Positions 1 through 64,000 of a DNA stretch of 64,000 nt are shown here, piece by piece; the stretch's first letter is position 1; each line of letters begins with the position of its first letter. Position numbers and translations under genes: made by a program. The notes below the pieces were generated by a model. The model was not told the DNA's origin. It saw only the letters and a list, made by a program, of their open reading frames with translations, and did no database searches. Source of the DNA: Bolinopsis microptera (lineage: Eukaryota > Ctenophora > Tentaculata > Lobata > Bolinopsidae). The stretch is from contig NC_087082.1 of NCBI RefSeq assembly GCF_026151205.1, positions 18,011,401-18,075,400 on the forward strand, read 5' to 3'.

Positions 1-173
1 TCTCATAACTAATAGTCACCTTATTGATTACAAATCTGAATCATATTCGTCCTTAATGCTAAAGCAGAGCAAAACGATTCCTGCAATGGTACAGACTTAC
101 AAGCATTAGTAGCAAGTTATTAAGATAAAGCTACAAAATCACATCTGTCACATGAAAATCTCCTGTTTTTCAG

Positions 174-310
174 GTTTTCTGTCCTCTAAGGTGGCAGGAA
201 GTGGGAGGAAGGTAGTGCAGGCTGCTATAGCTGTTGCTCCGGTTTCTAGTTTCAGGTTCTATGATACTATCTACACTGAGAGATACATGGGTCTTCCTGC
301 AACCAACAAG
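174..310 (+). CDS. DPP4/FAP-like serine peptidase, exon with YTERYMGLP
   Basis: This is an internal exon of a prolyl oligopeptidase family (S9B) dipeptidyl peptidase, which removes N-terminal dipeptides after Pro or Ala. The 45 whole codons contain IAVAPVSSFRFYDTIYTERY followed by MGLP, the hallmark segment just after the nucleophile loop in DPP4, FAP and DPP6/10. The acceptor is the cag at 171-173 and the donor is AAG|GTATGT at 310. The first two bases (GT) complete a codon from the upstream exon, which would carry the GWSYGG nucleophile elbow and lies left of the window. The exon ends in phase 0, matching the next one. Membership of the DPP4-like group is clear; catalytic versus inactive (DPP6/10-like) status cannot be judged here because the Ser is not visible. 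Confidence 0.9.
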
Positions 311-411
311 GTATGTGGTCTGGTCTGTAACTGGTGATGGTGTCTGGACAATGCCCACTGGATATCTTGCAAATACATAAAGCTTCTTTATCTAAAATCA
401 ATGTAAACTAT

Positions 412-529
412 TACCAAATAGCTCTAAACTGCGACCTACCAAGGTTAGTTAGATAATACCAAATAGCTCTAAACTGCGACCTACCAAGGTTAGTTAGATA
501 ATACCAAATAGCTCTAAACTGCGACCTAG
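412..529. repeat. 45-bp tandem repeat abutting a splice acceptor
   Basis: Two complete 45-bp copies (412-456, 457-501) and a 28-bp partial copy (502-529) begin with taccaaatagctctaaactg. The array ends nine bases before the next coding exon, so the repeats replace the usual pyrimidine-rich tract. Confidence 0.9.
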
Positions 530-537
530 CTACTAAG

Positions 538-730
538 GACCCGCTTATAACTGAACTTCTCAAGGTGTACGATGAGGGTGACTGTCTCCACGAGGCAGCT
601 AACTTCACGGGTACCAACTATCTCCTGATACACGGTACCGCCGATGACAACGTGCATTACACCAACGCGGCTCGTCTTGCTTTCGAGCTAGTAGAGAACG
701 ATATTCAGTTCAGGATGCACGCTTACACTG
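538..730 (+). CDS. DPP4/FAP-like serine peptidase, catalytic Asp exon
   Basis: This exon continues the peptidase in frame. It encodes DPLITELLKVYDEGDCLHEA, then NYLLIHGTADDNVHYTNAA, then FELVENDIQFRMHAYT. The HGTADDNVH block holds the charge-relay Asp of the S9B family. I set the start at 538 because it is the only AG that keeps phase 0 with the upstream exon (ctactaag|GAC). The acceptor context is poor in pyrimidines because of the adjacent 45-bp repeats. The donor is ACTG|GTTAGT at 730, phase 1. Confidence 0.9.
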
Positions 731-1174
731 GTTAGTTTATTAACTTATCATTTTAAAACTACTTTAGTTCAAGTGCATAAGTACTTAGCCGTGATTATGG
801 GTACAACTTCTCAGTTTTCTGAACTTGAAGGTTAACGTCATCCTCTTATTTTTACCCAATTACACGGTACTGGAAGTTGGATTTACAAGGATTCTGTAAT
901 AAATGACATAACCCTCCCGTTAAATTACTTGATCGCCACCACGTTACCCTCCTTCTCGGTAACTTGATGGCCACTTTCAGTCCCAGAAATTATCAAGCCC
1001 ACCAGCAATAATTGCAAATTTGCAGTTGCAATCCAGGATTATAAGCCGGACTGCTTAAAGAGTTAAAGTGCAACGCATGTTGGTGGTAGCAGCTAGATTA
1101 TCAAAAATTGTACGCTTCGATGCCCCGCCACAATTAACATAAGTTGAATTAATCGCCTGCAAGGAAGGATGTTC

Positions 1175-1271
1175 GTGAAACTATGCGCATTGCGCACGAA
1201 CACATGATCGTGAAACTATGCGCATTGCGCACGAACACATGTGAAACTATGCGCATTGCGCACGAACACAT
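1175..1271. repeat. 31-bp tandem repeat with TGCGCA palindromes
   Basis: Three copies of a 31-bp unit start at 1175, 1210 and 1241, with a gatc spacer between copies 1 and 2. Each unit contains two adjacent TGCGCA palindromes (tgcgcattgcgca). It lies in the last intron of the peptidase gene. Confidence 0.85.
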
Positions 1272-1756
1272 GATCGTCAGTCGTTGGAAATATGATTTGC
1301 CACTAAATCAGCAATTTGTTCTGAAGCTAGTGCAGCTTGAAGCTTGACTCAAAGTGCAAAAGCTTCAATCTGCAACCTTGCCCAGCTTGTTGATTAGCAG
1401 CATAGTGGACAAATTTCTGCACTCTTACTTTAACCATTACTTTATTCTATAAAGTCTTGTGAAATCAAGCTCAGTCAGTGTACCGATTCATAATTCATAA
1501 CGATACTGGAAACTTCTGGGGTTTACACTTTACATGTTATCGTTCTGTATCATTAATTATAGGAAAATGAAGAACTTATAGTCTTCCGTAACGGCTACGA
1601 TCACCTTCGGATTGCATTCACCATGTCGAGTCAGAAAACGGAAAACTTGCAGGATACCACCTAGTTCACAATGGCATACAATACAATACCTTAACCGTTA
1701 TAGATAAGTTTGTTACAATAGGCTAAATTACAAGGATAATATGTGCATACTTTCAG

Positions 1757-1881
1757 ACCGAGCGCATTCCCTGAAGGGGCTGCACACCCGACGTCATATG
1801 TACACAATGATGAGGGATTGGCTGTTCGACGTTCTCAACATGAAGGATGACTATTTGGGTACCTACAAAACAGACTTTTAG
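1757..1881 (+). CDS. DPP4/FAP-like serine peptidase, terminal exon with catalytic His
   Basis: Final coding exon, from tttcag|AC at 1757 to TAG at 1879-1881. With the split codon it reads HAYTDRAHSLKGLHTRRHMY and ends NMKDDYLGTYKTDF. The position aligns with YTDEDHGI near the DPP4 C-terminus, so the His of DRAHS is the expected catalytic His. Together the three exons cover roughly the last 150 residues of the alpha/beta-hydrolase domain. No polyadenylation signal was assigned. Confidence 0.9.
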
Positions 1882-2591
1882 GAATCTTTATAAATTACTA
1901 ATCTAATTCACCTGAAAAACTCAAATTTTAATAAATTTAATTAGTTTAATTAATGAGTTTCATGATTTGATAGGTTTAATAATGTTGATATCCTACACTT
2001 TTAACAAATTTTGTACTATGAACTGGGGAATAACGATTAATTGCTAATATAATAATTTATTGGTTTGAAGTTTGCTGAAAGTAAGTCTTTTTCAGTCTTA
2101 CCGTATGCTTCAAAAACCAAATTGCCAGAAGATTTAGTATTTTCGGTTGGCGATAAGAGCCGCGAGATTATTCTTTAACCAGGTCATATCGCTCATTTGA
2201 CTCTGGGACTTTAAAAACATTTATACATATAATAAGTTGGTTGACTAATGTAAATGACTATTCCTAAATGTAATTTTGTACCGTTTATTATCTTGGCTAG
2301 CTGTTTTACTTGTTTCATCGAACAACAATAATTATAAACGTTTCTATCATTTAACCATACCACTTGCTTGTTCATCAGATTCAGAACGGATAAACATTAC
2401 AGTTGGTCGCGGTTTCTCGAATCAAAGTATATCAACCTGGAGCTATTTGAGTATTTTGTGAATTGGAGGTGCTTATATTTCCATTTTCTTGGCGAAACAT
2501 GGAGGGTGTTAACAAATTGAATCTTTTTTGATCCCTCCAATTTAGCAGGAAGGAAGCGTCTTGTAGTTTCATGGTGATGAGAAACATGTTT
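1882..2591. other. Non-coding downstream flank
   Basis: AT-rich sequence after the peptidase stop codon. Possible 3' UTR at the start; no further gene or recognisable element seen. Confidence 0.6.
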
Positions 2592-2689
2592 GTAGGTTTA
2601 CAACCTACCAGGACGCGCGCCGAGTTGGACTCGTCGACGGTCCTGGAACAAATATTCGGAACAAATATTTTACGAGTATCACCCGTTAA
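2592..2689 (+). repeat. Structured dispersed repeat family B, copy 1
   Basis: About 98 bp, GC-rich at its core in an AT-rich setting. It starts with a perfect hairpin, GTAGGTT-tac-AACCTAC. Next is a nested stem in which AGGAC pairs with GTCCT around an inner CGAGT-tgg-ACTCG hairpin, and the copy ends with ACGAGTATCACCCGTTAA. Related copies lie at 18401-18499 (-), 32537-32657 (+) and 39264-39350 (+). Confidence 0.75.
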
Positions 2690-3147
2690 GAAACATGTCA
2701 GTTCCGGCGAGACAGGTGACAACCATGATGACCGTGATTGTTTTATTGACTACGAGAATATATCACTTGTGCTCCACAGATCATGGTATCGTTGTGTTAA
2801 TCGCAGTCCGGGCTTGTTTTATTAAATACTTTTCAAATTTTACAGAGTACATCAATAAATTAATATAAAATAGAATCGTTCAAAATATTGCCCCTATCTA
2901 TAAAATAAGATGGGCACCCAAACACGGTAAACGCATGGTGAACTATGTCCGCAATTACTTGGACCCAATACATCAAATCAATCTAAATCCAAAACTTATC
3001 GAAAATCTATTTAAGGACAAACAAATCAATGGTGAATAACTGTGGATATACAGATAAAATTGGTATTTGAATTCGTCAAATTTCAGATGTTTTATAATGA
3101 CATTTCTCAGAAATGTTTTCTTGTGCCATTTCTCAGACATTTTTTCT

Positions 3148-3250
3148 TGGGTAAATTTCTATTGATCCCGTTTGATGCGACAAGGAAAAGGTTCTTATCA
3201 GGAAAGGAATTATTCAACGTTTCAATGTGACAACATCGTATTAATGATCT
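3148..3250 (-). repeat. Dispersed repeat, paired with 29501-29611
   Basis: Shares an ordered string of blocks with 29501-29611, including gcgacaag, ggaaagga, gacgtttcaatgt (here caacgtttcaatgtgac) and acatcgtatt-atgatct. On the minus strand both read towards TTGAAACGT, resembling tails seen near Penelope-like elements. Similarity is moderate and the element class was not established. Confidence 0.5.
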
Positions 3251-3772
3251 ACAAATATTTCTATCAAATTCCTATCCAAGAAAAATGTCAACTATGCAAC
3301 TCATAAATAATATTCCAATCCGGATTTTAAATTTCTCAGAAACCTCAGGATAATATCCACCCTTTATTAATATTATAGCTCATATTTATTAGGGAGCATC
3401 ACGTTCTTACTAACTCACTTATGTTCAAACTTACCTGATTTACAATCAGACATTGTACTTTTCGACCAGATTTCTATCAGTATTTCAATCGATCGATGGA
3501 AACACATGGGCGACGAGCGTAATTCTTGTATACCTTATGCTTTATCGACATCACTGATGTTTTTACTGATGTCATCAGTAAAAACACAACTCATTCCTAC
3601 TTGATTCTTGATTAAAGTACATTTAATACCCCTTATCATGAGCTGTTGTGATCTTTTGTAACTCACACTATTAATTTATGCGGCCACCACTAAACCCTTT
3701 GAAACTGATAGTGTCTATATATGATAATACACTAATAATAGCAAATGTAATCAAAGTGCGTTTAATGCTCGG

Positions 3773-3940
3773 ATCTCTCTCTCTCTCTCTCTCAGATAAG
3801 AGTTGACACACGTTGCAACCCCTTATCGGCGGCCTCCTCGTGTAGCAAGATAAGAGTCATTTGTAGTCATTTGTAGTCATTTGTAGTCATTTGTAGTCAT
3901 TTGTAGTCATTTGTAGTCATTCGTAGTCATTTGTAGTCAT
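3773..3940. repeat. (TC)n microsatellite and 10-bp minisatellite
   Basis: A short (ct)n run near 3773-3794 is followed at about 3853-3940 by roughly nine copies of the decamer tcatttgtag, one with a single substitution. Confidence 0.85.
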
Positions 3941-5830
3941 TTGTCGTTCCTGTAGAGCGCCCAGTTGCCAACTATTCTGATTAAACAAGGCGACCCCTGT
4001 TGTAGTAGAGTCATACAGAGTAGACTAATGACACACAGTATTAAGCTACTGATAAAACTAGCGCAAAAAACTAAATATATACACCCTGGTATTATATATA
4101 CTGCATTGGATCCACCGTAGATAGCCTCATAATCCAACAACAATCGTTATTTACAAGACTTGCTCTTTGCCTATACCTGCAAAACTTGCTCTTTGCCTAT
4201 ACAACCTGCCTCATGATTTTACTGAGCCCGGAAGAATGAAAGAGCTGAGGACCTCTGCTCAGGACCTCTGCTCCTGGCATGATTATCTACAAGTGTCACG
4301 TGACATATTGCTGGATTGTATAGGGAGTGTAGGAGCAGCTGACTGGAATCACTAGATCTTTACCCTCATCGCAATCCATTAATGAATGCTACATAATGTT
4401 TGGTCGGCAAGTTATGGTTATTCGTTATGTTACAGGTACCTCCTCGCCTTTGATTACTGTCTTGAAATTGGCGTATACGAGAGATTTGCAGGTTTTATCG
4501 TAACATCTCGGGGATGTTACGTTTACTTGTGTCAACGCGAGGTTTGTGGTTGTTTATACTTTTATAAGCCCCCCACTTTCGAAGCGGTAATGAGCGTTGT
4601 AAATACACCCCTGGCAGCTGATCTGCTCGCTTAGGAATAGTGTGAGTAGTAGTAACTGGTCCTCCAACTAGTATACTCGGTGTTAAAGCTAGTTTATAAA
4701 CATCTCAACATCTGTCTATACTTTATATGGATACACTCTGCTGCGTACCTGGTTTATAAACCCCGCAGTTTGCACGTGCACAATAAGGTTCGGTTGTTTG
4801 CTCGTGCATAACTATTATAGTTGTCAGGGGAAACCAATGGCAGAGTTAACTTTTTCAAAAGTTAATGAGATAATTGTTGTCTCTGAAATACACGTGCAAT
4901 ATTAAACCTTGTAGACATGGTACGGTATATGTGTCTTACTTCTAGCGCTGTTAAAGTTTAGACTGCAGCATTTCCTTATGCTCTTATATAATAGAGTAAT
5001 AGGGACAGCTGCTGCTGCAGAGGCGTCTTATTTCGTTCACGTTTTGGCGGCATGTGCGTGCTATTACGATGAAATTAGGACATGTCCTAAGAGTAAACCA
5101 AGCTTTACATAATATTAGCAATTAGGCTACACGCAAAGCTCTGGTTGTACTTATATTGTGACGTTCTCTGCGTACTTCCATGTCATGTTTTTAAATAACC
5201 AAGGTTTTGTATAATCATACTTACGTGACAGTAAGTAATTCCTACTGTATACAATATACAAATTATTATACATGTTGATGTTGTAAAACTTTGAAGGCCA
5301 TGCATATATTTCAGTGATGGACACGTGACCAATTAACCCAAAAAAAGAGTTTTTTCTATTTCAAGAGCTCGCAAGATTCATATGCCAAAATTAGACTTCC
5401 ACTAAGTTTGCTGCACGCTAGGACCAGCTTTATACAGCTGTAATATTGTAACTATTGTACTATTGTACTATTGTAGCACTAGCAGCCCACGCATCATAGT
5501 CCCACTAATATGGATAGCAGCATATTTTGGTCTTTGCAAGGCCAAACGATTATTTATTCTGTATCGCAAAGAGTATATGCCGATGCGTTTATTGTTTGCC
5601 GATCATGATATGAATTTAAGGATTTTATTTGCATCCTATAGTCTATACCTGCATCAACTCTGAGACGCATTACTATTTATCACGTCGTGTTATTATCGTT
5701 AATCCGGCTAATATAACGTAATTTATGGCACATGTAGTGATGCAGTGCTTTTAATTAAATAAAGTGTAAATTATATAAAGAATGAAGAAATTTGCGTATA
5801 GGAACATATTGGGTAGCATAAATAATATTG
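3941..5830. other. No recognisable gene
   Basis: AT-rich sequence with small local duplications (for example cttgctctttgcctatac twice near 4158-4202). Open frames here are short and show no family resemblance that I recognise. Confidence 0.5.
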
Positions 5831-6035
5831 GTGTGCAGTTATTAACTATACGATCGTATGAAATATGAATACGCAGTATGCAGTATGAATAATAGTGGGG
5901 TTCAGTTATTAACTATACTATCGTATGAATAGGTAGTATGAATAGTAGTGGTGTGCAGTTATTAACTATACTATCGTATGAATAGGTAGTATGAATACTG
6001 AATAGTAGTGGTGTGTAGTTATTGACTACTGAAGT
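5830..6035. repeat. ~60-bp minisatellite, four imperfect copies
   Basis: Units share gttattaactatac, tatcgtatgaa and agtatgaatagtagtggtg and differ by small insertions. No coding content. Confidence 0.75.
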
Positions 6036-6956
6036 ATGACAGGTTCATGTATACTTGCTGACAACCATGACGTCACGACCCAATAACAGAGCCATCAGAA
6101 CAGCTTGTGCAATTCACTATAATCATATAATAATATAGTGTTATTAGTATTTCCCGCAACCAGATGATCCAGTTGCTGTTGTTTGCAGCCAGCAGCTGGT
6201 TGAGTTGTAGCCACGTTGTAGCCAAGTTTGTGTGATTGATATGAAAATCGTATTTTTTAAATAATTATCTCTAATTTAGGAAAATATTGTTTGTGTAAGT
6301 TTGAATATGCTTCTTCAGAATCTTGTATTGAAATTATATATTGATTTTTAGTGAAATCTTTATAAAGTTTAATAAGATTCTCATGTCAGAAAAACACATA
6401 AATTTTAAATATTTGTATAGTCCTATTAAATATACACATAACTATAAGTTCCTTGCATAAAATCAGTTAAGTAAAATCATGTAAAATGTCAAATTATAAC
6501 TTAATAAAGTTTGTTAAGACATCAAACTTTCAATTTCGCAGCAATACTTGATTTTATTTCAATCGAACCATCAAATTTGTGCGATCATTTTTAATTTAGA
6601 AATTCTAGGAAAAGTAGTTGATATCATGATACCTGGGGGTTTTTGATATATATCAGGATAGTTCACGTAATACCACTACCAGATGTTTCAGTTTCACAGT
6701 AATTTATTGCTGTCCGAATTAACTGACCTAAATCATATAATGGCCTAACGACATGACCGCGTTATTCTTTCCCAAGCTCGTAAATTGAGGTCTTTACTCA
6801 TTTAATTCGTATCATATTCTCGGGATATTTAGTTTATCGCGGGGAGTTTTGCTCTGTCAGTTTTGTGATTACCCGTCACTCGATAATAGGTTTTACATTT
6901 ACTGCACTATAAAGTCGATTTATTTGGTTAAACATCTGCATCAGGAGTACAGGCTG

Positions 6957-7612
6957 GGGTGTAGGAAGCGGGGGGGGGGGGGGGGGGCCATCGCCCCCCC
7001 CATAAAATCTGGGCAAGGGGCCAAAAAGGGCCAACTTTTTTATTTAGGTTTCAAAAAATTTTGAAATATTTTTTCGGTTTTCGAAAAGGGTCCTACCCTT
7101 CGCTATACGATTTTAGACTCGATGGTTCCCCTTTGTAATGCGATCTCGGAAGGCAGGCCTTCCTTTCGCAATACGAGCTCGGAAGCGGGAGCTCTGCATT
7201 CAGATAAAAGGTACGTATCAAGAATGACTGGGACCAGACATTTTCTAAGTCAACATTTTCAAAGTTTTTCTAGAAACTACTTTTGTTCATGTTTCATGCT
7301 ACCTTGATCATTATGACTATGAGCTGAAAATATTTTGATTGGTTTCATTATATACTTATATAGAACGCGTAATAATTGGCCCGCGACCGCAGATTTGAAG
7401 GAAAATATGCGACTTTGGTCCCCAGATTTAAAGGAAAATGTGCAATTTGTCGCGAGGATCTGAGAAAATCGCAATTTGTCGCGGCAAATAAACGTGAAAA
7501 TCGCAATTTGTCGCGGAGAATGGGAAAAATCGAAATACCGTACGAGCCGCAATTTCCTTTTGTCCTTGCCCAAAATTTTTTTGTAATTTAGTCTTAGGTG
7601 CGAAGCCCCCCG

Positions 7613-7645
<33 letters not shown>

Positions 7646-7671
7646 ATGAAGAAAATCGTTCCTACACCCCT
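6957..7671. mobile_element. hAT-like non-autonomous DNA transposon with poly-G/poly-C subtermini
   Basis: The left end (ctggggtgtaggaag followed by a poly-G run) is matched in inverted orientation by the right end (a poly-C run, then gttcctacacccctg). CAGGGGTGTAGGAA-type ends are typical of hAT elements. Flanking agtacagg and agtgcagt could be a decayed 8-bp target duplication. The interior has no transposase, and open frames across it are accidental. Confidence 0.55.
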
Positions 7672-8473
7672 GAGTGCAGTACTTTGAACTGCAATTGGAT
7701 GATCTCCCCGATAAATCACACTTCTTGCCACAATTTTTATGTTCGGTCATTTAATCTAGAGTCAAGATCTTCCTGTCAAAATTTAAATTTAATGAGTTTG
7801 TCTATTCCAGACAAAATTAATCAACTTCCGATGAACGAAATTAGTTGATCAACGGATGAAAGTTGATTTATGCCAGCGGACTTCACAGAATCTGACTGTT
7901 AGCAAGATTCAAATGAAACTTTAACTTTGTAATGAGCTCAGTCGGCTTCCAGTTTCTTAGTTTCTTATAGAGATTAAATGAGCTGATTAAAATATACTGA
8001 TCGTATAAAGAGGATCAGTTATAAACCTTCAGGCCGGGTTAACTCATTATACCGGCGTTTAGTTCTGCTACAATCAACATGGTCACAGATACCAACTTGA
8101 ACTAGAACACTAACTAGTTCGACTGACCACTGTCATGATGGCCATGTGACAACTTTAGAACGAGTTGCGAGCCTATATAATTGTGCGGGACGCATTCGTA
8201 TCGCAATATGAAATTTGGCAACTCGCGAATTTGTTTCAGTTAAATTGTACCCATATGTTCAATATCTTTGTTTCTTTGATCTCAACGCAATGAAAAGTTA
8301 GTGGGCTCATAAATTTGAAAATAGCATGTTATAATAAGTCGGAAAGAGTTTTTGGCTGGTACTGCTTATAGTTATAATTATATATGTGTTCAGTAATTTT
8401 GAATTTTCTAAAATTGTTGATTCGAAAAAAAAAACCCCAATTTTATGGCTAAGCCTTAATTCCATGTGGACAT

Positions 8474-8552
8474 TCCTGTCCACTTACCACTCACCACTCA
8501 CCACTCGCCACTCACCACTCACCACTCACCACCCACCACTCACCACTCACCA
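8474..8552. repeat. CACCACT minisatellite
   Basis: About ten copies of a 7-bp unit (caccact) with single-base variants. Confidence 0.85.
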
Positions 8553-8729
8553 TGGAGCTAATAATTTTACAATGAGTTGAAATTCCAAATAATGGTTGCA
8601 ATGCCTAAAAAGGTCATAATTCTGAAATTTCAGAATATTTTACCAGGCTCATTCTTTAGAGGGATCAGGGTAGATCCATGACTCGGATGATAATTTGCAA
8701 TTAAAATCAAACTTAACGAGTCTCGGGGC

Positions 8730-8829
8730 NNNNNNNNNNNNNNNNNNNNNNNNNNNNNNNNNNNNNNNNNNNNNNNNNNNNNNNNNNNNNNNNNNNNNNN
8801 NNNNNNNNNNNNNNNNNNNNNNNNNNNNN
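8730..8829. other. Assembly gap (100 N)
   Basis: Exactly 100 Ns, a conventional placeholder for a gap of unknown size. It lies downstream of the last visible PI4K2 exon, so missing 3' exons of that gene may be here. Confidence 0.95.
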
Positions 8830-9449
8830 GCAAATAATGTATACTTTGTGTGCAGGGTAAGGTTGTACTGCAGTCTTGCAACTCTGACATGTAATGAGTA
8901 ATGTTATAGTTGCAGAAGTGCAATGTATATAGATTATAGAAAGGGAGATGTTATCTAGGAGGGAATTATACATCTGAATAATCATGGAGTTTGAATTATG
9001 TTAGTTGTGAGCAACTGCTCGGATCTCAAATAACCCTCACAGTTTTTGACATTATTTCCTGTTGCATCTCAGAAAAAAAAGTTCAGATTTTTAATTCTTT
9101 GATAAGTAAGCAAGATCCTACAGTACAGAGAAAGATATATTCTATAGAATATCATTTAAAAAGTGAATGTATAGCAGCTATTTTTGGCAGCAATTCTCTA
9201 AGATATGCAGATAAGGGGTCATATTCTGCTTAATGCTTTCAGCGTGCAATATTACGTTATCTGTGTATTGTATTTCAGAATGATAAGAACCGGCACTGGA
9301 GTGCAAGTGGTTCTAAATATTCTACCGCTTCATACTTTATGGAAATTGATAAAAACCTGTTAATGGAATGTTGCCTAAACAGGATACAGCTGAATTTACA
9401 ACACGAAACTGGAAATGAAACAGAAAAATAAGCACCCGGATTATCTTAC

Positions 9450-9581
9450 CTTAGGCGGGAGGCCAGCTTTCATGTTTTTACCAAGCGTATCAGGGAACCG
9501 TTCTGTAGCAAACTTCACAGACTTAGCTTTAGCTTTGTCAATAGGAGTGTAGTTGAAGGTCTCGCTTGCCAGTGCAACTAC
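9450..9581 (-). CDS. PI4K2: Phosphatidylinositol 4-kinase type 2, exon 4
   Basis: A 44-codon, phase 0-0 exon from TTGTTCAG|GTA (9581) to AAG|GTAAG (9450). It encodes VVALASETFNYTPIDKAKAK and ends GKNMKAGLPPK. It matches the PI4K2 kinase segment between VPKTKVV and the GLPPK-VGSFQ junction. Exons 1-4 join without a phase change. The following exons (VGSFQLFVEGY onwards, including the catalytic DRGNDNW loop) were not found in the window. Confidence 0.93.
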
Positions 9582-10026
9582 CTGAACAATACTAGAGTTA
9601 TATATTGCTCTATCTACTTTAATTTAATGCAATATCATTGGTATGAGTCATCATTCTGGCTTACCGCTTAAGTAATCATTTGCTTGTTATAAAGTGCGCA
9701 GATGACCACATATTATGATTTACATGATTGATGTATACAATATATTACCACATCAAGTGCAAACAGTTTACGTTTATTTGTTGATATTAATCTTAATCCA
9801 GAATAAGGAATTGTATAATGCATAAAGTAATCCAGTTTTTTAATGATTGATCGCAAAACAAATCATACACTAAGTAGTCAATATCTAAACAGAAATAAAA
9901 GCATAGCAATTTAATTTACTGTATACAATTTAAAAGCATCGATAAATACTAAACAATGGAAATAGAGAAAATATCATAACATTCTATAATACATTGACTA
10001 ACGACCAATTTAAATGATCATTGATG

Positions 10027-10429
10027 TACTGATATAGATACTGTCTCATTATTACCTAAGAGTATATGCAGTAGTGTATTATTGCAAATCGAGTGGAGCA
10101 AATCGAGTGGAGCATTTTATATGATTCACAAAAATACTCATCATAAATATTTATCCAAATTAACTTAGGAAACAAATATTTTCTACATCTACATTCTAGA
10201 GTAAAGATACAGTTAAACTGCGAAGGCACAACACCAAACCAACCCTACTCTATCTCCCAAAAACAACCTTCTCCTGGTCAGCCATGTCCCTCATCCTGCA
10301 CTTGACCCCCGCAGAGGTCACAAGCCCATCGGAGCACAAATGAGCGAGAAACGGGGAAGCCTTAGCTACCGGGCTAAGGACTGCATCACTAGCAGCGAAA
10401 TACGGATATACCCTCCCTTTTACATGCGT
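10027..10429. repeat. 403-bp direct repeat, 3' flank of R2-like element
   Basis: By reading, identical to 13137-13539 (offset 3110). It flanks the 3' side of the minus-strand retroelement. It contains an 18-bp tandem duplication (aaatcgagtggagc region). Its minus strand is open for about 57 codons ending in MADQEKVVFGR. It is either an exceptionally long target-site duplication of intron DNA or element-derived sequence present twice. Confidence 0.9.
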
Positions 10430-13136
10430 TCAACCGGCACCCGAACCACACGCTGTTTCTTAGACATAACTTCCCACTTACATCAGTGTCTTCTCGCATC
10501 AACTGGCATCGGCAAGTGGCGACACTGTGTAGACTCAACCCTGAGCTTGATCAGAATCTTCAGTCACAAACCTGACACCGTTTCGGGGCTTTCATTGCGA
10601 TACGGTTTTCTGTCAGGTGCCCCAGCGGTCTCTCTTGGACCACCATCTGATCTGACAATCACCCGAGGATACCTGCTAGAGCTCGCGATTTACGACGAGT
10701 TAGCTTATGGCACCTCTGGCTGTTAGGTGAAGTCATAAAGCTCAAACAGCTCTCATCTCCCACTCTCTTTTCCTAGACAGCAGATAAATCCATCTTGAAC
10801 AATGGGCTGCATCCTTCCCACAATCTCTGACCAACTTCTTGAGGGCTCTCCCAGTCAGACCAATCTTCCTTGATGCACACTCCAAACTTGCTGCGACCAC
10901 ACCTCTAGCACCAACCTCAACAGCAAAGCTGAAACATGACCACCCATTAGCTTGTATTTCCGCTTGTAGACTGTTATACCGATCAAGCTTCAGCTCATGG
11001 GATGCAGCTATTCTCTCTTCCGACGGTACTGTAAGCTCCCACCAGATTACTCTCTTGGAAGCTTTCGAGAAAAGAACCAAATCTGGTCTTAATCTGGTCG
11101 TTGCTATATCCGACGGGAATTTCAGCTGCTTATCCAGGTCAGCTAATACTATCCAATCAGTGGCCCCACTCAGAATCCCAAACTCACTGACTTTCGACCT
11201 CTTCACCTCCTTAAACCTCCCTCCTGCTGGAACAAACTCAATGGCTTTCCGAGTGACACAAGAGCTCTTCCTCTTGTTGACTCTCCGCTCACAATGGAAT
11301 TTCACTTGGTCTGCTATTTGTTTAAGCACCTTATCGTGGCGCCATCGGTATCTCCCTTGACTTAGTGCCACAGGACAACCAGCCAGAATATGCGGCACAG
11401 TTCCCAACTTGTCACCACACAGCTTGCACATCCCATCCTCATCCTCGCTCCACTTGGATGCTAAAGCTGGTGTAACAAGCGTGCCATACACAGCACTAAG
11501 CAGAAAACCGATTAATGAGTCCCCATACTTGAAGAGCGTGTGCCAGCTCATGTCAGTCCTTGTCACCAGCTCTCTCCAATTACCCCACCTGGACTGCATC
11601 TCCAACGTACCCAACTGCACCTCTCTTTCCTTCCTGATGTTCTCCTTAACCCTATCCAACACCTCCCTCTGCTGCTCCTTTTCTGACATCTTCTCCCAGG
11701 GCTTCTTCCAATCACCGAAACCAATTCCCGCTCTACTAAGAGGTTGCACCATACCTCGCACTGACTCACACACCAAGTCTCTTTCAGCTTCGTGAAGCTG
11801 AGCATCTGCCTTCCAAACTCTCCCAGACCGCACCTGGGGTTGCACCGCTCTGATCAAAGCATCCTGAGATGTTTGATATGACTGCAAGAGACGGCACTTT
11901 TCTACTTTCCAAGTGTCGGTTAGGCTGTCGATGGGGAGAGCAACACTGGATGAATGACTAAACAGGCAAGAGCTACTAAGCGTGTGTCCCACTCCTAGCC
12001 ATTTTCTGAGATGACTGTTAGTTGTTTGCTCCCAGCGAGAAACAGTGCTGATCGGGATATCATAAATGGCAAGTGGCCACTTCATCTTTGGAAGGACCAT
12101 ATACTGATACCCCCAACATTTCTGCAGGCCGGTGAGGGAGCTAAGATCGAGTCTACTGAGGTATGTAACAAGATCCTCGTGTGTTTTCTCGATTATAGCT
12201 TTGTCCTTTCCTTCTGCCCGAATCCACCTCCCTAGAAACTTGATTGGTTTCTCAGATACATTCGGGATCACCTCCCCGCTAAGCTGCAACCTCGCCTGAC
12301 TACCTTCTGAACTCTCTACAACCCACTCCACTGTCACTCCCTTCTGGTAGACTAGTGCCCTAGACTTAGACGACTTAAGCTTGAACCTTGACCACACAAC
12401 GAACTCCTGATAAACATCAAGCAGGGTTTGCATATCTACCATTTTAGCCGTGGTAAGGCAGCTATCATCCATAAACAGCTTAAGGGGTGGTATAGCTGTT
12501 CCATCCTTAATGTACTCGACACTCCTGGGTACCTTTATCTTCAAGTACTCGTCAGAAAGGTTCATGCATAGCACAAACAAGATCACCGAGATGACACAGC
12601 CCATAAATATTCCTATCTCGAACTGCTGCCACTCTGATGTCACTGTTTTAGAGGAGAATCTTCCGTACACTTCCGAGAAGTATTTGATTACGATGTTGAT
12701 AACTTTCTCGGGGATATGATAGAAGCGGAGTGCTTTCACAATAAGTAAATGTGGAACAGCCCCGTAAGCATTCGCCAAGTCTAACCAGACAACACTGAGA
12801 TCCTTTCTCTTAACTCTAGCATCTTTGAGCACCTCCCACATAGCTCCAAAGTGCTCTGTACATCCGTGTACACCAGGAACTCCACCCTTCTGCACAGAGA
12901 GATCCACATACCCGTTAGCGACAACAAAGTTGGTTAATCTTTTCGCCAACACAGCGAGGTATATCTTCCCCTGAATGTTTCCTAGCGATATAGGCCGTCC
13001 TGTGCTGGGTCCAAAATCTCCATCCGCCTTAGGAATGTAGATCCCTTCAAATTACCTACAGTTGTCTGGGTACTCCTCAGCCTTGTAGCCTCCTCTCAGC
13101 ACATGCCACAAGTTCTGAGATATTCCTGGACACCTC
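10430..13136 (-). mobile_element. R2-superclade non-LTR retrotransposon, 5'-truncated
   Basis: A minus-strand element in PI4K2 intron 3. It comprises the 3' half of the reverse transcriptase, a zinc-knuckle-like motif, a restriction-like endonuclease (RLE) and a 3' UTR of about 310 bp. It is bounded on both sides by the 403-bp direct repeats. The 5' end is truncated within the reverse transcriptase. LINEs with C-terminal RLE domains (R2, NeSL, HERO-type) usually insert at specific sequences; no target could be identified here. Confidence 0.85.
10742..12952 (-). CDS. Reverse transcriptase / restriction-like endonuclease (R2/NeSL/HERO type), fragment
   Basis: A 736-residue frame. Reverse transcriptase signatures appear in order: QKGGVPGVHGCTEH (motif 2a-like), VVWLDLANAYGAVPH (motif A), FEIGIFMGCVISVILFV (motif B), LKLFMDDSC (catalytic FMDD, about residue 165) and KFLGRWI (motif E). 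A CKLCGDKLGTVPHILAGC motif (C-x2-C-x8-H-x4-C) follows. The RLE core is LRPDLVLFSKASKRVIWWEL then TVPSEE, a PD-x(n)-E pattern. The frame is open further upstream (to about 13120: AEEYPDNCR, then GIYIPKADGDFGPSTGRPIS) except for one TAA just before FEGIYIP, so the Met at 12952 is not the true start. The long clean frame indicates a young insertion. Confidence 0.9.
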   Translation of the reverse strand: MLAKRLTNFVVANGYVDLSVQKGGVPGVHGCTEHFGAMWEVLKDARVKRKDLSVVWLDLANAYGAVPHLLIVKALRFYHIPEKVINIVIKYFSEVYGRFSSKTVTSEWQQFEIGIFMGCVISVILFVLCMNLSDEYLKIKVPRSVEYIKDGTAIPPLKLFMDDSCLTTAKMVDMQTLLDVYQEFVVWSRFKLKSSKSRALVYQKGVTVEWVVESSEGSQARLQLSGEVIPNVSEKPIKFLGRWIRAEGKDKAIIEKTHEDLVTYLSRLDLSSLTGLQKCWGYQYMVLPKMKWPLAIYDIPISTVSRWEQTTNSHLRKWLGVGHTLSSSCLFSHSSSVALPIDSLTDTWKVEKCRLLQSYQTSQDALIRAVQPQVRSGRVWKADAQLHEAERDLVCESVRGMVQPLSRAGIGFGDWKKPWEKMSEKEQQREVLDRVKENIRKEREVQLGTLEMQSRWGNWRELVTRTDMSWHTLFKYGDSLIGFLLSAVYGTLVTPALASKWSEDEDGMCKLCGDKLGTVPHILAGCPVALSQGRYRWRHDKVLKQIADQVKFHCERRVNKRKSSCVTRKAIEFVPAGGRFKEVKRSKVSEFGILSGATDWIVLADLDKQLKFPSDIATTRLRPDLVLFSKASKRVIWWELTVPSEERIAASHELKLDRYNSLQAEIQANGWSCFSFAVEVGARGVVAASLECASRKIGLTGRALKKLVRDCGKDAAHCSRWIYLLSRKREWEMRAV

Positions 13137-13539
13137 TACTGATATAGATACTGTCTCATTATTACCTAAGAGTATATGCAGTAGTGTATTATTGCAAATC
13201 GAGTGGAGCAAATCGAGTGGAGCATTTTATATGATTCACAAAAATACTCATCATAAATATTTATCCAAATTAACTTAGGAAACAAATATTTTCTACATCT
13301 ACATTCTAGAGTAAAGATACAGTTAAACTGCGAAGGCACAACACCAAACCAACCCTACTCTATCTCCCAAAAACAACCTTCTCCTGGTCAGCCATGTCCC
13401 TCATCCTGCACTTGACCCCCGCAGAGGTCACAAGCCCATCGGAGCACAAATGAGCGAGAAACGGGGAAGCCTTAGCTACCGGGCTAAGGACTGCATCACT
13501 AGCAGCGAAATACGGATATACCCTCCCTTTTACATGCGT
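13137..13539. repeat. 403-bp direct repeat, 5' flank of R2-like element
   Basis: Second copy of 10027-10429. The shared block starts at tactgatatag and ends at tacatgcgt; sequence diverges immediately outside. The minus strand of this copy carries an ORF at 13360-13545 that I do not recognise. Confidence 0.9.
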
Positions 13540-13615
13540 AATCATGATATCAATACGTGTACAAAGTGTACTGTTGAACGGGAATTATAACAAGCGTTAA
13601 TTACAACAAGTGTTA

Positions 13616-14192
<577 letters not shown>

Positions 14193-15044
14193 TTAGATTT
14201 AGAACTCACAGCCTATGTAGTAAATCTTGAGGACACAAAATAATGATTTTAAAAACATTGAAAATCAACATGACGTTTGTGAAATAATACAATAATACAT
14301 TATAAGGGTTTGTCCACATGTTATTTTTGAATTTTTGAATTTTAATTTGAGAATGAAGTATAAAGAAATTTTTAATTAGCATTGTATAGTTTAAAATATT
14401 TATAGCTTATTATAACCATTGATAAATTTAAGCCATAATCTTTCGCCTGCTCTCCAATATCCACCTTGAAGGTGCATTTTTAATCCTTGAACTGCACAAT
14501 ATAAAATCAAACATGTTTTAGTGTAGACTTTTTGTCACAACAAGACTGCAACCTAGATAGTAAAAACTTTAAACAGAACCCCTAATGCAATGTCTGCTAA
14601 CAATTTTTCTTATAGTCCTAATTTGAGCCTTGTCTCTAAAAACTTAACTGAACTAGCGTTTTGGTGTGTGCAAAAGCTCCCAGGCACGCGCATTCCTTGC
14701 CCCGTTAGTAACCTGTCCTTCCAAAACCAAACAAGCAGTCAAGGACAAAAAGTCATACACCAAATGGGCATTATATTTTATGAATTGTTTTACATCTTTT
14801 ATTCTGTAAAATGTGCTAAAATTAAATTTCTTGTTTCATTGAAATTTCTTGTTTCATTGTTCCATAATACATTTTTGGACAATGTTTAACCCGCTCCTAA
14901 TTCCGTTATCAGTTTTACACATAGCTATTGTGTTAAAATGACAGTAGAGTAATCATTTAGAAACCTCCTCCCTCCACTGCACCTCAGTGATTTAGTATTA
15001 ATATGTGAACATGCCCTAATTTTCAAGATGTATAGGACACAAAC

Positions 15045-15287
15045 CTCGACAATGAGTTCATTAAATTCAGGATCATCTGTCTGTAAGGGAATGTTTGCTT
15101 CTCCATCGTCAGTTAACAGCCGCTGCTGCTCATGGCCGCTGGAAGTAGGCGTAGTGGCAATGTCCAAATTACAACCTCCAACTGAAACTGGCGATTCAAC
15201 GTCGTCAGCGTCCTCGATTTCCTTGGGGAGAGGCTGGTATTGGATGTCTTTGTAGCCTGTTCTCAGTACAATTCTGGCTACAGACAT
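15045..15287 (-). CDS. PI4K2: Phosphatidylinositol 4-kinase type 2, exon 1
   Basis: First coding exon, 81 codons from ATG at 15287 to GAG|GTTTG. It encodes the variable, acidic, probably disordered N-terminus (MSVARIVLRTGYKDIQYQPL) and ends DDPEFNELIVE. This joins exon 2 SERAIDEG as in vertebrate DPEFSEIV-AIE-G. The enzyme makes PI4P from phosphatidylinositol on trans-Golgi and endosomal membranes. Only about 265 residues of the protein (exons 1-4) are present here. Confidence 0.9.
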
Positions 15288-15473
15288 ATGAGACTTTTCA
15301 GTCTCAACCTAAATTATATTCAGCTGTGATTATATTTTTTACAGTTTGATGGCGAATTTTGAACGTACGATGGTTGTTTACAACAACCAACAACTTAGAA
15401 AATTTACCCAGTAAATATTCCAATGAAATAACCTTACAACCTCAATGCAAAGTGCTTGTCCAATGTCCATGTT

Positions 15474-15622
15474 TAGTGGCATAACAAAGGGCCCTGCTGA
15501 CCCTGCTGTCAGCAGAGGTGGCACCATCTTAGGGGGTGCCAAGTTGCCATTTGAATGAGGGATAATTTTGAAAAACTGAGGTAGTACTAGCAAAACTGCG
15601 CATGCCCTTTGTTACGCCACTG
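15474..15622. mobile_element. hAT-like MITE, ~149 bp
   Basis: Inverted ends tagtggcataacaaagggc and gccctttgttacgccactg match at 17 of 19 positions. CAGTGGCGTAAC-type ends are typical of hAT MITEs. The interior is non-coding. It lies upstream of the PI4K2 start codon. Confidence 0.7.
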
Positions 15623-16664
15623 TCCCCCCTCCCACCCCCCTGCCCGGCTCTCATCATTCAATAATCACTCAATTCATGGTCGCATAATCCTAATGATGTC
15701 CTTAGCTAACATCAGGAATCAATGGCACATCTTCTCCTTGGTTGACTCAGCCGAATGATAGGAAACTTAATTTTGGGTTAAATGAGGAGGGGTACCTGTT
15801 AAAAGTTCAAGAAACTTCCTAGGATACCCCTTCAGTGCATACTGTAAACATAATACTATTAACTATTGTTAATACTATTGAATATCATCAAATATTCTGT
15901 ATTCTTCTTTGAATGGATTTTTTCAAAAATGAAAATTTACTGTCCATTGAGCTAAAGATTTATAGCACCACTGACTTCTAAAATGTTTCGAAATATTTAC
16001 CAAGTTAAGCTTCACTGTACAAAAGATAGAGAGTCCCTTTACCCTGTTTTTTAAATCAATATTTAGCTAAATTCTTTGTGCTTGACCACTTGCAATACAA
16101 CTTTGGACTTGGATTCACAAAATATTGATGTCACTTTCAATTTTATCAAATACATTTTTAATTTTAAAAGATTTTATAAGTAATTGTTTTTTGCACGCAT
16201 TAAGTTGCATTACACACTGCGTACAACAAATTAAATCTATAAATAAAATAAAATTTATAAATAAATAAACTATAATTAACAAAGAAAGAATATGCATTAA
16301 CTAGCTTGCCAGTTGTTAGTTTATGGCTCGCTTCTCTCATCACGATCGATATGCATGTGCACATGCAAAAAGTGGGAAGAGCGCTCCACGGCGCATGAAA
16401 GGGAGTGACGTGCCAGGTAAAATATAAACCCTGCTTGTTTGAATAATTAAAAAATTTTAGGAGCTGGAAAATTAAGTTTGGCTCGCTATTTATACCCTGC
16501 TCAGCATTAATTTAGTTTATTTAATTTTAATTTAAGGTGAGCAGCATGAAATTGAGAAGCAAACTTTTTATACTACTTTCATGTTTAACTGCACTGCACT
16601 AATTTAACTGTCAACTGTCATGAAGCTGAAGATGCATTAGCTAATATAGGTGAAACCAAGCTTA

Positions 16665-16746
16665 CTGGGCCGCGCTCAGCCTGTCATTCCACAGCTAATC
16701 TCTATTCTTTATGTTTATGAACATGATAGCCTGAGGTCCCCAGGTA
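16665..16746 (+). repeat. Structured short retroposon-like repeat family A, copy 1
   Basis: Starts CTGGGCCGCGCTCAGCCTG and ends GCCTGAGGTCCCCAGGTA. Pairings CTGGG/CCCAG, CTCAG/CTGAG and ATGTT-tatg-AACAT nest into one stem. The flanks accaagctt and accgagctt look like a slightly decayed target duplication. Other copies are at 18341-18399 (-) and 33601-33674 (+). Confidence 0.75.
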
Positions 16747-16879
16747 TGACCGAGCTTGCTTGATCTGTCCAGAGCCCTTGCACTTGTAGTGGGACGCGCG
16801 GCGCCCGCCTCCCGGCGGTAAACAAGCGCGCCCGCAGTGGTGCGAACGCACATGGTTAAATGAACGATCGAGCTAATAT

Positions 16880-17739
16880 AGTAGAGGCTCTTACGGGCAT
16901 TGTCTGCTCGATACGTTAGGGACCCCAGATACACCTTACTAGACGTATTTTTGACCGTAGAATCGATTGAAAGTGGTTTCAAGATGATTGGACTGATTGT
17001 TCTGGGGTAAAATCGCAAAAAAACCGATTTTTGGGCCAAAAATAGGCCAAAAAACCATGTTTTTTGATATTTTGAGCAAGTTAATTTTGTTGGCATGTCG
17101 GCAAAACTTGCATAAAGATAGCTAAAAGACAGCCGCACAAGATTGTATAAAAATAAAACAAATCCCTCTATTTGTTCTGAGGTAAAAATCCAAAAAAGTG
17201 GTAAAAATTTTGACTTTTTTGCTTTAAGTTTGAATAATTTTTTGCAGTTGTATTAAATCAACCCAAAAATAGTCACATCGTGTTTGCCTAAATTTTTCCT
17301 TTCCGAGAAGTACCCACTTCATATACTTAATCGAAGTTTGAATATTGTCACTCCGCAAGCGTTTTTGCCAAATTTTCGACGCGCACTACGCGCAAAAGCA
17401 TTTAGTTGTTATCAATTGGCACCCGCGCGTTCATCATAAATTTCAAACAGCTATAACTCAGCGAGATTATGTCCGTTCTAGCTCATATTTTCACACTAAA
17501 TAGAAAATAATGTGATCTTATTGCTGACAAAATATGGATATAATTACTTTATTTGCCTTAGAGTAATAGACTGTCAAAGTTTAAAACGCGCATTGGTATA
17601 GCACGTGACTAATAAGGCCAAATTTATACTTCTTAACATATTATCGATCCTTAGACATCATACTATTGTGTCCAATTAGCGGTTAGGTCTCTAAACTCGT
17701 AGCAGAAAACACGTCTTTTTGCCCGTAAGAGCCTCTACT
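16880..17739. mobile_element. Non-autonomous DNA transposon, 20-bp perfect terminal inverted repeats
   Basis: AGTAGAGGCTCTTACGGGC at 16880 is repeated in perfect inverse at 17720-17739, and the flanks read aatat on both sides (a possible 5-bp target duplication). The interior is 820 bp without transposase; minus-strand open frame 16695-17138 crosses its end and is not a gene. Confidence 0.75.
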
Positions 17740-18340
17740 AATATGTAATATAATATAATAAGTGAAACTGAGTTAATAGTCATTACCAGTGCGCGGTTTC
17801 ACTTGTAGACTACAGGTAAAGCCGCGCACGTACGTACTGTTAACTACTATTAGCTCGGTTTTACCTGTTAGCTCGGTCTCAACTTTCATTTAGTTCATAT
17901 GTAGTTACATGATTTTAACACAATAAGCTATTAAAGCTGTTCAAAAATAAATGAGTGCGCGCGCGAAACTAGAGGTTATTATATATTTACTATATATATA
18001 TAGTAAAACTGTACTAATAGTAAAACTGTACACTTTGTATTATTATATTAATGATTAAGTTACGTTTGTCATTTGTGTTTTGGGCGTGCGGGCTCGCATG
18101 TTGTTAGCCAGTAGCGCGGTCCGATTCTATCAACTGCAGTTTGGCTTCGCAATTCGCATCGCATGGTTCACCATACACGATGCCCCCTCCGCGCGTAGTA
18201 ACACTTTACTTTGCATGTAGCTAGTGCAGCCGCTACAGCGAGGAGCCGAGGCATGTGCATGCTGGTGTTTTAGCAAAATTGTAAACATTTCGCCCCGGCC
18301 CGGTTTATTTTTCAGGATTGTAAGCAAATGTTGCAAAAAT

Positions 18341-18399
18341 TTACCTGGGGACCTCAGGCTATCATGTTTAGGCGGAATGACAGGCTGATCGCGGCCCAA
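18341..18399 (-). repeat. Structured repeat family A, copy 2 (shortened)
   Basis: Reverse complement of family A. The outer stem blocks are kept, but the central ATGTT-AACAT hairpin arm is deleted. It abuts a family B copy, suggesting nested insertion. Confidence 0.7.
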
Positions 18400-18400
18400 T

Positions 18401-18499
18401 ATTAACGGGTAATACTCGTGAAATATCTGTTCCATATATTAGGACCGTCGCGCGGACGAGTCCAACTCGGCGCGCGTCTTGGTAGGTTGTAAACCTACA
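18401..18499 (-). repeat. Structured repeat family B, copy 2
   Basis: On the minus strand: the GTAGGTT-tac-AACCTAC hairpin, then AAGAC...GTCCT around CGAGT-tgg-ACTCG. In this copy GCGCG and CGCGC also pair inside the stem. It ends at the family A copy. Confidence 0.7.
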
Positions 18500-19780
18500 A
18501 TTGGCCCAGTAACGCAAAAATCTCATCAGACTGCATCAGCATGTAATTTGAATGTTAAAGGACTTCGCCGCTTCGACGCGCCGCGCAAACTAGCATTCTT
18601 GCTTAGCTTCGCATCGTCGATCGTTGCTTTGCCTTGCCCTTGCAGAGCAACGATTTCGATGGGTTGACATTGTCAATCACAAATCAACATGTAATTTATA
18701 AGATGTTTTTGCAAAATTGTAACATTTGCGTAGGCAGTGCGCCATTGACAATAAGACGCGCGCTCTGACCATTGAATGGTTTTTAAGCTCTTATTTCGGC
18801 CAGCACATTATTTTGGAAACAATCGAAAAGTTATAATACTTCCCATATAACAATTTTGTTGAAATTTGGTCAGCTTACGTAAACACTTAAGTTCTACTGA
18901 ACCTAATTTAGTTTGAGCAATTTTGATGCTCAGAATTTGAGTTATCAACGAATTTATACCTATTTTGTCATTTCCCTGCAGTTTCTTTTCGTTTAAATCG
19001 TAAATTCGCGCGCAAAAATTTCACCGGCGCGCCTTCCATTAATGATGCATTAGACGCATACATTATAAGCATCGAGTGTGTTTAACGGACGGTCACTTGC
19101 GCCGCGCGAAATATGAATAGCATAGCGATCAATTATGTGTCAACACTCACAATTTAATAATATATTGTGTTGTAAGATTTTTTTGTATAATGAGCCAATT
19201 TATGTTTTAAATTGACACCCCGGCGAAAGCCGCGGGCTTCATATTGCTGCGCGTGTTAAAACAAATTTTCGACATAAATTTGTCAGGAGATCGACTGTAA
19301 TTCCGTTTACGAACCTTTTAAAGATATTTGACAGTGCCGATTCTATCCCTTAAAGGATTTTCAATAGTGCCGTGGAAAAATAAAACATCAAATTCATTCA
19401 TCTGAACATTAGTAAAGGTTATAATGATATCAAATCAAGATTTCAAACGCGTACAATCATTAACCCTAATCAAGTATTGTCAACTGTGATTAAAGATCAG
19501 AGCAAAGTATGCTATCCTATATGTAAGCTACAATGAGAAAGAAACAGCATTATACAACAGTATTACAATAATAAATATAGGTATAATACCAAAATGTAAC
19601 TATTACTGCTAATAAATACAGTTTAAAGATAAACTTATCAAATTTAAAATTGACACGAAACTAATACGCGGTTTATATTAGAATGCAACACAAACACTAA
19701 ACACATCAAATAGAAACAAAAAAAGATATCTCGCACTGTCAGTCATTACATATTACAATTATATAAATAACACCGAAGAA
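18500..19780. other. Non-coding, with a degenerate CAGTAACGC-type repeat
   Basis: The segment 18505-18680 (ccagtaacgc ... ttgacattgtcaatc) resembles parts of the foldback repeats at 63.2-63.9 kb. The remainder is AT-rich with no gene seen. Confidence 0.4.
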
Positions 19781-19781
19781 C

Positions 19782-20015
19782 TCATATATCAACAGCTCGA
19801 GTAGCGCACACTACTAGTACTAATCTCGAGTGTCTGACCGTGGCAGGGGAAGCGTCCAGGGTTCGATGCCGCGACCGTGATCTTTTAAACATTTTGTGAA
19901 AGTCGTCTTTGTTTAAGAAGGTCCACTTCCAGTAGCCCATTTTCTCCCCACATAACATTTCTTCATCCTCAGCAAGACCTGTTTTATTTTCCATTACAGT
20001 AATTCCATGTTCCAA
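19782..20015 (-). CDS. Unrecognised short ORF, possibly an exon remnant
   Basis: A 77-residue frame with a coding-like start (MENKTGLAEDEEMLCGEK, then MGYWKWTFLNKDDFHKMFK). Its last third runs through a segment with a Pol III B-box-like sequence (ggttcgatgcc at about 19859-19869 on the plus strand), so it is probably interrupted by a tRNA-derived SINE. A separate frame just upstream (cag|GATCCGACT near 20056) reads DPTADIKIEELDFIGTWNYC and then stops. No family recognised; may be chance. Confidence 0.25.
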   Translation of the reverse strand: MEHGITVMENKTGLAEDEEMLCGEKMGYWKWTFLNKDDFHKMFKRSRSRHRTLDASPATVRHSRLVLVVCATRAVDI

Positions 20016-20445
20016 TGAAATCTAACTCTTCAATTTTAATATCAGCAGTCGGATCCTGAAATATGGAAGTGAAACTCAGTAAATTTTTACAGTCAAGTAA
20101 TACTATAACTTCTATTCGTAAAATTTTACAAGATTTGTTTCCAGTTTCGGACAAATTCACAATATTACTACATAACAACTTAGTAATGTAAGCAGTAAGG
20201 GCCCTCTCCTAATTTTAATCTGTAGAAGTGCACGTGCAAATAACGCGCGACTTCAATGCAAAAATACGCGTGTGATCTCGGCGCGCGCTAAAACTCTGCG
20301 CTGAAAATATTGGTTTGGTACCACAACGAGAGTTTTAAAATTCCCGCCAATTCCAAACTCCAGAAAAAGAATCCGAAATTTTGGGACAGCCAAAAACATA
20401 TTTTGATTAATGCTTTTCGACTTTATTTGTCCGTAAACTGACAAC

Positions 20446-23143
20446 TACAGTAAATCTATTTTCTCTACGAACTGGGCACGAGTAACTTGTTTTAAAATAC
20501 AGCAAATCTATCTTCTCGGAGTGGGCACGAGTAACTTGTTTTAAAATACAGCAAATCTATCTTCTCTGCAAACTGGGCACGAGTCACTTGTTTTAAAATA
20601 CAGCATATCTATCTTCTCTGCGAACTGGGCACGGGTAACTTGTTTTAAAATACAGCAAATCTATCTTCTCTGCGAACTGGGCACGAGTAACTTGTTTTAA
20701 AATACAGCAAATCTATCTTCTCTGCGAACTGGGCACGAGTAACTTGTTTTAAAATACAGCAAATCTATCTTCTCTGCGAACTGGGCACGAGTAACTTGTT
20801 TTAAAATACAGCAAATCTATCTTCTCTGCGAACTGGGCACGGGTAACTTGTTTTAAAATACAGCAAATCTATCTTCTCGGAGTGGGCACGAGTAACTTGT
20901 TTTAAAATACAGCAAATCTATCTTCTCGGAGTGGGCACGAGTTACTTGTTTTAAAATACCGCAAATCTATATTCTCTGCAAACTGGGCACGAGTCACTTG
21001 TTTTAAAATACAGCATATCTATCTTCTCTGCGAACTGGGCACGGGTAACTTGTTTTAAAATACAGCAAATCTATCTTCTCTGCGAACTGGGCACGAGTAA
21101 CTTGTTTTAAAATACAGCAAATCTATCTTCTCTGCGAACTGGGCACGAGTAACTTGTTTTAAAATACAGCAAATCTATCTTCTCTGCGAACTGGGCACGA
21201 GTAACTTGTTTTAAAATACAGCAAATCTATCTTCTCTGCAAACTGGGCACGAGTCACTTGTTTTAAAATACAGCATATCTATCTTCTCTGCGAACTGGGC
21301 ACGGGTAACTTGTTTTAAAATACAGCAAATCTATCTTCTCTGCGAACTGGGCACGAGTAACTTGTTTTAAAATACAGCAAATCTATCTTCTCTGCGAACT
21401 GGGCACGAGTAACTTGTTTTAAAATACAGCAAATCTATCTTCTCTGCGAACTGGGCCCGAGTTACTTGTTTTGAAATACAGCAAATCTATCTTCTCTGCA
21501 AACTGGGCACGGGTAACTTGTTTTAAAATACAGCAAATCTATCTTCTCTGCGAACTGGGCACGAGTAACTTGTTTTAAAATACAGCAAATCTATCTTCTC
21601 TGCGAACTGGGCCCGAGTTACTTGTTTTGAAATACAGCAAATCTATATTCTCTGCGAACTGGGCACGAGTTACTTGTTTTAAAATACAGCAAATCTATCT
21701 TCTCTGCGAACTGGGCACGAGTCACTTGTTTTAAAATACAGCATATCTATCTTCTCTGCGAACTGGGCACGGGTAACTTGTTTTGAAATACAGCAAATCT
21801 ATCTTCTCTGCGAACTGGGCACGGGTAACTTGTTTTAAAATACAGCAAATCTATCTTCTCTGCGAACTGGGCCCGAGTAACTTGTTTTGAAATACAGCAA
21901 ATCTATATTCTCTGCGAACTGGGCCCGAGTTACTTGTTTTGAAATACAGCAAATCTATATTCTCTGCGAACTGGGCACGAATTACTTGTTTTAAAATACA
22001 GCAAATCTATCTTCTCTGCAAACTGGGCACGAGTTACTTGTTTTAAAATACAGCAAATCTATCTTCTCTGCAAACTGGGCACGAGTTACTTGTTTTAAAA
22101 TACAGCAAATCTATCTTCTCTGCAAACTGGGCACGAGTTACTTGTTTTAAAATACAGCAAATCTATCTTCTCTGCAAACTGGGCACGAGTTACTTGTTTT
22201 AAAATACAGCAAATCTATCTTCTCTGCAAACTGGGCACGAGTTACTTGTTTTAAAATACAGCAAATCTATCTTCTCTGCAAACTGGGCACGAGTTACTTG
22301 TTTTAAAATACAGCAAATCTATCTTCTCTGCAAACTGGGCACGAGTTACTTGTTTTAAAATACAGCAAATCTATCTTCTCTGCAAACTGGGCACGAGTTA
22401 CTTGTTTTAAAATACAGCAAATCTATCTTCTCTGCAAACTGGGCACGAGTTACTTGTTTTGAAATACAGCAAATCTATATTCTCTGCGAACTGGGCCCGA
22501 GTTACTTGTTTTGAAATACAGCAAATCTATATTCTCTGCGAACTGGGCACGAGTAACTTGTTTTAAAATACCGCAAATCTATCTTCTCTGCGAACTGGGC
22601 ACGAGTTACTTGTTTTAAAATACAGCAAATCTATATTCTCTGCGAACTGGGCACGGGTAACTTGTTTTAAAATACAGCAAATCTATCTTCTCTGCGAACT
22701 GGGCCCGAGTTACTTGTTTTGAAATACAGCAAATCTATATTCTCTGCGAACTGGGCCCGAGTTACTTGTTTTGAAATACAGCAAATCTATCTTCTCTGCA
22801 AACTGGGCACGGGTAACTTGTTTTAAAATACAGCAAATCTATCTTCTCTGCGAACTGGGCACGAGTAACTTGTTTTAAAATACCGCAAATCTATCTTCTC
22901 TGCGAACTGGGCACGAGTTACTTGTTTTAAAATACAGCAAATCTATATTCTCTGCGAACTGGGCACGGGTAACTTGTTTTAAAATACAGCAAATCTATCT
23001 TCTCTACGAACGGGGCCCGAGTAACTTGTTTTAAAATACAGCAAATCTATCTTCTCTGCGAACTGGGCACGAGTAACTTGTTTTAAAACACAGCAAATCT
23101 ATCTTCTCTACGAACGGGGCCCGAGTAACTTGTTTTAAAATAC
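20446..23143. repeat. 52-bp satellite array, ~52 copies
   Basis: Unit: acagcaaatctatcttctct, then gcgaactgggcacgagtaac, then ttgttttaaaat. Variants (gcaaac, cggagtg, gagtcac, catatc, gggtaac, gggccc) occur in repeated order, giving a higher-order pattern of about 5-6 units in the left third. From about 22000 to 22440, nine successive copies are nearly identical. The first unit and the last units share ctctacgaac. Confidence 0.97.
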
Positions 23144-25654
23144 GACAAAGTTAACTGCTGAATGTTCCCGGTCAAAAATTAATTATAGTTTATATTAAAA
23201 TATTGTCTATTGTCTATGTTTTACTATAATACTGGGAGCCTTGTTGTAAAAAATAGGGTACATACCATTACTTGAAAGTCGTTATTTCGGAGTGAGCAAC
23301 CATTTTGTTGACTAGCGAATCTAAATTGAAATAGTCGAATATCACTCAATTTCAGTTGCAGGTCGTCATCCTTAAAATTAGAGAGCAAATAATTTCATTT
23401 TGTACTCGACTTAAGTCAATATAAATAGAAATTACAGCAATTTGAAGTAACAGCATATCAAGCTATATCATACATATTACATAATTATGAAAGCCTCGCA
23501 AAGATCTCGATTAAATCTGTAAACGTACATTTAACGGTAAGATATGTAGATAGCGCGCAATAGTTGCGCACGCACAAAACCAATATGGCTGCCACACAAA
23601 GCAACAAACTGTAACAAAAAATGAAAATTGTGAATTCAACCAGCTTATTCACTATTATCCAACGCGACATTGGTTTGGGCGCATTATCGACACGTTTTAA
23701 ATGCGCGGAACATTTTTGTGCGCGGCACTAGCATTTTAAATTTTCAAAATTTAAATCATAGCCAGAGTTATGGTTATTTTTCAAAACAAATTTTGAGGCA
23801 AATTTTACGTGTAAATTATCCATTTTTTATTCATGATCACTCATAGTTTGAACAATTTTCCTTGAATTGAATTGAACTCTTCGATATTCGATTATTGAGA
23901 CAATTATCTAAAGAACAAGATTACTTTAAAACTAAACATACGTGATTTGACTTAACATGAAGCTTGAGGAGATTTTAAAAGTGAAATTCAATCATTTTGT
24001 GCGACGTATGAAGCCCGCGGCGTTCGCTGGGGTGTTGATGAGTAATAATAGTTTTTGTTATTTGTCATATTGACAAATACGCGTTCAATTTAATGTTGTG
24101 TGTTGATAAATATGGTAGTAATATGATTTTAAATGTATGACACGAGTATCATTCTTACATTACATTAGAATTATATAAATATATAATTCTGGTTTTGCAT
24201 CAAAAAGGAAGTAACAAATGTTTTTCTGCAATCATATTTAAGTTACAAATCACTAAACTGTAAACTGAAAACACAAAGCCACGCGCCGATTTGTACGGCA
24301 TTTTGTCATTATAACAACTTCTTAAATACCACAAATTCTACCCAGTTCATTTTTCTTATAATTAATATTGAACATAACTTTTGTGAAATAATAATTTGAT
24401 ATTAACTCCAAGTATCATTCGTTAAATTTTAGTCCAAGATTGGTTTTTTATTTTCAGATGCGCGCATGTTTTGCTTGATTTTACAATCTGCAATCTTTGA
24501 ATATTCTCCGCATAACTTCGGCTTGGAATTTACAAAAGTGTGCTGCTAACTGTATAGTAGCAACGAATTTAAAACCTGTTTTGTCAAACACAAATTTGAT
24601 TAAATTCATTTTAACTGCGTTTGTTGTTTTTCAATAATTATTTCTATTGACTTGACAAGTCAAAACGTTAGTTAAATATCGGTTTTATGAAAATTTTCAA
24701 GTATTGCTACAGGGCCTTTGGAATGACTTTAGATGGTGCAAATTTAAACTATTGCCAGGAACTTCATGTGTTTGGTCAGTTTGGACTGTCAAATTTAAAT
24801 TCTTTGCAGCTTCCCTATTTTGATCGTTTTTTGCTCATTAATGGTCAATGACTAAAATCCAGATACATAAAACGGATTTTAATTTATATTTCATTAGTAA
24901 AACTAAGTAATAGTCTGTCGAAAGACTGTTACTCATTGCAATAAAGTTGTAATTCTACTAACGTGTACAAATGGCTCTGTTCTGTAATTTTATTATCTTC
25001 AGCTGTATGTGTGCAGCTGGTTATGAAAAGTTGAGAACCGTTTGGTGTTGATTTAATTTACGGGATCAACTCTATTTTAGGATTCAAATTCATTCATGCC
25101 CTTGTTAACTACATTTAATAAAGATCAATGTGGCAAAAAAACTTAAGTGCTTTTAATTTATTGTAAAACCAATAAATCTTCAATTAGAATGAACACACGA
25201 CCGGCACTTCACACGGTGAAAGACAACCTTGGCATTCATCAGCAGATAACATGCATCAGCAGATAACCCTTACTCTTCAGATTATTTAATAATTATGAGG
25301 TATTTACTAATCACTTATAACTTATAATTATAATTCGTTTCGTTTATACTTTGATCTATGAAAAGCTCTGTTACTATAACTTTCATAAAAATTTGCTTTT
25401 AAACCTTACCTAATTTGGCACATGATATCATGAATATTGGATAATTTGTATTTTAACATAAATATAATCTATCTGTAATTCTGTATTTAATCCAATATAG
25501 TCTTTACAAACTTCAATTCTTGTAAAAATTTTGCATCAGGAAAATGTCAATAAATTAAACTTTTGAGAACAGAGCGCTTTAACTGAGTCAATGAGAACCT
25601 ATGATAGCTTCATTGATCCAGCTGATCTGCAATACTAATGGACATTTTTTTCAG
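23144..25654. other. AT-rich, no gene recognised
   Basis: No convincing exon or element boundary found on either strand. Confidence 0.5.
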
Positions 25655-25713
25655 AACGAATACCGACGGTTTTAGCCTTGAAACACTCTCCCATGTGACT
25701 TATGTTAGTGTAG
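25655..25713 (+). CDS. Possible small exon (unassigned)
   Basis: A run of T then cag at 25651-25654, a 59-bp open stretch (TNTDGFSLETLSHVTYVSV) and a consensus donor GTAG|GTAAGT. The splice sites are good, but the peptide matches no family I recognise and linkage to the SLC24 exon 2.5 kb downstream is unproven. Confidence 0.25.
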
Positions 25714-26563
25714 GTAAGTACTTGGCATTTTAAAAAAATTGCAACTGTACGACAGTTCATAGCAGTGTATGTTATGTCGAAAGTTAGTTATTTTTGGTAA
25801 CTGGAAACAACACAGCAATAGCAGCAAATCTGGGGAAACTTAGTGGACATTGGCTAACTTGTCTAGACTTGCCTTAAATTTTGACAGTGAACCTTGTGAT
25901 CTCTATCAGTGGTTAATCTTTAGTGGTAATGCCATGAATTTTACAATATATGCAGATAAATGGTTTATTTTTGGTGGTTAACAATTGGTTAAGATAACAC
26001 TAATGTGCTAAAAACAGCTGTTAATGTGCGAAAACGTGTATTAAACATGCATATGTAATCATATTTTAACATTTGAAATAGCCTATTATACCCCATCATA
26101 CTTAAGCTTGCACCTGCACAGTGGGCACAAGCCCCAAATAACATAGCTTTAGCCGATAAATTGGTAAAAAATCTGCAATTTAAAAAAATGCCCAAGATGA
26201 TTTTTTTTGTATATTGTAGGGAATACTCTAGGCTTTTAAATGGAGTTATATATGGAATAGGGCGGCAAATGCCGGCAACACAACTATATTTGGGCTGGAA
26301 GGCCAAAAATTTGCCTAAAAATGGGGCAAAAACTCAGGTTCATGTCAAAAATCAGCTAAATTAGATAGCCTATTAAGGTTTTTTCAAATAAATTAAGATT
26401 TGAGAGTTGTTTGGAGATATGAAAGGAGTCAACTTACTATATTATCTCATTTGTGTAACAGACATAGAGTAAGAGCTATTTTTCGCTGCCAAAAAGCCAA
26501 AAAATTGGTTTGCGAAAAATCGCAAATTTCGCGGCCGCGTAGCAGTTAAACGGTAAGGAATTT

Positions 26564-27109
26564 TGGTCATAGATCAGACAAGGCTGGTTGGTCGGAGGTC
26601 GGTCGGGCGCCGGTAGGTGAACGCCGGTCGGAGGTTGGTCGGAGGTCGATCGGGCACCGGTCGGGCGTAGGTCGAGCGCCGGTCGGAGGATCCATTACTG
26701 TCAGTCGTATCTTATTGTACAAGTCTATCGAACTCTGCACTACATCGCTTCGTGAGAAGGCGGCTGGCCGGGATAGTGGAGCTGGACCTGGAGCTGGACC
26801 TGGAGCATGAAGCGGAAGGGCTTGACCAGCACTGGTGTTCATCGTCCTGTTGGCAGTTGGAAACATGATGGGCTGTGTCGGAGAGGACTGCGGCTGGAAG
26901 GGATTAAGAGGGCCAGGGGCTGCATGGACATCTGCGAGGTGGACAACACACCTCTGACCGGCGCCCGACTGACCTCCGACCGACCGACCTCCAACCAGCG
27001 CTCGACCGGCGCCCGATCGACCTCCGACCAACCTCCGACCGGCATTCACCTACCGCCGACCGGCGCCCGACCGACCTCCGACCGACCAGTCTTGTATGAT
27101 CTATGACCA
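26564..27109. mobile_element. TIR transposon with GC-rich subterminal repeats and gene-like insert
   Basis: Ends TGGTCATAGATCA / TGATCTATGACCA are perfect inverted repeats, flanked by gaattt on both sides (26558-26563, 27110-27115), a candidate 6-bp target duplication. Each arm continues for over 100 bp as degenerate GGTCGGAGGTCGGTCGGGCG repeats. The central ~240 bp differ in style and on the minus strand read NPFQPQSSPTQPIMFPTANR, then APGPAPGPAPLSRPAAFSRS, a Pro-rich peptide resembling captured host coding sequence. No transposase is present. Confidence 0.75.
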
Positions 27110-28250
27110 GAATTTTTCATTTTGGTTTTTGCATTTTGTAGGGAGCCAGTTTTCCTATCAGATCATTTTAAATGCATCTTAAACTGACAAACTCAATTTT
27201 GAGCCTAAAGTAGCCTGGTATCAATTATTATGGCGTAAGTGGCTGTTTTAGTGGTTTATTTGATTGCTATACCATAGTCATAGCAGCTTCATAATTGATT
27301 ATTACTGTAAGTTCTAAGGTGTCGATAATTGGTGGTTAATATTGATCAAAACCGACCATTTGTTAACAATTAGTCACATATTTTATTCAATTTATTGTAA
27401 TTCGTGTACCAAATGTGGTTTAAAAGATACGATATATGTGCTGAAAACAGCGGTTAAATTGGTTTGAAACGTGCAATTACCCACATATATGAAGCCACGT
27501 ATCTACATTTGATACGTATCTAGTATCCTCCCTTAACAATTATTCTGACGTACTGAGTTGAATTTCAGAGCTTAATCATCGCTTGAATGACTTAAATGTA
27601 CATCTTTGTTGGGTATATTTTAATGTCGAAGCGTGTAATAAATGTTAGAATTTATTTATTTATTTATTAAAATATGGCTATTTAGGTGGTTTATCTATCT
27701 GTATACTCACATGTCATGATACGAGCTTCATTATTCATTTGTACTGATAATAATGAAGTGCTGTAAAATGGTGGTTAATAATGATCCAGAGAGATATTAT
27801 TCTATCATTTATGTAGAATGTAGATCATTGTTTAATAAGTCTGAATGGATGTACAAAATTTTGTAAATTTGCAGCCGTCTCACATGTCACTATAAAGTGC
27901 TTGTCACTATATAGTCCTGTCCCTATATAGTGCAGCAATCCTCAAATGTATCTAACCATCTCATTATAGCTTGTTGTGCTCTCTTTAGTACTGTTTGGCT
28001 ATTATGGCAAGTGAACTCCAATCCGTAGCAGAATCTACGGTAAAACTTTTCTTGTCAACTAATCTTAGATTTTAGTACTGCCAAAATGAGTATATCTTCA
28101 ATATTCTGCTTCTCAATTTGTAAGCAGTAAATTCTAATGTAGGAATCAACATTATCATAGAAGTGTTGAAAGTAAACCCTTTTAATGCTTTCAACACAGC
28201 TGTGATCTAAACCAGGTATTATCTGGCAAGCTAATAACCTGATGTTTCAG
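27110..28250. other. No recognised gene; possible SLC24 intron
   Basis: AT-rich. A short open stretch at 27989-28039 between ctctttag and gtaaaact is spliceable on paper but not recognisable. Confidence 0.4.
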
Positions 28251-28376
28251 AAATGGAAGATGTTCTTCCCAGTGACCTTCATCATGTCCATCCTGTGGAT
28301 CGCAGTATTCTCCTACCTCATGGTTTGGTGGACTGAGACACTCGGCCGAACTCTTGGCTTGGGAGAGAAACCAGAG
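28251..28376 (+). CDS. SLC24 (NCKX) K+-dependent Na+/Ca2+ exchanger exon
   Basis: A 42-codon phase 0-0 exon from gatgtttcag|AAA to GAG|GTTTG. KWKMFFPVTFIMSILWIAVF then SYLMVWWTETLGRTLG matches the conserved start of the second exchanger repeat in SLC24 proteins (FPVTF-MS-WIA-FSYLMVW). It encodes a hydrophobic transmembrane helix. The next segment (GLTILAAGTSIPD) and all other exons were not found nearby, so introns are long or the rest lies outside. Subtype (SLC24A1-A5) cannot be assigned. Confidence 0.85.
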
Positions 28377-29500
28377 GTTTGTCTACACTTCAAATAGTTT
28401 GTTAAACTCTTACTTTTTTGTGTGTGTTCTTTACACAGTGAACACACAAGTTCAAGTCATTACCTTCGAAGGTCTAAATTAGATTAGTCTCATGAAACTT
28501 AGATTTGAAACAAAAGAAAACAGATGCGATTTTGACGTCACAATTCTTGTGACCTTATATAGTGCAGAGAGTACAGAACATTCTATAGTTATTACAATGT
28601 ATGTATAGTGTATACATCAATATCCTTGGAACACTCCGACTTATTGTAATATTTCCATGGTTAGGTTCGCAAATCAAGTTCCCTGATTATTTTTTCCATC
28701 CTAACATGCACTTTTTAGTCTGGAAAGTAGACGTAAATTCTACGTCTACTTTCTAGTAGATGTTTCTAGTAGTTACTTTCTGCTACCTCCATGCCAACTT
28801 TACCCAGCTGCCACTGCACCAGCACGTTATAATTGTAGTAACCTCTGAATGGTACCCTCTGCTTGTTGGTAATTGTAAGAGATACTAGTCAAAAGCTATA
28901 CTCGGGAAAATGTAAAATCAGCTATTATCTAATCTTTCTGCTACGTTAACAGCATCTTACTATTATGTCAATATAATGAAGTAAGTAAGATTTAGGTCTT
29001 CATTTCCTTGAAGGCACTGCCTAGTGTTTAGTTGTGTTCCCAGGTTCGTCATTGTGGGCAATCTTACATCTACAAGATTTAACTTGTGGTTGTGCATCTT
29101 ACCATCTCATTATAGCTAACAACATGAACAATCGTTAAACATTGTCAGATTTGAACCTCTCATGGCAACACCCCTGTCACAAACCCACTGGCAGGGAGTC
29201 ACCAAGAGCTATAAGTTTAAGTTTAAGAGCTATTATAATTTCACTTACTTTACATTGCAGACCAATAATTAGAACAGTGTCCATATATATTACGAAAAAT
29301 AACGTGATTAAGACTTCGGTATATGGCAAATATACGGAATAAGGGATGTAAGGTACATTATAGGGTACAGGATAATGTGAATGTAGGTATTTATAACATA
29401 AGGTTATAATAGATGTAAAGTATATTGTAATGTTAAATATAGATTTAAGATACAAGGTAATGACAATGTTAACTCCAGATGTGAGACACAAGGTAATGTA
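28377..29500. other. No gene recognised
   Basis: Probably SLC24 intron. Contains small direct repeats (tctacgtctactttc) and AT-rich sequence. Confidence 0.4.
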
Positions 29501-29611
29501 TTCTGGGTAAAATTATCTTTATCCCGGTTGTTGCGACAAGTAAAAATGCTCTTATTAGGGAAAGGAGATTACTCGACGTTTCAATGTAACTACATCGTAT
29601 TCATGATCTCA
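29501..29611 (-). repeat. Dispersed repeat, paired with 3148-3250
   Basis: Same ordered blocks as the copy at 3148-3250. On the minus strand it reads ATACGATGTAGTTACATTGAA then ACGTCGAGTAATCTCC. It immediately precedes the 3' side of the LINE fragment. Confidence 0.5.
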
Positions 29612-29658
29612 AATTATTTGTTATATAGTAGTGTTGAAAGTATTAAAACAAGGTAATG

Positions 29659-30250
29659 TTATCGAGTTAGAGTTTTCTGCACTGTATCCAGGAGTAGGGG
29701 CTTGTCTGGTAGGGTGTCTAGGAAGTTTCCAAGAGATGTCTTGAAGCTTGTCAAAGTCCTTTGAGTATTGACAATTTCGGGGAGAACATTCCAGAGTCTT
29801 CCAGCTCTCACGGCGAATGAGTGGTCGTAGGTGGACTGTGGAGCGTGCACCAGCTGATGCTTTTTTTGTGAGAGAAGGGAGTATAACTTTAACTCCCAGT
29901 CTGGCATTCTCTCTGAACTGTACATCTAGGTCATTTGGACATATACCCTGGAGAACTTTCCACAGAATATGTATCATGGTGCAGCGTTCTCGGCGTCTTT
30001 GCAGTGATGTAAGTTTCAGTTCCTTCAGTCTATTCCAATAATCGGTGTCTCTGAGCCCTAGAATCCGTCTAGTGAACTGGCGTTGTATGATCTCGATAGA
30101 CTGGATATTATAGATCTTGTTTGGATTCCAAAGCGGGCAGCAGTACTCCACTCTGGACCTTATCAGGGATTTATAGAGCTGGAGCATTACAGGTGTTGTC
30201 CTGTCTTTGAATACTCCAAGAACCCAAGATGCCATCTGACGTCTTCTCAA
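29659..30250 (-). pseudogene. LINE reverse transcriptase, C-terminal fragment with frameshift
   Basis: Minus-strand frame 29621-30250 encodes the region after the RT active site (SWVLGVFKDRTTPVMLQLYK, RVEYCCPLWNP, IEIIQRQFTRRILGL). The C-terminal sequence continues in another frame (29659-29925: HSFAVRAGRLWNVLPEIVNT, then FKTSLGNFLDTLPD). A small indel near 29820-29840 reconciles them. This is the thumb/C-terminal part of a CR1/RTE/Jockey-like LINE; no palm domain remains. Confidence 0.8.
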
Positions 30251-30824
30251 CTCGAAATCTTTCCTTCATAAGCCCGCTCATTGGATGTGAACTAGAGGCT
30301 TCGTTATTCGCCAGAACGAATCTAGGTTTATTACGCGCAAAAATTGTACACGCCGTATTTGTGATAATATGCTACAGGAAAAAGTTTGGATTTGGCGGGA
30401 AATTGATGATCCTTGCACACTCAATAATTCCAGAACATTCCAGGATTTAAGGCAGAGTTTTATAACATGTATGTTGGTCACAGTTATTTTTTTGCCGAAT
30501 GAAAGAAAATTGTAAGCAATAATTGCGCGAGCATAACACGCGCATTTCTGAGCCGCGCGTCATTGAGCAAAGATTTTTAAAATTTTAGCCTTTTCAAGCT
30601 TTAAAGTCAACCATAACTTGACTTCTGATGATAACTTTACTAAGTAATTAATACTATTGTAGAGGTAATCGTTTATACTTCAATTCAGTTAAAAATTCAG
30701 TCCGAAAGAAGGTAAATTTTGTCTCAAATCGCTACTAAAGAGAAAAATTCGGATTTGTGTATTTTTTGGACAACTTTCTGAGTCTTCAGCATTCTCTCTG
30801 GTATTGAACTGTTTGATTTCTCAG

Positions 30825-30946
30825 GTTTATACAACCTCCGGAAGTACAGAGAACAGAGCATGTGGAATCTCGATAGCCTCTTAAGAGGACGTAAAAGCAA
30901 CTCTGATCTTGGAGGCGGGAATTATCAAAGATTTCAACAATTCCAG
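30825..30946 (+). CDS. Possible orphan exon
   Basis: ttctcag|GT at 30825 to TTCCAG|GTCACG at 30946 encodes 40 codons without stops: LYNLRKYREQSMWNLDSLLR, then GRKSNSDLGGGNYQRFQQFQ. It is more GC-rich than its neighbourhood and polar, like a cytoplasmic loop or tail. Family unknown; it could belong to the SLC24 gene, but this is a guess. Confidence 0.35.
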
Positions 30947-31075
30947 GTCACGATTTTAAAACAGTAAGCCAAGTTTAGCAGTTTGAGATGCACTGGATTT
31001 CTCTCGTTACTGCACTCAAGTGTCAGATTTAATTTTACTGAAACTTAAGTCTCACCCGTATTATTAATTAGTTGC

Positions 31076-31306
31076 TTATATTAAAATCTGTTTCAGATGT
31101 CGAAGGTAATGGATAGCAGCGTCTAGAAATGCCCACTGTACAACTGAGAAGTGCTCCTTCGTTGCCCTCCTTCTCCAGACACTACATGTCAATAGACAAT
31201 ACTCCGAACAAAAAGTTTTAATATAAGTAACTGCTAAGGAGGGATTGTCGTTGAGAAAGGCATTTAAAAGACCAATCCAGAGCTTCATTTCACAGCAGAC
31301 CATCAA
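31076..31306 (-). CDS. Unrecognised ORF, coding-like composition
   Basis: A 76-residue minus-strand frame rich in Trp and Cys (CEMKLWIGLLNAFLNDNPSL, then SVWRRRATKEHFSVVQWAFL). It ends in a stop and has no obvious acceptor upstream. Possibly a fragment of a transposon or gene; function unknown. Confidence 0.25.
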   Translation of the reverse strand: MMVCCEMKLWIGLLNAFLNDNPSLAVTYIKTFCSEYCLLTCSVWRRRATKEHFSVVQWAFLDAAIHYLRHLKQILI

Positions 31307-31426
31307 GTTTTACAACAGATAGAAACAGAATCCTTAGCAAACTGTGCCCAGCCCAAAACCTACCAAATCAGACTGATAAAAGCTGCTCATATCTGCTACA
31401 GCATCAATTAAAAATCAATGTTATAG

Positions 31427-31515
31427 CTGAATATAGCGACGACTCCGAACTAATCGATGAAGATGCGATGCTGGTCGCTTCTTGTATTAAAAATAATCTG
31501 AGACAAACAATGTAA
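31427..31515 (+). CDS. Possible terminal exon
   Basis: tgttatag|CT at 31427 leads into EYSDDSELIDEDAMLVASCI, then KNNLRQTM and TAA. The acidic C-terminal tail is coding-like. It may pair with the candidate exon at 30825-30946 on the same strand, but the phases are not directly compatible (that exon ends in phase 0, this one needs phase 1), so another exon would be required. Confidence 0.3.
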
Positions 31516-31693
31516 TTACTATAATATTGTAGCATAATGACGCTTTGCGTTTAGCTGCTTTCCAATTTCTAATTATGCATTTCATCCTATAGTACAACTT
31601 GTAATATGATTAACTAATCAATATTAACCTAACACTAGAGAAGCTTTTTGATGAAAATAGTAAACAACTTATTTCAGTTCAAACTAAATTAAA

Positions 31694-31765
31694 GGTCAGA
31701 CCGGGATTCGAACCCTCAGCTAGCACGGTCAATCGCCCTCTTAGCCAACTAAGCTATCGTGGCGG
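31694..31765 (-). repeat. tRNA-derived SINE head
   Basis: The minus strand contains a perfect A box (TAGCTTAGTTGG) and B box (GGTTCGAATCC) at tRNA-like spacing, followed by GGTCTGACC. The acceptor and outer T stems do not pair, so it is not a functional tRNA but a tRNA-related SINE or pseudogene. Confidence 0.6.
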
Positions 31766-32536
31766 GGGCCGAAAATCAATATTAAATATCATATTCTCGT
31801 GCTCGCGCATTCCCTTCGCAAAGTTATTCTACGACGGTGTAAATTTTTAGCCATTTTGGGGCTATTGCGCGGCGCGGAAGCTTTAAACTGTCATAACTCT
31901 GTCCAGGAACATTCCCCAGAACTGATTAAACTTGTGATTTCCTAGTCAGAGGACGTACTTTACGAAAATATATGATTTGTCATACCTGCGTCCACACAGT
32001 GGAATCACAAATGGGTATAGTCGCGAACGCAAAGAAACCGCAGGGTTTTAGACCTCTTAATCAAGGCCAATCTCTCCCAACTAAATTAGGTTCGGTAGTT
32101 AAGTATGATTGGAAGGTTCTGACAAATTTTCAGCATGATTCAAGTTCAGGAACCGAAAATATGACAGAATAATACGACAAAAATCAACGAATTTCGTCAA
32201 ATTACGCGACTTTTACACCTAATTTTGCTCCAAAAGCCGCGCACCATCAAATATGGCACCTAGGCGAAACTCACTGATCATTCCAAAAAGGTATAATAAA
32301 TTTGGTACTGTGAAAATTCTCACAGTCTCTAGAAAACGATGGTACAAAAATTTTTAAAATCCGAGCAAGTTTATTTTTATCGTGCACCGCCTAATTTGCG
32401 CATACGGAGCAGCTTATATAACTTTTGCGCCATTTCACATTTTGTGTCTGATCTTGCTACACGTTGTATATACCTCTCTCGTGTACTCGAAGCGTGCACT
32501 CCAGCCGCGGTCTGCTTTCAGCGTGTGTCAAGTCTT

Positions 32537-32657
32537 GTAGGTTAATAACCTACCAGGACGCGCGCCGAGTTGGACTCGTTAATTGCAGACGGTTCGAGTT
32601 GGACTCGTTGACGGTCCTAATATTTGAAACAAATATTTTACGAGTATCACCCGTTAA
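32537..32657 (+). repeat. Structured repeat family B, copy 3
   Basis: The first hairpin is GTAGGTT-aat-AACCTAC (loop changed, stem kept). The inner CGAGTTGGACTCG hairpin is duplicated in tandem. The outer AGGAC/GTCCT stem is kept and the end TACGAGTATCACCCGTTAA matches copy 1. Confidence 0.75.
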
Positions 32658-33023
32658 CAGTTAAGTCAAGTCTGAACTGAGAGTGGGGCGACATTCGCTT
32701 ACAATTTTGAAAAGAAAACATTTACTGCATGTCGCATGAGTGCATCTCAAATAGCCGAAAACAAAATCGACAAAAATGTATTATATCGCGCGTAACATCA
32801 ACTGGCAGCACAATAAACAATAAAATGACTAGCTCCTATTAGTATTACTATTAGTATTACGGTTATATAAAGCACAAGCTAGCTTTACCATGCCTAGCTT
32901 GAGCTGCACGGTTTATGGTTCTACTTCTAAAATGTGAATGCTCATGTTTCTCTTATATATATTATATACGTAGGCTAAATACTAATAGAAGCTAAGTAAA
33001 ACGAACACAAACTGCAAACAAAA

Positions 33024-33157
33024 GGATTCAAGTTGGTTTCAACTGTCGAGGGCCCTTGATTTTATATTAGAAACATCTCAAAGTTCGATCGTGTACATTG
33101 CATTGTACATTGTATATTGTACATTGTACATTGTACAGTGATTTAGCACACTCGCAT
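33024..33157 (+). repeat. Dispersed repeat with GTACATT array, copy 1
   Basis: gattcaagttggtttcaact and gtgatttagcacactcg are shared with 39035-39081. Here they are separated by an extra stretch including five or six gtacatt units. Confidence 0.6.
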
Positions 33158-33600
33158 AAAAACGTCGATTGCAATTCAAAACATGGCATGATAACCGAAA
33201 AATGTAATAAAAACGTGTCTGCTCCTTTATAATATTTATAAAACTTCGCAGAAACTTTTATGCTATACAACTATTATGGTTTATGAAACGTAACTACGTA
33301 ATAAGTAGCACTACGTTTTATTCCGCAAAAAACATTAAATTAACTTTGGAACAAACCCGGTAGTTTGGAACGGTACCATGTAAAACTGATAGCTACTGAA
33401 AATACGAATACTCCACATGCAACTGCAAGGCATTGAAAGTAATACCATTGTAAATGTGATCGAATTGTTGCAGCCAGAAATACTTAATATTGTGTAATGT
33501 GTGGTATCGTACTTTAAGAACCCGTTGGGCGTTGTTCTCTATACAATATATTATATGTAGTGCTAGAATTAAAATAGTTCAGACTCTTGGGACAAAATTA

Positions 33601-33674
33601 CTGGGCCGCGCTCAGCCTGTCATTCCGCCTAATCTCTATGTTTATGAACATAATAGCCTGAGGTCCCCAGGTAA
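33601..33674 (+). repeat. Structured retroposon-like repeat family A, copy 3, with 12-bp target duplication
   Basis: A complete 74-bp copy from CTGGGCCGCG to CCCCAGGTAA, flanked by perfect 12-bp direct repeats gggacaaaatta (33589-33600 and 33675-33686). Nested pairing CTGGG/CCCAG, CTCAG/CTGAG and ATGTT-tatg-AACAT is intact. Confidence 0.85.
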
Positions 33675-34059
33675 GGGACAAAATTAATCTGAACAAAGAA
33701 TCATTGTTGGGATTGCATGCATATGATGCAGGTGAAGAGAACTTCAAAACAGATTGCATCTAAATACCTGGTGTCCGGCCCCGTGATTACAGTCAGAGTC
33801 AGATTCCATTTCCACACTTGCTCTGACGTCACTTTTTATACTGTTGCCGTACACGCCGAAGAAAAAGTTCGTTTGCTCCTCAGTTTGTTTACTAACTTCG
33901 TATCTGATCAATGTGAATTTATACCCGGTGTCAAAAAGGGTCTATATATCCAACGATATTCAGTTGCTTATTAAAACCTTGCAAAATCTAGAATTTGCCA
34001 CAATCAACGCACAACAGGATCTTTGAATATTTTAGATTATTAAACAGTTTCATTGATAA

Positions 34060-36432
34060 TTGATGATATCGTTAGATGTCAAAAATGATTTACTTCTCCT
34101 GGAGGATTACTGGATAGAGAAGCTTGGGACAGCATTCCCTCTTGGTCTTAATGACAAGAAGAAAGGAACGGGCAACATCTCCCAAGATCGGGTTATGAAT
34201 TATTTTAGTGGACAGATTGCTCGATACAAACGTGGCAGAGGGAATGGAAAGAAGAAAGTTCAGCCTAAGAAGTCTCTGGATACCATAGAGTCTGATATTA
34301 ACAGGCTGAAAGATAACATCTCTTCAGAACATTCCATATACAAAACATTAAAATGTTATAGCTTATCAGATTTAGACACTCTCTACTCTTTGAGTCAAAA
34401 TAATTCAGGATTGATTTACAACGTATGTTCCTCTTTCTGTTCAACATTTTCCCCCAAATACCATCAGAACAAATCTGAATCCAGTAATAGAGAATTTATA
34501 ATTGTTCCATTTAATTGCAAATTCATTGATAATCTTAACCTAAAATCTATTTTCTCTGACACTTCAGTCATTGATTTGCTTCCCATTTTGATTCAGTCTT
34601 TTACACCATTACAGATTTATTATGAGTATAATGATCCTATAAGTCTTTCTATTTGTAACTATGCTTCATTCTTAAAGAAACTTTCTATTTCTGATATTAA
34701 ATCTATTTTAGGTAGTCCATGCGATTGTCACTCCTCCCCTTTCAATTATCCTCCTCATGGACATGTAGTTACTGGTAATTTAGATATTGTTGATAATGTT
34801 GAACTTAGGGAAGTACTTTCCTACGGTTGTAAATACAGAATTCCCACATTTAAATCTCCAGATGAGATATATATGTCAGTTACCGAAGCTGTCGATAAAT
34901 TTATAAAATCAAAAAGTAGAAAGTACTGTCAAAAAGAAGTAAAGTTCAGCGATTGGAAGGAAAAAGTGTTATCAATAGTTTCCAATCGTATTGAATATTA
35001 CAAGAAAAACTTTCCTGAAACATTTGAAATAAAAGAAAACACACTGGAAAAAGATGATGTTAAAAGAAGTCTTAAAATGCTGAAAAGTAAATACATTATT
35101 TGTAGTATCGACAAAGCTTCTGGTAATTTTTCATTTATTTGTAAAAAGTTTTATGTAAAAATTCTTGTCAATGAAATGGGTTTTGATCCTAATACTCTAG
35201 AATGTATAGGTAATGATACATATAAACCCTGTAGCGAAGACGAGACTCATTATGTCAATAAAATATCTGAGAGTCTAAAGGAGAGATTTAATGTACAAGT
35301 TGAAGATAAAAACTTGCGACTAGCACGCATCTTCTGGAACCCTAAGCTTCATAAGAACCCTTACAAGGCGAGGTTCATTGCAGGTGCCCGTTTTTGCGTT
35401 ACGAAACAACTTAACGTCCAAGTTAACTGTTGTCTGAAACTTTTGAGGAAATACTTCAAGAAATACTGCGAGGCAATCTACAACAACAGCGGTATAAACA
35501 TGTTTTGGAGCATAGATTCCTCAAGTGAATTCCTTGAAGCTATCAAAAATAGCGATGTTTATAATATACAAGTATATGATTTTACTACTCTTTATACCAG
35601 ATTAGACTTGATTGAAGTAGAGAATATGATTAATGAAGTTGTTGATTTAATATTTTCAGACCGTAATAGATATATTTGTATTTCTAAAAGAGACAGTAAT
35701 ACATGTTTCTTTTCCAATAAAACCTATGATTGTCATGCATGCTTTAGTCAAGATGACCTAAAAGAGGCTGTTAAATTTATTATTTATAACACTTATGTCG
35801 TCTTCGGTGGGATTGTATTCATACAAACCAAGGGTATTCCTATGGGTGGAAATTCAAGTTCCCCTATAGCTGATCTCACTGTTGGCAAAAAGGAATTTAA
35901 TTATATGAAACGTTTACTTCAGGAAAAGAAAATGGGATTAGCAAAGATATTATCCAATAATAAACGATATGTTGACGATTTATCTATTATTAACTACCTT
36001 TACTTTCATAAATTGATTAAAGATATTTATCCTAATTCATTGGAGATGGAGCGAGCTGGTTCCAATAATAAAATCATTAACTACCTTGATTTAAATATTA
36101 ATATTTCCACAGAAGGACTAGAAATATCAGTGTATAACAAAACTGATGATTTTAATTTGCATGTTGTATCCCTTACATTTCCTCACAGTAACATCCCAAC
36201 CGAGGTTGGCTACAACGTTTTTTCAAGTCAAGTTCTTAGATATGGTAATGTTTGCACTAGATTGGATATCTTTACCTCCCATCTTCACAAAATATTCAAA
36301 ATTCTAATTGATAGAGGATATAGCCGTGATAGACTGATTAAAGGCATTAAACGTTGTCTGAGGAAATATGATAACGTTTTCAGGAAGTTCGGTATTCTAG
36401 ATGACCGTAACATTATTAAAGAACTCCCCTGA
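34060..36432 (+). CDS. Penelope-like reverse transcriptase with N-terminal GIY-YIG remnant (Naiad-like)
   Basis: An intact 790-residue ORF. Near residues 10-35, LLLEDYWIEKLGTAFPLGLN resembles the C-terminal half of a GIY-YIG nuclease, upstream of the RT rather than after it. A Cys/His segment (GSPCDCHSSPFNYPPHGHVV) follows near residue 225. RT signatures: ARIFWNPKLHKNPYKARFIA, YDFTTLYTRLD (motif A, LYT typical of Penelope-like RTs), IQTKGIPMGGNSSSPIADL (motif B), KRYVDDLSIIN (catalytic YVDD). No C-terminal GIY-YIG is present. This order is that of the permuted Naiad/Chlamys Penelope-like clades. The Met at 34060 probably lies inside the nuclease domain, so the N-terminus is truncated or begins upstream; no earlier in-frame GIY motif was found. 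Confidence 0.85.
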   Translation: MMISLDVKNDLLLLEDYWIEKLGTAFPLGLNDKKKGTGNISQDRVMNYFSGQIARYKRGRGNGKKKVQPKKSLDTIESDINRLKDNISSEHSIYKTLKCYSLSDLDTLYSLSQNNSGLIYNVCSSFCSTFSPKYHQNKSESSNREFIIVPFNCKFIDNLNLKSIFSDTSVIDLLPILIQSFTPLQIYYEYNDPISLSICNYASFLKKLSISDIKSILGSPCDCHSSPFNYPPHGHVVTGNLDIVDNVELREVLSYGCKYRIPTFKSPDEIYMSVTEAVDKFIKSKSRKYCQKEVKFSDWKEKVLSIVSNRIEYYKKNFPETFEIKENTLEKDDVKRSLKMLKSKYIICSIDKASGNFSFICKKFYVKILVNEMGFDPNTLECIGNDTYKPCSEDETHYVNKISESLKERFNVQVEDKNLRLARIFWNPKLHKNPYKARFIAGARFCVTKQLNVQVNCCLKLLRKYFKKYCEAIYNNSGINMFWSIDSSSEFLEAIKNSDVYNIQVYDFTTLYTRLDLIEVENMINEVVDLIFSDRNRYICISKRDSNTCFFSNKTYDCHACFSQDDLKEAVKFIIYNTYVVFGGIVFIQTKGIPMGGNSSSPIADLTVGKKEFNYMKRLLQEKKMGLAKILSNNKRYVDDLSIINYLYFHKLIKDIYPNSLEMERAGSNNKIINYLDLNINISTEGLEISVYNKTDDFNLHVVSLTFPHSNIPTEVGYNVFSSQVLRYGNVCTRLDIFTSHLHKIFKILIDRGYSRDRLIKGIKRCLRKYDNVFRKFGILDDRNIIKELP

Positions 36433-37870
36433 TATCTTTTGATTTATTGAAACACGGGTACTAACTCTGCTAAACTGAACAAATTCTGAAACTTAGGTGA
36501 ATAAGTGTACAACGTGCTAAACCGAAGTTCAGACTGACCAGTGAAAATGGGCGAGCGTACCAAGTGTCATTTTAATTAGAAGTTTTAGTCAGTGATTTAT
36601 TATTGAAGCTTGTAATTACAATATCTAATGCTCCTATAAATACTTTAATTAATTGTTTGTCCCGTTATTCTTTTTCCTTCCTCTTTTCCTTGTCATCCCC
36701 TTTAGTTTTAAGATTCTTGCTATAAATGGCTACAGCTAACACTATTAATGCTAAGTACCAAACAACAAGTGGGAGGTGGATCGTTGGTACCATTAAATCG
36801 ATTTAACACCGCAATTCCAGTCGCAAGCCTGGGACCACTACTAGCATAGTCACAACATCTACAAAGCTGCCATATAGCCTGACTGACAATTTTCTCGACT
36901 GACTGACAATGTTTCTTCTTTTTCCCCATTTAGAATACAAAGATTAGTACATTTTAGCTTATGATTAATATTATATTTTTACCTATAGTTTACTTAGATG
37001 CAATACAATTAAAATAATGCTTTGGCAAAAGCAATAGTGCGTCTCATAGTAAATAAATCATTGGCAGCCAAAATTGAACGAGTTCGGATTAAAAAGACTG
37101 GTAGAGTCCGTAGGCCAACTTTAGTAACGGACCCACTATAAGTAACAATAACATAACGTTTTACAAAAAGCAAAAGAATCGAAAACTTTGGACAGCACGG
37201 GCTGCAACTTCATGTTTATCAAACTTTTCTTATCACCAGACCGGCCAGAACTAACAAAGTGTGTGTTACTCAAGATCAAGTCAATAACTTGTCAGAATTA
37301 TGGACTGAGGACTCCATGTTGTTTGTGTGTGTAGAAGAAATTTTAAACTGTTAATAACTAACTTTTCAGTTGGGCCAAGAGCTGTAATTGTATTGATAAG
37401 GGTTTAACTTTATTGTGTTTATCTTTAATGTTGATATCTGGGTACGTAGTTAATAGGTATAATTATAGGTATAATTATAGGGAACTGGTAATAATAATAT
37501 AACTGTAACTGGTAAAGTAGGTATTTATTTTTAGTTGCTTCTATTATTTTTTTTCTTAAAAGTAGCTGGAAATCCGGACGTGCGGGGGAGGGGTGGTTTT
37601 TGAAAATTCGGACAAACCCGGTCAGGGGGAGAGGGTGGTCTGAAAATCTGCGATTTTGGCGGACGTCGTAAGTAGATGGCCCCTAAGTGGTAAGCAGCAA
37701 TCAATACCTCACCGTGTCACTAACGGGTTATAATGATGGCTGGAACATTCCAACTATTCCAATACATTATTGGTTGCACTGACTTCCTAAACTAATATAG
37801 GACTACAATTACCGTAACTATTTGTACCACTATAGGACTACAACCGTAACTATTTGTACCACTATAGACA
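36433..37870. other. 3' flank of the Penelope-like ORF; no gene recognised
   Basis: Element 3' UTR boundary not determined. Small repeats near 37795-37868 (taggactacaa.ccgtaactatttgtaccactata twice). Confidence 0.45.
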
Positions 37871-37970
37871 NNNNNNNNNNNNNNNNNNNNNNNNNNNNNN
37901 NNNNNNNNNNNNNNNNNNNNNNNNNNNNNNNNNNNNNNNNNNNNNNNNNNNNNNNNNNNNNNNNNNNNNN
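37871..37970. other. Assembly gap (100 N)
   Basis: Exactly 100 Ns, of unknown true size. Confidence 0.95.
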
Positions 37971-38812
37971 AAACCAGAATTGATTGATTATTTCGGGATC
38001 AAAAGCTTTGAATGTTCACGTATTTGAATGACAGAAGAGAGAGAGGAAGGATTTTATGGAACGCGCAGAACGTTTTAAATTTTATAAAGTAATTTATGTC
38101 CAGTACTTTTATGCGCGCTGTTTTTATCCTAACACGAGGTATTGAAAGATGAAGGAGGAATGTTGTGACTTGTGAATTGTAATATTATGCAATATAATGA
38201 TTATTAACCATTTCTATCCTTAGCCTAGGATTCAAGTCCAAGTTATAACAAGTGTATCAATTCTCTGAAGAACTCACGAATTATAGATAGAATATCAAAT
38301 CATAACAATAACTAATATAAACTTAAAGTACTGAGTATATCAGGATTCCTATCGCAAAGTTATACTGGGGAACCTAGACTGGGAGTTGAGGAGGTAACTG
38401 TTAGGTTTGAAAAGCTGTCAGATGGCTGCCAAGTCTAAACGTGAATATTCAGTTTATATTTTTGAAACTTTTTCTGTACTATTTGTTTATTTCTCGAGTT
38501 CTCTGTTGAAAGCCTTTTTGTCTATTATATCAGGTTATTGGTCATAAGTCGATGAAAATTTCCCCCGAAAGGCTGACACAGACCTCATTTTAAAACGATC
38601 TCTTGATTAAAGGTTTAAAGTCCTCGATACTATTTGAACCTACACTTACTTACCACTCAATTCTCACTATTTTCTAACGTTAAATAAAATTATTATCAAT
38701 AATTTGTAAGGATTCGTATCAGGGGTGAGATATTAGTGAAGCACCAGTAACTCTTAGATAAAGTAACTAATAGTAATATCTCACCTGAAGCACAGATTTT
38801 TCGAATCTAGCA

Positions 38813-38983
38813 ATGTCAGAGCGGGGTTCAGGTTTAGGGGACGTTTCTCCGGTGAACATTGAACATGGCCAGTTTCAATTTCTTATGTCGATAGGGGAGG
38901 ACGGTGGAGACTTGGAGCCTGTACACTGTACAGAGACTCCAATATCACCTCAGGGGAGAATTTTAACCCTATTAAGCTATTAG
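38813..38983 (+). CDS. Small ORF, possible first exon (unrecognised)
   Basis: A 56-codon frame from ATG: MSERGSGLGDVSPVNIEHGQ, FQFLMSIGEDGGDLEPVHCT, ETPISPQG, then RILTLLSY and TAG. The first 48 codons are GC-rich and coding-like against an AT-rich background. No GT donor at the apparent end of the coding-like part was found. Could be an N-terminal exon, a transposon ORF fragment or chance. Confidence 0.3.
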   Translation: MSERGSGLGDVSPVNIEHGQFQFLMSIGEDGGDLEPVHCTETPISPQGRILTLLSY

Positions 38984-39034
38984 TATTATGTCATGGGGGT
39001 GATTCGGAATTGAATCAGCGTCCGAAAATACATC

Positions 39035-39081
39035 GATTCAAGTAGGTTTCAACTGTCTTTTAGAGTGATTTAGCACACTCG
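39035..39081 (+). repeat. Dispersed repeat, copy 2 (short form)
   Basis: Shares gattcaagtaggtttcaact and gtgatttagcacactcg with 33024-33157, but without the intervening GTACATT-rich insert. Confidence 0.6.
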
Positions 39082-39263
39082 GTTTATTTTATTTACCAGA
39101 AAAATAACAACTTTTTGTTAATTAATATTAGAAGTTTAATCAAATAGTACAGTAAAACTTAAAATTGTAATTTACAAAACTTTCAGCTGAAAACGCACAA
39201 AACAAAAAATAAAACAGAAAACATGGTTTTAGCGCAGTTTACATGTTTTAATTTTACAAAATT

Positions 39264-39350
39264 GTAAGTTTATAACCAACCAAGACGCGCACCGAGTTGG
39301 ACTTGTCGACGGTCTTTGAAAAAACATTTTACGATTATATCAGTGGTTAA
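39264..39350 (+). repeat. Structured repeat family B, copy 4 (divergent)
   Basis: The first hairpin is degraded (GTAAGTT...ACCAAC). The outer stem has changed on both sides from AGGAC/GTCCT to AAGAC/GTCTT, preserving pairing. Confidence 0.65.
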
Positions 39351-39797
39351 ATAAAAAAAAGTACAGTTCTGACTTCTGTCTGTTAAACCAATCTGAATCA
39401 CAAATAAAAAATAATTTGCCATCATAACATTAACACATATAATAACACTAACAGGATTAATTCATTTTCAAAAAATTGTACCACTACCTCAACCTGACTA
39501 CCAGTACCAGGGTGACGACTAATGTTAGATTGCAATTGTTTTGATTACCTCAGGCTTTTGTGTTCATGAGCTGCACAGGACCAATTGAATATAAGGATAA
39601 TGGCAAGCTGAGCGCTTGTATCACGTTGCGACCCCCACTGCCCACGGTCGTTTCACTATCGTTCTGACGATACAGGGGGATCGGGAGCCGCGCACAACGT
39701 ATGACAACTGAGCGCCGCTCAATATTGTTTTGAGAGTTTTATGATAAAATAAAAACTACCTCAAGAATAAAATTAGCTCCAACATTAAAACAAGAAT

Positions 39798-40140
39798 AAA
39801 AATATGATCTATGATTTGAACCTTGCAGTTGCAAGTTGCAATCCCAGTTTATGTTTCACAGAGTCAATGCTCAAGGGTAAATTTGTTCAATGACTCTCAG
39901 ACAAGGACTAAGATCAATCTTAGTGTGATATGAGCCAGTAGATGTGTTGCAGATCACTTCCTTCGCGTTTTCGTTCATTAAGACAAGGTCTTCGTTAATG
40001 CACGTGACAACATATTTGTAGTCGTCGGATTCAGCAATTTCAACCTGAAAATAATATCCTTGACTCACTGAGTGTGGATAGAAAATGGACTAATCTGTAA
40101 GTCAAAGTGTAATCAATTCGAGAAGAAGAACATATTTATA
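39798..40140. repeat. 343-bp direct repeat flanking Penelope-like element, copy 1
   Basis: Matches 43502-43844 (offset 3704), essentially identical up to 40126 with a few mismatches to 40140. It contains a full copy of the terminal coding exon of the Ig-repeat gene plus its acceptor. Confidence 0.9.
39871..40044 (-). CDS. Duplicate terminal sushi/CCP exon of the Ig-repeat gene
   Basis: Same sequence as the exon at 43575-43748: acceptor TTTTCAG|GTT at 40044, peptide VEIAESDDYKYVVTCINEDL ... EVICNTSTGS ... SPCLRVIEQIYP, stop at 39871. It lies 3.7 kb further along the gene, beyond the Penelope-like insertion, so it could serve as an alternative last exon with an identical product. Confidence 0.75.
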   Translation of the reverse strand, partial: VEIAESDDYKYVVTCINEDLVLMNENAKEVICNTSTGSYHTKIDLSPCLRVIEQIYP

Positions 40141-40505
40141 GTTCTTTTATTCAAATTTCTGATTGTTTCTGAATAGACTCAGTGAAGACAAATTCTAATG
40201 GAAATAAATAGCTGAATAACGTATTGACATTTCTACGTCATACTCATATTCTGAAATAGTATTAATTCAATTATAACGATCAATATTCACATTAAAAATT
40301 TGACGACGAAATTTATTTCAAACAAAATATATAACTGTAAAATAGTTATCAACCGTAAATAGTTTTTAACGAAATCGGAGCAAATATGAACATAAAACTG
40401 ACAAAATTGGGCTCATCTGAAAATTAACGAATAGCGTGACGTTATACAGGAGATAAAAGATTAAAAGAGATAAAAGAATTAAACGAGAATATTACTATTT
40501 ACACG

Positions 40506-42521
40506 TCACTCAACTAAAAACTGTGTTAGATTGTTCAACTCTATTTTATCGTTGAGTGTTGGTTTATTTTCAACTAAAAATCGGGCTTCTTTAATCTTTC
40601 TGTTGATGAGTGATGTTCCTCTATCTACGATTTGAAGTTTAAGCTTTGGGGGGCCTTTGTGCTGAGGGTGACTTTCCCTGTAGTGCTTTGCTAGTGGCTT
40701 GTCTTCGTAAGATTTTGCTGTTGGATTTGCCGCACTACGGTAATGCTCGTCGAACCTGCACTTGATCGGTCTGTATGTTTCCCCACCATAGTTCTCGGTA
40801 CAATTGTCTACTTCGCAAGTGATGTGGTAGACGGTATTAGTTGTGGTGCATTCTCCATCGGTTAAAGCTGCGCATGTTCTGCAGTTTGATGTTGTACAGG
40901 ATTTCTTGTCAAGGGGTCTGGAGTCTGTAAGGAGATCCTTCAGTTTCCGTCCAGGTTTCTCGACAATTTTGATGGGGAGTCCACTATGTCTGACAGCATC
41001 TCTGTATTTGCGACTAGTAGCTTCGTTGACATAGGGTAGTTTGAGAATCGCTCCGGCTTGGTCTTTGTTCTGTACGTTCTGATTAATTCTCTTTCTACGT
41101 TTTCTCTTATTCTTTATGGTTTCTAAGACTCTATCAGTGTAGCCGTTGTTGATGAGAAGTTTATCTATCATCTTTTCTGAGTACTTCTCGTTTTCTCTGT
41201 TGTTAGAGACTGCCTCTGCGGTGTTGTACATACTCTCAACAGTAGCATTCTTTGTACGTGTTGTATGATGAGAGTTGTAGTGGAGGGTGAGTGGCTTTTT
41301 CTGTGGTTTTCTGTAGAGTCTAGAATGTACTATTCCATCTGAGTCGATCTTTATTTCCGTGTTGAGGAAGGGAACAAAGTCGTTCTGATTGTCAGGGTAG
41401 TCTACAGTTAGTTTGATAAGTTTGTCAGGATCTTGTTGTTCGATGAGGTTGCACAGTTGCTGAGCTTTTCGTCTGTTGGTGGTGGCTCCGTTTAGATCGT
41501 CGTAAAACCTGCTGTAGGTGGGCAGTGTTATCCTCAGGTCTACGTAGACTGAAAGTTTTTCCAGTTTCCACATTTTGACAGTAGCTAGTATAGGTGCAGG
41601 GTTGGTTCCCATGAACAATCCAAGAAGCTGTAGGTAGACTTGATTGTTGTAGACAAAATATGACTTTCCTAGGGTTGTCTCTAGTAGTTCTTGTAAATCA
41701 GAGAGATGGAGACCGTATGTACTGATTGACTGTCTATTTTCTTTGGCAAGTTCCATGACATCTTCTAGTGCTGTTAGTACGTTGATATTGGTGTATAAAG
41801 CTTCGACGTCTGCTGTAAAGAAAGTAAGACTCTTCAGATCATTTGGTGTGATGTTTCTAATCCTTCGAAGAAAATCGTGAGTGTTTTTCAAATGAGAAGG
41901 TACTAGATTCATCAGAGGATATAGGATGTGACAGACGAACCAAAGGATTTTGTGGAAAGGGGAGTTGCAGCCTGAAACAATAGGTCTAGTTTTCATTGTG
42001 TCAGGGTTAAGAGTCTTGATCTCATCACTTGTGTACTTGTGTGTTTTAAGCATCACTCTTGCAGTAGCGAGGGTGGTGTGATGGCTCATTAACAGGTTAG
42101 TAACATCTTGAGGGAGATTACGACTCTTGGCAATGTTCTTGAATGTTGAGTTAACATCGTCTTCTAGAGTTTTAGTTAACTTGTTTATGTACTTTTGTTT
42201 GCCCAGTTTATCCTGTGGTATGTCGATCTTCTTGTAGACGTTTCCATTGTTGAGGTGAGTTGTAGTTGTCCTGATATGACCTTCTTTAGGCATTACTACA
42301 AACTCTGCTGTTTTGTCAGCGACGGAAATTTGAAGGTCTTCATTTTTCTTCAGGTTTCTGAGGGCAGTTCGTTGTTTTGGAGTGAGATTGGGTGTGACTT
42401 GAGCTGTCTTGGTGATGTTGATCAGATCTCGTCGAAGTGCACCCAATTTGTTCTCGACGGTAGTGTCTGCTAGAGGTGGAGCACGAGTGTAAGTTTGCTC
42501 GAATGGTGCAATGTTCTTCAA
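40506..42521 (-). CDS. Penelope-like reverse transcriptase with C-terminal GIY-YIG endonuclease
   Basis: A 671-residue frame. RT motifs: MKTRPIVSGCNSPFHKILWF, FFTADVEALYTNIN (motif A), QLLGLFMGTNPAPILA (motif B), YSRFYDDLNG (motif C with DD). The C-terminal nuclease shows VYHITCEVDNC, then YGGETYRPIKCRFDEHYR (YIG-equivalent and catalytic Arg region), then IKEARFLVENKPTLND (catalytic Glu and Asn). Domain order is RT then GIY-YIG, as in Penelope, Poseidon and Neptune groups, opposite to the element at 34060-36432. The N-terminus is cut by the inverted-copy junction just upstream. Confidence 0.92.
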   Translation of the reverse strand: MKNIAPFEQTYTRAPPLADTTVENKLGALRRDLINITKTAQVTPNLTPKQRTALRNLKKNEDLQISVADKTAEFVVMPKEGHIRTTTTHLNNGNVYKKIDIPQDKLGKQKYINKLTKTLEDDVNSTFKNIAKSRNLPQDVTNLLMSHHTTLATARVMLKTHKYTSDEIKTLNPDTMKTRPIVSGCNSPFHKILWFVCHILYPLMNLVPSHLKNTHDFLRRIRNITPNDLKSLTFFTADVEALYTNINVLTALEDVMELAKENRQSISTYGLHLSDLQELLETTLGKSYFVYNNQVYLQLLGLFMGTNPAPILATVKMWKLEKLSVYVDLRITLPTYSRFYDDLNGATTNRRKAQQLCNLIEQQDPDKLIKLTVDYPDNQNDFVPFLNTEIKIDSDGIVHSRLYRKPQKKPLTLHYNSHHTTRTKNATVESMYNTAEAVSNNRENEKYSEKMIDKLLINNGYTDRVLETIKNKRKRRKRINQNVQNKDQAGAILKLPYVNEATSRKYRDAVRHSGLPIKIVEKPGRKLKDLLTDSRPLDKKSCTTSNCRTCAALTDGECTTTNTVYHITCEVDNCTENYGGETYRPIKCRFDEHYRSAANPTAKSYEDKPLAKHYRESHPQHKGPPKLKLQIVDRGTSLINRKIKEARFLVENKPTLNDKIELNNLTQFLVE

Positions 42522-42571
42522 ATGTTGTTTAAGCGTCTTAGTTGAGTTGGTGTTAGCGAATAACTCTTTCC

Positions 42572-43104
42572 AACGCTATGTCAACGAAGCTACTAGTCGC
42601 AAATACAGAGATGCTGTCAGACATAGTGGACTCCCCATCAAAATTGTCGAGAAACCTGGACGGAAACTGAAGGATCTCCTTACAGACTCCAGACCCCTTG
42701 ACAAGAAATCCTGTACAACATCAAACTGCAGAACATGCGCAGCTTTAACCGATGGAGAATGCACCACAACTAATACCGTCTACCACATCACTTGCGAAGT
42801 AGACAATTGTACCGAGAACTATGGTGGGGAAACATACAGACCGATCAAGTGCAGGTTCGACGAGCATTACCGTAGTGCGGCAAATCCAACAGCAAAATCT
42901 TACGAAGATAAGCCACTAGCAAAGCACTACAGGGAAAGTCACCCTCAGCACAAAGGCCCCCCAAAGCTTAAACTTCAAATCGTAGATAGAGGAACATCAC
43001 TCATCAACAGAAAGATTAAAGAAGCCCGATTTTTAGTTGAAAATAAACCGACACTCAACGATAAAACAGAGTTGAACAATCTAACACAGTTTTTAGTTGA
43101 GTGA
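42572..43104 (+). pseudogene. Inverted GIY-YIG fragment of the Penelope-like element
   Basis: From YVNEATSRKYRDAVRHSG to the stop it repeats the last ~175 codons of the minus-strand ORF, with one substitution seen (DKTELNN for DKIELNN). The frame runs upstream into the junction, so the reading start at 42511 is a chimera. Confidence 0.9.
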
Positions 43105-43501
43105 CGTGTAAATAGTAATATTCTCGTTTAATTCTTTTATCTCTTTTAATTTTTTATCTCCTGTATAACGTCACGCTATTCGTTAATTTTCAGATAAGCC
43201 CAATTTTGTCAGTTTTATGTTCATATTTGCTCCGATTTCGTTAAAAACTATTTACGGTTGATAACTATTTTACAGTTATATATTTTGTTTGAAATAAATT
43301 TCGTCGTCAAATTTTTAATGTGAATATTGATCGTTATAATTGAATTAATACTATTTCAGAATATGAGTATGACGTAGAAATGTCGATACGTTATTCAGCT
43401 ATTTATTTCCATTAGAATTTGTCTTCACTGAGTCTATTCAGAAACAATCAGAAATTTGAATAAAAGAACTATCAAATCATGAGACTCAAAAACACTACAC
43501 G

Positions 43502-43844
43502 AAAAATATGATCTATGATTTGAACCTTGCAGTTGCAAGTTGCAATCCCAGTTTATGTTTCACAGAGTCAATGCTCAAGGGTAAATTTGTTCAATGACTC
43601 TCAGACAAGGACTAAGATCAATCTTAGTGTGATATGAGCCAGTAGATGTGTTGCAGATCACTTCCTTCGCGTTTTCGTTCATTAAGACAAGGTCTTCGTT
43701 AATGCACGTGACAACATATTTGTAGTCGTCGGATTCAGCAATTTCAACCTGAAAATAATATCCTTGACTCACTGAGTGTGGATAGAAAATGGACTAATCT
43801 GTAAGTCAAAGTGTAATCAATTCGAGAAGATTAACATATTTATA
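43502..43844. repeat. 343-bp direct repeat flanking Penelope-like element, copy 2
   Basis: Partner of 39798-40140. It is contiguous on its high-coordinate side with the remaining introns and exons of the Ig-repeat gene, so this is the copy in its original setting. Confidence 0.9.
43575..43748 (-). CDS. Ig-repeat gene, terminal exon (second half of sushi/CCP domain)
   Basis: Phase 0 start after TTTTCAG at 43748; stop at 43575. VEIAESDDYKYVVTCINEDL, EVICNTSTGS and SPCL supply three of the four CCP cysteines; the first (RCKPP) is in the preceding exon. After the domain only RVIEQIYP remains, so no transmembrane helix or GPI signal is visible at this C-terminus. Confidence 0.75.
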   Translation of the reverse strand, partial: VEIAESDDYKYVVTCINEDLVLMNENAKEVICNTSTGSYHTKIDLSPCLRVIEQIYP

Positions 43845-43903
43845 TTCAAGTTTTAAACTGAGCTTTGTACCTAATATTAGTATTACATCTGTATAAAACT
43901 GAC

Positions 43904-44009
43904 CTTTTTCAAAAGTGTATTCGGAGGCGTACGAGGTGGTTTACAGCGTAGTTTGATCTTTAAGTTCGTCTCGTCAGTACTGAATTCGAATCCAGTCTCC
44001 AACTTGATC
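43904..44009 (-). CDS. Ig-repeat gene, exon with first half of sushi/CCP domain
   Basis: CTATCAG|GATC to AAAAAG|GTCAG. The first base completes an AG-split codon. Encodes IKLETGFEFSTDETNLKIKL, then RCKPPRTPPNTLLKK. C-x-P-P is a typical CCP opening. Confidence 0.7.
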
Positions 44010-44185
44010 CTGATAGTGATATGATGGGCCTTTGAATAAATTCAAAATATAAGTTGCTTGGCAATGGCCTTGACGGCAAAAGAATTAATGAACAAATCAT
44101 GTATAATCAAGACGAAATTTAAAATACGCCGTTGAATGGATCATTCAGGGAATTTCTAAGCTAGCGCAGTTCGAATGACTTAAAC

Positions 44186-44303
44186 CTGAAACTGTAATGA
44201 CCACCGTCACAAAAGTAAACGTCCTCTAAACGATGTGAGATTGTGTAGGGGCCCGATACTGCAGAGAAGTCTGGAAGGGATACTGGAATATTCTTATTCC
44301 CTT
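44186..44303 (-). CDS. Ig-repeat gene, split-domain exon
   Basis: TTTCTCAG|AAG to TTTCAG|GTTTAA. GNKNIPVSLPDFSAVSGPYT, then EDVYFCDGGHYSF, where VYFC fits the F-strand Cys of a divergent Ig fold. Phases (1 in, 2 out) match both neighbours. Confidence 0.7.
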
Positions 44304-44598
44304 CTGAGAAAGATTTCATTATAGTTACAAAACACAATTAACTTTAATTCTGTAAGAAACATATGTACATGAACCGACTGTCTCTAAATTTGTTATGCGT
44401 TATTTTACTTTATTAATATTATCAATTTATTTATAGTGTTGCAGCCAGCCGCAGCTATACTAGGCCTTCTGACTTCTGTTAGTATTCTCGTAGAAGTTCA
44501 AACTGCGGAACCATACGTCCATACAAATTAAATTTCTTAAAAAATACCAATGAATGTGAATTGTAACCGAAAAAGTACAACAAAGTACAATAACAAAC

Positions 44599-44775
44599 CT
44601 TTATAGTGAAGGAATACACTCGATGGCTTTATGTCTCCAAGGACTGACATTGTAAAGAATGCAGTCGACCTTTCAAAAACGGCCTTTACTTTTGAAATTG
44701 TTGCTTGAGCTGACTTAATGCATATCATGTCACATGTTTGCTGTTGACCCGAAAGGAAAATGACTGCTCTGTAGT
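44599..44775 (-). CDS. Ig-repeat gene, split-domain exon
   Basis: TTTCCAG|ACT to AAAG|GTTTG. DYRAVIFLSGQQQTCDMICI, then KVKAVFERSTAFFTMSVLGD. Phase 1-1. Possibly the first half of the domain completed by 44186-44303. Confidence 0.7.
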
Positions 44776-45024
44776 CTGGAAAAATAAAAATAAAATTGAC
44801 AAATTCAAATATAAAAACTCATTTTTTAATTTAATTTTGCATTCTGGGTTAAAACTTTATTAACTTATAAAGATATTTTATTTAATGTTCGATATAATCA
44901 AATAGGTCAAGTGCCTGTGAGCTGTGTAGATACAACGTACATAGTAAACAATAAAATTATACTAATTTAATTATACCTAACATCCTAAAATTAAATTATT
45001 GAAGAACCTATCGCATTTTTATAC

Positions 45025-45162
45025 CTGCAACATCGCTAGAAGTCAATCTCTGAATGAAGAGTTTGGTAGACATCACACCTTTATCATCGATTGGAGAGAT
45101 AAGTGTACGGTACTGCCACTGGTGATCCGATGGAAGACTTTCCCAATTTATTGACCCTCCAT
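45025..45162 (-). CDS. Ig-repeat gene, second half of Ig-like domain
   Basis: CTTCAAG|ATG to TTGCAG|GTATAA. NGGSINWESLPSDHQWQYRT, then GVMSTKLFIQRLTSSDVAG: the L-x-I-x-x-L-x-x-x-D-x-A/G pattern of Ig E-F strands. Confidence 0.75.
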
Positions 45163-45282
45163 CTTGAAGTGATTATTAAAGTTTTTCAGTTTTGATCATT
45201 CAAAAAGTATTATCATTAAAAAATTACTAACATGTAACTACGAACATAATTACTAATGTTGACTTAGATAACGCTTATTTAC

Positions 45283-45396
45283 TTCTTTTCTGCCATGTGA
45301 TCCTGACGTCGGATAAGTCTCTGGCAGTGAAATAAGTTGTCAAAATGGCTGGTCGTCCCACTGTTGCCAAAACTGGTGTTATGACAACTGCTTCAC
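45283..45396 (-). CDS. Ig-repeat gene, first half of Ig-like domain
   Basis: CGTTTAG|GTGAAG to AAGAA|GTAAAT. EAVVITPVLATVGRPAILTT, then RDLSDVRITWQKR, the A-C strands with the conserved Trp. Confidence 0.7.
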
Positions 45397-45726
45397 CTAA
45401 ACGACGAGAAAGTTTACAAATGATATCCCAGAAAAAAGACATATATAAATATCAGTATTACTCGAATTCCTTTATATTGTATCAATTATGATAGTATTCA
45501 TAATATTATTAATCATGCAAATCAATATATTATTTATTTCGTTATTCGAATCTTTCTTTGATTATGGAACACAATATTGCAGGGAAATAATCGGAGACCG
45601 ATCGTGAAAGTGTAGAAAATTAAATTATTGATGGAAATATCGAGTGGGAATCATTTTGAGGGCGTTGTGTCATTTTCCAAAGCATTAGGTAGAAAAGTTC
45701 AAAATAGTGTAGTGCTGTAGGAACAC

Positions 45727-45875
45727 AGAAATACTTGCCGAGCAACGAAAATTTCACTGTAACTGTAAGAGATTCTTGGACTGAATTCTGAATCCGAACT
45801 GAGTAATCACAAGTACCATGTTGTGAAACTAAATCATCTTTTGAGCGGGAGCCTCCTTCTATCATAGAATCAGAA
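45727..45875 (-). CDS. Ig-repeat gene, exon ending in YFC
   Basis: TTCAG|TTCTG to TTTCT|GTGTTC. SDSMIEGGSRSKDDLVSQHG, TCDYSVRIQNSVQESLTVTV, KFSLLGKYF plus Cys completed by the next exon. The donor at 45727 is weak but keeps phase 1 and restores the Y-x-C Cys; a donor at 45735 would break the frame. Confidence 0.6.
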
Positions 45876-46098
45876 CTGAAAATAATTGAATCAATGATTT
45901 AATCACCCCTCCTACCCTCCCCCCCCCCCCTTCCCTATAAGATAATTAGGGAGGAATAATGCATCATAACACATACTTCATCAGCCTTAAATCAACTTAG
46001 GTTAATTGTGTCCGTAAAAACGAAAGTAGGATGGAAGCTATTTTGTTTACTGATAAATAATTTTAATCTTAACTTTTACTTTCTAAAGATGTTCTCAC

Positions 46099-46178
46099 CT
46101 GCGAATGTGATAAACTTCGGTGAAGATTAACCCATCGGCTGAGATTTTTGAATCTGTCGATTTACTAACAGAGTTGAC
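46099..46178 (-). CDS. Ig-repeat gene, short exon
   Basis: ATCTCAG|GTC to CGCAG|GTGAGA, 80 bp, phase 0 in and 2 out. VNSVSKSTDSKISADGLIFT. Needed to keep the frame between its neighbours. Confidence 0.65.
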
Positions 46179-46293
46179 CTGAGATATCGATAGTTAGAAT
46201 TCAGTGTTATGTCTAGAACCTACGATCTTCACGAATGGTAGAACAAATGAAGCATGCCAGAAAATTTGTTTGAAATAATTAATTCTCACTCAC

Positions 46294-46454
46294 AAGATCA
46301 AGAGAGCAATCCAAATTCCTTGACAGCGGTGCTGAAGGTGCATGAGTTATGAAAGTCACCAAAGCTCCTGTATCTGGAGTCAGAACTATTAAATCGAGGT
46401 CACTGTCTATCCTTATTTCGTTCAGATGACTCATTGGTGTATTAACGATTTGTC
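46294..46454 (-). CDS. Ig-repeat gene, exon
   Basis: AACCCAG|GAC to GATCTT|GTGAGT. GQIVNTPMSHLNEIRIDSDL, then DTGALVTFITHAP. Phase 1 in, 0 out. Confidence 0.65.
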
Positions 46455-46603
46455 CTGGGTTCGAGAGTTTTTTTTAGTTAACAAAACTTTGAGGTTCTGC
46501 GTAGAGGTCATAAATCTTTAACTGACATGTTTCCACTTTAAAATGCTTTTATTTTTAATGAACTAATTTTAAAGGAAGCCTGTCTGAGAATTTCTTTCTT
46601 TAC

Positions 46604-46785
46604 CTGAGCTGTACTGGGCCCGACAATAAAGATTTCCAACAGCTGCTGTGGAGTGAGCAACTATGATTTTCCACTGGACTTTTGTAGTGCCATAAACTTT
46701 CTCCATCATTTTGAAGATGATAACATCATGGTGCTTATTATAGGTAAAACCTTTATTGTTTACAAACTTGCCATCCAACTTCCAC
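46604..46785 (-). CDS. Ig-repeat gene, second half of Ig-like domain
   Basis: Start set at AAG|GTGG (46785) because it keeps phase 2 and places RWKLDGKFV 12-14 residues after the Cys of the previous exon, the normal B-C strand spacing. It ends STAAVGNLYCRAQYSS and GTAAAG donor. The open frame continues upstream to 47000, but that part is intron in this model. Confidence 0.65.
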
Positions 46786-47013
46786 CTTCGTGTTTTGACA
46801 TTTTTAGTAAACATCGTATTATGATTTACCAGGACATTTAATTTGGATAGAAGTGAAATATAGATATATCTATCATGAAATTCTGGTAACCAGCATGAAA
46901 ACAAGCCACAATGTTTGGTCCATAATTTGTAAATGAGATTATTATGACTCACAAAATATTTTCCAATTAACTCTTCAGGCTGTCTAAGGCCTAAGCTCAT
47001 AGCATAAACTTAC

Positions 47014-47167
47014 CGCAAATTATTCAAAATAGAATTAGTCATGTTAAATGGTACGGAACAGGTGACTTCTGATTCAGTCCCTGAAATGCCCCACACAGAA
47101 TTGGGATATTGAGTCCCACTGACATTCACTCCAATCAAAATCACTTGGTTGCTCTGTAGAATTCGCT
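47014..47167 (-). CDS. Ig-repeat gene, first half of Ig-like domain
   Basis: ATCGCAG|AGC to TTGCG|GTAAGT. RILQSNQVILIGVNVSGTQY, then SGTESEVTCSVPFNM, with the B-strand Cys. Confidence 0.7.
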
Positions 47168-47309
47168 CTGCGATATGTGAGTTGTCAGTGTTATTCACGG
47201 ATATGTAAACAAATGAAAATCTCTATTTTCAGTGAAATAATGTTTATACCATATAATTGCTGCACTCTGCAAAAACAGAATAGTATATAATTGACAAAAT
47301 TAAGCTTAC

Positions 47310-47407
47310 TGCTCGTTGTTTCTGTGTAAAAGGATCTCCAGGCCCCAACTGTAGAGTTGCTTACAATGATGCTGATTACGGAGGTCTTTGGGGTGTTGAT
47401 AATATCC
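47310..47407 (-). CDS. Ig-repeat gene, exon
   Basis: CATAG|GGA to GAGCA|GTAAGC. RDIINTPKTSVISIIVSNST, then VGAWRSFYTETTS. The expected F-strand Cys is replaced (Trp-Arg-Ser), so this domain is divergent. Confidence 0.65.
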
Positions 47408-47527
47408 CTATGAGTAAAACATTTGAACAATGTTTGTAGTTAAATTCAAATCAGTTTATTTGTTATTTGATAGATATGGGTTAAAAACTATTTCAGTACA
47501 GCAAAATCCGCAGTAAAAGAAAAATAC

Positions 47528-47672
47528 CTGCAAGTTTTAGTCAAACACAGAGAGTCATTGTGCTTCCACCAAAAGTGTCCATCAGCAAACGAGAAGAAGA
47601 AATAAGAAGATTTCAGGTTGACTGTTGCTCCGTTGAAAGCTCTTATCTCTTGTTCTGGTGTCAGCGCTAAAC
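47528..47672 (-). CDS. Ig-repeat gene, first half of divergent Ig-like domain
   Basis: CAACAG|GTT to TTGCAG|GTATTT. GLALTPEQEIRAFNGATVNL, then DGHFWWKHNDSLCLTKTC. FWWK gives the conserved Trp; the B-strand Cys is missing. Confidence 0.7.
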
Positions 47673-48049
47673 CTGTTGGTGGATGCTATTACATATATTG
47701 AAACTCTTGAGATGATCACACAATGTGCACTACCTAGTCGGTTTTAAAATTTACGGTCACAATAAAAAATAAACGCGCTCACGAACGAAGAGTGCATAAA
47801 TTTTATCATGCATATTCATAGCTCACAATTTAAACCGTTCAGAATCAGATAATTTTCAATGAAATATTCTTTATACTCTTACTTGTCAAATAAATCGTTT
47901 TTGAAATCGATAGTGAATACAACCGACTTATTTAAATCATTCTACGCCTCGACTGAGTCTAATAACAAAAAAAGGATGCAATGTCTCTTTGATTTGTAAT
48001 CTTGTTTCGAAATTAGGATGAAATATTATAATCTGTTGATTTAGATTAC

Positions 48050-48196
48050 CATCGGTTTCTATTTTAACTTCCGAGTAAAAGTTATACTCTTGACCATGGG
48101 CGAAGACTATGCAAGTGTAAGAAGCAACTTCGTTGGGAGGGTCTAATCGTAAAATTGTTGTTGTTGTACTATTTTGTAAGGTTTCTTTTCTTGTCT
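48050..48196 (-). CDS. Ig-repeat gene, second half of Ig-like domain
   Basis: TTGCAG|AGA to GATG|GTAATC. ETRKETLQNSTTTTILRLDP, then NEVASYTCIVFAHG: the canonical D/E-x-x-x-Y-x-C. Confidence 0.8.
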
Positions 48197-48319
48197 CTGC
48201 AAAAAAAGTTAAAATGTTATATACGATATAATATTGATATCAATATTTACATAAGGGGGCACCAATGACCAAGCTCAAAGTAGTATTTCATAGAGTTACA
48301 CAAAAACTTGGAATTTAAC

Positions 48320-48432
48320 CTTCAAATATAGTATTTTGGTGTGACCAAGCAACTATCAATGTGTCGGTAGGAAAGATCACAGTACACTTCAATACTGCTG
48401 GGTCTCCTGTTCTAACAAAATCATCGGTTGTA
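48320..48432 (-). CDS. Ig-repeat gene, first half of Ig-like domain
   Basis: TTTCAG|TAC to GAAG|GTTAA. TTDDFVRTGDPAVLKCTVIF, then LIVAWSHQNTIFEG, with B-strand Cys and C-strand Trp. Confidence 0.8.
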
Positions 48433-48616
48433 CTGAAATAAGAAGTTGAATTAAATGGAAATTTAGGAAAATTGGAGTAGTTCAAAATTTAATACAACGA
48501 TATGAATATGATTGGTTGAATGGAGATTTCGGTTTAAGAAGGTATTATTTAATTCTACGAATTCTTTTATTTGCGCAATATTAAATAAGATTTTTGAACT
48601 ACATTATTAAACGTAC

Positions 48617-48772
48617 CGAACTGTGAAGGTCTTCAGAAGCACCGAGGTATCATCATATTGATCTTTTTCTCCTACTGAAATCCTACATGTGAATAGTTGA
48701 TCGCCTAACAAAGTCACGTCAGCTAAAAGGATCATAGTCGACTCCTTCATCCCATCCATTAGTGCTCCATCA
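48617..48772 (-). CDS. Ig-repeat gene, second half of Ig-like domain
   Basis: GATCAG|TGA to TTCG|GTACG. DGALMDGMKESTMILLADVT, then LLGDQLFTCRISVGEK. The F-strand FTC is present. Confidence 0.8.
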
Positions 48773-48917
48773 CTGATCAATTGAAGGAGTAAGTAATCCA
48801 ACAACATCTACATTTTGCAACAAATTATAAAATAGCGATACATCATATATTTGTATTAGGATCTCAAATCTTCTATCATTTCAATTATCTGTATATTCCA
48901 GTAATATAAAAGATTAC

Positions 48918-49074
48918 CTGACAGTCAAGTCAGAAATGTCTGAATCATGAGAGAAAAGTGTTCCTTTGTTGTCCACCCACTGAATATGTATCAGATTGGC
49001 AGCTGATCCTTTTATTGAACAAGTCAACGTTGATGCAGTACCTGCTAGCACGTCATAGCTTTTCACCCTTATCT
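48918..49074 (-). CDS. Ig-repeat gene, first half of Ig-like domain after the array
   Basis: TTTCAG|AGA to GTCAG|GTAATC. EIRVKSYDVLAGTASTLTCS, then NLIHIQWVDNKG. It accepts the phase 1 end of the last array exon, marking the switch from one-exon to two-exon Ig domains. Confidence 0.8.
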
Positions 49075-49242
49075 CTGAAATTAATACATCCAAATATAAA
49101 ACAATTTGCAGTTACTTAAAATACTACAATTTATGATTTATAATCCACGATGATTTTTTGCTGCAAGATTCCAATACGTCCTTAAATAAATAACTGTATT
49201 GCAAAATGAGTAATGACACTGTTTGGCATTTCAAGAACATAC

Positions 49243-49533
49243 CATAAACGTTTAGATTGACGGTGGTATCCGAGTGGCTGAAATTAGGTAATGAACCGGA
49301 AGTGACTCTGCAAGAGTAGGCAGTATCTTCGTTGACAAGGGTCCCGTCTACAGCAAGAGTTGATGTCTGTCTCCCTCCAGAGTGGCTTCCTTGGACAGGG
49401 GTGAACTTTTCAGCTGGAACTGGTCCCGTACTAGTCCGCCAAGTTACTGTTGCTGTTTCAATAATTCCAGTGATAACACAGGATATCGATGTGCTAGAAC
49501 CTTTCTTTGCTTCTTTGTTAACTGGTTCAACGT
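49243..49533 (-). CDS. Tandem Ig exon 17 (3'-most of the array)
   Basis: 291 bp, phase 1-1. Most divergent array member: KEAKKGSSTSISCVITGIIE, SHSGGRQTST, YSCRVTSGSLPNFSHSD. Cys-Trp-Cys core intact. It contains no Met, so simple ATG-based ORF searches miss it. Confidence 0.88.
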
Positions 49534-49713
49534 CTGAAGTAAGTTTTGGTAAATGTATATTTACAAATTTATAACTCTCGAATAATATAAATATGTTTTT
49601 GTTCTTATAATGACATCAATTGAAAGTTTGTTGTAAGACAAAAAATCGTATGGATACAAAAATTTGCCTTGCAAAATAACTTCACTTTCAGTTATGGAGG
49701 TTAAAGAACATAC

Positions 49714-50004
49714 CATAAACGTTTAGATTGACAGTGGTATCAGAGAAATTGGAATCAGGTAAAGATCCGGAAGTGACTCTGCAAGTGTAGGCAGTATCTT
49801 CGTTGACAAGAGTTCCATCTACGGCAAGAGTTGATGTCTGTGTGCCTGCAAAGTTACTTCCTTGGGTAGGGACGAGCTTATCGCCTGGAACAGGTCCTGT
49901 ACTTGTTCGCCAAGTCACTAGTGCTGTTTCTGTTATGCCAGTGATGATACAAGAAATCGTTGCGTAAGAGCCTTTCTTCACTTCTGTGTTAACTGATTCA
50001 ACGT
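49714..50004 (-). CDS. Tandem Ig exon 16
   Basis: Variant residues: TETALVTWRTSTGPVPGDKL and VPTQGSNFAGTQ. It is separated from exon 17 by an intron of about 180 bp and from exon 15 by about 170 bp. Confidence 0.9.
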
Positions 50005-50174
50005 CTGAAATGAGTTTTGGTACATTTACAAATTCTACAATTTATAACCGACGGATCATGAAATCATTTTCTTGTACTGATGTGAATTGGAATATAGAGG
50101 AAGGATAGAAATTCGTTCATGAATCGAAAAATTGATTGTAAGATTTATACTGCATTAGCGTTTGAAGAACATAC

Positions 50175-50465
50175 CATAAACGTTTAGATTGACAGTGGTA
50201 TCAGAGAAGTTGGAATCAGGTAAAGATCCGAAAGTGACTCTGCAAGTGTAGGCAGTATCTTCGTTGACAAGAGTTCCTTCTACAGCAAGAGTTGATGTCT
50301 GTGTCCCTGCAGAGTTACTTCCTTGGACAGGGGTGAACTTTTCAGCTAAAACTGGTCCTGTACTAGTTCGCCAGGTCACTGCTGCTGTTTCTGTTATGCC
50401 AGTGATGATACAAGAAATCGTTGCGTAAGAGCCTTTCTTCACTTCTGTGTTAACTGATTCAACGT
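50175..50465 (-). CDS. Tandem Ig exon 15
   Basis: Variants: GPVLAEKFTPVQ, AVEGTLVNED, CRVTFGSLPD. Its upstream intron (on the minus strand) holds the 3.2-kb LINE at 50502-53710. Confidence 0.9.
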
Positions 50466-50501
50466 CTGAAATGAGTTTTGGTACATTTACTAATTCCACA
50501 A

Positions 50502-53500
50502 ATAATAATAATAATAACATAATAATAACAAAGTATTTATATCCCGCTCATATTAGCAACTAGTAACCAAGAATGGTACTAGCTACTAATGTCAGAGCGG
50601 CTGTCCAAACAAAGATAAAACTTTAATAATTTAGAATTCTCCAACAAAAAATTCTCAATTTCCTTTAAACCGCTTATTAGTAACACTAACGTCTAAAAAC
50701 TATATTATACGACAGACATGGTGGTACAATCAGACATCAGATGGAATAAACTATAAGAGAAAAATAATAATCTCGACACATAATGGTTACATTTATTTAT
50801 TCAAAAGAATTTAATTAATTGAACTTCATTATACACTCTTCTTTATTTGGAGATCAAAACAACAAACACAAACTGAGGCCTGCATCCCCGTCAATACCAC
50901 ACAATCATTTAATGAGTTGCTCAAGGTAGTAGACCAGGCCGACGGATCCCCAGTCCGATTTCCCTGAGTATTGTCGCACCCAATTAAGGGAACTCGCACA
51001 CTACATCACCCTGTACCCAACAGCTTGCAAGCAAGCTGCCGTTCACCCACCGGTTCACTGAGGTACAGGTAGATTGCCGAAGCATGTGCTACCAACTCTG
51101 CAATCATGTGGTACTGGCCAAAGATACAGGTTTATAAAAATAAAAAATAAAAACAAGCCAGGGCATGGCAAATGGCAGTCTAGTCTCTCCGGACTCCGTG
51201 TAAGTGTAACTATACACACAACTCATGACAGTTAAAAAATCCCATGGAATAATCTACAAACTAAGGCCAGGTTCTAGGAACTTTCTAAAAAAGAACACAA
51301 ATATAAATACGACTAGGTATGTTTATGATTATTGAAAAAATGGGTTTTTAAAGCCCGTTTAAAAGTATCAATGTTGTTAGCTTTTCTTACCGTATACGGT
51401 AGCAAGTTCCAGAGTTTTGGGGCTGCGTTGCTAAACCTCTTATCACCTAGCCTGATTTTACTGGGTCTACTAACCTTAAACCTTAAGTCATCACCAGACA
51501 GTTGCCGTGTTTTAGAATATGCTGCCTGGGAGTCAATCTGAAGAAGTTCAGACAGATATGGTGGTGCTTGGCTGTACATAACCTTATACGCCAGAAGACA
51601 AATCTTGAAACTTATTCGTTCTTCAATGGGGAGAATGTGTGCTTTTTTGTAGTATTCAAGAAGATCTACATCACGGTCATCGATGTTATAGATGAATCGT
51701 ATTCCAGCATTCAGTACAGATTTGAGCTTTTTCAGTGACTTTATCGGTAGGCAAACATACAGTGCATTACAGTAGTCAAGCTTCGATATAACCAGTTGCT
51801 TCACTAGCATAACTTTTAAACTTTCATCAAGATAACATCGTATTCTCTTCAGATTAGTTAATGCCCACATTGACTTCTGTTTAACATTGTTTAGCTGTCT
51901 TTCCATGGTAAGAGCTGGGTCTAGTTTGACTCCTAAACTCTTCCAATTGTCACCGACACATTCTGTTGGCATCACTTCCTACTCCCAAAATTAACAGAAA
52001 TTTGATTCTGTCCAAATTCTCTAAGAACCAAAGGCTTCCCAATGACTAGTAGCTCTGTTTTTGACTCATTAAGTTTCATATAATTTTCAAGCATCCAGGC
52101 CCTTATTTCATCAAGGCAGGCATTGATCTTAATTTTCATTTCACTTAGTTCTCCAGGTATTAGGGGTTCAAAAGAAATGTAGAGCTGCGAGTCATCTGCA
52201 TATTATAGCTGAATACGAATACCATATTTAGCAGCTATCTTCTGAAGTTGTTTAATGTACAGGATGAACAGAATCGGTCCAAGCAAAGATCCCTGAGGCA
52301 CTCCAAAAAGAAGACACATTACATCAGATACCTCCTGACCAACTTTGACATTGAACGATCTTGCATGAAGATAATCCTCAAACCAGCTGTTAGCTTTACC
52401 TGTGATTCCAAAATCAGCTAAGAGTTTTCTGATAAGTATCTTATGATCTATTGTGTCGAAAGCTGCTGAAAGGTCTAGCAGGACCAGTGTCACAATTCTA
52501 CCCTGCTCAATTTCCCCAAGAATGTCATCAGTCATTTTCACTAATAAAGTTTCACAGCTATGTTTTGGTCTATAACCAGACTGAACTGGACAATGAAGAT
52601 TTTCTGCATCCAAGTATTCGTTGAGTTGACTGAGTACGTACTTTTCAAGGATTTTGGACATAACCGGGAGATTTGAAACTGGTCTATAGTTTTTTAGACA
52701 GTCAGGATCTGCTCCATCCTTTTTGAGGGTGGGTCTGACCACTGCTCTCTTAAGATCTGATGGAAACTTAGCAGTTTCAATGGAAAGGTTGACGATGTAG
52801 CAGAGAAATGGTGCTAGTTCTTTAATGCAGTGTTTCAGGAGAAACATGGGTATTGGATCTAAGTCACAGAACTTATTTGACATACTTTTCACCAGGGTTT
52901 CCATCTCGGACACTTCTACTGCTTTAAAAGTCTCTAACTTTGACTCCTTTTTATCACCTCTTGGGTTTTCCTGGGGTTCGGCCGGTACATCACGAAGGTT
53001 TTCAATTGAGGACCGGATGTTTTCCACTTTTCCAGAAAAGAAAGCTTTTAGATCATCTGCAACTTCCTTGGGATTTCCAGATGGCATACTTGTTTGAGAA
53101 TTACCCAACAAGCGATTGACTTTCTTGTAAAGGGATTTAATATCACCTGATGAAGCTGTGATAGAGTTTCTATAACATCCCTTTCTTTTTTCAAACTCCA
53201 TACCCTGAAGTTTATCCCGAAGTCCTACGTACGCTGATTTAAGTCCTTTTCCAGACCTCCAAGCTCTCTTTGCTCTTCTTCTCTTTCTTCTCACTTCTCT
53301 CAGCTCTTCATCAATCCAGGGAGTTTCATTAGCTTTCACTTTCCTGTCCACTCCTGGGCAATGGGTGTCCATAAGGCTCGAAAGAACCTCATTGTACTGT
53401 GTAACAGCTTCGTCTAGTGACCAGTCAAAGTTTCCTTGGCACAGAGATGAGTTCTTCAAACTTTCTCTAAAAATGTTTTTGTCAAGATCTTTAAAATTTC

Positions 53501-53710
53501 GGTAATTGACCTTTTTCCAAATCATCTTGGGTTTCTTACCGCAGTGATACTCCAAATCAAAATGAACCAGAAAGTTGTCGGATAGTTGTTCCTGATTTGG
53601 TCACAGAAACTGGGCCCATTCTGGACCTAAGGTTTTCTGTAGAGAGTATAAGGTCAATTGTACCACCTTGTTCATGCGTTGGTACAATAGGCATGATTTG
53701 ATAAAGGTCA
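50502..53710 (-). mobile_element. CR1/L2-like LINE inserted in the Ig array
   Basis: A minus-strand element bounded by near-identical aattccacaa (50492-50501) and aattctacaa (53711-53720), a candidate 10-bp target duplication of the array intron. It carries the end of the endonuclease domain (GGTIDLILSTENLRSRMGPV near 53640), the RT, and a ~800-bp 3' UTR. The 3' end is a TTATTA-type microsatellite, as in CR1/L2 LINEs that lack poly(A). The 5' end is truncated inside the endonuclease. Confidence 0.85.
51313..53555 (-). pseudogene. LINE reverse transcriptase, disrupted
   Basis: Frame 52203-53555 has VVRPTLKKDGADPDCLKNYR, PVSNLPVMSKILEKYV, LVLLDLSAAFDTIDH (motif A) and VPQGSLLGPILFILYI (motif B). 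A single TAA sits immediately before YADDSQLYISFEP (motif C), which remains readable in frame to about 51978. A +1 shift then leads to frame 51313-51975 (VGDNWKSLGVKLDPALTMER, then LPIEERISFKICLLAYKVMY). So one stop and one frameshift inactivate an otherwise well-preserved ORF. Confidence 0.88.
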
Positions 53711-53853
53711 AATTCTACAATTTATAACCGACGGATCATCAAATCAATTCCTTGTATGCTGATGTAAATTGGAATATGGAGGAAGGATAGAAATTCGTTC
53801 ATGAATCGAAAAATGGATTGCAAAATAACTGCATTAGCGTTTAAAAAACATAC

Positions 53854-54144
53854 CATAAACGTTCAGATTGGCAGTGGTATCAGAGAAGTTGGAATCAGGT
53901 AAAGATCCGGAAGTGACTCTGCAAGTGTAGGCAGTATCTTCGTTGACAAGAGTTCCGTCTACGGCAAGAGTTGATGTCTGTGTCCCTGCAGAGTAACTTC
54001 CTTGGACAGGATTGAACTTTTCAGCTGGTACTGGTCCTGTACTAGTTCGCCAGGTCACTGCTGCTGTTTTTGTTATGCCAGTGATGATACAAGAAATTGT
54101 TGCGTAAGAGCCTTTCTTCACTTCTGTGTCAATTGATTCAACGT
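53854..54144 (-). CDS. Tandem Ig exon 14
   Basis: Variants: GITKTAAVTW, EKFNPVQGSYSAGT, DTTANLNVYG. Its upstream intron carries an extra gaattcgcca insertion (54169-54178). Confidence 0.9.
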
Positions 54145-54322
54145 CTGAAATGAGTTTTGGTACATTTACGAATTCGCCAAATTCTACAATTTATAACCGA
54201 CGGATCATCAAATCAATTCCTTGTAAACTGATGTAAATTGGAATATGGAGGAAGGATAGAAATTCGTTCATGAAGCGAAAAATGGATTGCAAAATAACTG
54301 CATTAGCGTTTAAAGAACATAC

Positions 54323-54613
54323 CATAAACGTTCAGATTGACAGTGGTATCAGAGAAGTTGGAATCAGGTAAAGATCCGGAAGTGACTCTGCAAGTGTAGG
54401 CAGTATCTTCGTTGACGAGAGTTCCGTCTACAGCAAGAGTTGATGTCTGTGTCCCTGCAGAGTTACTTCCTTGGACAGGAGTGTACTTTTCAGCTGGAAC
54501 TGGTCCTGTACTAGTTCGCCAGGTCACTGCTGCTGTTTCTGTTATGCCAGTGATGATACAAGAAATTGTTGCGTAAGAGCCTTTCTTCACTTCTGTGTTA
54601 ACTGATTCAACGT
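54323..54613 (-). CDS. Tandem Ig exon 13
   Basis: Consensus except EKYTPVQ. It is 460 bp from exon 12. Confidence 0.92.
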
Positions 54614-54782
54614 CTGAAATGAGTTTTGGTACATTTACAAATTCTACAATTTATAACCGACGGATCATCAAATCAATTCCTTGTAAACTGATGTAAATTG
54701 GAATATGGAGGAAGGATAGAAATTCGTTCATGAATTGAAAAATGGATTGCAAAATTACTTCATTAGCGTTTAAAGAACATAC

Positions 54783-55073
54783 CATAAACGTTCAGATTGA
54801 CAGTGGTATCAGAGAAGTTGGAATCAGGTAAAGATCCGGAAGTGACTCTGCAAGTGTAAGCAGTATCTTCGTTGACGAGAGTTCCGTCTACAGCAAGAGT
54901 TGATGTCTGTGTCCCTGCAGAGTTACTTCCTTGGACAGGAGTGAACTTTTCAGCTGGAACTGGTCCTGTACTAGTTCGCCAGGTCACTGCTGCTGTTTCT
55001 GTTATGCCAGTGATGATACAAGAAATCGTTGCGTAAGAGCCTTTCTTCACTTCTGTGTTAACTGATTCAACGT
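54783..55073 (-). CDS. Tandem Ig exon 12
   Basis: Encodes the array consensus: KKGSYATISCIITGITETAA, VTWRTSTGPVPAEKFTPVQG, SNSAGTQTSTLAVDGTLVNE, DTAYTCRVTSGSLPDSNFSD, TTVNLNVYG. SCII and YTC provide the disulfide Cys pair and VTW the core Trp. Confidence 0.93.
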
Positions 55074-55250
55074 CTGAAATGAGTTTTGGTACATTTACAA
55101 ATTCTACAATTTATAACCGACAGATCATGAAATCATTTTCTTGTACTGATGTGAATTGGAATATGAAGGAAATAGGAATGATAGAAATTCGTTCATGAAT
55201 CGAAAAATAGATTGTACGATTTATACTGCATTAGCGTTTGAAGAACATAC

Positions 55251-55541
55251 CATAAAGGTTCAGATTGACAGTGGTATCAGAGAAGTTGGAATCAGGTAAA
55301 GATCCGGAAGTGACTCTGCAAGTGTAGGCAGTATCTTCGTTGACGAGAGCTCCGTCTACAGCAAGAGTTGATGTCTGTGTCCCTGCAGAGTTACTTCCTT
55401 GGACAGGAGTGAACTTTTCAGCTGGAACTGGTCCTGTACTAGTTCGCCAGGTCACTGCTGCTGTTTCTGTTATGCCAGTGATGATACAAGAAATTGTTGC
55501 GTAAGAGCCTTTCTTCACTTCTGTGTTAACTGATTCAACGT
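55251..55541 (-). CDS. Tandem Ig exon 11
   Basis: Carries DGALVNED and the NLNLYG end that marks every third exon. Confidence 0.93.
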
Positions 55542-55710
55542 CTGAAATGAGTTTTGGTACATTTACAAATTCTACAATTTATAACCGACGGATCATCAAA
55601 TCAATTCCTTGTAAACTGATGTAAATTGGAATATGGAGGAAGGATAGAAATTCGTTCATGAATTGAAAAATGGATTGCAAAATTACTTCATTAGCGTTTA
55701 AAGAACATAC

Positions 55711-56001
55711 CATAAACGTTCAGATTGACAGTGGTATCAGAGAAGTTGGAATCAGGTAAAGATCCGGAAGTGACTCTGCAAGTGTAAGCAGTATCTTCGT
55801 TGACGAGAGTTCCGTCTACAGCAAGAGTTGATGTCTGTGTCCCTGCAGAGTTACTTCCTTGGACAGGAGTGAACTTTTCAGCTGGAACTGGTCCTGTACT
55901 AGTTCGCCAGGTCACTGCTGCTGTTTCTGTTATGCCAGTGATGATACAAGAAATCGTTGCGTAAGAGCCTTTCTTCACTTCTGTTATAACTGATTCAACG
56001 T
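55711..56001 (-). CDS. Tandem Ig exon 10
   Basis: Consensus body. Its 5' end reads gaagtt->gttataac (TEV to variable) with gaaacgag at the acceptor side, a marker shared with exons 7 and 5. Confidence 0.93.
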
Positions 56002-56178
56002 CTGAAACGAGTTTTGGTACATTTACAAATTCTACAATTTATAACCGACAGATCATGAAATCATTTTCTTGTACTGATGTGAATTGGAATATGGAGGAAA
56101 TAGGAATGATAGAAATTCGTTCATGAATCGAAAAATAGATTTTACGATTTATACTGCATTAGCGTTTGAAGAACATAC

Positions 56179-56469
56179 CATAAACGTTCAGATTGACAGT
56201 GGTATCAGAGAAGTTGGAATCAGGTAAAGATCCGGAAGTGACTCTGCAAGTGTAAGCAGTATCTTCGTTGACGAGAGTTCCGTCTACAGCAAGAGTTGAT
56301 GTCTGTGTCCCTGCAGAGTTACTTCCTTGGACAGGAGTGAACTTTTCAGCTGGAACTGGTCCTGTACTAGTTCGCCAGGTCACTGCTGCTGTTTCTGTTA
56401 TGCCAGTGATGATACAAGAAATCGTTGCGTAAGAGCCTTTCTTCACTTCTGTGTTAACTGATTCAACGT
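56179..56469 (-). CDS. Tandem Ig exon 9
   Basis: Consensus peptide with no substitution relative to exon 12. Confidence 0.93.
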
Positions 56470-56646
56470 CTGAAATGAGTTTTGGTACATTTACAAATTC
56501 TACAATTTATAACCGACAGATCATGAAATCATTTTCTTGTACTGATGTGAATTGGAATATGAAGGAAATAGGAATGATAGAAATTCGTTCATGAATCGAA
56601 AAATAGATTGTACGATTTATACTGCATTAGCGTTTGAAGAACATAC

Positions 56647-56937
56647 CATAAAGGTTCAGATTGACAGTGGTATCAGAGAAGTTGGAATCAGGTAAAGATC
56701 CGGAAGTGACTCTGCAAGTGTAAGCAGTATCTTCGTTGACGAGAGTTCCGTCTACAGCAAGAGTTGATCTCTGTGTCCCTGCAGAGTTACTTCCTTGGAC
56801 AGGAATGAACTTTTCAGCTGGAACTGGTCCTGTACTAGTTCGCCAGGTCACTGCTGCTGTTTCTGTTATGCCAGTGATGATACAAGAAATTGTTGCGTAA
56901 GAGCCTTTCTTCACTTCTGTGTTAACTGATTCAACGT
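56647..56937 (-). CDS. Tandem Ig exon 8
   Basis: EKFIPVQ, GTQRSTLAV and the NLNLYG end. Exactly 1,396 bp from exon 11. Confidence 0.93.
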
Positions 56938-57106
56938 CTGAAATGAGTTTTGGTACATTTACAAATTCTACAATTTATAACCGACGGATCATCAAATCAA
57001 TTCCTTGTAAACTGATGTAAATTGGAATATGGAGGAAGGATAGAAATTCGTTCATGAATTGAAAAATGGATTGCAAAATTACTTCATTAGCGTTTAAAGA
57101 ACATAC

Positions 57107-57397
57107 CATAAACGTTCAGATTGACAGTGGTATCAGAGAAGTTGGAATCAGGTAAAGATCCGGAAGTGACTCTGCAAGTGTAAGCAGTATCTTCGTTGAC
57201 GAGAGTTCCGTCTACAGCAAGAGTTGATCTCTGTGTCCCTGCAGAGTTACTTCCTTGGACAGGAGTGAACTTTTCAGCTGGAACTGGTCCTGTACTAGTT
57301 CGCCAGGTCACTGCTGCTGTTTCTGTTATGCCAGTGATGATACAAGAAATCGTTGCGTAAGAGCCTTTCTTCACTTCTGTTATAACTGATTCAACGT
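57107..57397 (-). CDS. Tandem Ig exon 7
   Basis: GTQRSTLAV variant shared with exons 8 and 6 only. Confidence 0.93.
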
Positions 57398-57574
57398 CTG
57401 AAACGAGTTTTGGTACATTTACAAATTCTACAATTTATAACCGACAGATCATGAAATCATTTTCTTGTACTGATGTGAATTGGAATATGGAGGAAATAGG
57501 AATGATAGAAATTCGTTCATGAATCGAAAAATAGATTTTACGATTTATACTGCATTAGCGTTTGAAGAACATAC

Positions 57575-57865
57575 CATAAACGTTCAGATTGACAGTGGTA
57601 TCAGAGAAGTTGGAATCAGGTAAAGATCCGGAAGTGACTCTGCAAGTGTAAGCAGTATCTTCGTTGACGAGAGTTCCGTCTACAGCAAGAGTTGATCTCT
57701 GTGTCCCTGCAGAGTTACTTCCTTGGACAGGAGTGAACTTTTCAGCTGGAACTGGTCCTGTACTAGTTCGCCAGGTCACTGCTGCTGTTTCTGTTATGCC
57801 AGTGATGATACAAGAAATCGTTGCGTAAGAGCCTTTCTTCACTTCTGTGTTAACTGATTCAACGT
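57575..57865 (-). CDS. Tandem Ig exon 6
   Basis: GTQRSTLAV variant; otherwise consensus. Confidence 0.93.
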
Positions 57866-58042
57866 CTGAAATGAGTTTTGGTACATTTACAAATTCTACA
57901 ATTTATAACCGACAGATCATGAAATCATTTTCTTGTACTGATGTGAATTGGAATATGAAGGAAATAGGAATGATAGAAATTCGTTCATGAATCGAAAAAT
58001 AGATTGTACGATTTATACTGCATTAGCGTTTGAAGAACATAC

Positions 58043-58333
58043 CATAAAGGTTCAGATTGACAGTGGTATCAGAGAAGTTGGAATCAGGTAAAGATCCGGA
58101 AGTGACTCTGCAAGTGTAGGCAGTATCTTCGTTGACGAGAGCTCCGTCTACAGCAAGACTTGATGTCTGTGTCCCTGCAGAGTTACTTCCTTGGACAGGA
58201 GTGAACTTTTCAGCTGGAACTGGTCCTGTACTAGTTCGCCAGGTCACTGCTGCTGTTTCTGTTATGCCAGTGATGATACAAGAAATTGTTGCGTAAGAGC
58301 CTTTCTTCACTTCTGTTATAACTGATTCAACGT
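58043..58333 (-). CDS. Tandem Ig exon 5
   Basis: GTQTSSLAVDGALVNED and NLNLYG end. Exactly 1,396 bp from exon 8. Confidence 0.93.
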
Positions 58334-58502
58334 CTGAAACGAGTTTTGGTACATTTACAAATTCTACAATTTATAACCGACGGATCATCAAATCAATTCC
58401 TTGTAAACTGATGTAAATTGGAATATGGAGGAAGGATAGAAATTCGTTCATGAATTGAAAAATTGATTGCAAAATTACTTCATTAGCGTTTAAAGAACAT
58501 AC

Positions 58503-58793
58503 CATAAACGTTCAGATTGACAGTGGTATCAGAGAAGTTGGAATCAGATAAAGATCCGGAAGTGACTCTGCAAGTGTAAGCAGTATCTTCGTTGACGAGA
58601 GTTCCGTCTACAGCAAGAGTTGATGTCTGTGTCCCTGCAGAGTTACTTCCTTGGACAGGAGTGAACTTTTCAGCTGGAACTGGTCCTGTACTAGTTCGCC
58701 AGGTCACTGCTGCTGTTTCTGTTATGCCAGTGATGATACAAGAAATCGTTGCGTAAGAGCCTTTCTTCACTTCTGTGTTAACTGATTCAACGT
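58503..58793 (-). CDS. Tandem Ig exon 4
   Basis: Single change SGSLSDSN for SGSLPDSN. Confidence 0.93.
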
Positions 58794-58970
58794 CTGAAAT
58801 GAGTTTTGGTACATTTACAAATTCTACAATTTATAACCGACAGATCATGAAATCATTTTCTTGTACTGATGTGAATTGGAATATGGAGGAAATAGGAATG
58901 ATAGAAATTCGTTCATGAATCGAAAAATAGATTTTACGATTTATACTGCATTAGCGTTTGAAGAACATAC

Positions 58971-59261
58971 CATAAACGTTCAGATTGACAGTGGTATCAG
59001 AGAAGTTGGAATCAGGTAAAGATCCGGAAGTGACTCTGCAAGTGTAAGCAGTATCTTCGTTGACGAGAGTTCCGTCTACAGCAAGAGTTGATGTCTGTGT
59101 CCCTGCAGAGTTACTTCCTTGGACAGGAGTGAACTTTTCAGCTGGAACTGGTCCTGTACTAGTTCGCCAGGTCACTGCTGCTGTTTCTGTTATGCCAGTG
59201 ATGATACAAGAAATCGTTGCGTAAGAGCCTTTCTTCACTTCTGTGTTAACTGATTCAACGT
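58971..59261 (-). CDS. Tandem Ig exon 3
   Basis: Consensus peptide, identical to exons 12 and 9. Confidence 0.93.
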
Positions 59262-59438
59262 CTGAAATGAGTTTTGGTACATTTACAAATTCTACAATTT
59301 ATAACCGACAGATCATGAAATCATTTTCTTGTACTGATGTGAATTGGAATATGAAGGAAATAGGAATGATAGAAATTCGTTCATGAATCGAAAAATAGAT
59401 TGTACGATTTATACTGCATTAGCGTTTGAAGAACATAC

Positions 59439-59729
59439 CATAAACGTTCAGATTGACAGTGGTATCAGAGAAGTTGGAATCAGGTAAAGATCCGGAAGTG
59501 ACTCTGCAAGCGTAAGCAGTATCTTCGTTGACGAGAGTTCCGTCTACAGCAAGAGTTGATGTCTGTGTCCCACCAGAGTTACTTCCTTGGACAGGAGTGA
59601 ACTTTTCAGCTGGAACTGGTCCTGTACTAGTTCGCCAGGTCACTGCTGCAGTTTCTGTTATGCCAGTGATGATACACGAAATCGTTGCGTAAGAGCCTTT
59701 CTTCACTTCTGTGTTAACTGATTCAACGT
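59439..59729 (-). CDS. Tandem Ig exon 2
   Basis: SNSGGTQ and DTAYACRV. Exactly 1,396 bp from exon 5, but with the NLNVYG end. Confidence 0.92.
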
Positions 59730-59907
59730 CTGAAGTGAGTTTTGGTACATTTACAAATTCGACAAATTCTACAATTTATAACCGACGGATCATCAAATCA
59801 ATTCCTTTTAAACTGATGTAAATTGGAATATGGAGGAAGGATAGAAATTCGTTCATGTATTGAAAAATGGATTGCAAAATTACTGCATTAGCGTTTAAAG
59901 AACATAC

Positions 59908-60198
59908 CATAAACGTTCAGATTGACAGTGGTATCAGAGAAGTTGGAATCAGGTAAAGATCCGGAAGTGACTCTGCAAGTGTAAGCAGTATCTTCGTTGA
60001 CAAGAGTTCCGTCTACAGCAAGAGTTGATGTCTGTGTCCCTGCAGAGTTACTTCCTTGGACAGGAGTGAACTTTTCAGCTGGAACTGGTCCTGTACTAGT
60101 TCGCCAGGTCACTGTTGCTGTTTCTGTTATGTCAGTGATGATACACGAAATCTTTGCGTAAGAGCCTTTCTTCACTTCTGTGTTAACTGATTCAACGT
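59908..60198 (-). CDS. Tandem Ig exon 1 (5'-most of the array)
   Basis: SYAKISCIITDITETATV variants. Exon runs from CTTCAG|ACG at 60198 (DVESVNTEVKKG) to TTATG|GTATG at 59908. The acceptor-proximal intron differs from the array type, so the array ends here. Confidence 0.92.
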
Positions 60199-60581
60199 CT
60201 GAAGTGAGTTTTGGTATATTTACTAATTGTACAATTTATAACCAATGGATCATCAAAACAATTCCATTAACTGATTTGGATTAGAATATGGAGATTGTGC
60301 AACGCCATCAACCGAAGGAAAAGTAATTTAAAACTTATACCGCTAAAATCGCATTTATAGCTTTACCACGGCTTAATATAACCATAATTAGTAAATGCTA
60401 TGATAAAGACGGGTGTATTTCATGAGTCTTTTATATAGAAGATGGGGTAAAAGCATTCATTTATGAATCAATTTTTGCATCAATATCTTATGAACACAAT
60501 ATTTCAAAAAGCTTTTTTGTCAACTTTTTTAGAATGGTGGAAAATTATAAATAGAAATTAGTCTATGATATAAAATTGTAC

Positions 60582-60677
60582 CTAGACTGATGAGTTCTAT
60601 ATCTCTTCCGATGATAACTATCTCACGTACCCAGAGATAGCTATAAGAAGCATAACCCCCTTTAATAACTACTGTGT
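60582..60677 (-). CDS. Ig-repeat gene, partial upstream exon cut by gap
   Basis: TVVIKGGYASYSYLWVREIV then GRDIELISL and the donor CTAG|GTACAA at 60582. It ends in phase 1, so it splices in frame onto the first array exon. Its 5' part is lost in the N gap. Domain not recognised. Confidence 0.6.
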
Positions 60678-60777
60678 NNNNNNNNNNNNNNNNNNNNNNN
60701 NNNNNNNNNNNNNNNNNNNNNNNNNNNNNNNNNNNNNNNNNNNNNNNNNNNNNNNNNNNNNNNNNNNNNNNNNNNNN
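60678..60777. other. Assembly gap (100 N)
   Basis: Separates the 5' part of the Ig-repeat gene, and probably downstream exons of the peptidase alpha gene, from the visible sequence. Confidence 0.95.
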
Positions 60778-61049
60778 TCAGAAATATCAGGAATACCTAC
60801 ATGAATAACTGAAAGATAATCATTTATCAGAAAGGCAAGCAATAATCAACTTATAAATGGAATGAATGTCATTATCATTACTTAATACTTTAAAACATTA
60901 TTTAAAGCATATAGATGATGTGATAGATTTGTATTAACAGAATCTATAAAAAGAACAGGTAATATAACGTAGTGATGTGGTAGAATTAGTAACATCATAA
61001 TTAGTAACATCCTAATTAGTAAGCTCCAAAGTTAACCAGCTAGAATTAC

Positions 61050-61297
61050 CTTGCACCCGTTCCCAGAACAACACCCACACTGCACATTCCACCAGACTTC
61101 TGACTTGAAGCCACGTGCAATCCATTGGAAAGCTTAGTTATCTGGGTTGCTTTAGAAAAAGCAGTGTTGATGTCTTCTGGTTTGAGAGATGCTACCCCAG
61201 GAAAAGGCTGGTCTAATGGAGGATGTCCAGTGACGCCTAATCCCCGCGGGATCAGGGAACTGAGAGAGCGGTTGAATACCTTCAAACCAGCTCTCAT
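61050..61297 (-). CDS. PMPCA: Mitochondrial processing peptidase alpha subunit, exon 1
   Basis: From ATG at 61297 to GCAAG|GTAATT at 61050. MRAGLKVFNRSLSSLIPRGL is Arg/Ser-rich without acidic residues, a typical mitochondrial presequence. HPPLDQPFPGVASL, then TKLSNGLHVASSQKSGGMCS, then VGVVLGTGAR match the MPP-alpha start (PL-x-PLPG, T-LDNGLRVAS, C-VG--I-SGSR). The alpha subunit binds presequences for the MPP-beta protease in the matrix. Later exons must lie in or beyond the gap, or left of it among sequence I did not assign. UQCRC core proteins are related alternatives, but the PLxxPxPG element favours MPP-alpha. Confidence 0.8.
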
Positions 61298-63180
61298 ATC
61301 CCTTTTTGAGCTGTTCTTCTAGAATTATCTGCTGGTTTTTATAACATGGTGGCCTGGAGGGTACATATTTAATATTTTATCACAGTATTAGCTTTAAGAG
61401 TAGAAAATGTCTACAATTCTTAAGATATTTTTCACGATAAGAACAGTATACTGTATAAAGTGTTAGTCAAATAAATAGTCATAAATAAATACAAATATTT
61501 GAACATTTGATTTAACAATAGAATACCAATGGGGTCCTGTGAATAGACAAGGTATAGAGCTTCCCGTTTGGGATTCCATTATTGGATTTATCTTAAATGT
61601 TTTCTATTGCATTGGGGCACAAGAGTTATGTTTTTAAAAAAATATTCATATCGTTTTTAGTTGTGTCATTTCATTTCCAATGTTACACTTTGTAGGAACT
61701 GATATTAACCGAGTTTCTGATTCAGGATGTTACTGAAGATAGTAATGAAAATGTTTTAACACCTCAGTACTGTGTTTTACTACAGCTCAACCTGCTCAGT
61801 CTGACTATTTGGGAATTTAAACTCTTGATAGGTATAGAGCTTATGACTGATCACTGAACGATATCATAATTGAAACGGTTATTATAGTCCCTTATCATAT
61901 ATATAGAACAGGAACCTGTCTAACCCTAAAGTGGTGTCAAGACTCAAGAGACTAAAATAATTATTACCTATTTAATTCACGTATTCGACACCACTTGGAG
62001 GTCACAATTTTCGGCACTAAAAGTCTTATTTCTTGCCAAAATTTTTATTATTTCATGCTGATTTGAAGGCCATTAAGGCATTTGACCCAGTCAAAAAAGT
62101 TTAAGTTTTATATCTTTTACGGTTTTTGTGGAACATTGTGTTAAAGTTGATGCCGTGTTGTCAGTAAAATGGTACAGATATACCTATATAATATATTGTC
62201 TCGCTTAATATATAGCAAGATTATACATTAGTTTATCATATTTTATTAATATAGTGAGGTGTAGTATTGCCAGATCCTAATTCAATTTCTAAAGGAGTTT
62301 TATATTGACAGAAAACGATGTAACAGATTCGATATATTTTAATGTTGCCGTAGGGTGGCAAGTCCACATTCAACGAAGTCCGATAGTTTCACTGTACCCT
62401 AATATATAGGTCAGCTGACATGCAGTCATGACAGTCATCAGTCATGTGACTGAGACTCAAAATATCGGACAAATCTCAGGAATATAAAACTAACTTAATA
62501 GCAGTTTTGTCCTTATGGAGTATAGACATATCTGACTTTTAGCTCAATGTTGAGCCATCTAGGCTACTCAAATACCCTAAAAGCCTCAAAATGCAAAAGT
62601 CAAAGGACAAATGTTATCAGTTTATATGGAACAAAACTACCAATATTTTAATGGCTGCTAATGGACCTCTAAGTTAATTTAATAAGTCAAGTACAGACTA
62701 CAGGTTGTTCACGGTGACAAAAGAGGTATTTTAAGGAATCTCAATAACAATCGAGGAATGTTTTTTGTGATAATGGGACATGGCCTATTAATCTCATGAT
62801 CTAAATTTTGAGTTGCAGTCGTACTATCAGTTACCTGGGGATTCAAATCCTAAAACTCTTCTTGCTGAAAACCAAAGTGGACACCATTTTTATTTTCATC
62901 CCAATTAGTTTGTCGATCAGTTACTGTGTCAAATAGAGATTCACAACAATTTCAGGCTGCACTCCCTCCCCCTCTACCTCTATAGAATATTTCAAAATAT
63001 AAAAAATTTTGTGACGAATTGGGAGTATTAAATGACTACTTGTACTATATATTATATGTATAAAATGCATAGTTGTATACAGGCCATTGGATTTATTCCC
63101 CTTGGGCAAAATTTGTATTGTAATTGTTCAAGTAAAAATGTTGCTATCTGCTGCTAACTGCTGCTAACTGCTGTTGCGCG
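61298..63180. other. Intergenic, upstream of MPP-alpha; no gene recognised
   Basis: AT-rich and without convincing exons. The promoter of the peptidase gene should lie just above 61297, but no clear element was identified. Confidence 0.45.
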
Positions 63181-63208
63181 CGCGATATTTGCATAACATT
63201 TCGAAACA

Positions 63209-63474
63209 TTTCGAGAAGAAAGCGGCGCACGCTACTTCGAAAAAATTTAGACGAGTAACATCCGTCAAAACGGACATTACTTGTAGCGCGATGCGTTACT
63301 GTGCCGCGCCGCGCACTCAATAAAACTTCTCACAGCGACATGATCGGCGAAATGCGCTACTGTAGCGCCGCGCGGAGCTGCCATGAATTGGCATCGTCAA
63401 TTAAAAACGTTACTCGTGTACATTTTTTCGAAGTAGCGCTAGTAGCTATAGCGCGCGTCGCTTTCTTCTCGAAA
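63209..63474. repeat. GC-rich foldback repeat (CGCTAC family)
   Basis: Left arm 63209-63264 (tttcgagaagaaagcggcgc ... ctacttcgaaaaaat ... cgagtaac) is matched in inverse by 63406-63474 (gttactcgtg ... attttttcgaagtagcgc ... gtcgctttcttctcgaaa). The loop contains gtagcgcgatgcgttact and its near-inverse agcgc repeats. Confidence 0.7.
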
Positions 63475-63599
63475 GAAATTTATTTGAGTACCGTTTGTTA
63501 AATTTAAAACGTTTGATTTGAAATCTTTAAAACAACAATGATTTCTTTCCGGGGAGACAGAAAGGCGAAATTAAATAACTTTGTGGATATAAAGAGTTT

Positions 63600-63885
63600 T
63601 AGAGTTTTAGTTGACGATGTCAATTTTTGCAGCTCGGCAAGGCCCAACAACGTATTTTGCCAATCTAACGGTTGCGAGAAGCGTTATTGAGTGCGCGGCG
63701 CAGCCCAGTAACGCATCAAACTACAACAAGTTTAAATTTAAACTTGGAGCTACAATGTACAAGGCCAAAGGTAAATTTTAAATGTTTCTGCTTTGTAGCG
63801 CGATGCGTTACTTTTTCGTTAAATCGGAAAAATGCGCTACTGGGCTGCGATCAAGATTTGACATCGTCAATTAAGTTTTTGCCAA
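63600..63885. repeat. Related CGCTAC-family inverted repeat
   Basis: gttgacgatgtcaa (63611) and ttgacatcgtcaatta (63859) form inverted ends. Between them are cagcccagtaacgcatc and gtagcgcgatgcgttact / aatgcgctactgggctgcg. The same words occur in the neighbouring foldback and, degenerately, at 18505-18680. Confidence 0.6.
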
Positions 63886-64000
63886 TTATTTTAGTTGGAG
63901 AATATATTATATAAGAGAATATATTAAGGAAAACAAAATATATATACCAGTATCAATAAATGGACTGCCATTAAAATAAAAAAAATTTATTATATGCAAA

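Follow-up and report, generated by a model that had tools for sequence, protein, structure and literature searches.

We consider it likely that a tandem array of immunoglobulin (Ig) exons in the lobate ctenophore Bolinopsis microptera is the repeat part of a predicted secreted multi-Ig gene, shaped by frame-safe unequal exchange of multi-exon blocks together with short gene conversion. Single-exon glutamate-receptor genes mark the genome as that of a ctenophore close to Mnemiopsis: they match the crystallized Mnemiopsis leidyi receptor ML032222a at 397 bits, compared to 145 bits for the best vertebrate receptor, and ML032222a is the top match of a second gene as well. Searches for mitochondrial cox1 and for GFP gave no match, and the GFP search is uninformative because its control gave none either. 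The array lies in a window of 64,000 nucleotides, the whole stretch of DNA that was analyzed. It consists of 17 exons between positions 49,243 and 60,198 on the minus strand, and gene order runs from high to low coordinate. Each exon is 291 bp long, free of stops, and flanked by GT/AG splice sites (..TTCAG precedes and GTATGTT follows), and all are phase 1-1. The initial annotation had counted 12–13 exons; the full count includes three beyond a reverse-transcriptase element. These are the three 3′-most exons (49,243–49,533, 49,714–50,004, and 50,175–50,465, minus strand). The element is of the non-LTR type, occupies approximately 50,510–53,710 on the minus strand inside an intron between array exons, and was identified by an RVT_1 match (E = 6.8e-21) to the ORF at 52,203–53,600 in a Pfam scan of the window ORFs. 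The exon that adjoins it on the 5′ side in gene order (53,854–54,144, minus strand) has a 178-bp intron of a type that recurs at the opposite end of the repeat block. Scanning the window against Rfam and for tRNA genes gave no matches. The window contains three runs of exactly 100 N, at 8,730, 37,871, and 60,678, and the last of these (60,678–60,777, no strand) is directly 5′ of the array. The array contig is 22.7 kb long (37,971–60,677) with 100 N at either side, and because of these gaps the sequence on its right may not be its true neighbor. The contig stops 480 bp upstream of the array, which explains why the window locus is without the signal-peptide exon expected at this end.

The exons encode Ig domains. 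A Pfam search with an array exon matched C1-set at 28.4 bits (cut-off 21) and I-set at 24.0 bits (cut-off 23.7). An AlphaFold model had a pLDDT of 62, too weak to assign the C1 or I subtype, and the top matches in a fold search with this model were nearly all Ig domains (best E = 0.014). Cys19, Trp32, and Cys75 are present in all 195 exons compared. The profile match, the two cysteines, and the core tryptophan place the domain in the immunoglobulin superfamily. An N-glycosylation sequon is found in 72 of 105 copies.

The array has a period of three exons. Exons starting at 55,251, 56,647, 58,043, and 59,439 (plus-strand axis) are spaced exactly 1,396 bp apart with inner spacings of 460, 468, and 468 bp, as the initial annotation had reported. 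The two intron types it described in register are real, S of 169 bp and L of 177 bp, and L divides further into L1 and L2 to give a three-type order. One trimer reads exon-S-exon-L1-exon-L2. Three complete trimers are present on the minus strand: trimer 1 at 55,251–56,646 (exons 55,251–55,541, 55,711–56,001, and 56,179–56,469), trimer 2 at 56,647–58,042 (exons 56,647–56,937, 57,107–57,397, and 57,575–57,865; 99.57% identical to trimer 1), and trimer 3 at 58,043–59,438 (exons 58,043–58,333, 58,503–58,793, and 58,971–59,261; 99.36% identical to trimer 1). Pairwise, the three blocks differ at 6, 9, and 15 of 1,396 bases (98.9–99.6% identity). The register breaks at both sides. The preceding block at 54,323–55,250 on the minus strand (exons 54,323–54,613 and 54,783–55,073) has S and L2 and is without the L1 unit, and its second unit (54,783) matches the third unit of trimers 1 and 3 base for base. 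Along the plus axis from 54,323 the introns run S, L2, followed by three rounds of S, L1, L2 and finally by a 178-bp intron of another type. This other type belongs to the exon at 59,439, which had been taken for the start of a further trimer; there is no fourth trimer, and the two 5′-most exons (59,439–59,729 and 59,908–60,198, minus strand) are not in the pattern. The NLNLYG end is found at 55,251, 56,647, and 58,043 and is absent at 59,439, three of four as claimed.

The introns carry the period most clearly. S introns are 98.8–100% identical (four units), L2 introns 100% (four units), and L1 introns 99.4–100%. The statement that introns are as similar as exons therefore holds in register (98.8–100%) and fails out of register, where identity is about 85% for introns compared to about 98% for exons. 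At lag 3 the introns average 96.7% identity and at lag 6 95.5%; the averages are 88.9% at lag 1, 89.6% at lag 2, and 87.4% at lag 4, and non-multiples of three span 86–90%. The array shares two features with domain-repeat genes of the CR1, LPA, and nebulin kind, which grew by multi-exon block duplication: a higher-order period in introns and exons, and symmetric, frame-keeping units. That the process is recent, as first proposed, is borne out. A Thr-to-Arg change is private to trimer 2, where it occurs in all three exons and in no other exon of the window, and trimer 3 has a marker pair displaced by one unit. Mis-polishing with short reads could be an alternative source of these marker patterns.

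The array belongs to a gene family. A 26-base exon word has 339 genomic copies at three or fewer mismatches, and the reversed control has 0, so the number of close exon copies is at least 339. A protein search gave 776 first-look candidates; 150 were scored, and all 150 were free of stops. Arrays are present on at least C2, C4, C7, C11, and C13. The window locus (W) was compared with loci A (C11:18.111–18.161 Mb), B (18.694–18.720), C (19.008–19.018), D/E (C13:1.301–1.351), F (C2:17.434–17.452), G (C11:20.711–20.747), and H (C11:17.411–17.449). All 195 exons have 98 codons, counting the split first codon, and no stop. The dN/dS ratio was 0.17–0.58 between loci and 0.4–0.9 within loci, where dS was mostly lower than between loci. 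The nearest neighbor of 168 of the 195 exons lies within its own locus. The dN/dS and dS pattern and the nearest-neighbor counts indicate that purifying selection acts on the domains over longer times and that each array evolves largely in concert; constraint on single units is weak over short times.

Interiors and edges of the arrays behave differently. Interior exons are 96.6–98% identical in four genes. The last exon of W (49,243) shares 85.1% identity with its own interior but 93.9% with its counterpart at the end of sister gene A1 and 90.5–90.8% with those of G and H. This pattern is expected if exchange homogenizes the middle of an array and spares its ends. Array length differs between sister genes, with 17 (W), 18, 39, and 51 exons. 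The 3′ flanks of G and H are 98.6% identical, yet these genes have 51 and 39 Ig exons, 12 apart, and about 14 neighboring G exons are all closest to one H type. Block size varies as well. A1 has blocks of three units of about 1,407 bp, and its private changes are unlike those in W, so the A1 and W blocks probably arose independently. Locus B has periods of 2 and 4 units (lag 4), and locus F on chromosome 2 has lags of 4 and 6; lag analysis found no block period in E.

The gap-free sisters reveal the plan of the gene: one signal-peptide exon followed by a series of N near-identical Ig exons (N = 51, 39, or 18) and by a common region of diverged Ig domains. Gene G, 36 kb without a gap, opens with the signal-peptide exon MKITTIILTALLCLPIQGK and continues with 51 full-length Ig exons, all on one strand, to the first constant exon. 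Gene H, also without a gap, follows the same plan with 39 Ig exons, and in both genes the exons are 291 bp, phase 1-1, and bordered by GT/AG as in the window. Locus A carries this signal-peptide exon too, about 1.1 kb ahead of its array and with a phase-1 donor at its end. Close copies of the exon number eight, all on C11. Downstream of the window array, conservation defines a constant region at 43,578–49,080 (minus strand) of diverged Ig domains encoded mostly as half-domain exons. Its exon anatomy was taken from conservation; the conserved ORFs read as diverged Ig domains, mostly split across two exons, and the second domain matches Pfam ig. The W constant region is 95.6% identical in DNA to that of locus A over 44.6–49.2 kb, compared to about 75% for the chromosome-13 paralogues. 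The window contig could be a misplaced haplotype of locus A, and an identity of only 95.6% makes this unlikely. The last constant exon (43,578–43,754, minus strand) closes with a stop whose position is almost unchanged across W, A, and two chromosome-13 copies, and it has neither a hydrophobic tail nor a membrane segment. Reading extended to the 3′ end in W, A, and the chromosome-13 copies and to the first constant exon in G and H. The product is predicted to be secreted on this conservation-based gene model, and a membrane-bound isoform is possible. Upstream of a single constant region, locus A carries two arrays (18 and 6 exons) together with three signal-peptide exons (at 18,144.9, 18,150.9, and 18,157.0 kb). 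We looked for a second constant region between its arrays and did not find one. The three signal-peptide exons recall the 5′ cassettes of sDscam; the extra units could be alternative cassettes of this clustered (protocadherin/sDscam) kind, or they could be partial duplications.

The exon count or the trimer pattern may have been produced by mis-joined or unpurged haplotypes or by polishing errors, an assembly artefact that we regard as improbable. The 100-N gaps that bound the array contig leave the exact count of 17 open to error, gap closing, haplotig purging, and short-read polishing all went into the published Bolinopsis assembly (PMC10232365), and a block divergence of 0.4–1.1% is within the range haplotypes could show. 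However, three independent gap-free loci (A, G, and H) share the gene plan with many tandem exons, the blocks bear private variants, and block sizes differ in other arrays.

Single-exon slippage with gene conversion might generate a period of three without block duplication. The private change in every exon of trimer 2 and the one-unit shift of the marker pair in trimer 3 fit such a process, but the introns make it quite unlikely. Three intron types repeat their order in three successive blocks. Among the 11,550 ways of ordering the 11 core introns, 28 (0.0024) have a perfect three-by-three period, and a best-lag shuffle test on the whole array, irregular ends included, gave 181 of 5,000. Introns in register are identical over 169–177 bp, for which copying of tracts of about 1.4 kb is the simplest explanation. 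Growth by three-exon blocks, as the initial annotation had argued, is upheld by near-identical introns in register, by blocks only 6–15 differences apart, and by the other block patterns of the sister arrays, but blocks alone are not the whole account: markers also seem to be carried from unit to unit by short conversion tracts. Homogenization restricted to exons is suggested by an out-of-register dS of 0.018 versus 0.061 for introns, values that come from few independent changes.

Unequal exchange of blocks with short conversion would operate as follows. The unit is an intron plus a phase 1-1 exon, and because of this structure misaligned recombination between units would gain or lose whole domains and keep the frame. 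Unequal exchange would move blocks of two to six exons (three in W), and short gene-conversion tracts would blur the units further. Together these processes would homogenize the interior of the array within a gene and leave its edges distinct, and selection would keep every domain intact.

A store of splice variants, with exons chosen singly as in Dscam, is a very unlikely role for the array. Dscam and sDscam resemble it in having tandem Ig-coding exons or 5′ cassettes (PMC4835542), and symmetric phase 1-1 exons would splice in frame in any subset. The alternative exons of Dscam and sDscam are diverged, whereas array interiors here are near-identical in the four genes compared and fit serial inclusion. 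In the window array the interior exons are about 98% identical and several exons are 100% identical, so exons chosen singly would give almost no variety. A muscle giant protein of the titin/connectin type, suggested by titin Ig domains among the weak fold matches, is extremely improbable: the sister genes have a signal-peptide exon, at odds with the intracellular proteins of that class, a Pfam scan of the window ORFs gave no kinase domain, most copies have an N-glycosylation sequon, and connectitin is reported absent in ctenophores (PMC12198301).

Growth of this proposed kind has known counterparts. LPA kringle IV type 2 consists of near-identical intron-exon units in tandem that keep the frame, and their number sets protein size. 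The W array is similar in its tandem, near-identical, frame-keeping intron-exon units, and LPA differs in encoding kringles with two exons per unit, in being one gene in man, and in its known polymorphism. Block length variants of CR1 occur among people. CR1 resembles W in having tandem one-domain units grown by a multi-domain block of seven SCRs (PMC6883348); it is a membrane protein of SCR domains with a block of seven, whereas W has Ig domains, a block of three, and a predicted secreted product. Nebulin super-repeats also grew by several domains at a time, but in an intracellular muscle protein with mostly seven-domain units. A proteome survey found that domain repeats often expand several domains at once and often in mid-array (PMC1553488), so the process is already known. 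For ctenophores including Bolinopsis, a published survey counts genes with an I-set or V-set domain in the hundreds (PMC11797021), and the part of it covered here makes no mention of tandem arrays of one-exon domains, of block repeats, or of the gene plan of W. Our search of the literature on ctenophore Ig arrays found no earlier description of this gene family. Block growth of domain repeats is thus a known process, and the array family is apparently undescribed in the literature searched.

The product may be a long rod of Ig domains, multivalent and with its length fixed by N. Tens of predicted secreted Ig domains, most with one sequon, suit a multivalent adhesive or structural rod. We are less sure of this function, and extracellular adhesion or structure is favored over diversified recognition because the domains are so alike. 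Sister arrays of 18, 39, and 51 exons with the same two ends suggest that this animal seems to make secreted Ig rods of fast-changing length. Among the colloblast candidates from a screen of tentacle genes is an Ig domain (PMC6278862), which is a lead but does not tie the array genes to colloblasts. We attach a low probability to the broader proposal of a secreted Ig-array family of the ctenophores' own, where a shared constant region would be fed by signal-peptide cassettes and by arrays of 6–51 near-identical exons, and where promoter choice and a rapidly changing array length would provide each animal with its own set of Ig rods for adhesion or self-recognition. With their equal ends and 17–51 intact repeats, the sister genes record cleanly how a domain-repeat protein lengthens, and block size, conversion tracts, and protected edge exons are legible from them. 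Should array length differ among individuals, it would serve as a simple marker of how fast protein length evolves in an early animal lineage.

In the Ig gene, which lies on the minus strand and has an array of 17 Ig-domain exons, the last exon occurs twice (window 39874-40050 and 43578-43754) because it is included in a 343-bp direct duplication (99.4%) on both sides of a retroelement; the whole arrangement occupies window 39798-43844. The retroelement contains an open frame of 689 aa, classed by eye as Penelope-like with a GIY-YIG-like tail, and is accompanied by an inverted partial copy of 903 bp. A second open frame (790 aa, window 34060-36432) carries a YVDD-like reverse-transcriptase motif and gave zero Pfam matches at E values up to 1. 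A satellite array at window 20446-23143 consists of 52 copies of a 52-bp unit with 95% matches.

The minus-strand ORF at window 61046-61318 had no Pfam match. We take it to resemble the exon that encodes the N terminus of the alpha subunit of mitochondrial processing peptidase, and the remaining exons of such a gene were not seen downstream. This ORF and the Ig array are on opposite sides of a 100-N gap, therefore the assembly join between them may be wrong.

Two neighboring arrays of window-type Ig exons lie on opposite strands of C13, a 16.4-Mb contig of the same genome, and form a palindromic arrangement of ~8 kb (G000:C13:996512-1004432). The top Pfam and PDB sequence matches to the array exon at window 54783-55073 were C1-set (antibody constant) domains. 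The domain encoded by this ctenophore exon may have a true C1 topology.
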